A DNA stretch of 42,226 bases from a virus, in the IMG/VR virus record IMGVR_UViG_3300030090_004760, positions 1 through 42,226 of that record; one strand, given 5' to 3'. Below the pieces are notes generated by a model. It saw only the letters and a program-made list of their open reading frames with translations, was not told where the DNA came from and ran no database searches. Of the stretch, positions 1 to 42,226 are shown piece after piece. Positions within the stretch are counted from its first letter, which is position 1; each line of letters starts with the position of its first letter. The translations under genes and the position numbers were made by a program.

Positions 1-1
1 A

Positions 2-133
2 GAAAAAGTAAAGTTAGTTAAACCAAGTTGGTTTGAAAATAAATGGTTATACTTTGGTTATGGTGCTACGCTCGGAGTTACAATAACTTTATTAGTTAAT
101 CAAGTGAGCGACGCTGTAAACATATTTGATTAG
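2..133 (+). CDS. C-terminal fragment of a membrane-linked phage protein
   Basis: The window opens inside this gene. The visible 43 codons end at TAG 131-133. They read EKVKLVKPSWFENKWLYFGY, then a hydrophobic stretch (GATLGVTITLLVNQV) and a short polar tail ending NIFD. The end of the gene at 37750-38469 has a similar layout (lysine/proline segment, aromatic residues, then a glycine-rich hydrophobic segment with GVT), so the two may be related, but this is weak. The hydrophobic stretch could be a transmembrane helix or the last strands of a small barrel. No function can be given. Confidence 0.6.
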   Translation, partial: EKVKLVKPSWFENKWLYFGYGATLGVTITLLVNQVSDAVNIFD

Positions 134-211
134 CAAAAAAAATGTATTTTGGGCTATTAGGCCATATTTATTTACGTAATCCTATGAGGGATTATAAATT
201 TGAATATTATG

Positions 212-242
212 TTGACAGATAAATTATCTAAACTAACATATT
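212..242 (+). promoter_or_regulatory. candidate sigma70-like promoter for the DUF262 gene
   Basis: A perfect TTGACA box (212-217) is followed after 19 nt by CATATT (237-242), with other AT-rich -10 choices nearby. It lies about 40 nt before the ATG at 281, which has its own AGGAG site. The flanking A-tract and GCTC seen at the 4403, 5365 and 5638 promoters are absent, so this is a weaker call. Confidence 0.4.
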
Positions 243-280
243 ATTCTAACATAATTAAATAAAAAAATAGGAGAAACATT

Positions 281-1912
281 ATGTTACAGAAATCAATCGC
301 CGAATCAGGCACATCAATACCAATTTATGAATATTTTGAATTACTCGAAGATGAGAAATCTTTTTTCTTAGAGACTAAACTTCTTGACAAAAATCATGAA
401 CCTTATGAAAATATAATTGCCATAGATAGAAAATATCTACAAAGATTATTAAAAGCTTGGGGACTTGATAAGAGTCAAGAATTCTTAACAAGTTTTTACA
501 GGGGGTTAGATAAAGCCGATTATTTCGTTGTGGTTAGTATTAAAGCAATAATAAAGGTTTTTACAGGAATTCAGAGTAGTGTAAATGACAAATCCACTAT
601 TGATGAATTTTTAAAAGAACTTGAACAACATAAATCAAATGGTGTTGAATATTTTTTAATAAATGGACAACATAGATTAGATATATTCAAAAGATTTTTT
701 CGAGGTGAAATAAATTTGAATAGTGAATTTAACGGGGGAAAACCTTTTGAAAGTGAAAAATTAATCGGAAAAAAATATAATGAATTATCTTTGAGTGTAA
801 GAATTGCATTATTGAATGCAGAACTTCCTATCGTATTTGTTACAGAGATAGGTAATTTAAGTGACTTGAAAGATATTGTAATAAAACACAATACTGGAAA
901 TTCATGGACACCTCATCAAGAAAGAATGAGAGAGACTTCATATATAGCTAGAAAATTTGCTGAACTCGACGAGGATTTAAGTCTTAAGAAAATGTTTGAT
1001 AGTATTGGTACGGCAAGTAATTATTATGCACCATCGATGAATGGTATCTCACTTTTAGCTTTACAATTATATAATATTTATCTTAATGAAAATAAAAGAC
1101 CAGAAATTCTAAGAAGAGACAATAAGGTTTTTGATGATTTAGTTAAAACCGAGTCAAGGCTTTGGTGTAGAGATACAGTAGATGATTTTTTAAAAATATT
1201 CAAAAAAACGATGGATGAAATAAATCAATCATATATTAAGTTGACAAACCTAGACAAAAAAGATAAAAGAAAAATAGATAAAGTTGTGACCACAAACGTG
1301 GGTCTATTAAAGATTTATTTCTTATATAGATTTATGTTAATGGGTAAGGTATCAACAGTTTACAATCTAGATAGGCCATTTAAAATAAATAACCACAGAG
1401 AGTTTGTAAATCAGTTTGTGATAAGTGAAGCCTTTAGACGTTCTGACAGAGAACAACTAACATCAGATGATAAACAATTATACGATAAATTACTTGAAAA
1501 GAGTAAAGACACAAATGACAAAACACTACAATCTAAAATAAACGAGGAGATAGAAAAATTGTTAGTCCGTTCCCCAAAGAATAGTTATAAGAATAGTTTA
1601 AGTTCTATGGGTAATTCGGATTCTTTAGTTCGTATTTTAGAAATTATAAAAGAGCAATTTGAGACGGAGATAGATGAAGTTCTAAAAGGTGTTGTAATTC
1701 ATGATGGTGAAACTGTTTCCTATCGAACAAAGAAAACAATATTAGAAGATAACGCTAGAAAGAACAGACCAAAAACTCTTGCTGAATATTCTAAACAAAA
1801 TCATGACTTTAGTCATTTATTAAAACCAAAGAATAAAGGTGGTTTATCTAAAATGTCTAATGTTGAAATTGAACCGTCTAGACCGAACAGAATGAGACGA
1901 GATAAGTATTAG
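281..1912 (+). CDS. DUF262 (GmrS/ParB-like) protein with C-terminal HNH-like motif
   Basis: A 543-residue protein. Two DUF262 signatures are visible: LINGQHRLD near residues 125-133, matching the family's IDGQQR motif, and HNTGNSWTPHQER near 202-215, matching the family's NTGG..L.PQE.R motif. DUF262 is the N-terminal, nucleotide-binding half of GmrSD-type type IV restriction enzymes. At the C-terminus (about 507-540) the pattern DFSH...KGG...SNVE...PNR resembles an HNH nuclease core with Asn in the third position. The layout is thus the single-chain GmrSD one. The start ATG has TAGGAGAAAC before it. The next 650 bases downstream hold no gene but a structured RNA. Possible roles are exclusion of rival phages or cleavage of host DNA; a degenerate nuclease is also possible. 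The domain call is firm, the role is inference. Confidence 0.75.
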   Translation: MLQKSIAESGTSIPIYEYFELLEDEKSFFLETKLLDKNHEPYENIIAIDRKYLQRLLKAWGLDKSQEFLTSFYRGLDKADYFVVVSIKAIIKVFTGIQSSVNDKSTIDEFLKELEQHKSNGVEYFLINGQHRLDIFKRFFRGEINLNSEFNGGKPFESEKLIGKKYNELSLSVRIALLNAELPIVFVTEIGNLSDLKDIVIKHNTGNSWTPHQERMRETSYIARKFAELDEDLSLKKMFDSIGTASNYYAPSMNGISLLALQLYNIYLNENKRPEILRRDNKVFDDLVKTESRLWCRDTVDDFLKIFKKTMDEINQSYIKLTNLDKKDKRKIDKVVTTNVGLLKIYFLYRFMLMGKVSTVYNLDRPFKINNHREFVNQFVISEAFRRSDREQLTSDDKQLYDKLLEKSKDTNDKTLQSKINEEIEKLLVRSPKNSYKNSLSSMGNSDSLVRILEIIKEQFETEIDEVLKGVVIHDGETVSYRTKKTILEDNARKNRPKTLAEYSKQNHDFSHLLKPKNKGGLSKMSNVEIEPSRPNRMRRDKY

Positions 1913-1969
1913 AAAAAAAAAATTGTATTGCGAATTATTTCATAATACTTATTAATAGTTTTTTGACAA

Positions 1970-2387
1970 TTTGGAAATCGGAAAGTACAGAGAGTAATTA
2001 ACTCTGTATGGGATTGGCTGAACAATGGGTAAGCTTTAGAAGCCCATAAGGCAATCCGCTCCAAGACTTGTGGTGAGTTGGTATTCGGCTAAATGTTGAC
2101 AATACCCTACGATAGTAGTTGGAGAAGGTACTTTCGGAAAAGATAAAGAAGAGATTCTTTAGACCTTGTTATGGGTAAGGGTAAAACTGAAATCCCATCT
2201 TAGTGGCTGAATCAATCTAAACTCAGAGAGATAAAGCAATACTACAGAGGTTATACTCACATTGACGTGAACTAACCATTCATGAGGTGAATCGACGTAA
2301 CTGTCGGGTAGTAGGTTCAAGGTAGAATAAATCTGAGCGAGAAAGTTGTTGGTAATCTCTAATCCAACATCCCCTTAAATTTCCAAA
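1970..2387 (+). ncRNA. large structured non-coding RNA, family not recognised
   Basis: A region of about 420 nt with no credible reading frame, full of long-range complementarity. Closing helix: 1970-1978 with 2379-2387 (9 bp). Left domain: 1981-1988 with 2128-2135 (8 bp) encloses a hairpin at 1987-2007, a stem 2011-2016/2052-2057 capped by 2025-2029/2043-2047, and a stem 2059-2064/2119-2124 containing 2080-2085/2101-2106. Right domain: 2150-2156 with 2354-2360 encloses 2163-2168/2318-2323, hairpins at 2171-2198, 2249-2277, 2278-2292 and 2293-2306, and 2222-2227/2332-2337, which crosses the 2163/2318 helix. Stem 2348-2352/2364-2368 has the 2354-2360 strand in its loop, a second pseudoknot. 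No RNase P, group I or group II core motif was seen. It may belong to, or resemble, the giant ornate phage RNAs (GOLLD, ROOL). The + strand is assumed from gene direction. Confidence 0.8.
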
Positions 2388-2393
2388 ACTTTA

Positions 2394-2457
2394 ATATGGG
2401 GTGGAATAATTTTTAGTTTCCACTATATTACCAAACGTAAAAATAACCACCCCATAT
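2394..2457 (+). terminator. hairpin after the structured RNA, with an alternative fold
   Basis: ATATGGGGTGG (2394-2404) pairs perfectly with CCACCCCATAT (2447-2457) across a 42-nt loop. The same left arm can instead form a shorter hairpin, GTGGAA (2401-2406) with TTCCAC (2418-2423). The two folds exclude each other. An AT-rich run follows but there is no clean U-tract, so terminator is only one reading; a processing signal or the 3' domain of the RNA is equally possible. Confidence 0.4.
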
Positions 2458-2476
2458 ATTTATATTAAATAAGAAT

Positions 2477-2534
2477 TCGACGCTCAAATGAGGTCGATAA
2501 TGAAAAGAGATTAGATGTCGTAAGAATCAATCTC
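2477..2534 (+). promoter_or_regulatory. two hairpins in the hsp20 leader
   Basis: TCGAC-G-CTC (2477-2485) pairs with GAG-GTCGA (2490-2497) around an AAAT loop with one bulged G, and GAGATT (2507-2512) pairs with AATCTC (2529-2534). They lie 35-90 nt before the hsp20 start. Neither covers the AAGGAG ribosome site, so a simple heat-sensitive lock on the site is not visible. They may belong to the upstream RNA or to mRNA processing. Confidence 0.35.
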
Positions 2535-2566
2535 AGTTTGACTAAAAGTAAACAAGGAGAAATAAA

Positions 2567-3040
2567 ATGACTAAAGTTGTTTTTAATCGCACACTCCCTA
2601 TGATTGATAGGGATTCTTTCTTAACCCCGTTTGATAAAATGTTTGACCAATTAGTTTCAGCTCAATTCCCTGAGATGACTAAAACCGTAGGTGTCAATCC
2701 AATGTCTAATACAGCATATCCTAAAGTCAATGTATATGAATACGATGACAAGGTCGGTGTTGTTGCGGAAATTCCAGGTCTTGATAAAAAAGATTTATCG
2801 ATTGACGTGGAAGATGGTATATTGACAATATCAGGCGACAAACATGGTCTATTTGATGATAAGGGTGCTAAAGTAATCAGAAGAGAGCTCAAACACTCGT
2901 CATTTAAAAGACAATTCGAACTTGGTGAACTCCTTGATGGTGAAGGCGTAAAAGCCTCTTTCAAGGATGGATTACTATCAATCGATATTCCTAAAATCGA
3001 GCCAGAAAAACCGAAGAAGCATACTGTTAAGATTGGGTAG
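2567..3040 (+). CDS. hsp20: Hsp20/alpha-crystallin small heat shock protein
   Basis: A 157-residue cytoplasmic holdase. The alpha-crystallin domain covers about residues 47-147: it starts at YPKVNVYEYDDKVGVVAEIPG, runs through LSIDVEDGILTISG, and ends in the family hallmark FKDGLLSIDIPK. The N-terminal arm contains the usual DSFLTPFDKMFDQL segment. There is no C-terminal I-x-I tail; the protein ends KKHTVKIG, where VKI may serve. Start ATG has AAGGAG 8 nt upstream. Hsp20 genes are common in T4-like phages of aquatic bacteria, where they are thought to help virion protein folding; here the gene sits in the left accessory arm, after the structured RNA. Confidence 0.95.
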   Translation: MTKVVFNRTLPMIDRDSFLTPFDKMFDQLVSAQFPEMTKTVGVNPMSNTAYPKVNVYEYDDKVGVVAEIPGLDKKDLSIDVEDGILTISGDKHGLFDDKGAKVIRRELKHSSFKRQFELGELLDGEGVKASFKDGLLSIDIPKIEPEKPKKHTVKIG

Positions 3041-3042
3041 TC

Positions 3043-3231
3043 TTGAAAATCATCAATGTCAATGATGATAGGTATGTTGTCTGTGGAACGGTGTCGGCTC
3101 AAAAGGTTACAAGTATCACTACTGACCAACTCAAAAATCAGTATACCCTAGCTGATACCGTTCTACGGAACGGTGACACGTATTACATTTGTATGAAAAT
3201 AATAAATGGAGAGTTTCAAGATATTAAGTAA
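3043..3231 (+). CDS. small hypothetical protein after hsp20
   Basis: A 62-residue product starting at TTG, two bases after the hsp20 stop. No ATG is available in frame near the start, and the tight spacing suggests translational coupling. It reads as a mainly beta, mildly polar protein (MKIINVNDDRYVVCGTVSAQ) with two cysteines, no signal peptide and no membrane segment. I do not recognise a family. Its place as the second gene of an hsp20 unit is the only clue. Confidence 0.6.
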   Translation: MKIINVNDDRYVVCGTVSAQKVTSITTDQLKNQYTLADTVLRNGDTYYICMKIINGEFQDIK

Positions 3232-3251
3232 TATATATAATATTTATTTTT

Positions 3252-4157
3252 ATGGAACGAAGTAAAAATTTTACACGATACATTGGTTTATCAGCCTTAT
3301 TCATAGCCGGTAGTGCCGCTTTTTTCTCGGTGTTTGGATTATCAAAATTATTCGCTGGAGCTTCATTATCAGTAATAATAATGGCTAGCTCTTTAGAGTT
3401 TGGCAAAATAGTTGGAGCTTCTTTTCTTTATAGGTATTGGAATAAAATAAATAATCTTTTAAAAATCTATCTAACCACAGGCGTAATCACTTTAGTGTTG
3501 ATTACATCAGCTGGTATCTTTGGTTATCTATCAAATGCTTATCAAGGAGCTACAATTAATTTTGAAAAACAAACTACGGAACTTTTAGCATTAGAAGACA
3601 GACTAGAACAATTGAATGAAGATAAAGAATTTTTAAAACAAGAACTAGAGATACAGGTCAATTCCCTACCTGAAAATTACATAACAGCAAAAAGAAATTT
3701 ACGAGAGGATTTTAATCCTCGTATCAATAATATCAATGATGATATTCTACAAATCAAATCAAAAATTAGTGACCTAGAAATCAATCTCATTGAAACTGGT
3801 GTTGATGTAGGCCCAGCAATCTATCTATCTAGAGCTTTCAACACCGACATAGATACGGTAGTTAAGTTTTTTATATTTATACTTATCTTTGTTTTTGACC
3901 CGATGGCAGTATCTTTAATTATAGCGTACAATAGAGCACTAGAGGATGATGAAAGTAAAGTTGAAAATGTCGAGAAGATATTTAAACGTTATAAAGATAA
4001 ACCAAAGGTTGATAAAATAAAAGAAGAACCCCAAGAAGAGGAAAAACAAGTTACAAAAGCAATACCAGACCCTGGTGTTATTGGTGAAATAAATACATCA
4101 CCGATTCGAACCCTACCAAAACTTGGAGGTGGAAGAGGAGCTAAAAGCGGAAGATAA
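3252..4157 (+). CDS. multi-pass membrane protein with central coiled coil
   Basis: A 301-residue protein. Hydrophobic segments lie at about 12-33, 36-57 and 70-92, then a long charged helical region (about 95-190, rich in E, K, L, Q; for example LEDRLEQLNEDKEFLKQELE) predicted as coiled coil, then another membrane segment at about 200-222 (FFIFILIFVFDPMAVSLIIA). The tail is charged and ends in a glycine/arginine-rich stretch. This fits an inner-membrane protein with a coiled-coil loop. The motif FDPMAV in the last helix recurs, as I recall, in uncharacterised membrane proteins of other T4-like marine phages. The ATG lies directly after a TATTTATT run with no clear Shine-Dalgarno site. Function unknown. 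Confidence 0.8.
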   Translation: MERSKNFTRYIGLSALFIAGSAAFFSVFGLSKLFAGASLSVIIMASSLEFGKIVGASFLYRYWNKINNLLKIYLTTGVITLVLITSAGIFGYLSNAYQGATINFEKQTTELLALEDRLEQLNEDKEFLKQELEIQVNSLPENYITAKRNLREDFNPRINNINDDILQIKSKISDLEINLIETGVDVGPAIYLSRAFNTDIDTVVKFFIFILIFVFDPMAVSLIIAYNRALEDDESKVENVEKIFKRYKDKPKVDKIKEEPQEEEKQVTKAIPDPGVIGEINTSPIRTLPKLGGGRGAKSGR

Positions 4158-4163
4158 ATTCAA

Positions 4164-4406
4164 ATGAAAAAAAAAGAAGTTATAAAAATGTCAAGGGACG
4201 AACTCTTGGATAGAGGTGTCTGTTGCGGTATAGGTTGTTACAATTGTCCTTATGACCCCCCACATAAAAAAGGTAATACATTGATAAGACCAATGGAAAA
4301 AAGAGTAAGATTAGGGCCACATTCAAAAGGTGCTAAGTCCTCACATTGGGATATGGATTATATGACCACGGAAGAATTAGAAAAATTATTTGAAAAAAGC
4401 TCTTGA
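4164..4406 (+). CDS. DUF5522-like cysteine cluster protein
   Basis: An 80-residue protein with the cluster CCGIGCYNCPY at about residues 19-29, the hallmark of DUF5522 (C-C-G-x-G-C-x-x-C-P-Y), a small family of unknown function found in bacteria. The four cysteines suggest metal or iron-sulfur binding. The C-terminal half is basic, then acidic (TTEELEKLFEKSS). Its TGA stop at 4404-4406 lies inside the TTGACA box of the next promoter. Confidence 0.8.
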   Translation: MKKKEVIKMSRDELLDRGVCCGIGCYNCPYDPPHKKGNTLIRPMEKRVRLGPHSKGAKSSHWDMDYMTTEELEKLFEKSS

Positions 4407-4432
4407 CAAGTATAGGTTTTATTTCTTATATT
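4393..4432 (+). promoter_or_regulatory. A-tract/TTGACA promoter 1, giving a leaderless mRNA
   Basis: AAAAAAGCTCTTGACA (4393-4408) holds the -35 box at 4403-4408; TATATT at 4427-4432 is the -10 box (spacer 18). Only six bases separate the -10 box from ATG 4439, so transcription should start at or next to the A of the ATG. The -35 box contains the stop codon of the upstream gene. The same block recurs at 5355 and 5628, with a variant at 9427. Confidence 0.75.
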
Positions 4433-4438
4433 ACACGT

Positions 4439-4894
4439 ATGAAAAACACAATAATATTTGACCTTGACGGAACTCTCGCTCTTATTGATAAAAGACGTGA
4501 AGTTTCAACTAATCCTAACGGTAGATTGGATTGGGGTAAATTCTTTGACCCATCCAATATTAAGTTAGACGAACCTAACCCACCTGTAATTAAAACAGCT
4601 CAGTTGTTTGCTGAACAAGGATTCAACATCGTTATCTTATCAGGTAGGTCTAATAAAACTGAAGTTGCTACTAGGTCTTGGTTGTCAAAAAACAAAGTAC
4701 CATTCAATAAATTAATTATGAGGGACTCCGAAACTAACCATTTTACACCAGACTGGGTATTGAAAAAAAATATGCTGGATGAACAACTAGATATCAATGA
4801 CGTGTTTCTTGTGGTTGACGATAGAGACAGGGTTGTTAAGCTTTGGAGGTCTTTAGGACTTACTACTTTCCAAGTAGCCGACGGTAATTTCTAG
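4439..4894 (+). CDS. HAD phosphatase, polynucleotide 3'-phosphatase-like
   Basis: A 151-residue product starting MKNTIIFDLDGTLA. HAD motif I is DLDGT (residues 8-12, two catalytic Asp), motif II is the Ser in ILSGRS (about 66-71), and the C-terminal acidic motif is VVDDRDRVV (about 124-132). The layout, with SGR in motif II, a short cap and VDDR near the end, matches the 3'-phosphatase domain of T4-type polynucleotide kinase; no kinase domain is attached. It probably repairs RNA or DNA 3' ends, or removes phosphate from nucleotides. I use ATG 4439 rather than a TTG at 4403, because the HAD motif then sits at its usual distance from the N-terminus and because a promoter places the transcript start there. 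Confidence 0.85.
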   Translation: MKNTIIFDLDGTLALIDKRREVSTNPNGRLDWGKFFDPSNIKLDEPNPPVIKTAQLFAEQGFNIVILSGRSNKTEVATRSWLSKNKVPFNKLIMRDSETNHFTPDWVLKKNMLDEQLDINDVFLVVDDRDRVVKLWRSLGLTTFQVADGNF

Positions 4895-5368
4895 ATGACA
4901 CTTAGTAAATTCGGTAAACGCCACGAGAGGACATTTGGTAAAGAAAAAGAAGAGTGGGACGGTGACTTTCGTAAACCACCAAAACCCGACTCATATTGGA
5001 CGAAGACAAAGGGAAAATGTAGATGGTGTGGTGAGATGATACTTAACAAAGATAACACCGTAAATGAACGAAGAAGTTGGCATCCAGATTGTGCCACAGA
5101 ATACATGATTATTTATCATTCAGGTGAGCAAAGAGCTTGGTTACGAAGACGAGATGGTGGAATGTGTAACCACTGCGGAGAAATCGTACGTAGGTGGGAT
5201 GTCGACCATATAAGACCATTGGTAGAGCAAAAAGGTGTCAAAGCAGAAGACTTAGATTGGAGTTATTATAGTCTTGATAATTTACAGACCTTATGTAAAC
5301 CATGTCATCGAGTAAAAACTAACTCTGAGGTACATTTAAAATCAAAAAAAAATAAAAAAAGCTCTTGA
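4895..5368 (+). CDS. HNH endonuclease with two zinc-binding cysteine sets
   Basis: A 157-residue protein starting directly after the HAD gene stop. The first cysteine set is CRWCG (about 45-49) with a later WHPDC; the second is CNHCG (about 90-94). The HNH core follows: RWDVDHIRP (about 101-108), SLDNLQ (about 126-131) and LCKPCH (about 133-138). This is the classic HNH pattern with two CxxC zinc-ribbon pairs. Such enzymes in phages are either homing nucleases or part of DNA processing; no intron or split gene is visible next to it. The gene ends KSS* with its TGA inside the next -35 box. Confidence 0.88.
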   Translation: MTLSKFGKRHERTFGKEKEEWDGDFRKPPKPDSYWTKTKGKCRWCGEMILNKDNTVNERRSWHPDCATEYMIIYHSGEQRAWLRRRDGGMCNHCGEIVRRWDVDHIRPLVEQKGVKAEDLDWSYYSLDNLQTLCKPCHRVKTNSEVHLKSKKNKKSS

Positions 5369-5394
5369 CACGTATACTATTTCTTTCTTATATT
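5355..5394 (+). promoter_or_regulatory. A-tract/TTGACA promoter 2
   Basis: AAAAAAGCTCTTGACA (5355-5370) with -35 at 5365-5370, spacer 18, and TATATT at 5389-5394. The TGA of the HNH gene (5366-5368) lies inside the -35 box. The expected start point coincides with an ATG at 5400 that opens an 8-codon reading frame. Confidence 0.75.
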
Positions 5395-5399
5395 AAGGT

Positions 5400-5426
5400 A
5401 TGAAAAATAAAGGAATAATAATATGA
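5400..5426 (+). CDS. possible 8-codon leader peptide
   Basis: ATG 5400 lies five bases after the -10 box and opens the frame MKNKGIII, whose stop TGA overlaps the ATG of the next gene (ATGA at 5423-5426). This may be a translated leader that couples ribosomes to the next gene, or simply the untranslated leader that carries AAAGGA. No independent evidence separates the two. Confidence 0.3.
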   Translation: MKNKGIII

Positions 5427-5629
5427 ATCCAAACGTAGGTAAATACACTTATAGTGAAGTTAAAGAAATGACCATATTCAGGAGATATGAACTTTTTGGT
5501 TGTCTTGAAGCTGAGGATGTAATGAAGTCAATGTTAAAAGAATCTAAAGAAGAAGCTTTCACAGGTCCTGAAGAAGAAATAGCTCAGTTGGAGCAAATGG
5601 TCGATATACACTACATTGAAAATAATTAA
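5423..5629 (+). CDS. small acidic hypothetical protein
   Basis: A 68-residue, acidic, probably helical protein (many Glu in the second half, EESKEEAFTG-like segment), with no membrane segment, cysteine cluster or family motif that I recognise. AAAGGA lies about 9 nt before the ATG. It is the only gene between promoters 2 and 3, so it may have its own transcription unit. Small acidic proteins made early by phages often bind host enzymes, but nothing here shows a target. Confidence 0.65.
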   Translation: MNPNVGKYTYSEVKEMTIFRRYELFGCLEAEDVMKSMLKESKEEAFTGPEEEIAQLEQMVDIHYIENN

Positions 5630-5667
5630 AAAAGCTCTTGACACGTATTATATTTTATTTGTATATT
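5628..5667 (+). promoter_or_regulatory. A-tract/TTGACA promoter 3
   Basis: AAAAAAGCTCTTGACA (5628-5643) with -35 at 5638-5643, spacer 18, and TATATT at 5662-5667. Unlike promoters 1 and 2, a leader of about 20 nt with AAAGGA precedes the next ATG (5693). The leader also holds TATAAATA (5672-5679), identical to the T4 late-promoter box, which a gp55-type sigma could use. Confidence 0.75.
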
Positions 5668-5692
5668 TGGGTATAAATAATAAAGGAAAAAT

Positions 5693-5893
5693 ATGACTTT
5701 CATTTACACAAAGAAAAATAATGGTAACGAACTAAAAGTTGAATACGTTCTTAGTTCTGAGTCTAATGAAATTAAGGTTGTTCAGAGTTCATTTAATGGT
5801 GAGTATCACAACGTTAGTTGGATGGCTAAAGAACATCGATTAAATCTTATGGATGAATTGGAACGTGATTATTTAAATAGGAGTGGTAATTAA
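5693..5893 (+). CDS. small hypothetical protein
   Basis: A 66-residue protein (MTFIYTKKNNGNELKVEYVL...) that alternates short beta-type segments with polar loops and ends in a charged helix (EHRLNLMDELERDYLN). AAAGGA lies upstream of the ATG. No motif, membrane segment or recognised family. It heads the run of tiny genes that leads to the tRNA-Cys. Confidence 0.65.
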   Translation: MTFIYTKKNNGNELKVEYVLSSESNEIKVVQSSFNGEYHNVSWMAKEHRLNLMDELERDYLNRSGN

Positions 5894-5894
5894 T

Positions 5895-6164
5895 ATGTAC
5901 CAAAAAATGTATATGTCAAATGATTATTTGTATAATACGACCTTTGGTGAAGCACTAAATGAGTGGTTGATTACTGAAGAGCCAGTTGTTTCAGTATCAA
6001 AATATTATACTGTTTCGTATGACCTAGATTATTCTGGTGATGTTAGGGTTCATAGAATACAAGATGAGTCTGGTACTACATTGTGGGAAAATTGGAACTC
6101 TACTTGTTGGACAGAAGCGGAAGATAAACTAATTTCAGAAATATTAATATTTGGAGGCTTATAA
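5895..6164 (+). CDS. small hypothetical protein
   Basis: An 89-residue product from ATG 5895, with AGGAG 11 nt upstream; an in-frame GTG at 5883 overlaps the previous gene and is less likely. The sequence is rich in Tyr and Trp (YYTVSYDLDYSGDVRVHRIQ, then LWENWNSTCW) and looks like a small beta fold with a C-terminal helix. I recognise no family. Stop TAA overlaps the next ATG by one base. Confidence 0.65.
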   Translation: MYQKMYMSNDYLYNTTFGEALNEWLITEEPVVSVSKYYTVSYDLDYSGDVRVHRIQDESGTTLWENWNSTCWTEAEDKLISEILIFGGL

Positions 6165-6262
6165 TGAGTTGGAGACTATTTTGGTATCGTGTGGGTGAAT
6201 TTTTAACTTTACTTTGGATATTTTTTGTATTCGGACTACTTATGGTATTAGGTAATGTCTAA
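6164..6262 (+). CDS. 32-residue single-pass membrane protein
   Basis: The product MSWRLFWYRVGEFLTLLWIF continues through FVFGLLMVLGNV, essentially one membrane helix with a short basic N-terminus. GGAGG lies 6 nt before the ATG, and TAATG couples it to the gene upstream. Stop codon overlaps the next gene. Too short for family assignment; small phage membrane peptides of this sort often act on the host inner membrane, but the role is unknown. Confidence 0.6.
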   Translation: MSWRLFWYRVGEFLTLLWIFFVFGLLMVLGNV

Positions 6263-6518
6263 TAAACATCCACTAATAGATGTTGTAATGGATTTATTTG
6301 ATGGTGTCTTACTTGATGATTATGGTTGGGAACACTACAAAGTAAAGGGTAAAGATTATGATATTAGATTTGACAGGAGTAGGTTAGAGTGGGCATGTGA
6401 TTGTCCAGCTTTCAAATTCCGTAGGAGACACAAAATTAAATATTGTAAACATATCTTAGAAATACAAGAAAGAAATCTGGCACGACGCAGTGGCCGTGCA
6501 GGTGCCAGAGTGGTCTAA
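6255..6518 (+). CDS. SWIM-type zinc finger protein, 3' end inside tRNA-Cys
   Basis: An 87-residue protein with CDCPAF (about 47-52) followed by YCKHI (about 63-67): the CxCx(n)CxH pattern of a SWIM zinc finger, which binds DNA or protein partners. Basic residues surround it (KFRRRHKIK). The last eight codons (6496-6518) lie within the tRNA-Cys gene, so cutting the tRNA free by RNase P would remove the stop codon from the message. The start overlaps the previous stop. Confidence 0.75.
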   Translation: MSNKHPLIDVVMDLFDGVLLDDYGWEHYKVKGKDYDIRFDRSRLEWACDCPAFKFRRRHKIKYCKHILEIQERNLARRSGRAGARVV

Positions 6519-6569
6519 TGGGGTGGATTGCAAATCCATTGTTCGCAGGTTCGAATCCTGTCCTGCACT
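6496..6569 (+). tRNA. tRNA-Cys (anticodon GCA)
   Basis: Acceptor strands GTGCAGG (6496-6502) and CCTGCAC (6562-6568) pair fully. The anticodon loop TTGCAAA gives GCA. The T arm contains GGTTCGAATCC. The discriminator is U (T at 6569), the Cys identity base. CCA is not encoded (CAA follows). The 5' end overlaps the SWIM gene. Confidence 0.95.
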
Positions 6570-6590
6570 CAAACAATAAAGGAATTACAA

Positions 6591-7004
6591 ATGGAAAATA
6601 CTAATTTAAATTCTTATCAATCAATACCATGTCAAAAATGTGGTAGGTTGGTAAATAACGTGGGAGAGAAAGCAATAAAGGTTACATGCTCTTATTGTGT
6701 TTTATCGTTAGTCGGTCTTCCAAAAGACTCACCAAATAAAACCTATAAACCCACTGGTCGTCCAGCTGGTTGGCATTTCATGTCGGAGTTTGTTGATAAA
6801 GACGGTAATGTTTTTCATAAAGGTAAGGAACAACCAAAATTAAAAGGAACGTTACCACCAACTAAAATAAAACCTGTTAAGAAAAAAACTAAACGTAGGA
6901 CTCAACAACAAATTTTGTTAGATAGAGATAAAGAAAAGAAAGCCGCTCTTAAAAAAGCCGCTAAAAAACAACAAAACTTTTTAAATCACAAATTTGGAGA
7001 CTAG
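6591..7004 (+). CDS. zinc-ribbon protein with basic tail
   Basis: A 137-residue product from ATG 6591 (AAAGGA upstream); a longer frame would start inside the tRNA and is rejected. CQKCG (about 14-18) and CSYC (about 33-36) form a zinc ribbon. The middle has GRPAGWHFMSEFVDKDGNVFHKG, and the last 50 residues are strongly basic (KKKTKRR, KEKKAALKKAAKKQQ). This looks like a nucleic-acid or ribosome-binding protein. Function not recognised. Confidence 0.7.
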   Translation: MENTNLNSYQSIPCQKCGRLVNNVGEKAIKVTCSYCVLSLVGLPKDSPNKTYKPTGRPAGWHFMSEFVDKDGNVFHKGKEQPKLKGTLPPTKIKPVKKKTKRRTQQQILLDRDKEKKAALKKAAKKQQNFLNHKFGD

Positions 7005-7226
7005 ATGTGGGAGCGAGAGCAAGTAAGTTTGAAAAAATACTTATCTGATATAAGTTATAACATACAAGAATTAAGAGTTGTATTAGATGAGTTATATATG
7101 AATGAAGAATTTGAGGATGACAACAAATGGGCGTATCAGAGGGTTGTTCATTCATGTGATAAACTTAATGTGATAAGAAAAGATTTAGAGAGATTAACAG
7201 AAAGGGTGACGGAAAACAATGTTTGA
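7005..7226 (+). CDS. small helical hypothetical protein
   Basis: A 73-residue charged protein that begins directly at the stop of the zinc-ribbon gene. It looks all-helical (LKKYLSDISYNIQELRVVLDELY..., then KLNVIRKDLERLTERV), with no cysteine and no membrane segment. The last codons overlap the next tiny gene. No family recognised. Confidence 0.65.
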   Translation: MWEREQVSLKKYLSDISYNIQELRVVLDELYMNEEFEDDNKWAYQRVVHSCDKLNVIRKDLERLTERVTENNV

Positions 7227-7296
7227 GATTATAGTAATACTTTTGTTGTTTTATATTGCCAGTAACATGAACGATAATAATAGACCGAGATTTTAA
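7219..7296 (+). CDS. 25-residue membrane peptide
   Basis: MFEIIVILLLFYIASNMNDN followed by NRPRF: one hydrophobic helix and a short polar tail. It overlaps the previous gene by 8 nt and its stop TAA overlaps the next ATG. Plausible because of the coupling chain, but too short to prove. Confidence 0.45.
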   Translation: MFEIIVILLLFYIASNMNDNNRPRF

Positions 7297-7445
7297 TGAG
7301 TGAATTAATTCATTTAATAAAACACGTCATTGGTTTTTGCGGTGAGCACTCACATCCAAGTTTATTGTTAACTAGTGGTGTATTACTGACATCAATGGGT
7401 TTGTACTGGACAAGAGTTATTAATTATTTAAAGGATTTATTTTAA
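7296..7445 (+). CDS. 49-residue membrane protein
   Basis: The product starts MSELIHLIKHVIGFCGEHSH and has a hydrophobic segment LLLTSGVLLTSMGLYW (about 24-39), then a short amphipathic end (VINYLKDLF). Start and stop are each joined to a neighbour by TAATG overlaps. One membrane helix; function unknown. Confidence 0.5.
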   Translation: MSELIHLIKHVIGFCGEHSHPSLLLTSGVLLTSMGLYWTRVINYLKDLF

Positions 7446-7729
7446 TGGGGTTTAAAGATAATTTAGTAAAACAAAAAGATGGTTCTTACATTCTTAAATC
7501 TAAAACTAAAAAAGCTAAAAAGAAGGGTGTTTGTGCTGAATGTGGTGAAAATTCACAAACAAGAGATTTACTTTATGAGTATAATGCTCAAGATGTGGTA
7601 TCAGTTAGGGAATATATGGAAGACCATTTAATCAGCTATCCAAAACATAAAAAAATAACGCCAGAGTGGTGTGTCACTTGTAACGCATTAAAATCATATA
7701 AAGTTTCATTACATGAAAAAAGTAATTAA
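7445..7729 (+). CDS. small zinc-binding protein
   Basis: A 94-residue protein with two CxxC pairs, CAECG (about 30-34) and CVTC (about 79-82), expected to hold one zinc ion, and a basic N-terminus ([11 protein letters not shown]). The spacing suggests a zinc-ribbon or HNH-like fold without the His/Asn catalytic pattern. It overlaps the deformylase start by 17 nt and so may be translated with it. No family recognised. Confidence 0.65.
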
Positions 7730-8300
7730 TTGTTTACACGAAAATAATCCACTTATAAAAAGTCAACTAAAAGAAGTTTCTGTTGAAGAGGGTATGAAAA
7801 TAGCAACAGAGTTATTTGAAATACTAGCTCAACGTAAAGATGGTATTGGTTTAGCGGCCAATCAAGTTGGTATTGACGCTCAAGTCGCTGTTGTAAATGT
7901 TATAGAACCACGTATATTAATAAATCCACAATATGTTGATAAAGGTAATGAGATACCTTACTATGAGGGTTGTTTATCTTTCAAGGGTAAAGGGGTAAAT
8001 ACGAGACGATATGATAGTGTTATAATTAAAACTGAACAAGATGAAAGTAATTGGTATTTTAGTGGAGCTCCTAATCCTAGTGATGGTAAAGGTAGTTGGG
8101 AAAAACAACAACAAATTAAAAATGATGCTGAAATGAGATTACTTGAGACAATATGTATTCAGCATGAGATAGACCATTTAAATGGCATAACCATCATGGA
8201 TAGACAAATGATAACCACTATAACTAATGAATCTAAAGTCGGTCGAAATGACCCATGTCATTGCGGTAGTGGAAAAAAATATAAAAAATGTTGTATGTGA
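7713..8300 (+). CDS. def: peptide deformylase fused to a C-terminal SEC-C motif
   Basis: A 195-residue enzyme that removes the formyl group from nascent N-termini. All three PDF motifs are present: GIGLAANQ (about 44-51), EGCLS (about 85-89, metal-binding Cys) and QHEIDHLNG (about 148-156, two metal His and the catalytic Glu). A polar insert lies between motifs 2 and 3 ([13 protein letters not shown]). The last 20 residues, [20 protein letters not shown], are a complete SEC-C zinc motif (C-x-C-x8-C-C) of the type found at the SecA C-terminus, where it contacts SecB and the ribosome. Phage deformylases are known in aquatic T4-like phages, usually trimmed to the core, so the added SEC-C is unusual. 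Confidence 0.93.
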
Positions 8301-8325
8301 TACTTAAAATAAAAGAAGGGCAATA

Positions 8326-8466
8326 ATGGACTTAGAAGAAATATTACATAATTTAGAAGAAGCTCGAGAATTAGAAGATTGGGATATGATTGATTCTTCA
8401 ATCGAGGCAATAAGAAAATTAATCGATAACTTTGACGAATATCAAAGCGACGAGGATTGGGGCTGA
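8326..8466 (+). CDS. 46-residue acidic protein ending inside the tmRNA gene
   Basis: From ATG 8326, the frame MDLEEILHNLEEAREL... is strongly acidic and helical and ends DEDWG at TGA 8464-8466. The last codons lie in the first bases of the tmRNA (GGGGCTGA), a second case of a reading frame ending in a stable RNA. AAGAAGGG lies about 6 nt upstream of the start. Function unknown. Confidence 0.55.
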   Translation: MDLEEILHNLEEARELEDWDMIDSSIEAIRKLIDNFDEYQSDEDWG

Positions 8467-8862
8467 CAAGGTTTCGACAGGTGTTATTTGACAATAAAGT
8501 GCAACAGAGATTGAGTAGGTCTCACGACAAAAGACTCGTAATTCAAATGGCGATAAATCGCTACAAGGGTTGGAAATAGATTGGCATTTAGCCAATGCAG
8601 AAATGGGTTTTGATAAATACGTTTCTGATTCCCAACCAACTCACGTTTACGCGTAAGTTACTGAGTTAGTCCACACTCGGTCATAAAATAAGATGGACGC
8701 GATCGCCAACACAAGGAGGCATTAAACCTTGTTAGTTAAACCATTCTGAGTAAAATGGGATATGGTGGGTTGTTAGATGACTACCGATTTGGAATCTAAC
8801 TAAGTTGTGAATGACTTTATCGATAAAACATTTGGACGTGGGTTCGATTCCCACCAGCTCCA
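8459..8862 (+). ncRNA. ssrA: tmRNA with an unusual long tag frame
   Basis: Ends form the alanine tRNA-like domain: GGGGCTG (8459-8465) pairs with CAGCTCC (8855-8861), including the G3-U70 pair read by alanyl-tRNA synthetase, and the T arm has GGGTTCGATTCCC. The tRNA-like 5' part shows GGTTTCGACAGG as in other tmRNAs. Pseudoknot 1 is GAGA/TCTC (8507-8510, 8520-8523) with GAGT/ACTC (8513-8516, 8534-8537). Eleven bases later GGC (8549) is the expected resume codon, as in E. coli spacing, and opens 35 codons starting GDKSL and ending THVYA before TAA 8654-8656. Pseudoknot 2 is ACTGAG/CTCGGT (8660-8665, 8676-8681) with TCCA/TGGA (8670-8673, 8694-8697). More hairpins follow. CCA is not encoded. Confidence 0.95.
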
Positions 8863-8922
8863 CAAAAAATAAAATAGGATTTTAATAACTAAATTAATAT
8901 TTATACAAAAGGATATTGAATT

Positions 8923-9426
8923 ATGAAAAAGACAACTTTCTTATTTATGGCTTTAGCGTTAACATACGCTAATGCAATAGTATCAACGAAATTCTTAAAT
9001 GATAAGAATATTCAGCTACAATCTCTAGTAGATGAAAATAAAAGACTATCAGAGAAGCTGGATGAATATGAAACAGAGGGTATGCACGTGACCGTAACTA
9101 TGTATCAACCTGTGCGTTATCAAACTGATTCTACACCGAACATTCTCGCAGATGGAACGCGTATTAAGACGCAAGAAGCGTCAAATTATAAATTCATAGC
9201 GGTAAGTAGAAATCTTTTGAAACGTTGGGGTGGATGGTTAGATTATGGTGATTTCATACTTTTAAAAGGAACGGATGGTAAAGATGGTGTCTATCAGGTA
9301 AGGGATACAATGCATCCACGATGGGTAAATCGTATAGATATACTTGAGTCGATTGATGTAAAACCCTATAAATTCGAAAAAGCTAAAATAGTGAAAACAG
9401 ATTTAACATATAGTAGTGCACAGTAG
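8923..9426 (+). CDS. 3D (Asp-box) domain protein with N-terminal anchor
   Basis: A 167-residue protein. Residues 1-20 form a hydrophobic signal or anchor helix, followed by a short coiled coil (KNIQLQSLVDENKRLSEKL). The rest is a 3D domain, named for its three aspartates: MYQPVRYQTDSTPNILADGT (about 60-79), VYQVRDTMHP (about 122-131) and NRIDIL (about 135-140). These double-psi barrel domains occur in MltA-type lytic transglycosylases and cell-wall proteins, so this protein probably acts on peptidoglycan in the periplasm. It could be the endolysin, an auxiliary lysis factor or a spore-type cell-wall modifier; no separate endolysin was recognised in the window. Confidence 0.75.
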   Translation: MKKTTFLFMALALTYANAIVSTKFLNDKNIQLQSLVDENKRLSEKLDEYETEGMHVTVTMYQPVRYQTDSTPNILADGTRIKTQEASNYKFIAVSRNLLKRWGGWLDYGDFILLKGTDGKDGVYQVRDTMHPRWVNRIDILESIDVKPYKFEKAKIVKTDLTYSSAQ

Positions 9427-9466
9427 AAAAAAAGCACTTGACATTAGTCAAAAATTTTTGTAAATT
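9427..9466 (+). promoter_or_regulatory. A-tract/TTGACA promoter 4, leaderless
   Basis: AAAAAAAGCACTTGACA (9427-9443) with -35 at 9438-9443, spacer 17, and TAAATT at 9461-9466. Six bases then lead to ATG 9473, so the transcript should start at the start codon. It is a one-base variant (GCAC for GCTC) of the block at 4393, 5355 and 5628. Confidence 0.7.
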
Positions 9467-9472
9467 AAGGTT

Positions 9473-10927
9473 ATGAATATGAATATAAAACATCCACTTT
9501 ATGGCAGAAGAATATTGCATGTAATGTCTCCAGTTCGTTGGAGGTCAACAAAATTTATGCATCAAGCAGACTCCAATTATAAAGTAATGGTCAAAACAAT
9601 TAAGTGGTTACCAATGTGTCACCACTTCGTGTTGGTTCCAAAAAATAATACCATACCCGCAATGGGTGATAATGTGACGTTGATTCCGTTTCCTTATGCT
9701 GGGAGCGTTTTATTCAACAGAGGTTTTTTCGATAGTAAAGCACTTCTTAAGTATTTTGATTTTCAAAAACACGATATAGATTTTATTTTTAATCATCAAC
9801 CTGAGTTAACTTACAATGTATTTAACGCTTTGTTAACAGATAGAATTGGTATGACGGTTGACGCGTTCAACTTTTTCCACTGGGTGGATTGTGATAAAAG
9901 TAAACCAGTTAGTGGATATCCTGTTGGTTTTTTTAGACAATTAGAAGCTATAGATTTATCATTTAAGTCTTACTTTCATAGTCCAGCTAGCATGGAATAT
10001 CTTAAATCAAATTGGAGTAAGGTTCAACATACATCATTAGGTGTGGATGATTCTGTCATGAAAGAAAAGATAAACTTCTTTCCATTAGGTGTGGGTAATC
10101 CAACAGAACCAGAACCATTCCCATTACCTGATAAAAAGATTCTCGTATTTAATCATAGATGGAATGCTACAACTGGTATCAAAAAACTAATTAAATATAC
10201 CGAGGACTTAGATAGAGACGAATGGTTAGTATGGATTACGGATAGTGATGCAAAAAAACCTAAAGCTGGTAAACCTGCACCGAGTTGGATGAAAGTTCAA
10301 AATTTACCAAGTGGTGGACAATATAGATACCTACTTGATAATTGTCACGCTACAATCTGTTTCGTTGATGATTACATGACATGGAATTTATCCGCACAAG
10401 ACGCTATCAAGATTAATAAACCTAGTTTAATTTATAAACATCCAACCATGAAATATGTCGTGGGTGATGATTATCCACTTTATTTTGATGACAAACAATC
10501 TTTCGTAGATTCTTTAAAAAATGTGCCTAAAACCATGGATTGGGAATTACCAAATCACGATTTACAATTTAAGAACAATTTACTCACCGATTTAGAAAAC
10601 GCTTGTAAAGGTAAGAAAAAAAGAATTATGAGAGAACCGACTAATGGGGTTGAGTGGTTGTATCATATTTTACAAGATAATGGTTATAAGAAAAATTTAT
10701 TGTATAATAGTCATCCAAATTTATATCTTAGTAACACTTGGGAAAAGATAAGATTATGGTGTTTAGAAAAAGGTGCTCTTGATGACCCAACAAGTGAATA
10801 TACAAAGTTATTTATACCAGATGAAAACAAAGAGGCCGTAGAAAAAATAATCAAGGATTCAGGTCAAACATTTGGTGAATCAAAAAAGAATCCGAACTTT
10901 ACACAAATAAAAAATAAATGGTGGTAA
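9473..10927 (+). CDS. GT-B-type glycosyltransferase
   Basis: A 484-residue protein with a two-lobe GT-B look. The N-terminal lobe starts RRILHVMSPVRWRS and has a helix-strand pattern through IDFIFNHQPEL. The C-terminal nucleotide-sugar lobe starts ILVFNHRWNATTGIKKLIKY (about 222-241) and contains ATICFVDDYMTWNLSAQDAIKINKPSLIY (about 300-328), like the acidic helix motif of GT4-type enzymes; NHRWNATTG fits the usual NRW..KG phosphate-binding region. T4-like phages use GT-B enzymes to put glucose on modified cytosines, so DNA modification is a real possibility, but host envelope glycans are another. No hydroxymethylase is in the window. A second ATG two codons in is an alternative start. Confidence 0.75.
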   Translation: MNMNIKHPLYGRRILHVMSPVRWRSTKFMHQADSNYKVMVKTIKWLPMCHHFVLVPKNNTIPAMGDNVTLIPFPYAGSVLFNRGFFDSKALLKYFDFQKHDIDFIFNHQPELTYNVFNALLTDRIGMTVDAFNFFHWVDCDKSKPVSGYPVGFFRQLEAIDLSFKSYFHSPASMEYLKSNWSKVQHTSLGVDDSVMKEKINFFPLGVGNPTEPEPFPLPDKKILVFNHRWNATTGIKKLIKYTEDLDRDEWLVWITDSDAKKPKAGKPAPSWMKVQNLPSGGQYRYLLDNCHATICFVDDYMTWNLSAQDAIKINKPSLIYKHPTMKYVVGDDYPLYFDDKQSFVDSLKNVPKTMDWELPNHDLQFKNNLLTDLENACKGKKKRIMREPTNGVEWLYHILQDNGYKKNLLYNSHPNLYLSNTWEKIRLWCLEKGALDDPTSEYTKLFIPDENKEAVEKIIKDSGQTFGESKKNPNFTQIKNKWW

Positions 10928-10928
10928 T

Positions 10929-11702
10929 ATGAAAGAATTAACCTCAGAACAAATTCAAGAAAATTGGCAAAAACTACGAGGTATCATTGACGATACATTC
11001 GAAGATGAACGACTAGAAAAACTAAATGTGATGTATGATTACTTTGAAGATAGAATGGTCATTGCTCCCGCAAGTGGTAAGGAACATTACCATAATGCAA
11101 TGGTCGGTGGATATGTCGAACATATTTTACATATCGTCGATTTTTCCTTACAGATAAAAAAGATGTGGGAAGACAACGGAGCCATTATTGACTTTACAGA
11201 TGAGGAGTTAGTATTTGCAGCTCTACATCATGACTTGGGTAAGGTCGGTGATTTGAATCATGATTATTATATACCTGAAGATAGTGACTGGCATAGAAAG
11301 AACACAGGTTCTATTTTTAAACACAATCCTAAATTAGAATTTATGACGGTGACGGATAGAGCTTTATTTTTGTTACAACACTTCGGTATCTCAATGTCGG
11401 TTAACGAGTACATTGGATTAAGACTTACTGATGGAATGTATGAAGAAGCTAATAAAAAATATCTAGTCACATTTAGACCAGAGTTTTCACTTCGTTCGAA
11501 CATAGCTAGGATATTACATCAAGCAGATTGTATGTCCACATTTATCGAATCCGACGAATGGAAAAAAACTGAAATGGTTGAAGAACAAAAAGTCGAGAAG
11601 AGTGTTGAAAAAATAAAAAAGGCAGTAACCATGAAGGAAACCTCAGATGAACTATCACAAAAATCTAAAGATTTATTTGATGAACTATTTGGAGATAAAT
11701 AA
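10929..11702 (+). CDS. HD-domain phosphohydrolase
   Basis: A 257-residue metal-dependent hydrolase. The first metal His lies in HYHNAMVGGYVEHI (about 54-67), the HD pair in FAALHHDLGK (about 96-105), and a later Asp in LHQADCMS (about 197-204), matching the H...HD...D order. HD enzymes in phages act on nucleotides or RNA, for example as 2'3'-cyclic phosphodiesterases or dNTPases, but the substrate cannot be read here. The C-terminal 40 residues are charged and helical. It follows the glycosyltransferase by one base and is coupled to the next gene by TAATG. Confidence 0.85.
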   Translation: MKELTSEQIQENWQKLRGIIDDTFEDERLEKLNVMYDYFEDRMVIAPASGKEHYHNAMVGGYVEHILHIVDFSLQIKKMWEDNGAIIDFTDEELVFAALHHDLGKVGDLNHDYYIPEDSDWHRKNTGSIFKHNPKLEFMTVTDRALFLLQHFGISMSVNEYIGLRLTDGMYEEANKKYLVTFRPEFSLRSNIARILHQADCMSTFIESDEWKKTEMVEEQKVEKSVEKIKKAVTMKETSDELSQKSKDLFDELFGDK

Positions 11703-11962
11703 TGATAGTTGAAATTATATTAGGTGTTTTTTTATTAATCGAAACTTATGTCGTGTGGAATTTATTTAGAAAAACAGAATTATTAGAAACATGGGTAGAG
11801 GACTTCACACAAACAATACAAAACGTTCAATCAGAATTAGAACAAATAGACTCATCAGGTGCGTTTGAAAGTGATGATGAGGTCGGTAGTATTTTTAACC
11901 AAATTAAAATAACGGTTGATAAACTTAATCAATTCAAAGGAGAAGAAATAAATGCCAGCTAA
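11702..11962 (+). CDS. single-pass membrane protein with coiled coil
   Basis: An 86-residue protein: membrane helix at about 2-21 (IVEIILGVFLLIETYVVWNL) and then a charged helical domain (LLETWVEDFTQTIQNVQSELEQ). It overlaps the upstream stop by one base and the downstream start by 11. It may anchor a partner at the inner membrane. No family recognised. Confidence 0.7.
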   Translation: MIVEIILGVFLLIETYVVWNLFRKTELLETWVEDFTQTIQNVQSELEQIDSSGAFESDDEVGSIFNQIKITVDKLNQFKGEEINAS

Positions 11963-12683
11963 AGTGGTCAAGAAAAAAAGACGTAAAAAAAGTAAAATGT
12001 ATTTTGGAATGCCAGTTCAAAATGCAATAATAAGATACAATGAGTCGTCTAACCCAGTTATAAAAAATAGAATATATGAAGAACATATACACGCTGCTTT
12101 TTGTAAGATGGCAGAAAATTTAATTCATACTTTTAAATTTTATTATTTTGATTATCCTTTTGAAGAGGTGAAGAATGAGGTGGTTTCTTTCATGGTAATG
12201 CAGATACCAAAATATCAACCAGATAAAGGTAGAGCCTTCTCATACTTTTCCATCGTTGGTAAAAATTATTTGATTCTAAATAATAATAACAACTATAAAA
12301 AAATGAAAATACATGATGATGTTAGTAGATTAGATTATAAGAGAAATATATTCTCGGAGTCCGTAACGGAAGCTGTAGATGAATTTAACTCAGAGTTTGT
12401 GAATCAAATGTTAGATTACTGGGATAATAATTTAACAAATATATTTCGTCGACAAAAAGATATCTTAGTTGCCGATGCCGTGTTAGAATTATTTAGACGT
12501 AGAGTAAACATAGAAAACTTCAATAAGAAGGCACTATACATAATGATTCGTGAAATGACCGGTAGTAATACGCAACATATCACAAGAGTCGTGAATCAAA
12601 TGAAAAGATATTATTTTAGTATGTTGGAAGAATACAACAAATTAGGTTCAATAGATACATCTAACACTGGTAGTATATTTTGA
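11952..12683 (+). CDS. gp55: T4 gp55-like late-transcription sigma factor
   Basis: A 243-residue protein. After a basic N-terminus (KKKRRKKSKM) comes a sigma70 region-2-like stretch (about 40-110): a helical AAFCKMAENLIHTFKFYYFDY, then VVSFMVMQIPKYQPDKGRAFSYFSIVGKNYLI, which matches the family's ..DP.KG.AF.YF..I..N... signature. Domains 3 and 4 of a normal sigma factor are absent, as in gp55. In T4, gp55 directs host RNA polymerase to late promoters with TATAAATA, tied to the sliding clamp. It lies just before the structural module, in line with that role. TATAAATA or its complement is found in several gaps (see findings). Confidence 0.85.
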   Translation: MPAKVVKKKRRKKSKMYFGMPVQNAIIRYNESSNPVIKNRIYEEHIHAAFCKMAENLIHTFKFYYFDYPFEEVKNEVVSFMVMQIPKYQPDKGRAFSYFSIVGKNYLILNNNNNYKKMKIHDDVSRLDYKRNIFSESVTEAVDEFNSEFVNQMLDYWDNNLTNIFRRQKDILVADAVLELFRRRVNIENFNKKALYIMIREMTGSNTQHITRVVNQMKRYYFSMLEEYNKLGSIDTSNTGSIF

Positions 12684-12898
12684 TGGATTGGTTTTATTTT
12701 CATTGTGTTTTAGCTTTGGTTATACTTATATCAGATTATAATGGTACTCTTGAGCCAACAATTAATAAATTTGAAGAACGTATCGGTGTTAGAACTGAGG
12801 TGGAGCCTGATACGGTCAATCTTGAACCACCATATTATATACCACCGATAGAGGATAAGAAAGATGCCAAGAAAAACAATAAAAAAGAAAACAACTAG
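12683..12898 (+). CDS. short membrane-anchored protein with proline-rich tail
   Basis: A 71-residue product from ATG 12683 (TGATG overlap with the sigma gene stop). One hydrophobic segment (WFYFHCVLALVILI, about 3-16), then an acidic and proline-rich tail (VNLEPPYYIPPIEDKK) and a basic end. It may be an inner-membrane protein with a periplasmic tail. No family recognised. Confidence 0.6.
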   Translation: MDWFYFHCVLALVILISDYNGTLEPTINKFEERIGVRTEVEPDTVNLEPPYYIPPIEDKKDAKKNNKKENN

Positions 12899-12977
12899 AC
12901 GACGCACTAAAAAAGAAACTAATAAGTTTTTAATCAATGTTATGAATGGTGCTGATAAAATATTTAGTAATAAATAA
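12864..12977 (+). CDS. 37-residue basic peptide
   Basis: ATG 12864, inside the end of the previous gene in another frame, opens MPRKTIKKKTTRRRTKKETN followed by KFLINVMNGADKIFSNK. It is very basic and would bind nucleic acid. GATAAGAAAG lies upstream as a weak ribosome site. The gene at 40774 encodes a similar small basic MPNK-type peptide. Moderate support only. Confidence 0.45.
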   Translation: MPRKTIKKKTTRRRTKKETNKFLINVMNGADKIFSNK

Positions 12978-13003
12978 CTTGTGTCGTTACTGACACAAAG
13001 TAT

Positions 13004-13076
13004 GGGGCTGTAGTTCAGTTGGGAGAACGCTTCCCTTGCACGGAAGAGGTCGCAGGTTCGACTCCTGTCAGCTCCA
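13004..13076 (+). tRNA. tRNA-Ala (anticodon TGC)
   Basis: Acceptor GGGGCTG (13004-13010) pairs with CAGCTCC (13069-13075), with the G3-U70 alanine identity pair and discriminator A. The anticodon loop CTTGCAC gives TGC. The T arm has GCAGGTTCGACTCCTGT. CCA is not encoded. The acceptor stem is identical to that of the phage tmRNA. Confidence 0.96.
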
Positions 13077-13093
13077 CGTATCGTATATAACAA

Positions 13094-13118
13094 AAAAGGG
13101 GAACAAAGTTCCCCTTTT
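13094..13118. terminator. bidirectional intrinsic terminator
   Basis: AAAAGGGGAAC (13094-13104) pairs with GTTCCCCTTTT (13108-13118) around an AAA loop. The stem ends in a T-run on both strands, so it can end the rightward transcript after tRNA-Ala and the leftward transcript of the minus-strand gene. Confidence 0.85.
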
Positions 13119-13159
13119 AAGCATCCTATATCGTAGGAAATATAAGACTATTTCGTGTC

Positions 13160-13381
13160 CTACTTACGAAATAAACCCACCAACACCAACAAGGCGACAA
13201 GCCCAGCGAAACCCGACTCGCCGAACTTATTAATGATGGATGTCAGGTTACCTATAACATTCACGCCAAAGATACCAGTTCCGAATAATACTTCGGATAC
13301 GGCACCGATAGCTACAAAGGACAACAGTAAGTGACCTAAGTCATCAATCCATCCTTTGATTTGTGTTACGATTTCCTTCAT
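13160..13381 (-). CDS. small two-helix membrane protein, only minus-strand gene
   Basis: A 73-residue protein (MKEIVTQIKGWIDDLGHLLL...). An amphipathic N-terminal helix is followed by two hydrophobic stretches, about 17-45 and 57-71 (SGFAGLVALLVLVGLF). On the minus strand GGGAG lies 10 nt before the ATG. The size and glycine/alanine-rich helices resemble a filamentous-phage coat protein or small holin, but I do not assign it. It has its own promoter-like sequence and is bounded by hairpin terminators on both sides, so it is a separate, probably strongly controlled unit. Confidence 0.75.
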   Translation of the reverse strand: MKEIVTQIKGWIDDLGHLLLSFVAIGAVSEVLFGTGIFGVNVIGNLTSIINKFGESGFAGLVALLVLVGLFRK

Positions 13382-13404
13382 TTGGTTTTCTCCCGTTAGT
13401 TAAG

Positions 13405-13443
13405 AAAAAAAGGGTTCTCGATTTTTGAAGAACCGAGTAACCC
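13405..13443 (-). terminator. terminator-like hairpin in the leader of the minus-strand gene
   Basis: Read on the minus strand, GGGTT-A-CTCG (13443 to 13434) pairs with CGAG-AACCC (13420 to 13412), one bulged A, and is followed by seven T (13411-13405): an intrinsic-terminator shape. It lies upstream of the 13381 start codon and downstream of the candidate promoter, so it may be an attenuator, or a 5' stabilising hairpin. Confidence 0.65.
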
Positions 13444-13452
13444 TCAAATATA

Positions 13453-13482
13453 ATTATCGATAAAATTAATAAAAGATTTCAA
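13453..13482 (-). promoter_or_regulatory. candidate promoter for the minus-strand gene
   Basis: On the minus strand TTGAAA (13482-13477), an 18-nt spacer and GATAAT (13458-13453) form a sigma70-like promoter that would start transcription just before the 13443-13412 hairpin. The rest of the gap (13444-13552) is very AT-rich and holds two TATTTATA motifs (13487-13494, 13519-13526) that may serve the rightward genes. Confidence 0.5.
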
Positions 13483-13552
13483 TATATATTTATATATTAA
13501 AGTTTTTTAGTTAGGGTATATTTATAATTACATAAAAACATTTAGGTGAGAT

Positions 13553-13942
13553 ATGGCTATCGACTATGAAATCTTTGATGGAAAATCACTATCATCGTTA
13601 TTCAAAGATATTTACGAAAACACAGAATATAACAGAAAACAACTTGATGTATTGACAAAAGAGTTGGTGACGTTTATTAAGGATGGGGACACGGCAGTAC
13701 AACTAGTCCCAATGATAAAAGAATATTTAGAAATAAATGTCAAGAATGATGACCAACTTGTTAAGATGGCGGCTATAGTGCAACGATTGATATCAGCTGA
13801 AGGTAAGGCAGGAGCTGAGGACGAATACGGATTGACTGAAGCTGAGAAAGAACAATTATTATCAGGTATGGAAGATACAATAAAAGATATACAGGCTGAA
13901 TCAGATAAAATTCATAACAAAATACAATCCAAAAATAATTAA
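13553..13942 (+). CDS. first gene of the baseplate module, helical, unknown
   Basis: A 129-residue acidic protein, mostly helical (SLFKDIYENTEYNRKQLDVLTKEL; EAEKEQLLSGMEDTIKDIQAESDKIHNKIQ), without cysteines or membrane segments. AGGTGAG lies before the ATG. It overlaps the hub gene by one base, which suggests a structural partner or chaperone for baseplate assembly. I cannot match it to a T4 protein. Confidence 0.75.
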   Translation: MAIDYEIFDGKSLSSLFKDIYENTEYNRKQLDVLTKELVTFIKDGDTAVQLVPMIKEYLEINVKNDDQLVKMAAIVQRLISAEGKAGAEDEYGLTEAEKEQLLSGMEDTIKDIQAESDKIHNKIQSKNN

Positions 13943-14916
13943 TGGCTTATAAAAAGAAAACAGATTTCGTAAACCCAAATTCATCAATACCGATTGGTAA
14001 ATTATCGGATGGTGCGGCGGTAAGTGCTTTTGTAAAAAATGAAATTAAAGCATCACAGTTTGAGTTTTATCAAATGGAACCTTTTGAAGTTACAGAAGTG
14101 ATTACTAATGAACCTGGTCAACGTGCATCTGTGAGGGGTGCTTTTATAAATAATCCTGACCAACCAATCAAGGGTAAGAGAAATACTGTTAGAGCCGAGA
14201 ATCCATATACAACCACCGTGCCCTTAGTCGGAGAGCATGTAAATGTAATTGAGCACAACGGTCAACATTTTTATACCGGTATTATTAATAGAAAAGGTGA
14301 TATAAATGAAAATTCAATACCTGGAACGGCTGGAGGCTATGAACCAAACACTAAATACGGTGGTGATTTTGCAAGACGTAAAGTAAAACCATTAGAAATA
14401 AAAGAGGGTTGTGTGCTTTTTGAGGGTAGATTTGGTCAATCCATGCACTTTGATGGACATAATAACATACCGACTATTAAAATAAGAACCAACATTGATG
14501 AAACAGAAGGGGAATTTACTACTGAAAATATTGATACCGATGATGCATCAATCACGATGACATCCGATGGTAGTGATTTAACTTTTGACGGTAGAAATTA
14601 CCCAGGAAAAAATATCATAATAAAATCTGACAATATATTTATTAGTGGAGATAGTGTGAATATAAATTCTAAATCAGGACAAACGATAAAAATGGGTAAT
14701 CCAAGTTTACCAATGAAACCAACAGTAAGGGGTGATGTTTTATTACAATTTCAATCTGACATCATAACTATCTTGAATGATATACAGCAAATACTGGCTA
14801 TTCCAAATACTGCTGCAATAGCAGGTAAAGCTGTAACTTTGATACCAAAAATAAAAAGAGTGGTAGAAACAGTAACAAAACAAAAATTCTTAAACAAAGA
14901 TATTTTAGCATCATAA
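13942..14916 (+). CDS. baseplate hub/spike protein, T4 gp5-like OB fold
   Basis: A 324-residue protein. Residues about 48-125 look like the gp5/VgrG OB fold (FEVTEVITNEPGQRASVRGA... ending VPLVGEHVNVIEHNGQHFYTG). Then LFEGRFGQSMHFDG (about 155-168) and an IPTIKIRTN strand, a conserved pattern in spike proteins of T4-like phages. A short beta-solenoid-like stretch (IIIKSDNIFISGDSVNINS) precedes a helical C-terminus. There is no lysozyme domain such as T4 gp5 carries, so cell-wall cleavage must come from another protein. It would form the central needle of the baseplate. Confidence 0.78.
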   Translation: MAYKKKTDFVNPNSSIPIGKLSDGAAVSAFVKNEIKASQFEFYQMEPFEVTEVITNEPGQRASVRGAFINNPDQPIKGKRNTVRAENPYTTTVPLVGEHVNVIEHNGQHFYTGIINRKGDINENSIPGTAGGYEPNTKYGGDFARRKVKPLEIKEGCVLFEGRFGQSMHFDGHNNIPTIKIRTNIDETEGEFTTENIDTDDASITMTSDGSDLTFDGRNYPGKNIIIKSDNIFISGDSVNINSKSGQTIKMGNPSLPMKPTVRGDVLLQFQSDIITILNDIQQILAIPNTAAIAGKAVTLIPKIKRVVETVTKQKFLNKDILAS

Positions 14917-14931
14917 AAAATAGGAGTTATT

Positions 14932-15375
14932 ATGACTAAAAAAGACCTCGTAAAAATAATTCGAGAAGTGGTTAAACGAGAGGTACAAAAAGAAGTAAAA
15001 AAGATATTTATAAAAGAGAGTACCTCACCTAAGTTAGAAAATATTTTAACTGAGGTTGAAACCTCTAAACAATCCACACCAACTAAAAAATACACCGATA
15101 ATGAGGCTTTAAATAAAGTTTTAAATGAAACAGTTGCACTTTCAAATAAATCGACTGATGAGTATCCAACATTAGGTGGTGGAGCGTTTGATACTAAACG
15201 TATGACCGAACTTTTAGGTTACGGTAAAACTGATGATGTAAAACGTGATATGGTAGCCGTGGACACATTCAAAAAGGCAGGTGTATCATCGGAGCAAGTT
15301 CCAGAATCTGTCACTAACGCTTTAACAAGAGATTATAGTGACTTGATGAAAGCCATGAATAAGAAAGGTAAGTGA
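14932..15375 (+). CDS. hypothetical structural-module protein
   Basis: A 147-residue protein. The first 25 residues form a basic amphipathic helix (KKDLVKIIREVVKREVQKEV), and the rest is low in structure signals, with YPTLGGGAFDTKRMTELLGY in the middle. TAGGAG precedes the ATG. It lies between the hub and gp25 genes, so it may be a baseplate chaperone, minor hub part or internal protein. No family recognised. Confidence 0.7.
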   Translation: MTKKDLVKIIREVVKREVQKEVKKIFIKESTSPKLENILTEVETSKQSTPTKKYTDNEALNKVLNETVALSNKSTDEYPTLGGGAFDTKRMTELLGYGKTDDVKRDMVAVDTFKKAGVSSEQVPESVTNALTRDYSDLMKAMNKKGK

Positions 15376-15800
15376 TGCCAGGTGCACAAGAAAAAGATTT
15401 AAATCCAGATACCTTTATAGGTTTATCTTTTCCGCTACGTAGAGACAACACTAGTGATTTTAAATTAACCCAAACATCTCTAGAGCAAGCTGCACATAAT
15501 TTACGTAATCTTTTTTTAACTTATCCTGGTGAAAGGGTTGGTCAACCCGAATTTGGAAGTAGATTAAGAGACTTGTGTTTCGAACAAATAGATGATGATT
15601 TACCAGGCAAGGTAGAGGAAGAGGTGAGACGGGCAGTCACGAACTGGTTACCGTATATAGTCATACAAGAGGTCAACACATTGACTGAGGATGGTGATGA
15701 AAATAAAATTTTAGTACAAGTAAAATATTCAACAACGCTGAACCCTAATACTTTAGAATCGATTACGGTTGACGCAACTTACACCGCAACAGCATATTAG
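15375..15800 (+). CDS. gp25: baseplate wedge protein gp25 (GPW/gp25 family)
   Basis: A 141-residue protein from ATG 15375 (TGATG overlap with the gene before). Typical family features: GLSFPLRRD near the start, LRNLFLTYPGERVGQPEFGSRLRDL (about 48-72) and EEVRRAVTNWLPYIVIQEV (about 84-102). In T4, gp25 joins gp6 and gp53 in the wedge core and is also the sheath initiator. It directly precedes the gp6-like gene, as in other contractile tails. Confidence 0.93.
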   Translation: MPGAQEKDLNPDTFIGLSFPLRRDNTSDFKLTQTSLEQAAHNLRNLFLTYPGERVGQPEFGSRLRDLCFEQIDDDLPGKVEEEVRRAVTNWLPYIVIQEVNTLTEDGDENKILVQVKYSTTLNPNTLESITVDATYTATAY

Positions 15801-15809
15801 GAGTGATAA

Positions 15810-17807
15810 ATGCCACGCACAAGTGTTAAAAAAAATAAGGTAAAATCAGTCAATTATCTCAATAAAGACTTTAGTGACTTTAGAGATAATTTAATTGAGT
15901 TTGCGAGAATATATTTTCCCAACACCTATAATGACTTTAATGAAGCTTCACCAGGTATGATGTTTATAGAAATGACGGCTTATGTTGGAGATGTCTTATC
16001 ATATTATATAGATGCACAATTTAGGGAGTCTTTATTGGCTTACGCTGAGGAAAAAAGAAATGTGTATACGATAGCTCAATCATTTGGTTATAAACCTAAA
16101 ACGACTTCACCAGCGTCAGTTGTTTTAGATGTATTTCAGTCAGTTCCAGCACTAAATGGAAAACCAGATTTTCGTTACGCTTTGAATATTGAAGCTGGTT
16201 CAGAAATAGTTGCTGGTTCAACCGGCACTAACTTTAGAACTTTAGAAGACGTTAATTTCAAATTTTCTAGTTCGTTCGACCCAAGACAAACAGAGATTTT
16301 AGAAAGTGACGGTGGTGTGACCACTAAATTTTTGCTTAAGAAAAAAGTTAAAGCTGAGAGTGGTACAATAAGCACTGATACATTTACTTTTGGAGCTTCT
16401 GAAAAATACAAACAAATTAAATTATCAAATCCTGATGTTATTGAAATTATATCATGTACCGATAGTGATGGTAATACATGGTCTGAGGTTGATTCTTTAG
16501 CCAGAGATACGGTTTTTGAAGACATGGAATCCAACACATTGAATTCACCTGACCTAGTCGAGGATAGGGAAACTGTACCATACATTTTAAAATTAAAAAA
16601 GACATCAAGAAGATTTACAACTTTTATAAATGAGAACGACCAAACCTTGATTAGATTTGGTGCCGGAATATCAGATAATCCCGATGAAGAAATACTACCC
16701 AATCCTGATTCGGTTGGTTCGAATTTACCAGGTAGTCCATCAAAGTTAACATCTGCATTTGACCCAAGTAATTTTTTGAAGACTCAAGCTTTTGGTCTTG
16801 CACCATCAAACACAACCTTGACTATAAAATATTCTCACGGTGGTGGTATCAATGATAATGTAAACTCTGGTGAAATTACTAATGTATCAAGTATAAATTT
16901 TGCGATTCAAGACACTTTATTAGAATCTTCAATTGTACAAGAATCAAAAGACTCTGTAGTATTTACAAATGAAAGACCGGCTACGGGTGGTTCTTCAGGT
17001 CAAACAGTACGAGAGGTAAGAGAGAGTGCGTTAGCATATTATCAATCCCAACAACGAGCCGTGACAAAGGACGATTACGTGGTTAGAGCTTATTCATTAC
17101 CTGCAAAATATGGTAATATTGCTAAAGTACATTTATCTCAAGATGACCAACTAAATAGAGATGCTGATTCGGTTGACTTAGATAGACAAGTGACGGCCGC
17201 TGATGTCGAAGCTGGTCGCACCCTACGTTCATTTCAAGCTGGTAGATTCTTAAATCCCTTAGCTATGAATATGTACACACTTGGTTTTGATTCCGATAAA
17301 AAATTGACTAAATTAAATCAGACGAGTAAAGAAAATTTAAAAACATATCTATCCCAATACAGACTCGTGACGGATGCTGTCAATATCAAAGACGCTTATA
17401 TTATAAATATAGCAGTGGATTTTTCAATATTAACAAAGACTGGATTTAACAAAAATGATGTGTTGTTAAGATGTGTTTCAGCTGTTCAAGATTTCTTTGA
17501 TGTTGACAGATTACAAATAGGACAACCAATAATATTATCCGACATAGCATATGAACTATCTTTAGTGGATGGTGTAGCAAGTGTAGTACCACCAAAAACC
17601 CAAACCACGGATGTAAAATTACCAGTGGTTGTAACAAATAAACATAAAGTTGAGGAGGGTTACTCAGGAAATTTTTACGATATAAATAGTGCCATAGTCG
17701 ATGGTATTTTATATCCTGCACTAGACCCAAGTATTTTTGAGATTAAATTTCCAAATACAGACATAAGAGGAAAAGTGGTGGGTGATAACTTAGGAGTAAC
17801 AGAATAA
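15810..17807 (+). CDS. gp6: baseplate wedge protein gp6 (baseplate J-like)
   Basis: A 665-residue protein. The N-terminus has the gp6 signature: VNYLNKDFSDFRDNLIEFARIYFPN, then ASPGMMFIEMTAYVGDVLSYYIDAQFRESLL (about 47-77). The C-terminal half contains the baseplate-J-type region RAVTKDDYVVRAYSLPAKYGNIAKV (about 412-436) and LKTYLSQYRLVTDAVNIKDAYI. gp6 dimers form the ring that holds the baseplate together and change shape on contraction. AGGAG precedes the ATG, and the stop overlaps the next start. Confidence 0.93.
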   Translation: MPRTSVKKNKVKSVNYLNKDFSDFRDNLIEFARIYFPNTYNDFNEASPGMMFIEMTAYVGDVLSYYIDAQFRESLLAYAEEKRNVYTIAQSFGYKPKTTSPASVVLDVFQSVPALNGKPDFRYALNIEAGSEIVAGSTGTNFRTLEDVNFKFSSSFDPRQTEILESDGGVTTKFLLKKKVKAESGTISTDTFTFGASEKYKQIKLSNPDVIEIISCTDSDGNTWSEVDSLARDTVFEDMESNTLNSPDLVEDRETVPYILKLKKTSRRFTTFINENDQTLIRFGAGISDNPDEEILPNPDSVGSNLPGSPSKLTSAFDPSNFLKTQAFGLAPSNTTLTIKYSHGGGINDNVNSGEITNVSSINFAIQDTLLESSIVQESKDSVVFTNERPATGGSSGQTVREVRESALAYYQSQQRAVTKDDYVVRAYSLPAKYGNIAKVHLSQDDQLNRDADSVDLDRQVTAADVEAGRTLRSFQAGRFLNPLAMNMYTLGFDSDKKLTKLNQTSKENLKTYLSQYRLVTDAVNIKDAYIINIAVDFSILTKTGFNKNDVLLRCVSAVQDFFDVDRLQIGQPIILSDIAYELSLVDGVASVVPPKTQTTDVKLPVVVTNKHKVEEGYSGNFYDINSAIVDGILYPALDPSIFEIKFPNTDIRGKVVGDNLGVTE

Positions 17808-19849
17808 TGCATTACTTTGAATTTGCAGAAAAAGACGCAACTTTATACGAAGCTAGTCAAAGTCTGAACTCGGGTCTAGATGAAATACTTGAGGTTAGAA
17901 AAGATATTAGTGATACGGCTACAACTATTGACGTTTCACGAGCTTTAATAAAATTTGACCTTACTGAAATATCCGAGTCAATCAACGCTGGTATCATACC
18001 AGACTCTGGTAGCAAAGCGGCTAGATACTTTTTAAATTTATTTGATGCAAAACCCACTAATTTAGCTTCATCTCAGAGTTTATTTGCATATCCAGTCAGT
18101 CAATCTTGGGTGATGGGAGATGGTCGTAGTTATGATAATCCTATTACAACTGATGGTTGTAGTTGGACATTTAGTAAAGGTCAAGACGACGGAACCCTAT
18201 GGACACCAGAATTAAGTGCATCAGGTGCTACTTGGTATCAAAATACACCTAGTGGTTCATTAAAATTTACATCAGGTTCGGCTGGTAATTCGTTTGGTAC
18301 AGGTTCCAATGATGAATTTAGATTGACGGTATTAGGAACCGAGTTTAATTTTAAAGCAACGTCATCAATATCTAACGGTACTGGTTCCATACCAGATGAC
18401 TCCTCACCGAATTTCTTTTTCTCAACCGGCTCAACCACGGCTGAGTTTGGTAGTAATTTAGCTGATGAAATAAATACAGCTGACATAGGTATTACAGCTT
18501 CAATGAGTAGTGTTAGTTCTTCTTTAGGTGGTGTCGGTACAGTAAGACTTCACTTAACAGCTTCATCTATAACCACTTTAGGATTAACCGATATTACAGC
18601 TGTCACTGGTTCTACTATTGGTTTTACTACAGAGATTACAGGCACAGGCACTTTCGCTAGTGGTACTTTTAGTATAACACCTGGTCATTATGAAAATCAA
18701 GAGTTAACAATCGGGGGTGTTGATTTTGTTTTTGTAAGTGGTAGCTCAACTTCCGTGTTTGATAATAGTGCAACAGAAATATTCATATTATCCGGCTCGA
18801 CCACTGGTAGTTCTTTACAAAATCTAAGAGACGCTATTAACAATAGTGGTTCATTACACGGACTACCAATTTCAGCAAGTGTATCTCAAAGTGTTTCATC
18901 AAGTGTGTCTGCGGGCATAACTTTTACATTTACGAATGATGTATTAATTTTATCAGGTAGTAATAGTGGTTCTGATTCAAATCAGACAGCCGCGTCTTCC
19001 TCGGTGTTATTTAGCTTTGCTGGTAATGGTTCTATAAGTGGAGGTGATGTTACAAAAGCTTTAGAGGGTGGTACAGCGGCTAATGTAAGTACAACCACAC
19101 AATTTGGTTCAACAGGTTTTTCTAATGTTGTTTTTGAAAATGGTAACAATGAGCTAGGTGGTGGTGGAGTTCCATATGAAGCTTCTCAATCATTTACGCA
19201 AAAAAGTGAAGACGTTAGAATGGATGTAACTAACATCGTTCAAGCTTGGTTGAGTCAATCGATAGATAATGAGGGTTTTTTAATCAAGAGAACAGGTAAC
19301 GTTGGAAATAGTGATAAGTTTTCAGATGAAAACAACACTCAAGATTTAGGAAATTTTTCTTTCTTTTCATCAGATACACACACAAAATATCCACCAACAT
19401 TGGAGGTGGTTTGGGATGATTCTAAATGGAGACCAGGAACTTTAGAACAATTGAGTTCAACGGAGCTAGAGGACACGGTCATCTACATGAAAGGTCTTAG
19501 ACCAGAATATAAAGAAAAATCTAAAGCTAGATTTAGAGTCGTTGGAAGAGCTAGATACCCAGAGACAACTTTCAGTACAACACCAGCCAATCTAACGGTC
19601 AAAGTTTTACCACCGAGTTCATCATTCTATTCAATATTAGATGCTGAAACTGATGACGTGATTGTTCCTTTTGGTAGTGGTTCAAAATTAAGTTGTGATT
19701 CAAACGGTAACTTTTTTAATCTAGACCTTAATGGTTTTCAACCTGAAAGATATTACAAAATAGAATATAGAATTCAAAGTGGTAGTAAAACCGATGAGGA
19801 ATTGGATTTATATTATGATGAGGGATTTACATTTAAGGTATCATTATAA
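17807..19849 (+). CDS. virion protein with split DNRLRE-like fold and duplicated insert
   Basis: A 680-residue protein. Residues 1-115 look like the first half of a DNRLRE/disaggregatase-type beta domain (DATLYEASQSLNSGLDEILEV; RALIKFDL), and about 455-545 like its second half (VRMDVTNIVQAWL; GFLIKR; YPPTLEVVWDD). Between them lies a Ser/Gly/Thr-rich insert of about 330 residues with two similar units: one around LTVLGTEFNFKATSS followed by LADEINTADIGITASMS, the other around LTIGGVDFVFVSGSS followed by LRDAINNSGSLHGLPISAS. The C-terminal 130 residues are a separate beta domain. Position suggests a baseplate-attached or fibre-type structure. TAATG junctions join both neighbours. Confidence 0.7.
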   Translation: MHYFEFAEKDATLYEASQSLNSGLDEILEVRKDISDTATTIDVSRALIKFDLTEISESINAGIIPDSGSKAARYFLNLFDAKPTNLASSQSLFAYPVSQSWVMGDGRSYDNPITTDGCSWTFSKGQDDGTLWTPELSASGATWYQNTPSGSLKFTSGSAGNSFGTGSNDEFRLTVLGTEFNFKATSSISNGTGSIPDDSSPNFFFSTGSTTAEFGSNLADEINTADIGITASMSSVSSSLGGVGTVRLHLTASSITTLGLTDITAVTGSTIGFTTEITGTGTFASGTFSITPGHYENQELTIGGVDFVFVSGSSTSVFDNSATEIFILSGSTTGSSLQNLRDAINNSGSLHGLPISASVSQSVSSSVSAGITFTFTNDVLILSGSNSGSDSNQTAASSSVLFSFAGNGSISGGDVTKALEGGTAANVSTTTQFGSTGFSNVVFENGNNELGGGGVPYEASQSFTQKSEDVRMDVTNIVQAWLSQSIDNEGFLIKRTGNVGNSDKFSDENNTQDLGNFSFFSSDTHTKYPPTLEVVWDDSKWRPGTLEQLSSTELEDTVIYMKGLRPEYKEKSKARFRVVGRARYPETTFSTTPANLTVKVLPPSSSFYSILDAETDDVIVPFGSGSKLSCDSNGNFFNLDLNGFQPERYYKIEYRIQSGSKTDEELDLYYDEGFTFKVSL

Positions 19850-20574
19850 TGCCATACACAACCGAAGAAAGAAATCAACTAACAACTTATAAGGCTTTCG
19901 TATCCAATCTACGTGATGATTACGTTCGTAAAATCAAGGAATCCGTGCCTAATAATTTCAGAGATGAAGAAAATGTCTTACAATCATTTGAGGATATTGA
20001 TACAGGTGAGGGATTAGAGAGAACTGATTTAAAGAAAAATATCTATCAAGATATATTGAGCGAAATAAACGACGCATCAACCGATGATTTTTTTGATAAT
20101 ATCAATTTATCACAAACAACTTTACAGGCTGACAAACAAAAAAAATATGTTAAGTCAGAGTTATTAGAAAATACGATTAATTCCCAATTTAATGAATTAT
20201 TTACAGTAGAGGATTCCGAGTTACCACCACCTATTGAAGAGGAAAGGGATGATAGAGGAGATTTAATCAATCCAAGACTTGAAGTCAATGAGGGTGACAT
20301 AATATCATTCACGACAGAACAATCAATAAGAATATGGAGAATCGAAAACGGTAAAAAAAGAGAATTCATTACCACCAATGATTTTTATAGTAGTAGATTT
20401 TATTTACAACAAGTGAAAGAAATCCCAAAAGATTTATTAGACCAAATAGATACTGGTAATTTAATTGTGCTTGAAACACAAGCCGATTTCATAGAGGAAG
20501 AGGTATTACCAAGAGACTTTATCGCTGCTCCATACACGACCTTAGATGACCAAGGATACGGAGGTAGTTTATAA
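19849..20574 (+). CDS. structural-module protein, unknown
   Basis: A 241-residue acidic protein. The N-terminal half is helical and charged (RNQLTTYKAFVSNLRDDYVRKIKE), the C-terminal half beta-rich (ISFTTEQSIRIWRIENGKKREF) and ends in DDQGYGGSL. It lies in an uninterrupted chain of one-base overlaps between two virion proteins, so I take it as a baseplate or tail component. No T4 match by eye. Confidence 0.7.
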   Translation: MPYTTEERNQLTTYKAFVSNLRDDYVRKIKESVPNNFRDEENVLQSFEDIDTGEGLERTDLKKNIYQDILSEINDASTDDFFDNINLSQTTLQADKQKKYVKSELLENTINSQFNELFTVEDSELPPPIEEERDDRGDLINPRLEVNEGDIISFTTEQSIRIWRIENGKKREFITTNDFYSSRFYLQQVKEIPKDLLDQIDTGNLIVLETQADFIEEEVLPRDFIAAPYTTLDDQGYGGSL

Positions 20575-21353
20575 TGTCAAGATTAAATGAAAGAGACGAA
20601 AGTTTATTACTATCAGGTAAAAATATAGATTTTCAATCAACTGAATATTCGTACCTTAACGGGGAGTTTGGTAAAGACGCTAGCGATTATGTTGAAATTT
20701 TAATTCACGATGAGGAAGAAAATTTCTTAGAAAGTGGTGTGGTAGACCCGGTAGATTATAACGTAGAGGTCACTGGTGTTAGATTAAATACTGGCACAAT
20801 ATTAAGAAAGTTTGGATATGATAGAGGTCGTTTTGTAGTTAAGTATAATTTTTTTAGAAAAATAGCTGGTTCTTTTGAAAACTTAATTATTGATGAGGAT
20901 GATTTAGTTTTAGAACCTGATACAGAACTAGTTGTTGATGAATCCACAGGTAAGATTACGTCAGGAGATACTGGTGGTGAGGTATTTGTAAAAGAAAATA
21001 AATATAAAATACATGAGATATCCCCATCACGCACTGAATTAAGATTGATAACGCAAAACATTCGGGATAGAAAATATATATCCGAGTTTTTTAATCTACA
21101 GCGTAATAAGAAGCTCATAAGTTCAAATATCGAGGGATTTGAACCATTAGGTAATGTGGAGTTTTTTGTCGATGATAATTCCGATGTGGGTAAAGAGGAT
21201 AGTAATAAAATAAAATTACCGATACCAGCCACACAAAACATGGTTGGTGGTTATTTCTATATAAATGATGTTTACAATACAGACATTACAAAAGAACCCC
21301 CACCTCAAGATACGGGTGTTAATCAATCTAAAGCTGATTACCAAGGTAGTTAA
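20574..21353 (+). CDS. structural-module protein, unknown
   Basis: A 259-residue acidic, beta-rich protein (YVEILIHDEEENFLES; DYNVEVTGVRLNTG; FVVKYNFFRKIAGS). The segment KYKIHEISPSRTELRLITQN resembles a motif that precedes the receptor-reading part in other fibre-linked proteins of marine T4-like phages, as I recall. No catalytic motif. Probably a connector between wedge and fibre. Confidence 0.7.
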   Translation: MSRLNERDESLLLSGKNIDFQSTEYSYLNGEFGKDASDYVEILIHDEEENFLESGVVDPVDYNVEVTGVRLNTGTILRKFGYDRGRFVVKYNFFRKIAGSFENLIIDEDDLVLEPDTELVVDESTGKITSGDTGGEVFVKENKYKIHEISPSRTELRLITQNIRDRKYISEFFNLQRNKKLISSNIEGFEPLGNVEFFVDDNSDVGKEDSNKIKLPIPATQNMVGGYFYINDVYNTDITKEPPPQDTGVNQSKADYQGS

Positions 21354-21355
21354 AA

Positions 21356-21838
21356 ATGATTTGGGAATATGGTAATTATAAATTTGATTGTAATTTGAGA
21401 CCACCAACATGGAGTAGATTTCATGCTTGGAAAAAAGATTTTTTTAATTTAGAAAATAGTCATAAATATGATGTGTGGTTGACTGGTGGTTTTTTGGAAG
21501 ATTGGAAAACGTTGGACGTTGATATAGTTTTAACAGGTAAAGTTAATTATGAAGAACTACAAGAATTGATGATAAAGGGTATTTCCATTGGTATAGAAAA
21601 ATACAATATGTTTGTTGATATACAACATAGTGATAAAAAACCAGAATTAGATGGTCTTAAGGTGCAAAAAATAGTATCCGCAAATAAAATAGTACAAGAT
21701 GGTCGATTAATTACCGATTGGACTGATGGTGAGAAAATAATAGATAATCTTTATCGTAGATTCACGGAATATCCAAAAGAAAAACAATTAAATAGAAATT
21801 ATAAAAATAAACCGATTTTGATTAAAGGTGAGAGTTAA
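21356..21838 (+). CDS. nucleotidyltransferase-like protein within the tail module
   Basis: A 160-residue protein with a polymerase-beta-type nucleotidyltransferase pattern: WLTGGFLEDWKTLDVDIVLTG (about 41-60) gives the G-G helix start and the two metal Asp (D-x-D), and MFVDIQH (about 84-90) offers the third Asp. Length and order fit a minimal nucleotidyltransferase, though the usual GS pair is GG. It sits between two virion genes and is joined to the next by TAATG. It may modify a host or phage molecule, or be a structural protein that reuses the fold. Confidence 0.6.
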   Translation: MIWEYGNYKFDCNLRPPTWSRFHAWKKDFFNLENSHKYDVWLTGGFLEDWKTLDVDIVLTGKVNYEELQELMIKGISIGIEKYNMFVDIQHSDKKPELDGLKVQKIVSANKIVQDGRLITDWTDGEKIIDNLYRRFTEYPKEKQLNRNYKNKPILIKGES

Positions 21839-24800
21839 TGTCACAAACTTATAACATAAATAACATAATAAGTAAAAGTGGAATTGTTCAAGACAACAAC
21901 GATAAATACATAGCTTACTCAGACCAATCAATTGATTTATCTTATGATGCTACAAACGCAGAGCAAGGTTTTGGTTTAAGCGATGGTGATATCGTACAAA
22001 TTAAGTGGTTCTTTGAAAAAAATAACCAACGTGTGAGATTAAACGATGGTGATTACAATGATAAAGATGGACAAAAAATTGGTGTCATTGAAGACAATGA
22101 AATAATACTTAACGCCAATAAGTTTTCATTAAACCCCCTTACTTTAAAAGATGTTTTTACTAATTCAGTAAATGAACTTGGCGATATAAAAATTGAAGTT
22201 CTGGCAAATGTCGTAATTGACCGAGAATTAAATAATTTTTCAAATCCAGCTTTTTCGTCCGAGTGGAATATTCAGGTTAAACATCCCTATGATTCTACTA
22301 AGGATGATTCCACAACCGAAACATTCAATGCAGACAAATATCAAAGTAGACCATTTTTTGGTCGTATTACAGCTGTTGACGGAGATGTACTAACACTTGA
22401 TAGGACTTGGAACGAATACATTGATTTTTATGACGCCATACCTGTAAAAGAAAGTTTAGCTTTCAGTGCATTCGATTCATGGGATATTGTGCACAAATTT
22501 CAAGATAGTCGTGATTTATCAACATATCTACATTTAGGTGATGACAGAGTTGCGTTAATTACCAACACACGTGAGGATAAACAAACTTTTAAAATATATC
22601 CATACGGAACTCTTTTAAAATTATATGAACCTTTACCTGAAGATATTGATGAGAGTAGTAATGTGTATGTTGTCAGAGAGCTTCTACCACAAAAGACTGA
22701 GGTTGTTGATTTAATTCCTTATGAACAAGAAGAAGAAGATTTACTTGTTTTAAGACAACCCGACCTTGATAATATAGATTCACCGATTACCAACAGGTCA
22801 ACAGATTTTAAAACTTATAGTGATTTGATTACCAGTGATTCAAAACTACAACAAAAAATAATAAATAAATATCTGAGTGGTAGTCAAAAACCAGTTGAGT
22901 TAAATATTGATTACAGTAATTATGAGAATTTCGTAAATTTTAGTTCTGCTAAAAAACGTTTAGAAAATTTCAAATATAAGTTACAACAAATAGAAAGTTT
23001 TACAGCAGAAAGTTCATCTTTTGCAGCATTAAATGATGGAGCTACCGAAGCCTTAGCGTTTGAACAAAAAATACAAAATGAAATAAATAATTTTGATGGT
23101 TATGAAAGTTACCTTTATAATGTAAGTTCTTCTTACGTGTCAAGTTCAATCGGTGTATTCAATAACGCGTCTGTACCAAAAACAGGAAGTGGAACTTATG
23201 CTGACCCTTTTGTACCAGTAAGTTCGTCTAACTCCCAGTTTACGGATTGGTTTGGTTCCGTTGCCGGTAGGACGGGTCAAGTTCATAGTGCATCACTTTA
23301 TGATATTGATAATCCAAATCGATTAGTGAATTTATTGCCACAATTTGTTCGAGAAGATGTAGAAAATAAACAATTTTTAGATTTCATGGATATGGTCGGT
23401 CAACAATTCGACGAATTATATGTATATATCACTGCCATGGCTAAAATTACAGATAGACAAAATGATATTAGTGAGGGTTTTTCACCAGATTTAATTTTTA
23501 ACCTATCAAAGGCTTTAGGTTTTGATGTACAAGATGGTAAAGACTTGTTAGATTTAAGTAGGGTCGGTTTTGGTCAAAAAGCTAGTGGTAGTGCTTTTGA
23601 ATTATATACGTCAGGCTCAATTGACTCACCTGGTGAAGCAGATATATCTAGAGAAATAACAAAACGTATTATCTCAAGTATGCCTTATTTGATAAAAACA
23701 AAAGGCACTATCAACTCGTTAAAAGGTTTAATGAATTGTTATGGTATACCAAGCTCTATTCTACGAGTAAGAGAATACGGTGGACTACAAAAAAACAATC
23801 ACAAAGCACAATTTGAAATAGCTAGAAAATTTACAAAAGCTCTCGGTTTTCAGAAATCACAATACGTTGAAACAACTTGGGTTGATGGTAGCACTGGTAG
23901 AAAACCAGAAACCGTTGAGTTAAGATTCAAATCACCGACGACAGGTTCAGACCAAGTATTAGTGCAAAAAGACACGGATTGGGCCATAAAACTAAAAGAT
24001 AATAACTCGGCTGATAACTTTGGAACCGTTTCATTCATGTTATCAGGTTCCGCAGGATACAAAGAAGTGAGTTCATCTTTGTTACCAATCTACGATGGTG
24101 ATTTTTATCAAGTCATGTTGAGAAAAACAAAAGTGGACACCGAGTTGTTTCCATTTCCATCTTTCGAAACTGGTTCTCTAGTGAATCCACCTTTTCAACC
24201 AGGTACGAATAGTGCAGAAAGAGGTGAGATAGAAATAGTTAGTAGTTCCAATGTTGCTAAAAAAGGTAGTAAAAGTTTAAGACATAGAAATACTTCGATT
24301 GACGGAACATCATATACATATTTTTATAGAAATCCTGGGGACGAGTTTCCTACATTTTCATCAGCCATTACTGACGTTAGTCAACACGAAACCTATGTTT
24401 TTAGTGCATATGCAAAAGCGTCAGGTAGCACAGTTGATTCATTAGGTTCATTAACGTTATTTGAGTTAGATTCAAATGAGAACGTTGTAAATTGGGATGA
24501 AGAGTTTGAATTCTCAACAAATGAAGGTGGTATTAAATCATCTCAACGCGTCGGATTAAATGAAACTGAGTGGAAACAAATACAAGTCAAAAAAACTATG
24601 AAGTTTCCAAATACAGCTAAATTAGGATTACGATTTGAAAACAATAAACCTAGTTCAACAATATTTTGGGATGACGTTTCTCTTAGAAAAGTACCCAACA
24701 ATACGGACACAATAACAGATGCGTTTAGTTATGATTTATTCGTTAAAAAATATGAGGCTGGTCTAGACAGAATATTATTATCATCAAAAGCTAGTTTGGT

Positions 24801-26238
24801 AATATCAAGTTCAGCTTCCCAATCATACAACGCCAATTGGACTGGTAGTGGTAATCTTTTCATCGGTGGTAATGACACAACCCCTTTTAGTGCTAATAAA
24901 TTATCAGGTTCCTTGATGGAATTCAGATTGTGGACTGAACCACTCGAGGAAGAGTTTTTTGATGTTCACGTTTCAAATCCAAAATCGTATATTGGTAACA
25001 CCGTATCTTCATCTTACACAAATTTAGCCAGAAGGTTCTCATTTGATGATGATACTTCACTTTCGGAGGGCACAGGTTTATTAGACACAAGACCAAATCA
25101 AAACTCAACACAATCAGGTAGTGCTAGAGGCTTTGATGGTAGTAATTTTTTCCAACCGATTATAGATAAAACAAAAACAATCGTACCAAATCAAGGCCCT
25201 AATCGTAGAATGGCCACTAAGATAAGAATTGAAAATAACGCTCTTAGCGGTAGTGGTGCAGTACTAGAGAGAAATAAACGTTTTGACCAAAGTTCAAATG
25301 ATTTTGCTCCAATTGATTCTGCCAAACTAGGTGTTTACTTTTCACCTGTAGACGTGATAAATGAAGATATCGTCTCATCTTTTGCTAATCTAGATTTTAA
25401 TAAATACCTTGGTGACCCACGTGATAATTTTTCAGAAAAATATCGAGAGTTATCAGATATATCGACAGAGTATTTTAAGAAGTATACAGGTAGAAATAGT
25501 TTTTGGGATTACATGCATCTTATAAAATTTTATGACCAATCTATATTCAAACAAATAAGAAAATTAATACCAGCAAGAGCCAAAGCACATTTAGGTACTT
25601 TGATTGAGGGTAATTTATTTGAGAGACCAAAATCACCAGTACAAAGAAATCACCCATCATTTACACAACCATCTTTTGAAGACACGATTAATGTTGGAAT
25701 TGGTGAACAAGAAAATGAAACAAGTAGGTCAATTGTAATAGTTGAAAGTGAATATCCTAATTATGAGGCCACCGTAGATACAAATGATAGATTCTTCACA
25801 CCATCTTTGTATAGATTTACAACAAATGATAATTACGAAGATAGAAATCTTTATATTTCTGGTTCAGCCAAAAGAGGTGGACCAGATAAAGTGTTTAGTG
25901 AAGCCACTGGTGCTATTGTCTTGAATAGCAGATTATCAACAACCAATCAAGAGTTCAAGTTTTTCTATACGAGTTCATTTCATTATGACCAAAGTGCTAG
26001 AATACTGACAGATAATTATTTGAATCTTTATTCATCTCGTTCTCTCGTTGAATCAGATTTAGACCCAGGATATCAAGATATATTAGCATTAAATAGAACA
26101 ATCTATGAAGGTGTGAAAAATACAAAAGAGACCACAATTGATGGAGATTTACCAGTTATTGTCAGAACAAGTGCACCTACCGTAGCCACACCAGTAGATT
26201 TTGGAATATCTAACTTAGAGATTGACGAGGAAAATTAA
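21838..26238 (+). CDS. giant tail/baseplate protein with lectin-like and carbohydrate-binding modules
   Basis: A 1466-residue protein, the largest of the window. About residues 1-250 are a beta-rich N-terminus; a helical region follows. Around 490-560 is a phage tail protein I-like segment (RLVNLLPQFVREDVENKQFL... DMVGQQFDELYVYI). About 600-660 includes PYLIKTKGTINSLKGLMNCYGIP, common in tail proteins. About 690-1065 looks like a concanavalin-type LamG lectin domain, with ends GTVSFMLSGSAGY and LSGSLMEFRLWTEPL, interrupted at about 790-960 by a CBM4/9-like module (SLRHRNTSIDGTSYTYFY; SAYAKASGSTVDS; KLGLRFENN; IFWDDVSLRKV). The rest is beta-rich. It probably joins the baseplate and binds surface sugars. 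Confidence 0.8.
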   Translation: MSQTYNINNIISKSGIVQDNNDKYIAYSDQSIDLSYDATNAEQGFGLSDGDIVQIKWFFEKNNQRVRLNDGDYNDKDGQKIGVIEDNEIILNANKFSLNPLTLKDVFTNSVNELGDIKIEVLANVVIDRELNNFSNPAFSSEWNIQVKHPYDSTKDDSTTETFNADKYQSRPFFGRITAVDGDVLTLDRTWNEYIDFYDAIPVKESLAFSAFDSWDIVHKFQDSRDLSTYLHLGDDRVALITNTREDKQTFKIYPYGTLLKLYEPLPEDIDESSNVYVVRELLPQKTEVVDLIPYEQEEEDLLVLRQPDLDNIDSPITNRSTDFKTYSDLITSDSKLQQKIINKYLSGSQKPVELNIDYSNYENFVNFSSAKKRLENFKYKLQQIESFTAESSSFAALNDGATEALAFEQKIQNEINNFDGYESYLYNVSSSYVSSSIGVFNNASVPKTGSGTYADPFVPVSSSNSQFTDWFGSVAGRTGQVHSASLYDIDNPNRLVNLLPQFVREDVENKQFLDFMDMVGQQFDELYVYITAMAKITDRQNDISEGFSPDLIFNLSKALGFDVQDGKDLLDLSRVGFGQKASGSAFELYTSGSIDSPGEADISREITKRIISSMPYLIKTKGTINSLKGLMNCYGIPSSILRVREYGGLQKNNHKAQFEIARKFTKALGFQKSQYVETTWVDGSTGRKPETVELRFKSPTTGSDQVLVQKDTDWAIKLKDNNSADNFGTVSFMLSGSAGYKEVSSSLLPIYDGDFYQVMLRKTKVDTELFPFPSFETGSLVNPPFQPGTNSAERGEIEIVSSSNVAKKGSKSLRHRNTSIDGTSYTYFYRNPGDEFPTFSSAITDVSQHETYVFSAYAKASGSTVDSLGSLTLFELDSNENVVNWDEEFEFSTNEGGIKSSQRVGLNETEWKQIQVKKTMKFPNTAKLGLRFENNKPSSTIFWDDVSLRKVPNNTDTITDAFSYDLFVKKYEAGLDRILLSSKASLVISSSASQSYNANWTGSGNLFIGGNDTTPFSANKLSGSLMEFRLWTEPLEEEFFDVHVSNPKSYIGNTVSSSYTNLARRFSFDDDTSLSEGTGLLDTRPNQNSTQSGSARGFDGSNFFQPIIDKTKTIVPNQGPNRRMATKIRIENNALSGSGAVLERNKRFDQSSNDFAPIDSAKLGVYFSPVDVINEDIVSSFANLDFNKYLGDPRDNFSEKYRELSDISTEYFKKYTGRNSFWDYMHLIKFYDQSIFKQIRKLIPARAKAHLGTLIEGNLFERPKSPVQRNHPSFTQPSFEDTINVGIGEQENETSRSIVIVESEYPNYEATVDTNDRFFTPSLYRFTTNDNYEDRNLYISGSAKRGGPDKVFSEATGAIVLNSRLSTTNQEFKFFYTSSFHYDQSARILTDNYLNLYSSRSLVESDLDPGYQDILALNRTIYEGVKNTKETTIDGDLPVIVRTSAPTVATPVDFGISNLEIDEEN

Positions 26239-26309
26239 TGGACAAAAACTTACATTATAGATATTTATTTTTAGAAAAGTTATATCTTAAATTACAAGGA
26301 AAATTTTAG
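26238..26309 (+). CDS. possible 23-residue peptide
   Basis: ATG 26238 overlaps the stop of the giant tail gene (TAATG) and opens MDKNLHYRYLFLEKLYLKLQ followed by GKF. It would be a small basic peptide. The same stretch carries a TATTTATT element and the AAGGA ribosome site of the next gene, so it may only be a leader. Confidence 0.3.
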   Translation: MDKNLHYRYLFLEKLYLKLQGKF

Positions 26310-26311
26310 TA

Positions 26312-26935
26312 ATGGGATTATTTAACGGTACAAATTTGAGTGTTGAAGCCATACTAACCACGAGAGGTAGAGAATTACTATCAAAAGACGGTGGTAAATT
26401 AGAGATTACAAAATTTGCTTTGAGTGATGAAGATATAGATTACACATTATTTGACGACACACATCCAAATGGCACTGTATCTTTCGGTAAAGTGTTAGAA
26501 AGTGTAATTCCCTTAGAAGCTACACCAGCGGCAGAGACTTTTAAAAGTTATCTAGTTCCTGATGAACTTAGTTTCGAGGATAAAAAATTGAGGATTCCTA
26601 ACGATACAGATTTGGAATCAGCTACTGAATTAAAAATTATACCCACCACGACGGTCAAGGGTGATACTCTAAGTGAGAAATATTTATTCACAATACAGAA
26701 TACAAATGTTTTGAATTTTGTAAACGATGATAAAAATAAAACTAATAACTTTACTGGTGAAGAAGCAACGGTAATCTCAAGTAGAATAAATCCAGGAGCT
26801 ACAACACTAGTCAAGATAAGTGGTATAGACTCTAAACTAACCGAGGTAATGGTCATCAATGTTCTTGCCGATAACACGACAAGTAAAACAAGTCCATTCG
26901 ATGGTAAGGTGAAAGTAACAAATAGTATATCATAA
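26312..26935 (+). CDS. virion protein, paralogue A
   Basis: A 207-residue protein that begins MGLFNGTNLSVEAILTTRGR and continues with KLEITKFALSDEDIDYTLFDDTHPNG. The next gene begins with the same pattern, so the two are paralogues. The N-terminal 70 residues (fibre or baseplate docking region) are the most alike, the C-terminal halves have diverged. I know the pattern ILT..GR..L....G.F.I.KFALSDDEIDY from tail-associated proteins of other T4-like marine phages. AAGGA lies upstream. Confidence 0.75.
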   Translation: MGLFNGTNLSVEAILTTRGRELLSKDGGKLEITKFALSDEDIDYTLFDDTHPNGTVSFGKVLESVIPLEATPAAETFKSYLVPDELSFEDKKLRIPNDTDLESATELKIIPTTTVKGDTLSEKYLFTIQNTNVLNFVNDDKNKTNNFTGEEATVISSRINPGATTLVKISGIDSKLTEVMVINVLADNTTSKTSPFDGKVKVTNSIS

Positions 26936-26951
26936 TAAATGAGGCAAAAAT

Positions 26952-27569
26952 ATGGGATTTTTAGATAACACTACCGTTACGGTAGATGCAATTTTAACCA
27001 AAACTGGTCGTAAAAGAATATCAGATGGTTCTTTCAAAATCAGTAAATTCGCGTTAAGTGATGAAGAAGTTGATTATACTCTTTATGACGTAACACATCC
27101 TAATGGTACAGACGCTTTTGGAACGGTGATTGAAAATATGAATTTATTCGAGGCTTTAGCTAACAGAACTGGTTTCAATAGTCACCTAGTTCAAGATTCT
27201 ATAGCTGGTGCTAAAATTAAAATACCTCAAACTACTTTTACAAATGTTGACGCTGGTACTTCTATAGTGATTAAGCCTTCCACGGAGGGAGCTACTGATA
27301 CAAATTATTCTTTTGTAGTTGAAAATAGTGCAATCGCTAGATTTAGAGACCCAAGTGGTGAAGAGGGTAGGTTCTTAAAAACAGTTGCATCAGCACCAGA
27401 AGCCACTTTAATAACCCAACAATTTGCATCACCTGACCCGTCAGCTACAACTAATGTAAGAGTACAGGGTTTAGACACTGGTTTAGTTAGTATAGTTAGT
27501 GTAAACGTAAAGGTCACACCTACCTCAAAAAGAGATGCACTAGACCCAAAAGAAAAATTAAATAGATAG
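26952..27569 (+). CDS. virion protein, paralogue B
   Basis: A 205-residue protein with the same N-terminal pattern as the gene before it: VDAILTKTGRKRISDGSFKI and SKFALSDEEVDYTLYDVTHPNG. Both end in a beta domain with matching motifs (VRVQGLDTGLVSIVSVNV here, VKISGIDSKLTEVMVINVLA there), so the duplication covers the full gene. They may form a mixed oligomer at the base of a fibre. GAGGC precedes the ATG. Confidence 0.75.
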   Translation: MGFLDNTTVTVDAILTKTGRKRISDGSFKISKFALSDEEVDYTLYDVTHPNGTDAFGTVIENMNLFEALANRTGFNSHLVQDSIAGAKIKIPQTTFTNVDAGTSIVIKPSTEGATDTNYSFVVENSAIARFRDPSGEEGRFLKTVASAPEATLITQQFASPDPSATTNVRVQGLDTGLVSIVSVNVKVTPTSKRDALDPKEKLNR

Positions 27570-27580
27570 GAGCAATATAA

Positions 27581-28609
27581 ATGTTTTTTAAATCATTAGA
27601 CCAAGACCTCGATGTTGTTGAAGACGTTGGTGTCGTAACCTCTGGAATATTTCAGGATGGTGCATCAAATATAACAACATTTCACACATCTTCCACGCAA
27701 TATACGAATACTGGTGATTATAGTGTTGATGTCTATCGATTCAACCCCGGAACCAATGCGTCTGCATCAGTGCAGTTTGGTGTAGCCTACGGACACGCTG
27801 ATGGTAGTGGTTCATTAGGTACAAAAGGTGCTACGGGAGATAGAACTACAGCCGCTGTCTTTGGACAAGTCAACAATTTAATTAATCCACCACAAACAAC
27901 TAGATTTACTTTTGGTCCTGTTGCAAACGTAAAAGACATTTATGCTTTAAGCTTCAACCGTGCAAGAGTTCGAGAAGAAGTTGAACCAGGTGGATGGGAG
28001 ATACACATTACAAGTGGTACAGGTAAAACTGTAAGATTAATTGATGATTCATCAACACTCGAGGGTGGTAATAGTAGTTTAAAAAACTTCTCACCAGAAT
28101 ACAATATAGTTAGTGGTACTTTAATCGGTGGTACGTCAATTTATCAAGCGGCTGCATCTGAGAATAGTACATTAGGTTCTTTTGGTTTATTCTATCCTAC
28201 ACTTGGTTTATTAGTGTTTAATCCACAAAGATTTACTAGTGGTAGTATAGCGTTAGTGACAAAAAGTGGTTCAAATTCTGATGATAGAAACGCCTTAACA
28301 TTCGCAGAAGCTATAAAGAGTGGTGAATACTTTCAAGCTAAAAGACAAGAAGAAATAACATCTCGTCACTTTTTTGTTAGAGCTACTGCCAAAGAATTTA
28401 ACGCAACCACTAACGAATCATTCTATACCGAGTCAGTCTCTGGTATCAAACAAATCATACCTGGTCTTAGAACAGACCCTAGAACTTACATTACATCAGT
28501 AGGTATGTATAATGATGATAACGAATTGTTAGCCATTGCAAAATTAAGTCAACCAATTATCAAATCTATATCAAGAGAAGCCTTAATTAAAGTAAAACTT
28601 GACTTCTAA
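27581..28609 (+). CDS. tail fibre-type protein A
   Basis: A 342-residue beta-rich protein. The N-terminus (MFFKSLDQDLDVVEDVGVVT) is followed by a Gly/Ser/Thr-rich domain with FGVAYGHADGSGSLGTKGAT. The last 40 residues hold TSVGMYNDDNELLAIAKLSQPI, a motif also present at the end of the next gene (TEIGLYNDSNELLAVGKLAKPI). This end motif is widespread in fibre and fibre-linked proteins of T4-like phages. TAGGAG precedes the ATG. Confidence 0.75.
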   Translation: MFFKSLDQDLDVVEDVGVVTSGIFQDGASNITTFHTSSTQYTNTGDYSVDVYRFNPGTNASASVQFGVAYGHADGSGSLGTKGATGDRTTAAVFGQVNNLINPPQTTRFTFGPVANVKDIYALSFNRARVREEVEPGGWEIHITSGTGKTVRLIDDSSTLEGGNSSLKNFSPEYNIVSGTLIGGTSIYQAAASENSTLGSFGLFYPTLGLLVFNPQRFTSGSIALVTKSGSNSDDRNALTFAEAIKSGEYFQAKRQEEITSRHFFVRATAKEFNATTNESFYTESVSGIKQIIPGLRTDPRTYITSVGMYNDDNELLAIAKLSQPIIKSISREALIKVKLDF

Positions 28610-28620
28610 GGGGCTAGATA

Positions 28621-29691
28621 ATGTCATTTAGAAAAAACATTGACCCAGAAAATGTTTTAATATCCTCATTTGAAGTGAATAAAACTTTTACTTTTAATGA
28701 TACGGATAGTGGAAGTGGTTTTTTTTCTGTCCCACTAATTAAAGGTTCAGATTCAAATCTTAGTGATTTTCAGATAGGAACAGCTGCCTCATCCACGTTT
28801 TCAGGTAGCACCTATTTTCATGTTCCGACTTATCAACAAATAAATAATCTTTATTATAAAGACATAAGAAACATGCGTGGGTACATCGATTTAATCAGAG
28901 GTGTTCCTACAAGTTCAAATGGTGTTGTGACATATCCCGCTGAAAGACCTTTATTTGATACTAAAAGAGAGTTGAAAAGACCATTCACGCGACAATTACA
29001 CGACACAGCTACATTAATATCAGTTCCACAAAGGTTCTACGGCGAAGCTATACAACCAGGTTCAATAACGTTAACGGATGATAGCACTAATCAAACATTT
29101 ATTTTAAAAGATGACAGTTACGGAAATATTTATGATACAGCTCATTCGGCTAGTTATGCTAGTAGAGTGCCAACCGCCACGTATAGTGGTAGTGTAGTTG
29201 GAAATGTGTTCTATAATGATGGTATCATTGTTATTACAGATACTGGTTCTTATTCAAGTGTAGCTACTGATAATGGTAGTGATGGATTTACTTTAAAATT
29301 TAATTCAACACAGACCATATATGAAAGAGAGTATGTGTGTGTTGTTGGAGAAAACGAATTACAACACACCACCAACAAGAGTTTAAAGGTTGGTAGGAGT
29401 GGTAGTTTTACAATGGGGACTTTTGTCTCTTCATCTCTTAGAGGCACTAGACACGATGGGTGGCCATATTTTATTACAGGTTACTCTACAAGTTCAATGA
29501 ACGTAAACGGTTATAATATGGGTACTGAGTTAATTGGTGAGGCAACCCACTCACATTTTGCTACTTACATTACAGAGATTGGTTTATACAATGATAGTAA
29601 TGAACTTTTAGCTGTCGGTAAATTAGCAAAACCTATCAAAAATGATAAGGAATTAGCACTCACATTTGTAGTGAGATTCGACACAAATTAA
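28621..29691 (+). CDS. tail fibre-type protein B
   Basis: A 356-residue protein starting MSFRKNIDPENVLISSFEVN, related at its end to the preceding gene (IGLYNDSNELLAVGKLAKPI near residues 320-342). The centre has Gly/Ser/Thr-rich beta repeats and aromatic segments (GSTYFHVPTYQQINNLYYKD). AAGGGGC lies before the ATG. It is the last gene of the structural run. The next 113 nt (29692-29804) hold no gene but a TATTTATA motif at 29725-29732. Confidence 0.75.
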   Translation: MSFRKNIDPENVLISSFEVNKTFTFNDTDSGSGFFSVPLIKGSDSNLSDFQIGTAASSTFSGSTYFHVPTYQQINNLYYKDIRNMRGYIDLIRGVPTSSNGVVTYPAERPLFDTKRELKRPFTRQLHDTATLISVPQRFYGEAIQPGSITLTDDSTNQTFILKDDSYGNIYDTAHSASYASRVPTATYSGSVVGNVFYNDGIIVITDTGSYSSVATDNGSDGFTLKFNSTQTIYEREYVCVVGENELQHTTNKSLKVGRSGSFTMGTFVSSSLRGTRHDGWPYFITGYSTSSMNVNGYNMGTELIGEATHSHFATYITEIGLYNDSNELLAVGKLAKPIKNDKELALTFVVRFDTN

Positions 29692-29804
29692 AACCAAGCC
29701 TTAAATTTTTCACCATATATATGATATTTATATACTGAAATAAAGTCTATATCCTTTTTTATCTAAAAGGTTACTTGTTAATTAACATATTGGGGAGATT
29801 TACA

Positions 29805-32699
29805 TTGCGTAAATTTTTATTGAGCCTATTATTGGTTACGAGTTTTGCATATTCTCAAACACCAATAATTAGACTTTTACAATCAAGACAATACAAGACA
29901 CCTAAGTTTTGGTGGAGAGACCAAGTTACTCAAGACTTGAGGACATACTTGGCCGATGACACGTCAACTCCTGCCTACAAGAATAATAACTTTGATGCTT
30001 GGAGAGACTCGGTCATGACTGTGGCCGTCACCCTTGATGACAATGGAGCTAGTGTAACTGCATTTCGTTTAGATTTAGTATTTGACAATGACCTATTTAC
30101 TTGGACTCATGATTCAACACACGTGGAAAAAGGTGCTTATATTAATAGTTGGACTGAGGGTGATAACGCTGAAAATGGTCATCACTATTCTTATGAGGTT
30201 GTTCACTATCCAAATGTCGGATACACCGATGGGATAGCTAGTAACGGTAATGAAAAATCAGCTAGTGATAATAGATACGATTGGTTAAGAATCACAATGG
30301 TATCCCACAATGGTGGTACACACACGTTTGGTAATGGTGACGGAAACCAAACCGAACTTTTGAAACTACACTTCAAGGTTGATGATGTGGCTGATAATTT
30401 TAATCCAAGAAGTTTTAGGGTAGCGACCGAGTATGAAAATAACACTGGGTATTACACGTACATTACAAATGGTAACTACGCATCAGCATACAAAGTTTAC
30501 GTTGATGGTAACTACGGAACTGAATCAACTAACTTGGATGGAGCAAGAGGAGATATAACATTACACCCAAAACTATTAGACGTTGAGGGATACTTTAGAT
30601 ATGCTGGTGGACATAGTAGAGCGGCTGGTGAATCGTGGAACACAAGACCAGAGAATACATATCCGTATTGGAAGATTAAGTTTGAATTAGATAGAAACGA
30701 AGCAAACTTCAATCCTCGTATTACTAACTGGTATAACTTGGAGGATATAGCTAATGATGCTAATACTGCTGACGAGGATGGTAGTGATGATGTTATCGGT
30801 GACCATTCCTCTACATTTAGATTTAATAAAAAGGCTCTCAATGGTAATACAGCGTCAACTGGTGATGCAACTTTACCTGGTGAGGGATTTTTAGGTATAT
30901 CATATTACGATTCAACTTATACCGATGATAAAGGATATTATAATATTCAACTACCGAGAAACAATAGATATCGTATATCGTTTTGGCCACCAGATGGGTC
31001 TGATGGAATACCTGGTCATACAATTCTTGAGTTGGATAGAGACGATATCACAACCGTAGCTGATGCTATTAAATCGTTTAACTTCCAATCAAGTAAACAT
31101 AAAAATTTTAATTCAGGTGGTACACGTATAGATACATTGACTGCTATTGAATACTTGATAGCTGATGTTGACGGTGATGATAAGTTTTTCTTAAATGATA
31201 CCTACATATTATGGTCGTACGTCTCAGGTATTATGAACAACTATACACACCACAATGGTAACTCTTATGAAGATTGGTCTACTATTGATAACTTCAATGG
31301 TAACAACACAAGTTACACATATTATCAAACAGTCAATGGTCAGTCAAGACCACAGAAATATGAGTTCACGGTTTATTGGGATGAGACCACAATAGCAGAA
31401 AAGTCAAGACTTGACAGAACAAATGAGAATCCAGCTTACTTTGTAAACAATAGTGCTGGTTGGGTAGATAGTTTAAAAGCTCCAATGACCGTAACGAAAG
31501 CTCTTGTAGATGCTCAAAAAGCACTAGACTTTGATGGTAACTTTGCAGGTCAGATAGAAATTATAAATCCGTTGATGAATGATGCTCAAACAGGTTTGGA
31601 CACACTACATTTAATTTTAGGTGCTGGTTATTCTGAGTGGCACAAAGATAGGTTACATGAGAGAAATAATCAAAAGGGAAATCCCGATTATTTGATGCCT
31701 GACATTGGATATTATTTTACTGGTGATGTAAACACCACAGGTACAAAAGTATCGGAGAGTGGTGGTGACGGATATCAAGATGATATAGCATCCAATATTA
31801 TGTATCACAGGTGGAAAGGTGTTAGTGCTCCAGGCCACCATGTAAATAAATTTAATCCTGAGTTTGGTTCAATGAATAAAGTTCAAATAAATGAAAGTGT
31901 TGAGCCTGACGTATATTTATCTTTACCAGCCGATTCAACTGTAAGAGTACAATCTGGTAATCAGATAGAGGTTCCTTTGACGATTATACCTGATGATAGT
32001 ATTATAGTCGCTGGGTTTGAGTTTGAAGTGGAGTTTGATACTAGAGCGTTAAAATTTATTGATATGAAAACCGATGTCCTACCAGGCCCTTGGATGACCT
32101 ATGTAAATGTACATGAACCAATAGGTGGTTGGCAAAAAGTTTCTTTTGGTGGTATTGATTATTCACCAAACAACGCACCAGAAACTTATCATATAACAAA
32201 AGAAATGATTGGTTTAAAACTTTTATTTGAAGCAGAGTTTCCTGAAGCCGAAGAACTATACACCGCACCAATTAAGTTTATTGGTAAAAGTGCAGCTTCG
32301 ACACCCAACGGAGAGGACTTGGTTGTACATAAGAGTGATGGTTTTGTAGAGGTATGGAACAAGTATTGGGCTTTTGGTGGTTCTAAACCTGATACTGAAA
32401 ACATAACGTACAATTATCCTAATCCTTTTAAAGATAATACAGTATTTCAATTTTACTTAAGTGAGTCCCAAAATGTTAAATTATATATTTTAAATTCAAT
32501 GGGACAAAGAGTCGGAACTTTATTAAACGAACACGTACTTGAAGGATTACATACTTTTGATTTTACAAATCAACCTAGTATCTGGATACCTGAGATGAGT
32601 GTTTATGAAAAACACCAAAAATTAGAGCCTGGTGTTTATATTTTTGTATTACAGACAGACAAAAAAATTAAGGCTAATAAGTTTACGGTAATAAAATAA
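29805..32699 (+). CDS. large secreted protein with T9SS C-terminal sorting domain and cohesin/dockerin-like parts
   Basis: I place the start at TTG 29805 (GGGGAG 8 nt upstream), giving 964 residues with a signal peptide RKFLLSLLLVTSFAYS, cleaved before QTP; a TTG at 29775 would add 10 residues and spoil the signal. A beta region near 45-230 (VMTVAVTLDDNGASVTAFRL) and one near 700-850 (IEVPLTIIPDDSIIVAGFEF, then FDTRALKFIDM) look like cohesin-type domains. DVDGDDKFFLNDTYILWSY (about 455-474) resembles a dockerin calcium loop, and GDVNTTGTKVSESGGDGYQD a second. The last 95 residues are a type A T9SS sorting domain: YNYPNPFKDNTVFQF, VKLYILNSMGQRV, LEPGVYIFVLQT, KANKFTVIK. The protein should cross the outer membrane through a host T9SS and stay on the surface or be released. 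Confidence 0.82.
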   Translation: MRKFLLSLLLVTSFAYSQTPIIRLLQSRQYKTPKFWWRDQVTQDLRTYLADDTSTPAYKNNNFDAWRDSVMTVAVTLDDNGASVTAFRLDLVFDNDLFTWTHDSTHVEKGAYINSWTEGDNAENGHHYSYEVVHYPNVGYTDGIASNGNEKSASDNRYDWLRITMVSHNGGTHTFGNGDGNQTELLKLHFKVDDVADNFNPRSFRVATEYENNTGYYTYITNGNYASAYKVYVDGNYGTESTNLDGARGDITLHPKLLDVEGYFRYAGGHSRAAGESWNTRPENTYPYWKIKFELDRNEANFNPRITNWYNLEDIANDANTADEDGSDDVIGDHSSTFRFNKKALNGNTASTGDATLPGEGFLGISYYDSTYTDDKGYYNIQLPRNNRYRISFWPPDGSDGIPGHTILELDRDDITTVADAIKSFNFQSSKHKNFNSGGTRIDTLTAIEYLIADVDGDDKFFLNDTYILWSYVSGIMNNYTHHNGNSYEDWSTIDNFNGNNTSYTYYQTVNGQSRPQKYEFTVYWDETTIAEKSRLDRTNENPAYFVNNSAGWVDSLKAPMTVTKALVDAQKALDFDGNFAGQIEIINPLMNDAQTGLDTLHLILGAGYSEWHKDRLHERNNQKGNPDYLMPDIGYYFTGDVNTTGTKVSESGGDGYQDDIASNIMYHRWKGVSAPGHHVNKFNPEFGSMNKVQINESVEPDVYLSLPADSTVRVQSGNQIEVPLTIIPDDSIIVAGFEFEVEFDTRALKFIDMKTDVLPGPWMTYVNVHEPIGGWQKVSFGGIDYSPNNAPETYHITKEMIGLKLLFEAEFPEAEELYTAPIKFIGKSAASTPNGEDLVVHKSDGFVEVWNKYWAFGGSKPDTENITYNYPNPFKDNTVFQFYLSESQNVKLYILNSMGQRVGTLLNEHVLEGLHTFDFTNQPSIWIPEMSVYEKHQKLEPGVYIFVLQTDKKIKANKFTVIK

Positions 32700-32806
32700 T
32701 GGGTGAATGGCAATTCTTTTTAGCACTAGGTGTAATGTTACCAGCATTGTATTGGACATTGAAGTTCATTGTATGGTTTGCTGATAAAGTAGAAAGAAAA
32801 AAATGA
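32699..32806 (+). CDS. 35-residue membrane peptide
   Basis: ATG 32699 overlaps the cargo gene stop (TAATG). The product MGEWQFFLALGVMLPALYWT continues LKFIVWFADKVERKK: one hydrophobic helix and a basic end. Its stop overlaps the next ATG (ATGA). The double coupling between cargo and barrel genes argues that it is translated. Confidence 0.55.
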   Translation: MGEWQFFLALGVMLPALYWTLKFIVWFADKVERKK

Positions 32807-33651
32807 AAAAAATATTTTTAACATTATTACTTTTTAGTAATATATTCGCACAAGCAAATAGATTATTGATGCTATCACCATCAGCTCACACGAGTTCGAT
32901 TGGTAATGTGATGTTACCCATGATGAGTCCAGCTAGAAATCATCTTGACCCAGATAAAATTAGTTTTAGTAGGGTAAATTGGTTAGGTAATATCGTTGGT
33001 GACATGAACTATATGCATATAAATTTAGCTAAAGGTTCATTTGATTTCAATACTTTGATATTTAATTATGGGGAGCAGTTAGAGACTGACATAAGTGGTG
33101 TAGTGACTGGTAAGTTTTCACCAATGAGCTCTATATGGGGTGTTAGTTGGGGTGGTAATATAAAAGGATATAATGTTGGTGTAACTGCTAAAGTAATACA
33201 ACATGATTTATATGTGCAAAAAACATTCGGCACAGCTTTCGACGTAGCTACTTATCTACCAAAAGTATATAAAGATTTAGATGTGGATATAGCTATAAGG
33301 AACTTTGGTGTTGCACCAACCTTTGGTAATTTTAAAACTAAACTACCAACTAGTTTAAATGTTGCTTTAACATATCCGTATAAACAATGGATGTTTTATG
33401 AACAACATAACGTCATGAAGCAACACATGACATCTGGTTTTGGAGTATCATATAAATATGAAGTAAAAGACCAAGGTATAATATTCGGTAAAGTTGGATA
33501 TTTCATTGATGAGATGCATAATCTCACATATCCAACGTTCGGATTAGATTTAAAATATGATAGGTATTTTATAGGCATGAGTTATATTTATGGAGACGAG
33601 ACGTTACCTGTTAGTAACACTTTTAGATTAACGATAAACTTGGAGATATAA
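32803..33651 (+). CDS. PorV/PorQ-like outer-membrane beta-barrel (T9SS shuttle family)
   Basis: A 282-residue protein with a signal peptide (MKKIFLTLLLFSNIFAQ). The mature start LMLSPSAHTSSIGNVMLPMM matches the family's L..P.SARA.ALGG pattern. Further matches: KISFSRVNWLGNIVGDMNYM, FDFNTLIFNYGEQLETD, then GKFSPMSSIWGVSWGG, IRNFGVAPTFGNFKTKLPTSLNVAL, and paired strands to the end. This is the layout of the PorQ/PorV group, 14-strand FadL-like barrels that carry T9SS cargo from the translocon to the anchoring complex. It directly follows a gene whose product has a T9SS sorting domain, so a cargo/shuttle pair is the natural reading. The end, NTFRLTINLEI, ends as an outer-membrane barrel should. 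Confidence 0.75.
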   Translation: MKKIFLTLLLFSNIFAQANRLLMLSPSAHTSSIGNVMLPMMSPARNHLDPDKISFSRVNWLGNIVGDMNYMHINLAKGSFDFNTLIFNYGEQLETDISGVVTGKFSPMSSIWGVSWGGNIKGYNVGVTAKVIQHDLYVQKTFGTAFDVATYLPKVYKDLDVDIAIRNFGVAPTFGNFKTKLPTSLNVALTYPYKQWMFYEQHNVMKQHMTSGFGVSYKYEVKDQGIIFGKVGYFIDEMHNLTYPTFGLDLKYDRYFIGMSYIYGDETLPVSNTFRLTINLEI

Positions 33652-33652
33652 G

Positions 33653-33712
33653 ATGAGAGATTGTGAATGTATGTGTTGTGGTGATGGTTGTATTTGTGAT
33701 AGCTGTTGTTAA
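33653..33712 (+). CDS. 19-residue cysteine-rich microprotein
   Basis: ATG 33653 has GGAG 8 nt upstream and opens MRDCECMCCGDGCICDSCC, with eight cysteines in 19 residues, then TAA 33710-33712. The stop overlaps the AAGGAG of the next gene. The Cys density (C-x-C, C-C, C-x-C, C-C) suggests a metal-binding, metallothionein-like peptide or a disulfide-rich one. Support is the ribosome site, the tight packing and the unlikely composition; the length is below what statistics can prove. Confidence 0.5.
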   Translation: MRDCECMCCGDGCICDSCC

Positions 33713-33723
33713 GGAGAAATAAA

Positions 33724-34116
33724 ATGGCAAAGAAAAACGTAGTCGATGCAGAAGCTGCAGTCGAGGAAATAAAAAATAAAAAGTTTGGATTATCAATTCA
33801 AAATATTATAGCACTTGTTACCGTGTTATCAACTGGTATAGCAGGTTGGTATAGTTTTACAGGTCGTATTGATGGTTTAGAAGAAATTGTCACGGGTTTT
33901 GCAGAAGCTAGTGATATAGAGTTGGTGACAACTAAACTTGATAAGTATGATGAAGACTTTAAATATCTTCGTGAGAAAGTTGATGGTATGAAAGCACCTA
34001 AAATAAAATCTTACGATGGAGATATTATTAAATTAAAAAATGAAATCAATAAATTAAAAGGTGAAATCGCTAGATTGGAAAAATTATTAAAAGACCCTTT
34101 ATCTGATTTCAGATAG
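33724..34116 (+). CDS. membrane-anchored coiled-coil protein
   Basis: A 130-residue product from ATG 33724 with AAGGAG 7 nt upstream; a longer frame would start inside the cysteine microprotein gene and is rejected. One membrane helix at about 26-46 (IQNIIALVTVLSTGIAGWYS), then an extended helical domain (KLDKYDEDFKYLREKVDGM; IKLKNEINKLKGEIARLEKL). The topology suits an inner-membrane protein with a periplasmic coiled coil, like an inner spanin, or a phage tape-like anchor. No family recognised. Confidence 0.7.
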   Translation: MAKKNVVDAEAAVEEIKNKKFGLSIQNIIALVTVLSTGIAGWYSFTGRIDGLEEIVTGFAEASDIELVTTKLDKYDEDFKYLREKVDGMKAPKIKSYDGDIIKLKNEINKLKGEIARLEKLLKDPLSDFR

Positions 34117-34124
34117 GAGATAAA

Positions 34125-34532
34125 ATGAAAAAAGAAATAAAGTTTTGGTTATCAGTAGGTATCATTTTAGCATTATCCATAGGTTCTCAATTACTAGGTC
34201 AAGATGTGTATGATGCTCCTGAAGAAGTTGATAAAGCTATTTCAAGACAAGAGCTACGAGATAAAAGAGCTGATAGAGAAATTATTAGACAAGAGTTGGT
34301 AAGAAACCAAATGATAGTTAATCAAGAGTTAAAACGATTTGAAGAACGTCATAAAAAGTTACATAAAAAAGATAAAAGTTTATCAAACTCAAGATTAGTG
34401 ATTTCGTATTTTCTTATTGGAGCGGCTGGTTACTATTTGGGTTACTTAGCTAGTAAAGAAGATATGAAAAAAGGAAAAAAAGCTAGGATGATGTATGGTA
34501 AAAAATTAAAAGATGATGGGAAAAAAATATGA
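34125..34532 (+). CDS. two-helix membrane protein with charged periplasmic or cytoplasmic loop
   Basis: A 135-residue protein. The N-terminal helix (FWLSVGIILALSIGSQLLGQ) could be a signal peptide or anchor; a long charged helix follows (AISRQELRDKRADREIIRQE), then a second membrane segment (LVISYFLIGAAGYYLGYLA, about 89-107) and a basic tail. It overlaps the CsgG-like gene by 4 bases (ATGA). It may be an assembly or anchor partner of the envelope module. No family recognised. Confidence 0.65.
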   Translation: MKKEIKFWLSVGIILALSIGSQLLGQDVYDAPEEVDKAISRQELRDKRADREIIRQELVRNQMIVNQELKRFEERHKKLHKKDKSLSNSRLVISYFLIGAAGYYLGYLASKEDMKKGKKARMMYGKKLKDDGKKI

Positions 34533-35164
34533 TTAAATTATTACCTTTACTATTAGTATTTTTCGGTTGTGCCGCTTCGGTATCAACTGAACAATACGTT
34601 GGTGAATATGAGAAACAAAAATCATTAGATGAAGTTGAAGTAACTAAAGTAGATGGATTAAAACTTTATGACTTGAAGTTTAACAAAGAGTTAGAAGAAA
34701 GATATCCTGAACTTGCAGAGAAACGAGTTTCTATGGGTTTGGTTCAAGAACTTCAAAACGTAATATCTTATATCGGTAGATTTAACTTAGTTGAAGCTGA
34801 AAGAGATATGCAGTTGTTGATTATGAATGACTTGAAAGCTAATAAAGCTAAGATTACAAAAGCAAAATATTCAGCTAGTGTAAGTATCTATGACTTTGGT
34901 GTAAATCTAAAAGAAGAAATCAAAGCAGGTAAAGTAGAAACAATCAACGAAACATTTGTTGGTATACAAGTAAAACTTATCAACAATGAAAATACACAAT
35001 ATGTTGTAGGTAGTGGAAGAGGTACTGCTTCAACCATAGGTAAAGGATTCTTGATGAATCCAAATATGGCTTGGAATCAGAGTTCACTTAGTTCCGCATC
35101 AAATAAAGCTATGGAGACAGCCGTAGTCAATGTTATAAAAGCTATTGACAGACGAGGTTGGTAA
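34529..35164 (+). CDS. CsgG-family-like outer-membrane lipoprotein
   Basis: A 211-residue protein with a lipoprotein-type start: hydrophobic MIKLLPLLLVFFG followed by Cys 14 (FFGC; Phe at -2 is not canonical). The mature part has a helix-rich middle (LVQELQNVISYIGRFNLVEAE, as CsgG's ...F.vveR) and the beta region YSASVSIYDFGVNLKEEI, IQVKLINNENTQYVVGSGRG, ending ASNKAMETAVVNVIKAIDRRG, the pattern of the CsgG nucleotide-binding-like fold. CsgG forms a ring-shaped secretion pore for curli in the outer membrane; the two transmembrane beta segments can be placed only loosely here. CsgG-like genes have, as I recall, been noticed in other marine phages with unknown role. Confidence 0.65.
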   Translation: MIKLLPLLLVFFGCAASVSTEQYVGEYEKQKSLDEVEVTKVDGLKLYDLKFNKELEERYPELAEKRVSMGLVQELQNVISYIGRFNLVEAERDMQLLIMNDLKANKAKITKAKYSASVSIYDFGVNLKEEIKAGKVETINETFVGIQVKLINNENTQYVVGSGRGTASTIGKGFLMNPNMAWNQSSLSSASNKAMETAVVNVIKAIDRRGW

Positions 35165-35169
35165 TATGA

Positions 35170-36150
35170 ATGAGGCAGAGGTTATTAAGTTTTTTATTTC
35201 TACTGAGTAGTATCTCTGCCCAATCATTCTTTTATAGTTATATAGACCCTTGTGAACAAACTACTGTAAGAACATCTACAATATTACAGAATGGTGTTCA
35301 AGGGTTTCAAGTCACGTACTACAATCGTACAAAATTCTTTACATTAGAACAAGTAATAAGTGGTGAGTTAGAACAATGGACTCAAGACGTATATAGAGAT
35401 TTTGAGAACTTGTTTCCTTGTGCCGTTAGAGTTGCAGAGGAAGTTTTATCATCAGTTATAGCTGATAACGTTACAGAACAATTTACCAAAAGTGATATCA
35501 GTAATGACCCAACTCAAGTAAACTATGCAATACGCTCTACACAAAGTTCTGATAGGTGGGTGACTCAATTCAATAGTGTTTATACTGCCACATCCTTTGA
35601 TGGTAACAGTAGGCATGATGGTAATTTTAATTTTACTGATGACTTTAGGAAGACCTCAATTACTTACGGAAGAGGTTTTAGATGGAAAGCTAAAAAACAA
35701 AATGTTCAATTATCAGTAAGTGGTTTGACTTATCAGACATTTGAGGGTTGGGATTGGTTATTATCTAGCTCAGTTGCTAAATCATTACAAAAGAAAAACT
35801 CAGAAGCTGCGGTGTTAACAGCTAGTTACGGTAGTGTTAGTGGTGTCGGATTCGGAAATATAACGGGTTTATACGCGATGAGGTATCCAGCTGAATTTAG
35901 TTTTGGTAGAGTTACTTTTTCCAATTATATTGCGTACACATTATTGCGTTATTATGAAGGGAATATTGATGGTGGTAGATATTTATTTCTACGAAGTCCT
36001 ATAATCTTCTTTCCAACTGTATCGTTTGATTGGAAAGTTGGAACAGCTTTTACGTTTAATGTTGGTATATCAATGGGATATAACACGGTTGTGAATGATT
36101 ATGGAGAACGTAATAAAACATTATCCATTTTATTTGGAACTTACTTTTAG
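35170..36150 (+). CDS. outer-membrane beta-barrel protein between two CsgG-like genes
   Basis: A 326-residue protein with a signal peptide (RLLSFLFLLSSISAQS). The first 90 mature residues form a small domain with two cysteines (DPCEQTT and LFPCAVR), possibly a disulfide, and a segment QGFQVTYYNRTKFFTLEQ loosely like CsgF. From about residue 130 on, alternating aromatic strands (TSITYGRGFRWKAKKQNVQL; FNVGISMGYNTVVNDYG; KTLSILFGTYF) are those of an outer-membrane barrel that ends in Phe. GAGG lies upstream of ATG 35170. A partner for the CsgG-like proteins is likely from its place between them; the family is unknown. Confidence 0.65.
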   Translation: MRQRLLSFLFLLSSISAQSFFYSYIDPCEQTTVRTSTILQNGVQGFQVTYYNRTKFFTLEQVISGELEQWTQDVYRDFENLFPCAVRVAEEVLSSVIADNVTEQFTKSDISNDPTQVNYAIRSTQSSDRWVTQFNSVYTATSFDGNSRHDGNFNFTDDFRKTSITYGRGFRWKAKKQNVQLSVSGLTYQTFEGWDWLLSSSVAKSLQKKNSEAAVLTASYGSVSGVGFGNITGLYAMRYPAEFSFGRVTFSNYIAYTLLRYYEGNIDGGRYLFLRSPIIFFPTVSFDWKVGTAFTFNVGISMGYNTVVNDYGERNKTLSILFGTYF

Positions 36151-36159
36151 GAGAAATTA

Positions 36160-36675
36160 ATGAAAAAATTATTCTTGACTTTTACATTATTTGGTTGTAT
36201 ATTAGGACAAGAGCTTCCACAACCAGCACTGATTGGTGTGGATTTAAAAAAACCCACTTTAAAAATAAGTAAGATTGTTGTGGATAAAAACACAGGTATT
36301 GTAGACAAAAGAATCACGATGGGTCTCCCAGAATTATTAGAGGAAGCTTTTCAAAACAGTAAATATGTTTTAGTCGATAGTGATAACGCAGATTTCGTAG
36401 CATCATCAGAACTAATATGGTATGGACGACCAGATGAGGCATTTAGTATTATTGGGTTGTTTAATCGTCGTAAATCCGAGACTGAGATAAGATTAAATGT
36501 AATCATTACAGAGGTCGCAACTCAAAAGAAGATTGTCAGTAGGGGAATAGGTACTATTCAAACAGACATCGCTTCGGCTGGTTTACAAATTGAAGAGAAC
36601 ATTCCTTTTAACAGAAGTGAATTGGGTGGTGCTGTCAGAAAAGCAATCGATGAGGCAACTAAACAACTAAAATGA
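36160..36675 (+). CDS. second CsgG-like secreted protein
   Basis: A 171-residue protein with a signal sequence; Cys 13 in LFGC may be a lipid site, or signal peptidase may cut after LGQ. The pattern LKISKIVVDKNTGIVDKRIT, then GLPELLEEAFQNSKYVLVDS, LNVIITEVATQKKIVSRGIG and FNRSELGGAVRKAIDEATKQ follows the order of CsgG-family proteins (helix after the G-LP..L..A segment, central strands, C-terminal helix). It is shorter than E. coli CsgG (277 residues including signal). AGGAG precedes the ATG. It overlaps the next gene. Confidence 0.6.
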   Translation: MKKLFLTFTLFGCILGQELPQPALIGVDLKKPTLKISKIVVDKNTGIVDKRITMGLPELLEEAFQNSKYVLVDSDNADFVASSELIWYGRPDEAFSIIGLFNRRKSETEIRLNVIITEVATQKKIVSRGIGTIQTDIASAGLQIEENIPFNRSELGGAVRKAIDEATKQLK

Positions 36676-37616
36676 TTAAACTTAAAGATTTATTAACAGA
36701 AATTGGCAAAGATGGTACGGTTTGGATAGGTAACGAAACTTATCCAGCTCATACCCAAACTGCTTTAAATTGGATGAGACGACAATACATACCCCTCACA
36801 CCAAAGGTGGTTGAAAAGATTGTGGGTAAAAAAATACCTGTTAAGAGTTTTCACATCACAGGACCTGAAAGTTTACATAGAATGAAAAATGTGTTGAATA
36901 GTAAAAAATCACTATCAACATTTACGATGACAAATAAAGACGAGAAGCTAGCAAAGGGTGGTGGTATACAAACCAAAGGTGGTATAATATTTTATATAGA
37001 GGGAAATCTATTAGCACAAAAAACGATTGATTTTGATACCGTGCCTGATAAAACTGGTCGTAGATGGGTTGATTCATTTAATATATTTGGTGATAGACAG
37101 ACCTGGCCTGCTATGGTCAAAAAAGCTAAACTTGGTTGGGAAAAGATAGAAAAAGAAATGGACAAGATTGGAAAAAAATATTACGATAGATGGATGTTAC
37201 CAGGTGATGACCCTAATAATCTTTCATATGAGGAGTACAAAGAGTTAGCCAAAAAAGAACAAGGCCCTCTCATAGCAAAAATGATAAAAGATTATATTGA
37301 TTTAGCAAATAAAGCGTTAAAAACAAATAAGAAAAAATTTATCAATAGTTTGATAACACCACCTTATAAAGGGAGCACGGGTTGGTGGAATGAGATATTA
37401 GTTTATAATGTGAACATTGTTGATATGTTTGTATTGAAAAGGGTTTTACCAACAAGTGGGCCTGGTGACCCAGCTACTTATGAGGCAAGAAAGACCATGG
37501 AAGAACTTGAAAAACTAGCTTCAGCCGCAACTGGTAATGACCCAATCACAGTAGGAACACCGGCACAATACAGAAAATGGTTTGCAAAAAGAGGAGGTAA
37601 GATTGTATCATCGTGA
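36672..37616 (+). CDS. MIKLK-leader protein, possibly ADP-ribosyltransferase-like
   Basis: A 314-residue protein. The N-terminus MIKLKDLLTE resembles a T4 capsid-targeting peptide with a cleavage-type end (L-x-x-E). Then VKSFHITGPESLHRMKNVLN followed by KKSLSTFT (about 57-84) and GGIIFYIEGN recall the fold of ADP-ribosyltransferase enzymes (basic residue, STF strand, later strand), but no Glu-x-Glu motif can be fixed. The rest is helical and basic (EKIEKEMDKIGKKYYDRWM), with a Gly-rich end. In T4, Alt is a head-packaged ADP-ribosyltransferase with such a leader. The enzyme reading is only a suggestion. Confidence 0.55.
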   Translation: MIKLKDLLTEIGKDGTVWIGNETYPAHTQTALNWMRRQYIPLTPKVVEKIVGKKIPVKSFHITGPESLHRMKNVLNSKKSLSTFTMTNKDEKLAKGGGIQTKGGIIFYIEGNLLAQKTIDFDTVPDKTGRRWVDSFNIFGDRQTWPAMVKKAKLGWEKIEKEMDKIGKKYYDRWMLPGDDPNNLSYEEYKELAKKEQGPLIAKMIKDYIDLANKALKTNKKKFINSLITPPYKGSTGWWNEILVYNVNIVDMFVLKRVLPTSGPGDPATYEARKTMEELEKLASAATGNDPITVGTPAQYRKWFAKRGGKIVSS

Positions 37617-37753
37617 TAAAACACTTGAAACAAAATAACATTGGATATTGGTCACATTGGTGGAGAGCTATGAAATGTGGATTAGCTCTTATTATACACG
37701 CTTGGTTACCCGATGTTTTAACGGATTATGCTAGTAAGGAATTATCTAAATGA
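37613..37753 (+). CDS. DUF6356-like small membrane protein
   Basis: GTG 37613 overlaps the previous stop and opens a 46-residue frame. HLKQNNIGYWSHWWRAMKCG and then LALIIHAWLPDVL match the DUF6356 pattern (HL.e....Y..H...A...g..L..a.....HA..P), a small membrane family of unknown function in bacteria and phages. One membrane helix (about 27-41). The stop overlaps the next ATG (ATGA). Confidence 0.65.
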   Translation: MIKHLKQNNIGYWSHWWRAMKCGLALIIHAWLPDVLTDYASKELSK

Positions 37754-38469
37754 AACGAGAAACAATACTGAGTATATTATTAAACGTAACGTTTGTTATG
37801 TGTATTTTTGCTGTCAGATATTTTTACGTAAAGAAAGAATATAATTTTTTAAAAAGTGATAGTGAACGACAAGAAACTTTGATAATAGCAAATGAAATAA
37901 AGATTGATAGTCTATCATCCATTACAAGAAGATTACAAATAGATAATGACACTCAAGATAAAGAACTAAAAAAATTCTCAACAGATTTATACAAAATAGT
38001 TAAATGGAGTAAGGATTACGAGCAAAGAATACAAAATTTAATTGATAGTATCGAGGTGATGAAACTAGATTTAAAAACTTTTGAATCAACCACGATACCA
38101 TTTTTAAAAGAATTTGGAAACAATGATAATTATATAAAAGTGGTAGGAAGCACTGGATTGAGAATTAAAGATAATAAAGTAGTACAATCTAAGACTATTG
38201 CCGATTTTGAAGGAAAACTCGATTTTGGCCCTCCACAAATTGAACAATTGGATAGATATGAGTTTAGAGCTATTTATCCAGATAATCAATTTTTGAATTT
38301 GAAAATAAAAGGTGGACAAAGTGAGGTGATTAAATTAAAACCACCTAGAAATCAAATTTCAATAGGGCCGATGTTCGGCGTAACGTACAACCAAGTGACT
38401 GGTTTAACAGAGCCCATATGGGGTATTGGTGTCACTTACAACTTAGTAAAACTATGGGATTGGAAGTAA
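37750..38469 (+). CDS. membrane-anchored coiled-coil protein with beta-type C-terminus
   Basis: A 239-residue protein: membrane helix at about 7-25 (LSILLNVTFVMCIFAVRYFY), a coiled coil (about 28-115, SDSERQETLIIANEIKIDSL), then a beta segment (KVVGSTGLRIKDNKVVQSKT) and a Gly/Thr-rich end (QISIGPMFGVTYNQVTGLTE, GIGVTYNLVKLWDWK). The architecture suits an inner spanin-type or membrane-spanning phage protein whose C-terminal hairpin reaches the outer membrane. The partial gene at 2-133 ends in a similar way. Confidence 0.65.
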   Translation: MKRETILSILLNVTFVMCIFAVRYFYVKKEYNFLKSDSERQETLIIANEIKIDSLSSITRRLQIDNDTQDKELKKFSTDLYKIVKWSKDYEQRIQNLIDSIEVMKLDLKTFESTTIPFLKEFGNNDNYIKVVGSTGLRIKDNKVVQSKTIADFEGKLDFGPPQIEQLDRYEFRAIYPDNQFLNLKIKGGQSEVIKLKPPRNQISIGPMFGVTYNQVTGLTEPIWGIGVTYNLVKLWDWK

Positions 38470-38470
38470 A

Positions 38471-38917
38471 ATGATAAAATTAAAAAAAATAATGAATGAA
38501 CATTATTGGAATGAGAGAAAGTTTGGTGAGCCATTACCAAAACTAAGATTAGAGCAAGATGAACCAGACCATTTTGGTGGTGGTGAGAACATTGATATCT
38601 TAGGTTTCAAAACAGAACACTTTGATATTTGTAAGTCAGCAGTTATACTGTATAATAAACTTATGGAAAAAGACCTTAATGATGAAGCAAAAAAATTAAT
38701 TGTTGATTCTGCTAAAGATTTAGACCACATATTTGAAATGGAAAAACAAGTCGTTAAAGGTGAAGAGGTAGACCACGACCCAATTGAACACTCAGTTGAA
38801 TTAACAAATATCATTTCTTTTAAGCTAGGTAGAGTTGCCGAATTAATAAATGATGATTTTGAAAGAGACACTAATTTTATAAAAATGCACGTCATGGAAA
38901 TTATTAAGAGAAAGTAA
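38471..38917 (+). CDS. MIKLK-leader protein, unknown
   Basis: A 148-residue acidic protein with N-terminus MIKLKKIMNE (I-x-x-E at 7-10), matching the leaders at 36672 and 40926. The rest is helical: HFDICKSAVILYNKLMEKDL, then an EHSVELTNIISFKLGRVAEL segment. No catalytic motif. If the leader directs capsid entry, this is a candidate internal protein. Confidence 0.6.
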   Translation: MIKLKKIMNEHYWNERKFGEPLPKLRLEQDEPDHFGGGENIDILGFKTEHFDICKSAVILYNKLMEKDLNDEAKKLIVDSAKDLDHIFEMEKQVVKGEEVDHDPIEHSVELTNIISFKLGRVAELINDDFERDTNFIKMHVMEIIKRK

Positions 38918-39228
38918 TGGCAGGTGATTGTTACTCGGCTAATGGTAGACAAATCATTGATATGGATGATTCAGCTAGATTAGTACACGGTGTTGGTATT
39001 CTACCAAGAGATGGTAAACCATTTGGACATTGTTGGGTTGAACATAAAGGTATTTGTATTGATAAAAGTAACGGTAAAAATTTTAAGATACCAAAAAAGA
39101 AATACTATGAACTGCTCAAAGCACCTGTAAAGGGATATAGACTTTATAAATACACTCCTGAACAGGTGGGTATAAAAGTATTGAAATTTGAACATTGGGG
39201 CCCGTGGGATTTAAAACCACCGAGATAA
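38917..39228 (+). CDS. small papain-like-fold candidate
   Basis: A 103-residue protein: GDCYSANG (Cys 5), LVHGVGILPRDGKPFGHCWVE (His 38) and GICIDKSNG (Asp 49) fall in the Cys, His, Asp order of papain/transglutaminase folds such as NlpC/P60, CHAP and related peptidases. The family length is very small for such an enzyme. TAATG overlap with the gene before. If active it may cut peptidoglycan or a protein, but I rate it as a fold guess; similar unnamed proteins occur in other phages. Confidence 0.5.
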   Translation: MAGDCYSANGRQIIDMDDSARLVHGVGILPRDGKPFGHCWVEHKGICIDKSNGKNFKIPKKKYYELLKAPVKGYRLYKYTPEQVGIKVLKFEHWGPWDLKPPR

Positions 39229-39231
39229 ATT

Positions 39232-39693
39232 ATGAAAACATTTCACGTAGATGAACCGAGAGAAATCGGAAAAAGAAAACAAAGATTATCGTCAAAAGAT
39301 AAGATTATGGTTAAAAAGGGTATGAGTGAACGATTTGGTATTACTACAGAACAAGCAAAAATTATTAAAGATAATTTATGTGTATTTTGTGGTGTACCAA
39401 CTAACGAAGATTTACGAAAGTGGTTTGGTAAAGGAGGACAAGGTGGCACGACAAAAGGTGGTTGGGATAGATATTCATCCACAGGTAAAAAATTAGGAAA
39501 ATGTGGTGGAGGTAAAGAGGGTGAAGCTTACGCCGCTTGTTTATCCGCTTCAAAAGCTAGAAAACTCGGTAAAAAAGGAATCGCGGCGTTCGTCAAAAGA
39601 AAAAGAGCTGCACAGAAAAAAGGTGGTGACCCAAAAAAGGGTGGTGAGAGAAAAAAAGGACAAAAAACAATTAAAGTCAAAACAGGAGCATAA
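39232..39693 (+). CDS. basic protein with DUF5872-like core
   Basis: A 153-residue, Gly/Lys-rich protein. The stretch KGGWDRYSSTGKKLGKCGGG followed by GEAYAACLSASKARKLGKKG and AFVKRKRAA (about 78-130) matches the DUF5872 pattern known in viruses of microbes and in algae-virus proteins. The N-terminal half has LCVFCG (about 49-54). The tail is strongly basic. It may bind DNA or another internal virion component. The three adjacent genes (39232, 39695, 40123) all have this Lys/Gly-rich style. Confidence 0.65.
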   Translation: MKTFHVDEPREIGKRKQRLSSKDKIMVKKGMSERFGITTEQAKIIKDNLCVFCGVPTNEDLRKWFGKGGQGGTTKGGWDRYSSTGKKLGKCGGGKEGEAYAACLSASKARKLGKKGIAAFVKRKRAAQKKGGDPKKGGERKKGQKTIKVKTGA

Positions 39694-39694
39694 A

Positions 39695-40120
39695 ATGGAT
39701 AAATACAATAAATCCATACAACATCAATGATTTCATCATGCGACTTGGGGGTCTCCTAAGCGAAAAAATGAGGGTGTCGGAAAAGTAGTATGGCACTCAT
39801 TAAGTGAAAGCGGTAAAGTAGAAATCGTTGACATTAAATTTGGAAACAAATTATATAAAAACGTGAGTGTAAATAGACTTACACCAATTGATGAGGGTTC
39901 ACACTCACATCCAAGAAAGAAGAAAAAGAAAATGAAAGTTAGTGAAGCAAAACATAGATTAGCAATGTTCTTAGAAAAAAATGTTCCCACTAATCCTAGT
40001 AAGTGGTCTTACTACAAGTCACAAGCTAAAAAGAAGTTTGATGTTTATCCCTCAGCTTACGCTAATGCATGGGCAGCTAAAATGTACAAAAAAGCTGGTG
40101 GTGGTTGGAAAAAGGGTTAA
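39695..40120 (+). pseudogene. basic protein gene with in-frame TGA at codon 12 (readthrough or broken)
   Basis: ATG 39695 has AGGAG 6 nt upstream. The frame reads MDKYNKSIQHQ, then TGA (39728-39730), then continues without a break for 129 codons to TAA 40118-40120: FHHATWGSPKRKNEGVGKVV..., a KVEIVDIKFGNKLYKNVSVN segment, basic EGSHSHPRKKKKK, and a C-terminus (KFDVYPSAYANAWAAKMYKK then AGGGWKKG) typical of virus proteins of the DUF5872/5754 style. No ATG, GTG or TTG restarts the frame before GTG 39863. TGG to TGA (Trp) by one base would explain it. Other genes here end in TGA, so TGA is not recoded in general. Either the gene is broken, TGA is read through, or the read has an error. Confidence 0.6.
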
Positions 40121-40122
40121 TC

Positions 40123-40548
40123 ATGAACGAGAAACGAGGCACTTGTTGGGTAGGATACAAACAAATAGGAATGAAAAAAAAGAATGGACGTTTAGTGCCT
40201 AACTGCGTAAAAGAGGTGGTTGATATATATTGGGAAAATCAAAACGAAAGTTGTGGATACACTTTTGAATTTGAAAAACAACCCATGTCGGAGGCTGAGT
40301 ATAAGGGTCGTAAGGTAAAACTTAATAAAATTATGCAAGGTGATAAGAAAAAATTCAAGGTTTACGTTAAAAATCAAAAAGGTAACGTCGTTGTTGTACA
40401 TTTTGGTCAAGGTGGTGATGCTAAAGGCGGAACCATGAGAATTAGAAAATCAAATCCAGCGGCTCGTAAATCATTTAGAGCGAGACACAATTGTGATAAC
40501 CCAGGCCCAAAGTGGAAAGCTAGATATTGGGCGTGTAGGACTTGGTAA
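40123..40548 (+). CDS. basic phage protein with HFGQGG/RKSFRARH motif
   Basis: A 141-residue product from ATG 40123, three bases after the previous stop; an in-frame TTG at 40105 is less likely. It begins NEKRGTCWVGYKQIGMKKKNGR..VPNCV, a phage N-terminal motif I know from structural genes, and ends HFGQGGDAKGGTMRIRKSNP then AARKSFRARHNCDNPGPKWK, a conserved stretch of a virus family that has Cys and His spaced like a zinc site. It probably binds nucleic acid or helps capsid assembly. No catalytic role can be shown. Confidence 0.7.
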   Translation: MNEKRGTCWVGYKQIGMKKKNGRLVPNCVKEVVDIYWENQNESCGYTFEFEKQPMSEAEYKGRKVKLNKIMQGDKKKFKVYVKNQKGNVVVVHFGQGGDAKGGTMRIRKSNPAARKSFRARHNCDNPGPKWKARYWACRTW

Positions 40549-40784
40549 TGGCTTTCAAAGATATTTTTAAAGACGAAAATGATTTCAACGAAAAAACAAT
40601 TATTGGATTCATGTCATTCACTATCATGGGAATGTACAGTGCCGTAGATTTGATAACAGGTTATATGGGATTGGATTTACCTATTAATGATTTTGTATAC
40701 AATAGTTTCCTATACATTACTTTAGGTTGTTTTGGTATAGCTGGTATTGAAAAGGTAATGGGAGGAAAGTCAGATGCCAAATAA
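40548..40784 (+). CDS. small two-helix membrane protein, holin-like
   Basis: A 78-residue product from ATG 40548 (TAATG junction). Two hydrophobic stretches, about 18-38 (TIIGFMSFTIMGMYSAVDLI) and 48-68 (FVYNSFLYITLGCFGIAGIE), after a short charged N-terminus, then a charged end. Size and two-helix layout fit a class II holin, but no lysin gene is next to it, so the assignment is only by form. Confidence 0.6.
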   Translation: MAFKDIFKDENDFNEKTIIGFMSFTIMGMYSAVDLITGYMGLDLPINDFVYNSFLYITLGCFGIAGIEKVMGGKSDAK

Positions 40785-40926
40785 AGATGCGAAAAACAGA
40801 AAGAAAAAAAGAGCTTTATTGAATAAGAAATGGGCGTCAGAGGGTAGAACAGCAGTTCAACATAAAAAATGGCTGGTAAAACAAGCTGAAAAAGGAACAC
40901 AAATACCTATTTATGGCAGAAGATAG
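40774..40926 (+). CDS. 50-residue basic protein
   Basis: ATG 40774 lies within the end of the previous gene, 6 nt after GGGAGGAAA. The frame opens MPNKDAKNRKKKRALLNKKW and ends PIYGRR, with TAG 40924-40926. It is very basic and probably binds nucleic acid. The stop overlaps the next GTG start. Confidence 0.55.
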   Translation: MPNKDAKNRKKKRALLNKKWASEGRTAVQHKKWLVKQAEKGTQIPIYGRR

Positions 40927-41798
40927 TGATAAAGCTAAAACACTTATTAGAAAATAAAGATTCAAAACACGCGGCCGGTATAGCTTATGTTTTTAATAAT
41001 GAGTTATTATGTGTACAAGATACTCGAGGTAAGTGGGGTATACCTAAAGGTCATAGACACGTTGGAGAAACTCCTGAGGAAGGAGCTTTACGTGAGTTTA
41101 CTGAAGAGACCTCAATAATATTGAATAAACCAATCAAACTTTCTCATATATCAAAGAAAAAAAATAATGGTGATTTTCATGTCTTTTATTGTAAAGGGGA
41201 TAAAAAATTTACAGTGCATTTGTCACATGAACACATGAATTCAGGTTATTACGATATAAATAATCTACCAACACCATTTGATAAAAGAGTTGTCAAAGTT
41301 ATTGAAAAACTTTCAGAGGGTTCTCCAACAATCAACATCAAGGGTTTAAAAGGTGCTACAGGTTTTATAAAACCAGAGGAATGGGAAGCAAAAAAGAAAT
41401 CATTAAAAAAATCCATAGAAAATACAACAGGTTATCTTTTGTTAGAAAGAGTTGATTTATTAGACACTGCCGAACAACTAGTAAAGCATTACGGTCTAAG
41501 GTCGAGAGTGAGATTTACTAGTGGTAGAGATATGGCGGATTATGATTGGGTTAGAGATGTTATAAATTTAAGAAAAAGTTATCCCACCATCAGAGAATTT
41601 CTTATCACAGTTTTACATGAAATACGACATGCTCTTGATAGAAAAAAATTAGGTGTAAAAAGATACGAAAAAGAATATATAATAGCGGGTGAGATAGCCG
41701 TACAAAAGGGTGGTGATTTTCACGATGACAATAAGTTTGAAGAACGAGCAGAACGTTGGGGTATTCAACAATATAAAAAGTGGAAAAATAAAATTTAA
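40926..41798 (+). CDS. Nudix hydrolase fused to a HEIRH metallopeptidase-like domain
   Basis: A 290-residue product starting at GTG 40926 (overlaps the previous TAG). N-terminus MIKLKHLLEN is the third MIKLK leader. The Nudix box spans about 42-64: GHRHVGETPEEGALREFTEE, then TSI; the Gly before the last residue of the consensus is Thr, and the catalytic REx2EE is intact. The second half has a zinc-protease motif, LHEIRHALD (about 230-238), with a Glu in EERAERW (about 271-277) as a possible third ligand. Nudix enzymes cleave nucleoside diphosphate-linked compounds, such as RNA caps or alarmones; the metalloprotease half is of the IrrE/ImmA or SprT type by form. The pairing is unusual. Confidence 0.75.
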   Translation: MIKLKHLLENKDSKHAAGIAYVFNNELLCVQDTRGKWGIPKGHRHVGETPEEGALREFTEETSIILNKPIKLSHISKKKNNGDFHVFYCKGDKKFTVHLSHEHMNSGYYDINNLPTPFDKRVVKVIEKLSEGSPTINIKGLKGATGFIKPEEWEAKKKSLKKSIENTTGYLLLERVDLLDTAEQLVKHYGLRSRVRFTSGRDMADYDWVRDVINLRKSYPTIREFLITVLHEIRHALDRKKLGVKRYEKEYIIAGEIAVQKGGDFHDDNKFEERAERWGIQQYKKWKNKI

Positions 41799-41867
41799 TA
41801 ACAACTTTTACTAAACTAATTATTATAGGTTACTCTTTAAAAACCAAAGAAAAGAAAATATATTTAC

Positions 41868-42209
41868 ATGAAATCCCGTTCAGCTAAGAACAAAGGTAAA
41901 AGGTTACAAAATAAGGTCAGAGACCTAATCCTCGAAAAATTCAATCAACTTGAACCAGATGATGTTCGTTCAACCACCATGGGTGATAGTGGTGAAGATG
42001 TTTTATTATCACCTGCTGCTAGAAGATTATTTCCATTTTCAGTTGAGTGTAAAAACCAAGAAAAATTAAATATTTGGTCATCCCTGGAACAAGCTGAAAA
42101 TAATAGTGGTACACACACACCTTTACTGATATTTAAAAGAAACAGAACCAAGACATATGCTGTTTTACAATTTGATAAACTACTAGAGCTATTAGATGAA
42201 CCAAAGTAA
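41868..42209 (+). CDS. PDDEXK-type nuclease (resolvase-like)
   Basis: A 113-residue protein with GEDVLLSPAARRLFPFSVECKNQEKL (about 43-69): the Asp of GED, then E-x-K (VECKNQ) in PDDEXK order. A basic N-terminus (KSRSAKNKGKRLQNKVRDL) precedes it, and PLLIFKRNRTKTYAVLQFDK follows with the closing strands. Similar small enzymes act as Holliday junction resolvases or single-strand nucleases in phages. TATATTTAC lies directly before the ATG. The window ends 17 nt after its stop and holds nothing more. Confidence 0.75.
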   Translation: MKSRSAKNKGKRLQNKVRDLILEKFNQLEPDDVRSTTMGDSGEDVLLSPAARRLFPFSVECKNQEKLNIWSSLEQAENNSGTHTPLLIFKRNRTKTYAVLQFDKLLELLDEPK

Positions 42210-42226
42210 AATCGTAAATCTTTTGA

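Follow-up and report, generated by a model that had tools for sequence, protein, structure and literature searches.

A conserved phage module pairing a type IX secretion cargo with a PorV-like barrel suggests surface display through the host secretion system

Phage use of host secretion has so far been known mostly in the form of cargo genes or curli-type pores. Cryophage encodes cargo of the type IX secretion system (T9SS) that ends in type A sorting domains and is presumed to leave the cell through the host T9SS (PMC7468147), and T9SS cargo also occurs in gut phage contigs (PMC6949934). CsgGF genes are carried by pelagimyophages and methylophage Melnitz, where a role in lysis has been hypothesised (PMC9004378). 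Here, we analyse a 42,226-nt stretch of viral DNA (hereafter the window) in which a T9SS cargo is followed by an outer-membrane barrel (Table 1), and we identify a homologous module (gp013–gp019) in the cultivated Flavobacterium phage vB_FspM_immuto_2-6A (immuto; NC_055915.1). A sequence-only reading of the window had held that no phage T9SS module was described. This does not stand for the cargo, given Cryophage and the gut contigs, but may for the shuttle, as our literature search found no report of a phage-encoded T9SS shuttle.

Table 1 Features of the module in the window
Feature	Position	Strand	Remarks
Intergenic leader of cargo: conserved AT-rich element ATATATATnATATTTATA and CTTTTTnATCTAAAAGG inverted repeat	29692..29804	+	alignment of 11 viral loci
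T9SS cargo, 964 aa	29805..32699	+	signal peptide, large body, cohesin domain, type A sorting domain; 44 viral loci, 49-93% identity
Sec/SPI signal peptide of cargo, Gln at +1	29805..29855	+	sequence; homologue alignment; Q-rule (PMC5837995)
Cohesin domain of cargo	31905..32324	+	about residues 701-840; Pfam core 712-757; PF00963; homologous to immuto gp015
T9SS type A sorting domain of cargo	32415..32687	+	residues 871-961; TIGR04183; 20/20 homologues
35-aa single-TM ORF	32699..32806	+	overlaps cargo stop and barrel start; closest relatives only; homologue in contig L002, 62%
PorV/PorQ-family outer-membrane barrel, 282 aa	32803..33651	+	signal peptide, Gln at +1; candidate shuttle/anchor for cargo; HMM, PDB profile, fold, tree
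Single-TM coiled-coil protein	33724..34116	+	68-89% identity in relatives; always directly after barrel
Small membrane protein, variable	34125..34532	+	found in part of phage family
Lipoprotein, lipobox FFGC (gene 34529)	34529..35164	+	most conserved module gene, 73-98%; homologue of immuto gp017
Predicted outer-membrane protein (gene 35170), signal peptide, Gln at +1	35170..36150	+	homologue of immuto gp018
Second, smaller exported protein related to 34529 (gene 36160)	36160..36675	+	homologue of immuto gp019

Judged from its sequence, the large protein is a genuine T9SS cargo, with export through the T9SS predicted. The type A sorting domain that the sequence-only reading placed at the end of a secreted protein of ~960 residues matches TIGR04183 with 29.4 bits against a cut-off of 23 (E 6e-7), as do the corresponding regions of all full-length viral homologues; the Pfam model PF18962 scores 20.7 on the window cargo, below its cut-off of 27. 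Exactly one sorting-domain match per record is present in 17 of 18 viral records, the remaining record being truncated in the cargo. K959, K964 and G900 are invariant in the cargo alignment (A2) and, with strands assigned by eye, coincide with the lysine of the last strand and the glycine of motif L-beta3-beta4 conserved in T9SS type A domains (PMC11285876). The domain also contains a conserved insert of ~20 residues ahead of the PGVYIFVL strand and ends in KFTVIK.

At the opposite end, the open reading frame starts at TTG and encodes a signal peptide, called by a simple in-house scan rather than SignalP, with predicted cleavage between LRKFLLSLLLVTSFAYS and QTP. The Sec signal expected of a T9SS cargo is thus present as KFLLSLLLVTSFAYS followed by Q, and this glutamine (Q18) is invariant in 20 homologues, following the rule described for position +1 of exported proteins (PMC5837995). 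Within the body, the cohesin domain matches PF00963 above the cut-off (E 9.6e-6); it had gone unmentioned in the sequence-only reading. Dockerin-like calcium motifs are visible by eye, and no enzyme domain was recognised. A genome scan using the cargo alignment returned zero relatives. Upstream, the exact motif TATATNATATTTATA occurs as a single copy in the window, within the cargo leader, a putative promoter.

The barrel lies nearer to the cargo than the two coupled genes first described, since only the 35-aa reading frame separates them. HMM searches, a PDB profile search, fold comparison and a tree all place it, as a divergent member, in the PorV/PorQ family, confirming the pattern noticed in the sequence. 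The family model NF033709 matches with E 1.5e-18 at 67.4 bits, under its cut-off of 90, which three of ten homologues scanned singly exceed (L007, 103.7; L023, 92.6; L030, 90.1 bits). The PorQ model NF033711 gives E 3.4e-12 at 46.1 bits, under its equivalog cut-off of 220, and the best singly scanned phage barrel reaches ~51 bits with the PorV equivalog NF033710 (cut-off 250). Because the phage barrels score so far under the PorV equivalog cut-off, their sequences mark them as PorV-like rather than PorV. In a profile search against the PDB, the sole match is PorV (6h3i, E 2.8e-9). The AlphaFold2 model (pLDDT 78) forms a FadL-like barrel whose top two PDB fold matches are both PorV (8gl6_F, TMq 0.72; 6h3i_F, TMq 0.67), and in the tree the phage clade groups with PorV, not with PorQ. 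The glutamine at +1 of the signal peptide (Q17) is invariant in homologues. A structure library of viral proteins held no PorV-like viral model, and a plasmid search was negative. One INPHARED entry with a PorV-like reading frame (MT836897.1) is an unverified, unannotated fecal scaffold, probably bacterial, and was left out of the count.

Marine tailed phages that carry the T9SS cargo and the barrel form a widespread family. Wherever a relative's contig extends beyond the cargo, the barrel comes next and the lipoprotein/outer-membrane cluster follows; because the pair is conserved across more than 20 contigs, chance pairing is excluded. Both genes are under purifying selection (omega 0.04–0.28 for the cargo and 0.11–0.22 for the barrel). 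Cargo and shuttle candidate are phage-borne together, as first proposed. SprA was found in none of the 17 viral records searched, so a host T9SS would be needed. The closest tail relative, Microcystis phage Mel-JY01, yielded no match to any gene of the module; its host is a cyanobacterium and would be without a T9SS.

A marine bacterium of the FCB group, from the Marinimicrobia or Flavobacteriales, is the probable host, and SprA is present in the candidate hosts. One phage contig (L058) was binned in the Flavobacteriales MAG NAT55; this co-binning is weak host evidence, because 394 further Bacteroidota genomes and 245 from Marinimicrobia contained no match to the barrel as strong as those among the phages. 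Glutamine at +1 was also considered as a host marker. The exported phage proteins obey the rule, and Ignavibacteria and Marinimicrobia also score high in a simple scan, making the marker undiscriminating.

We favour, with a probability of about 0.6, a module by which the phage displays protein on the cell surface through the host T9SS, the shuttle step being predicted. The cargo would be exported by Sec through its signal peptide and would then cross the outer membrane via the host SprA translocon using its C-terminal sorting domain. At the translocon, the PorV-like barrel may receive it, serving either as a shuttle dedicated to it or as its membrane anchor, and the cohesin-bearing cargo would remain on, or be shed from, the surface of the infected cell. 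The lipoproteins and outer-membrane protein, given their co-conservation, may be assembly or anchoring partners. The weakest step concerns the benefit: a changed cell surface could hide receptors from other phages or progeny virions, or make the cell sticky, such that display would serve receptor masking, exclusion or adhesion. Together, this suggests that infection by these phages leaves the cell with a coated or altered surface. Immuto lends independent support, because it carries a homologous cargo along with homologues of genes 34529, 35170 and 36160.

A module for breaching the outer membrane is an unlikely alternative, in which the barrel, CsgG-like lipoproteins and outer-membrane protein would perforate the membrane late in infection with the cargo as a passenger. 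The position after tail-fibre genes, a weak Rz/LysB-like match in gene 37750–38469 (TIGR03495, E 0.01) and the lysis hypothesis for CsgGF in marine phages all fit this scheme, as do the CsgG chains that dominate the fold matches of 34529, although these are non-significant (E 0.05) and come from a poor model. The CsgG assignment of 34529, suggested by eye and by those matches, was not confirmed (no Pfam match, no PDB profile match, hhalign probability 2), leaving a CsgG-like nature a weak lead. Moreover, the barrel resembles PorV, not a known pore-former, and a conserved 964-aa protein with a sorting domain would be hard to account for in a lysis cassette. Lysis, one of the roles first suggested for the module, also becomes less likely because immuto keeps its holin and endolysin genes separate, far from its homologous module.

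Interference with the T9SS is equally improbable. Here, the barrel would contend for SprA with the PorV of the host while the cargo occupied the translocon, leaving host adhesins, gliding proteins and phage receptors undisplayed. A short PorV lacking an extended segment would suit a decoy, cargo and barrel always occur together, and species incompatibility of the T9SS offers an exploitable specificity (PMC11285876). However, a decoy needs no conserved 964-aa cargo body, and immuto retains the cargo without the barrel.

Less probable still is that the cargo forms a virion fibre or an adhesin attached to the tail and is not a secreted protein. It is large, bears a cohesin domain and directly follows two fibre-like genes (27581–29691), but all full-length homologues combine a signal peptide and invariant +1 glutamine with a sorting domain, and the immuto module sits among replication genes, far from the tail genes. 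Least probable of all is that the barrel serves as a FadL-like channel for nutrients or lipids, encoded by an auxiliary metabolic gene unrelated to secretion and only incidentally paired with the cargo: the next-ranked fold matches include FadL and TodX, but PorV leads by both sequence profile and fold, the tree places the clade on the PorV side, and a T9SS cargo adjoins the barrel in every case.

Within the surface-display reading, we tentatively advance a stronger claim, which we consider somewhat less probable than its negation, that the barrel is the first virus-encoded part of the T9SS machinery. It would be a private PorV-type shuttle for one private cargo, independent of the host shuttle, and would form with its lipoprotein and outer-membrane partners a surface-assembly system of FCB phages, of which immuto has a shuttle-less version. 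A phage-supplied type IX substrate receptor would show that viruses reprogram which proteins the T9SS displays, and would provide a natural minimal cargo/shuttle pair to study PorV recognition of sorting domains. With a homologous module available in a cultivated Flavobacterium phage, the question can already be tested.

The two modules share a cohesin and sorting-domain cargo, a transmembrane protein and homologues of 34529, 35170 and 36160 in identical order. The immuto cargo, gp015, carries a cohesin and a type A sorting domain (TIGR04183, 9.3e-12), and the window cohesin aligns to it in hhalign (95.9%, E 5.8e-9). Gp015 has only 243 aa, whereas the window cargo has 964, and lectin and dockerin-like proteins are encoded separately beside it; neither gp013 nor gp014 shows significant homology to the body of the window cargo. 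Its sorting domain is Bacteroidota-like (...KLIKK), while that of the window reads NYPNPF...KFTVIK, a difference expected if the domain must fit the host machine. Because the immuto module, unlike that of the window, has no PorV-like barrel, the shuttle cannot be a general requirement of the module. The immuto module also lies apart from tail genes, whereas that of the window follows fibre genes.

Compared with PorV of Flavobacterium johnsoniae (PDB 6h3i, 8gl6), the phage protein is homologous over the barrel, and its segment NIVDDMxYNFI resembles LVDDMAYDFI of Marinimicrobia PorV. It has 282 residues against about 400, one segment of roughly 75–110 residues being absent, and, unlike PorV, is virus-encoded and adjoins a single cargo gene. 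Phage CsgGF genes likewise supply virus-encoded outer-membrane secretion parts in marine phages, but these are curli (type VIII) components without T9SS cargo, and kinship of 34529 with CsgG is not established. In Cryophage, the cargo genes vary and lie in flexible islands, two of the three encode enzyme domains and no shuttle is reported (PMC7468147), whereas the phages described here carry one conserved cargo together with a PorV-family barrel, and their gene order is fixed.

The window is a 42.2-kb virus fragment from IMG/VR and belongs to a contractile-tailed phage, whose large baseplate wedge protein is 47% identical to that of Microcystis phage Mel-JY01 and 41% to those of the Flavobacterium phages 'immuto'. 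Three proteins toward its end share the N-terminus MIKLK(D/K/H)(L/I)(L/M)xE, which resembles a capsid-targeting leader cut by prohead protease, and are candidate injected internal proteins.

Features of the window
Feature	Position	Strand	Remarks
manA RNA motif	2176-2373	+	Rfam RF01745, barely over gathering score; upstream of small heat-shock-like protein gene at 2567
Peptide deformylase fused with SEC-C zinc motif	7713-8300	+	
tmRNA	8459-8865	+	Rfam RF00023, 95.9 bits; not detected by ARAGORN
Baseplate wedge genes	15372-17807		match PHROG baseplate families
Cargo, 964 aa	29805-32699	+	directly after two fibre-like genes
35-aa ORF	between cargo and barrel	+	overlaps cargo stop and barrel start
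PorV/PorQ-like barrel, 282 aa	32803-33651	+	
Series of small membrane and exported proteins	downstream of barrel, up to 36675	+	
Protein with shared N-terminus	36672-37616	+	
Protein with shared N-terminus	38471-38917	+	
Protein with shared N-terminus	40926-41798	+	NUDIX domain

The sequence-only reading had placed a type IX secretion system (T9SS) type A sorting domain at the cargo end, and this is borne out: TIGR04183 matches residues 871-961 above its cut-off (E 6e-7), as it does all 20 full-length cargo homologues, which when aligned are 55-93% identical to the window protein. The Pfam sorting-domain model scores the cargo below its cut-off, and a Pfam cohesin match lies above. The cargo occurs at 44 viral loci, and each searched record that includes its end has exactly one sorting domain, versus 42 in one Flavobacteriales MAG. 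Functional sorting domains feature a last-strand lysine and the glycine of motif L-beta3-beta4 (PMC11285876); by strand assignment by eye these correspond to K959 and K964, and to G900, all invariant among the homologues. A conserved insert of ~20 residues precedes the PGVYIFVL strand.

The proposed kinship of the barrel with PorV/PorQ likewise holds, by HMM, PDB profile, predicted fold and tree. The window barrel matches the PorV/PorQ family model with E 1.5e-18, yet under the cut-off, which 3 of 10 homologues passed when scanned singly; all 19 barrels match the PorQ model and 18 the PorV family. Searched against the PDB, a profile of the 19 found a single sequence, PorV (E 2.8e-9), and the AlphaFold2 model (pLDDT 78) is closest to PorV in complexes with the translocon SprA, with FadL behind. 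When placed in a tree alongside PorV and PorQ sequences from Flavobacteriales, Marinimicrobia, Ignavibacteria and Caldithrix (labels verified for four proteins), the phage barrels make up a single long-stemmed clade (100) that groups with the PorV side (94) and is separate from PorQ. A PorV-like ORF (profile E 1e-18) in MT836897.1, labelled Bacteriophage sp., was set aside, as the record is probably a mislabelled bacterial fecal scaffold.

The linkage is fixed. The barrel directly follows the cargo in all relatives whose contig extends beyond it, and on longer contigs a single-TM coiled-coil protein, lipoprotein 34529, predicted outer-membrane protein 35170 and exported protein 36160 come next in the same order. 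Cargo and barrel are under selection (pairwise dN/dS 0.04-0.28 and 0.11-0.22, respectively), and the neighbouring fibres are less conserved than the cargo and lipoprotein 34529. SprA was found in none of 17 viral records searched, all of them fragments, so that its absence is not final.

An invariant Gln follows the predicted signal peptide of the cargo, the barrel and 35170. This is the Bacteroidetes Q-rule (PMC5837995), for which our own simple scan gives high values in further FCB groups as well. SprA is present in both Marinimicrobia and Flavobacteriales. Flavobacteriales are indicated by the host of immuto and by MAG NAT55, which contains a phage contig of 9 kb bearing the complete module. 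We lean to Marinimicrobia, without claiming it as host: PorV proteins of this group have the best full-length scores against the phage barrel profile (up to 114.8 bits; Flavobacteriales, up to 75.4), and the NYPNPF style of the sorting domain appears to favour it. In a small sample, phage tmRNA tags end in -THVYA or -YAYA, nearer to Marinimicrobia (ADYGQFAYA, ADNGQMAFA) than to Flavobacteriales GENNYALAA. The window tag apparently ends in ...SDSQPTHVYA; five of six other large family records checked have a tmRNA, with tags ending VYA/AYA, and Marinimicrobia tags end AYA/AFA/AIA/AAA. The phage barrel is short, and small-genome Marinimicrobia likewise have a short PorV of 311 aa (27% identity, E 3e-18). 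These ~0.8-1.0 Mb genomes from the Marinimicrobia search (G200, G270, G255 and similar, in L215-L217) keep SprA homologues alongside that PorV and just one to three sorting-domain candidates; their T9SS is very reduced.

The cargo would pass through host SprA, be captured by the phage barrel and be displayed on the infected cell, whose altered surface may benefit the phage. Sorting domains can be incompatible across species (PMC11285876), which would be a reason for a private shuttle. The suggestion that no phage T9SS module had been described fails for the cargo, since such cargo was reported in Cryophage (PMC7468147); T9SS domains also lie close to BACON ORFs in gut phages (PMC6949934). For the shuttle it may stand, a search of open-access literature yielding nothing relevant on phage-encoded PorV, which is no proof of absence.

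A cultivated counterpart is Flavobacterium phage immuto. Among 50,697 phage records, lipoprotein 34529 matches only immuto (four records; 28%, E 4e-23), whose gp015, 243 aa long, combines a cohesin domain and a sorting domain of type A (TIGR04183 9.3e-12; Pfam cohesin and Por_Secre_tail both above cut-off) and aligns to the C-terminal part of the window cargo (hhalign E 5.8e-9). Downstream lie a TM protein and then gp017, gp018 and gp019, matched by profiles of 34529, 35170 and 36160; the record annotates the module genes as hypothetical or cohesin-domain proteins, and the holin and endolysin genes sit away from them. Just upstream, gp013 and gp014 (L234, the immuto record, 5788-7950) encode exported proteins with Gln at +1, one with a C-type lectin domain and the other with a dockerin-like end, which might assemble with the cohesin cargo. 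On the homologous cohesin domains, sorting-domain style differs between immuto and the marine phages, in keeping with adaptation to the machinery of different hosts. The search of 155.7 kb of immuto turned up no PorV-like barrel. Two phage lineages therefore have a T9SS cargo and envelope cluster in common, to which the marine one adds the barrel.
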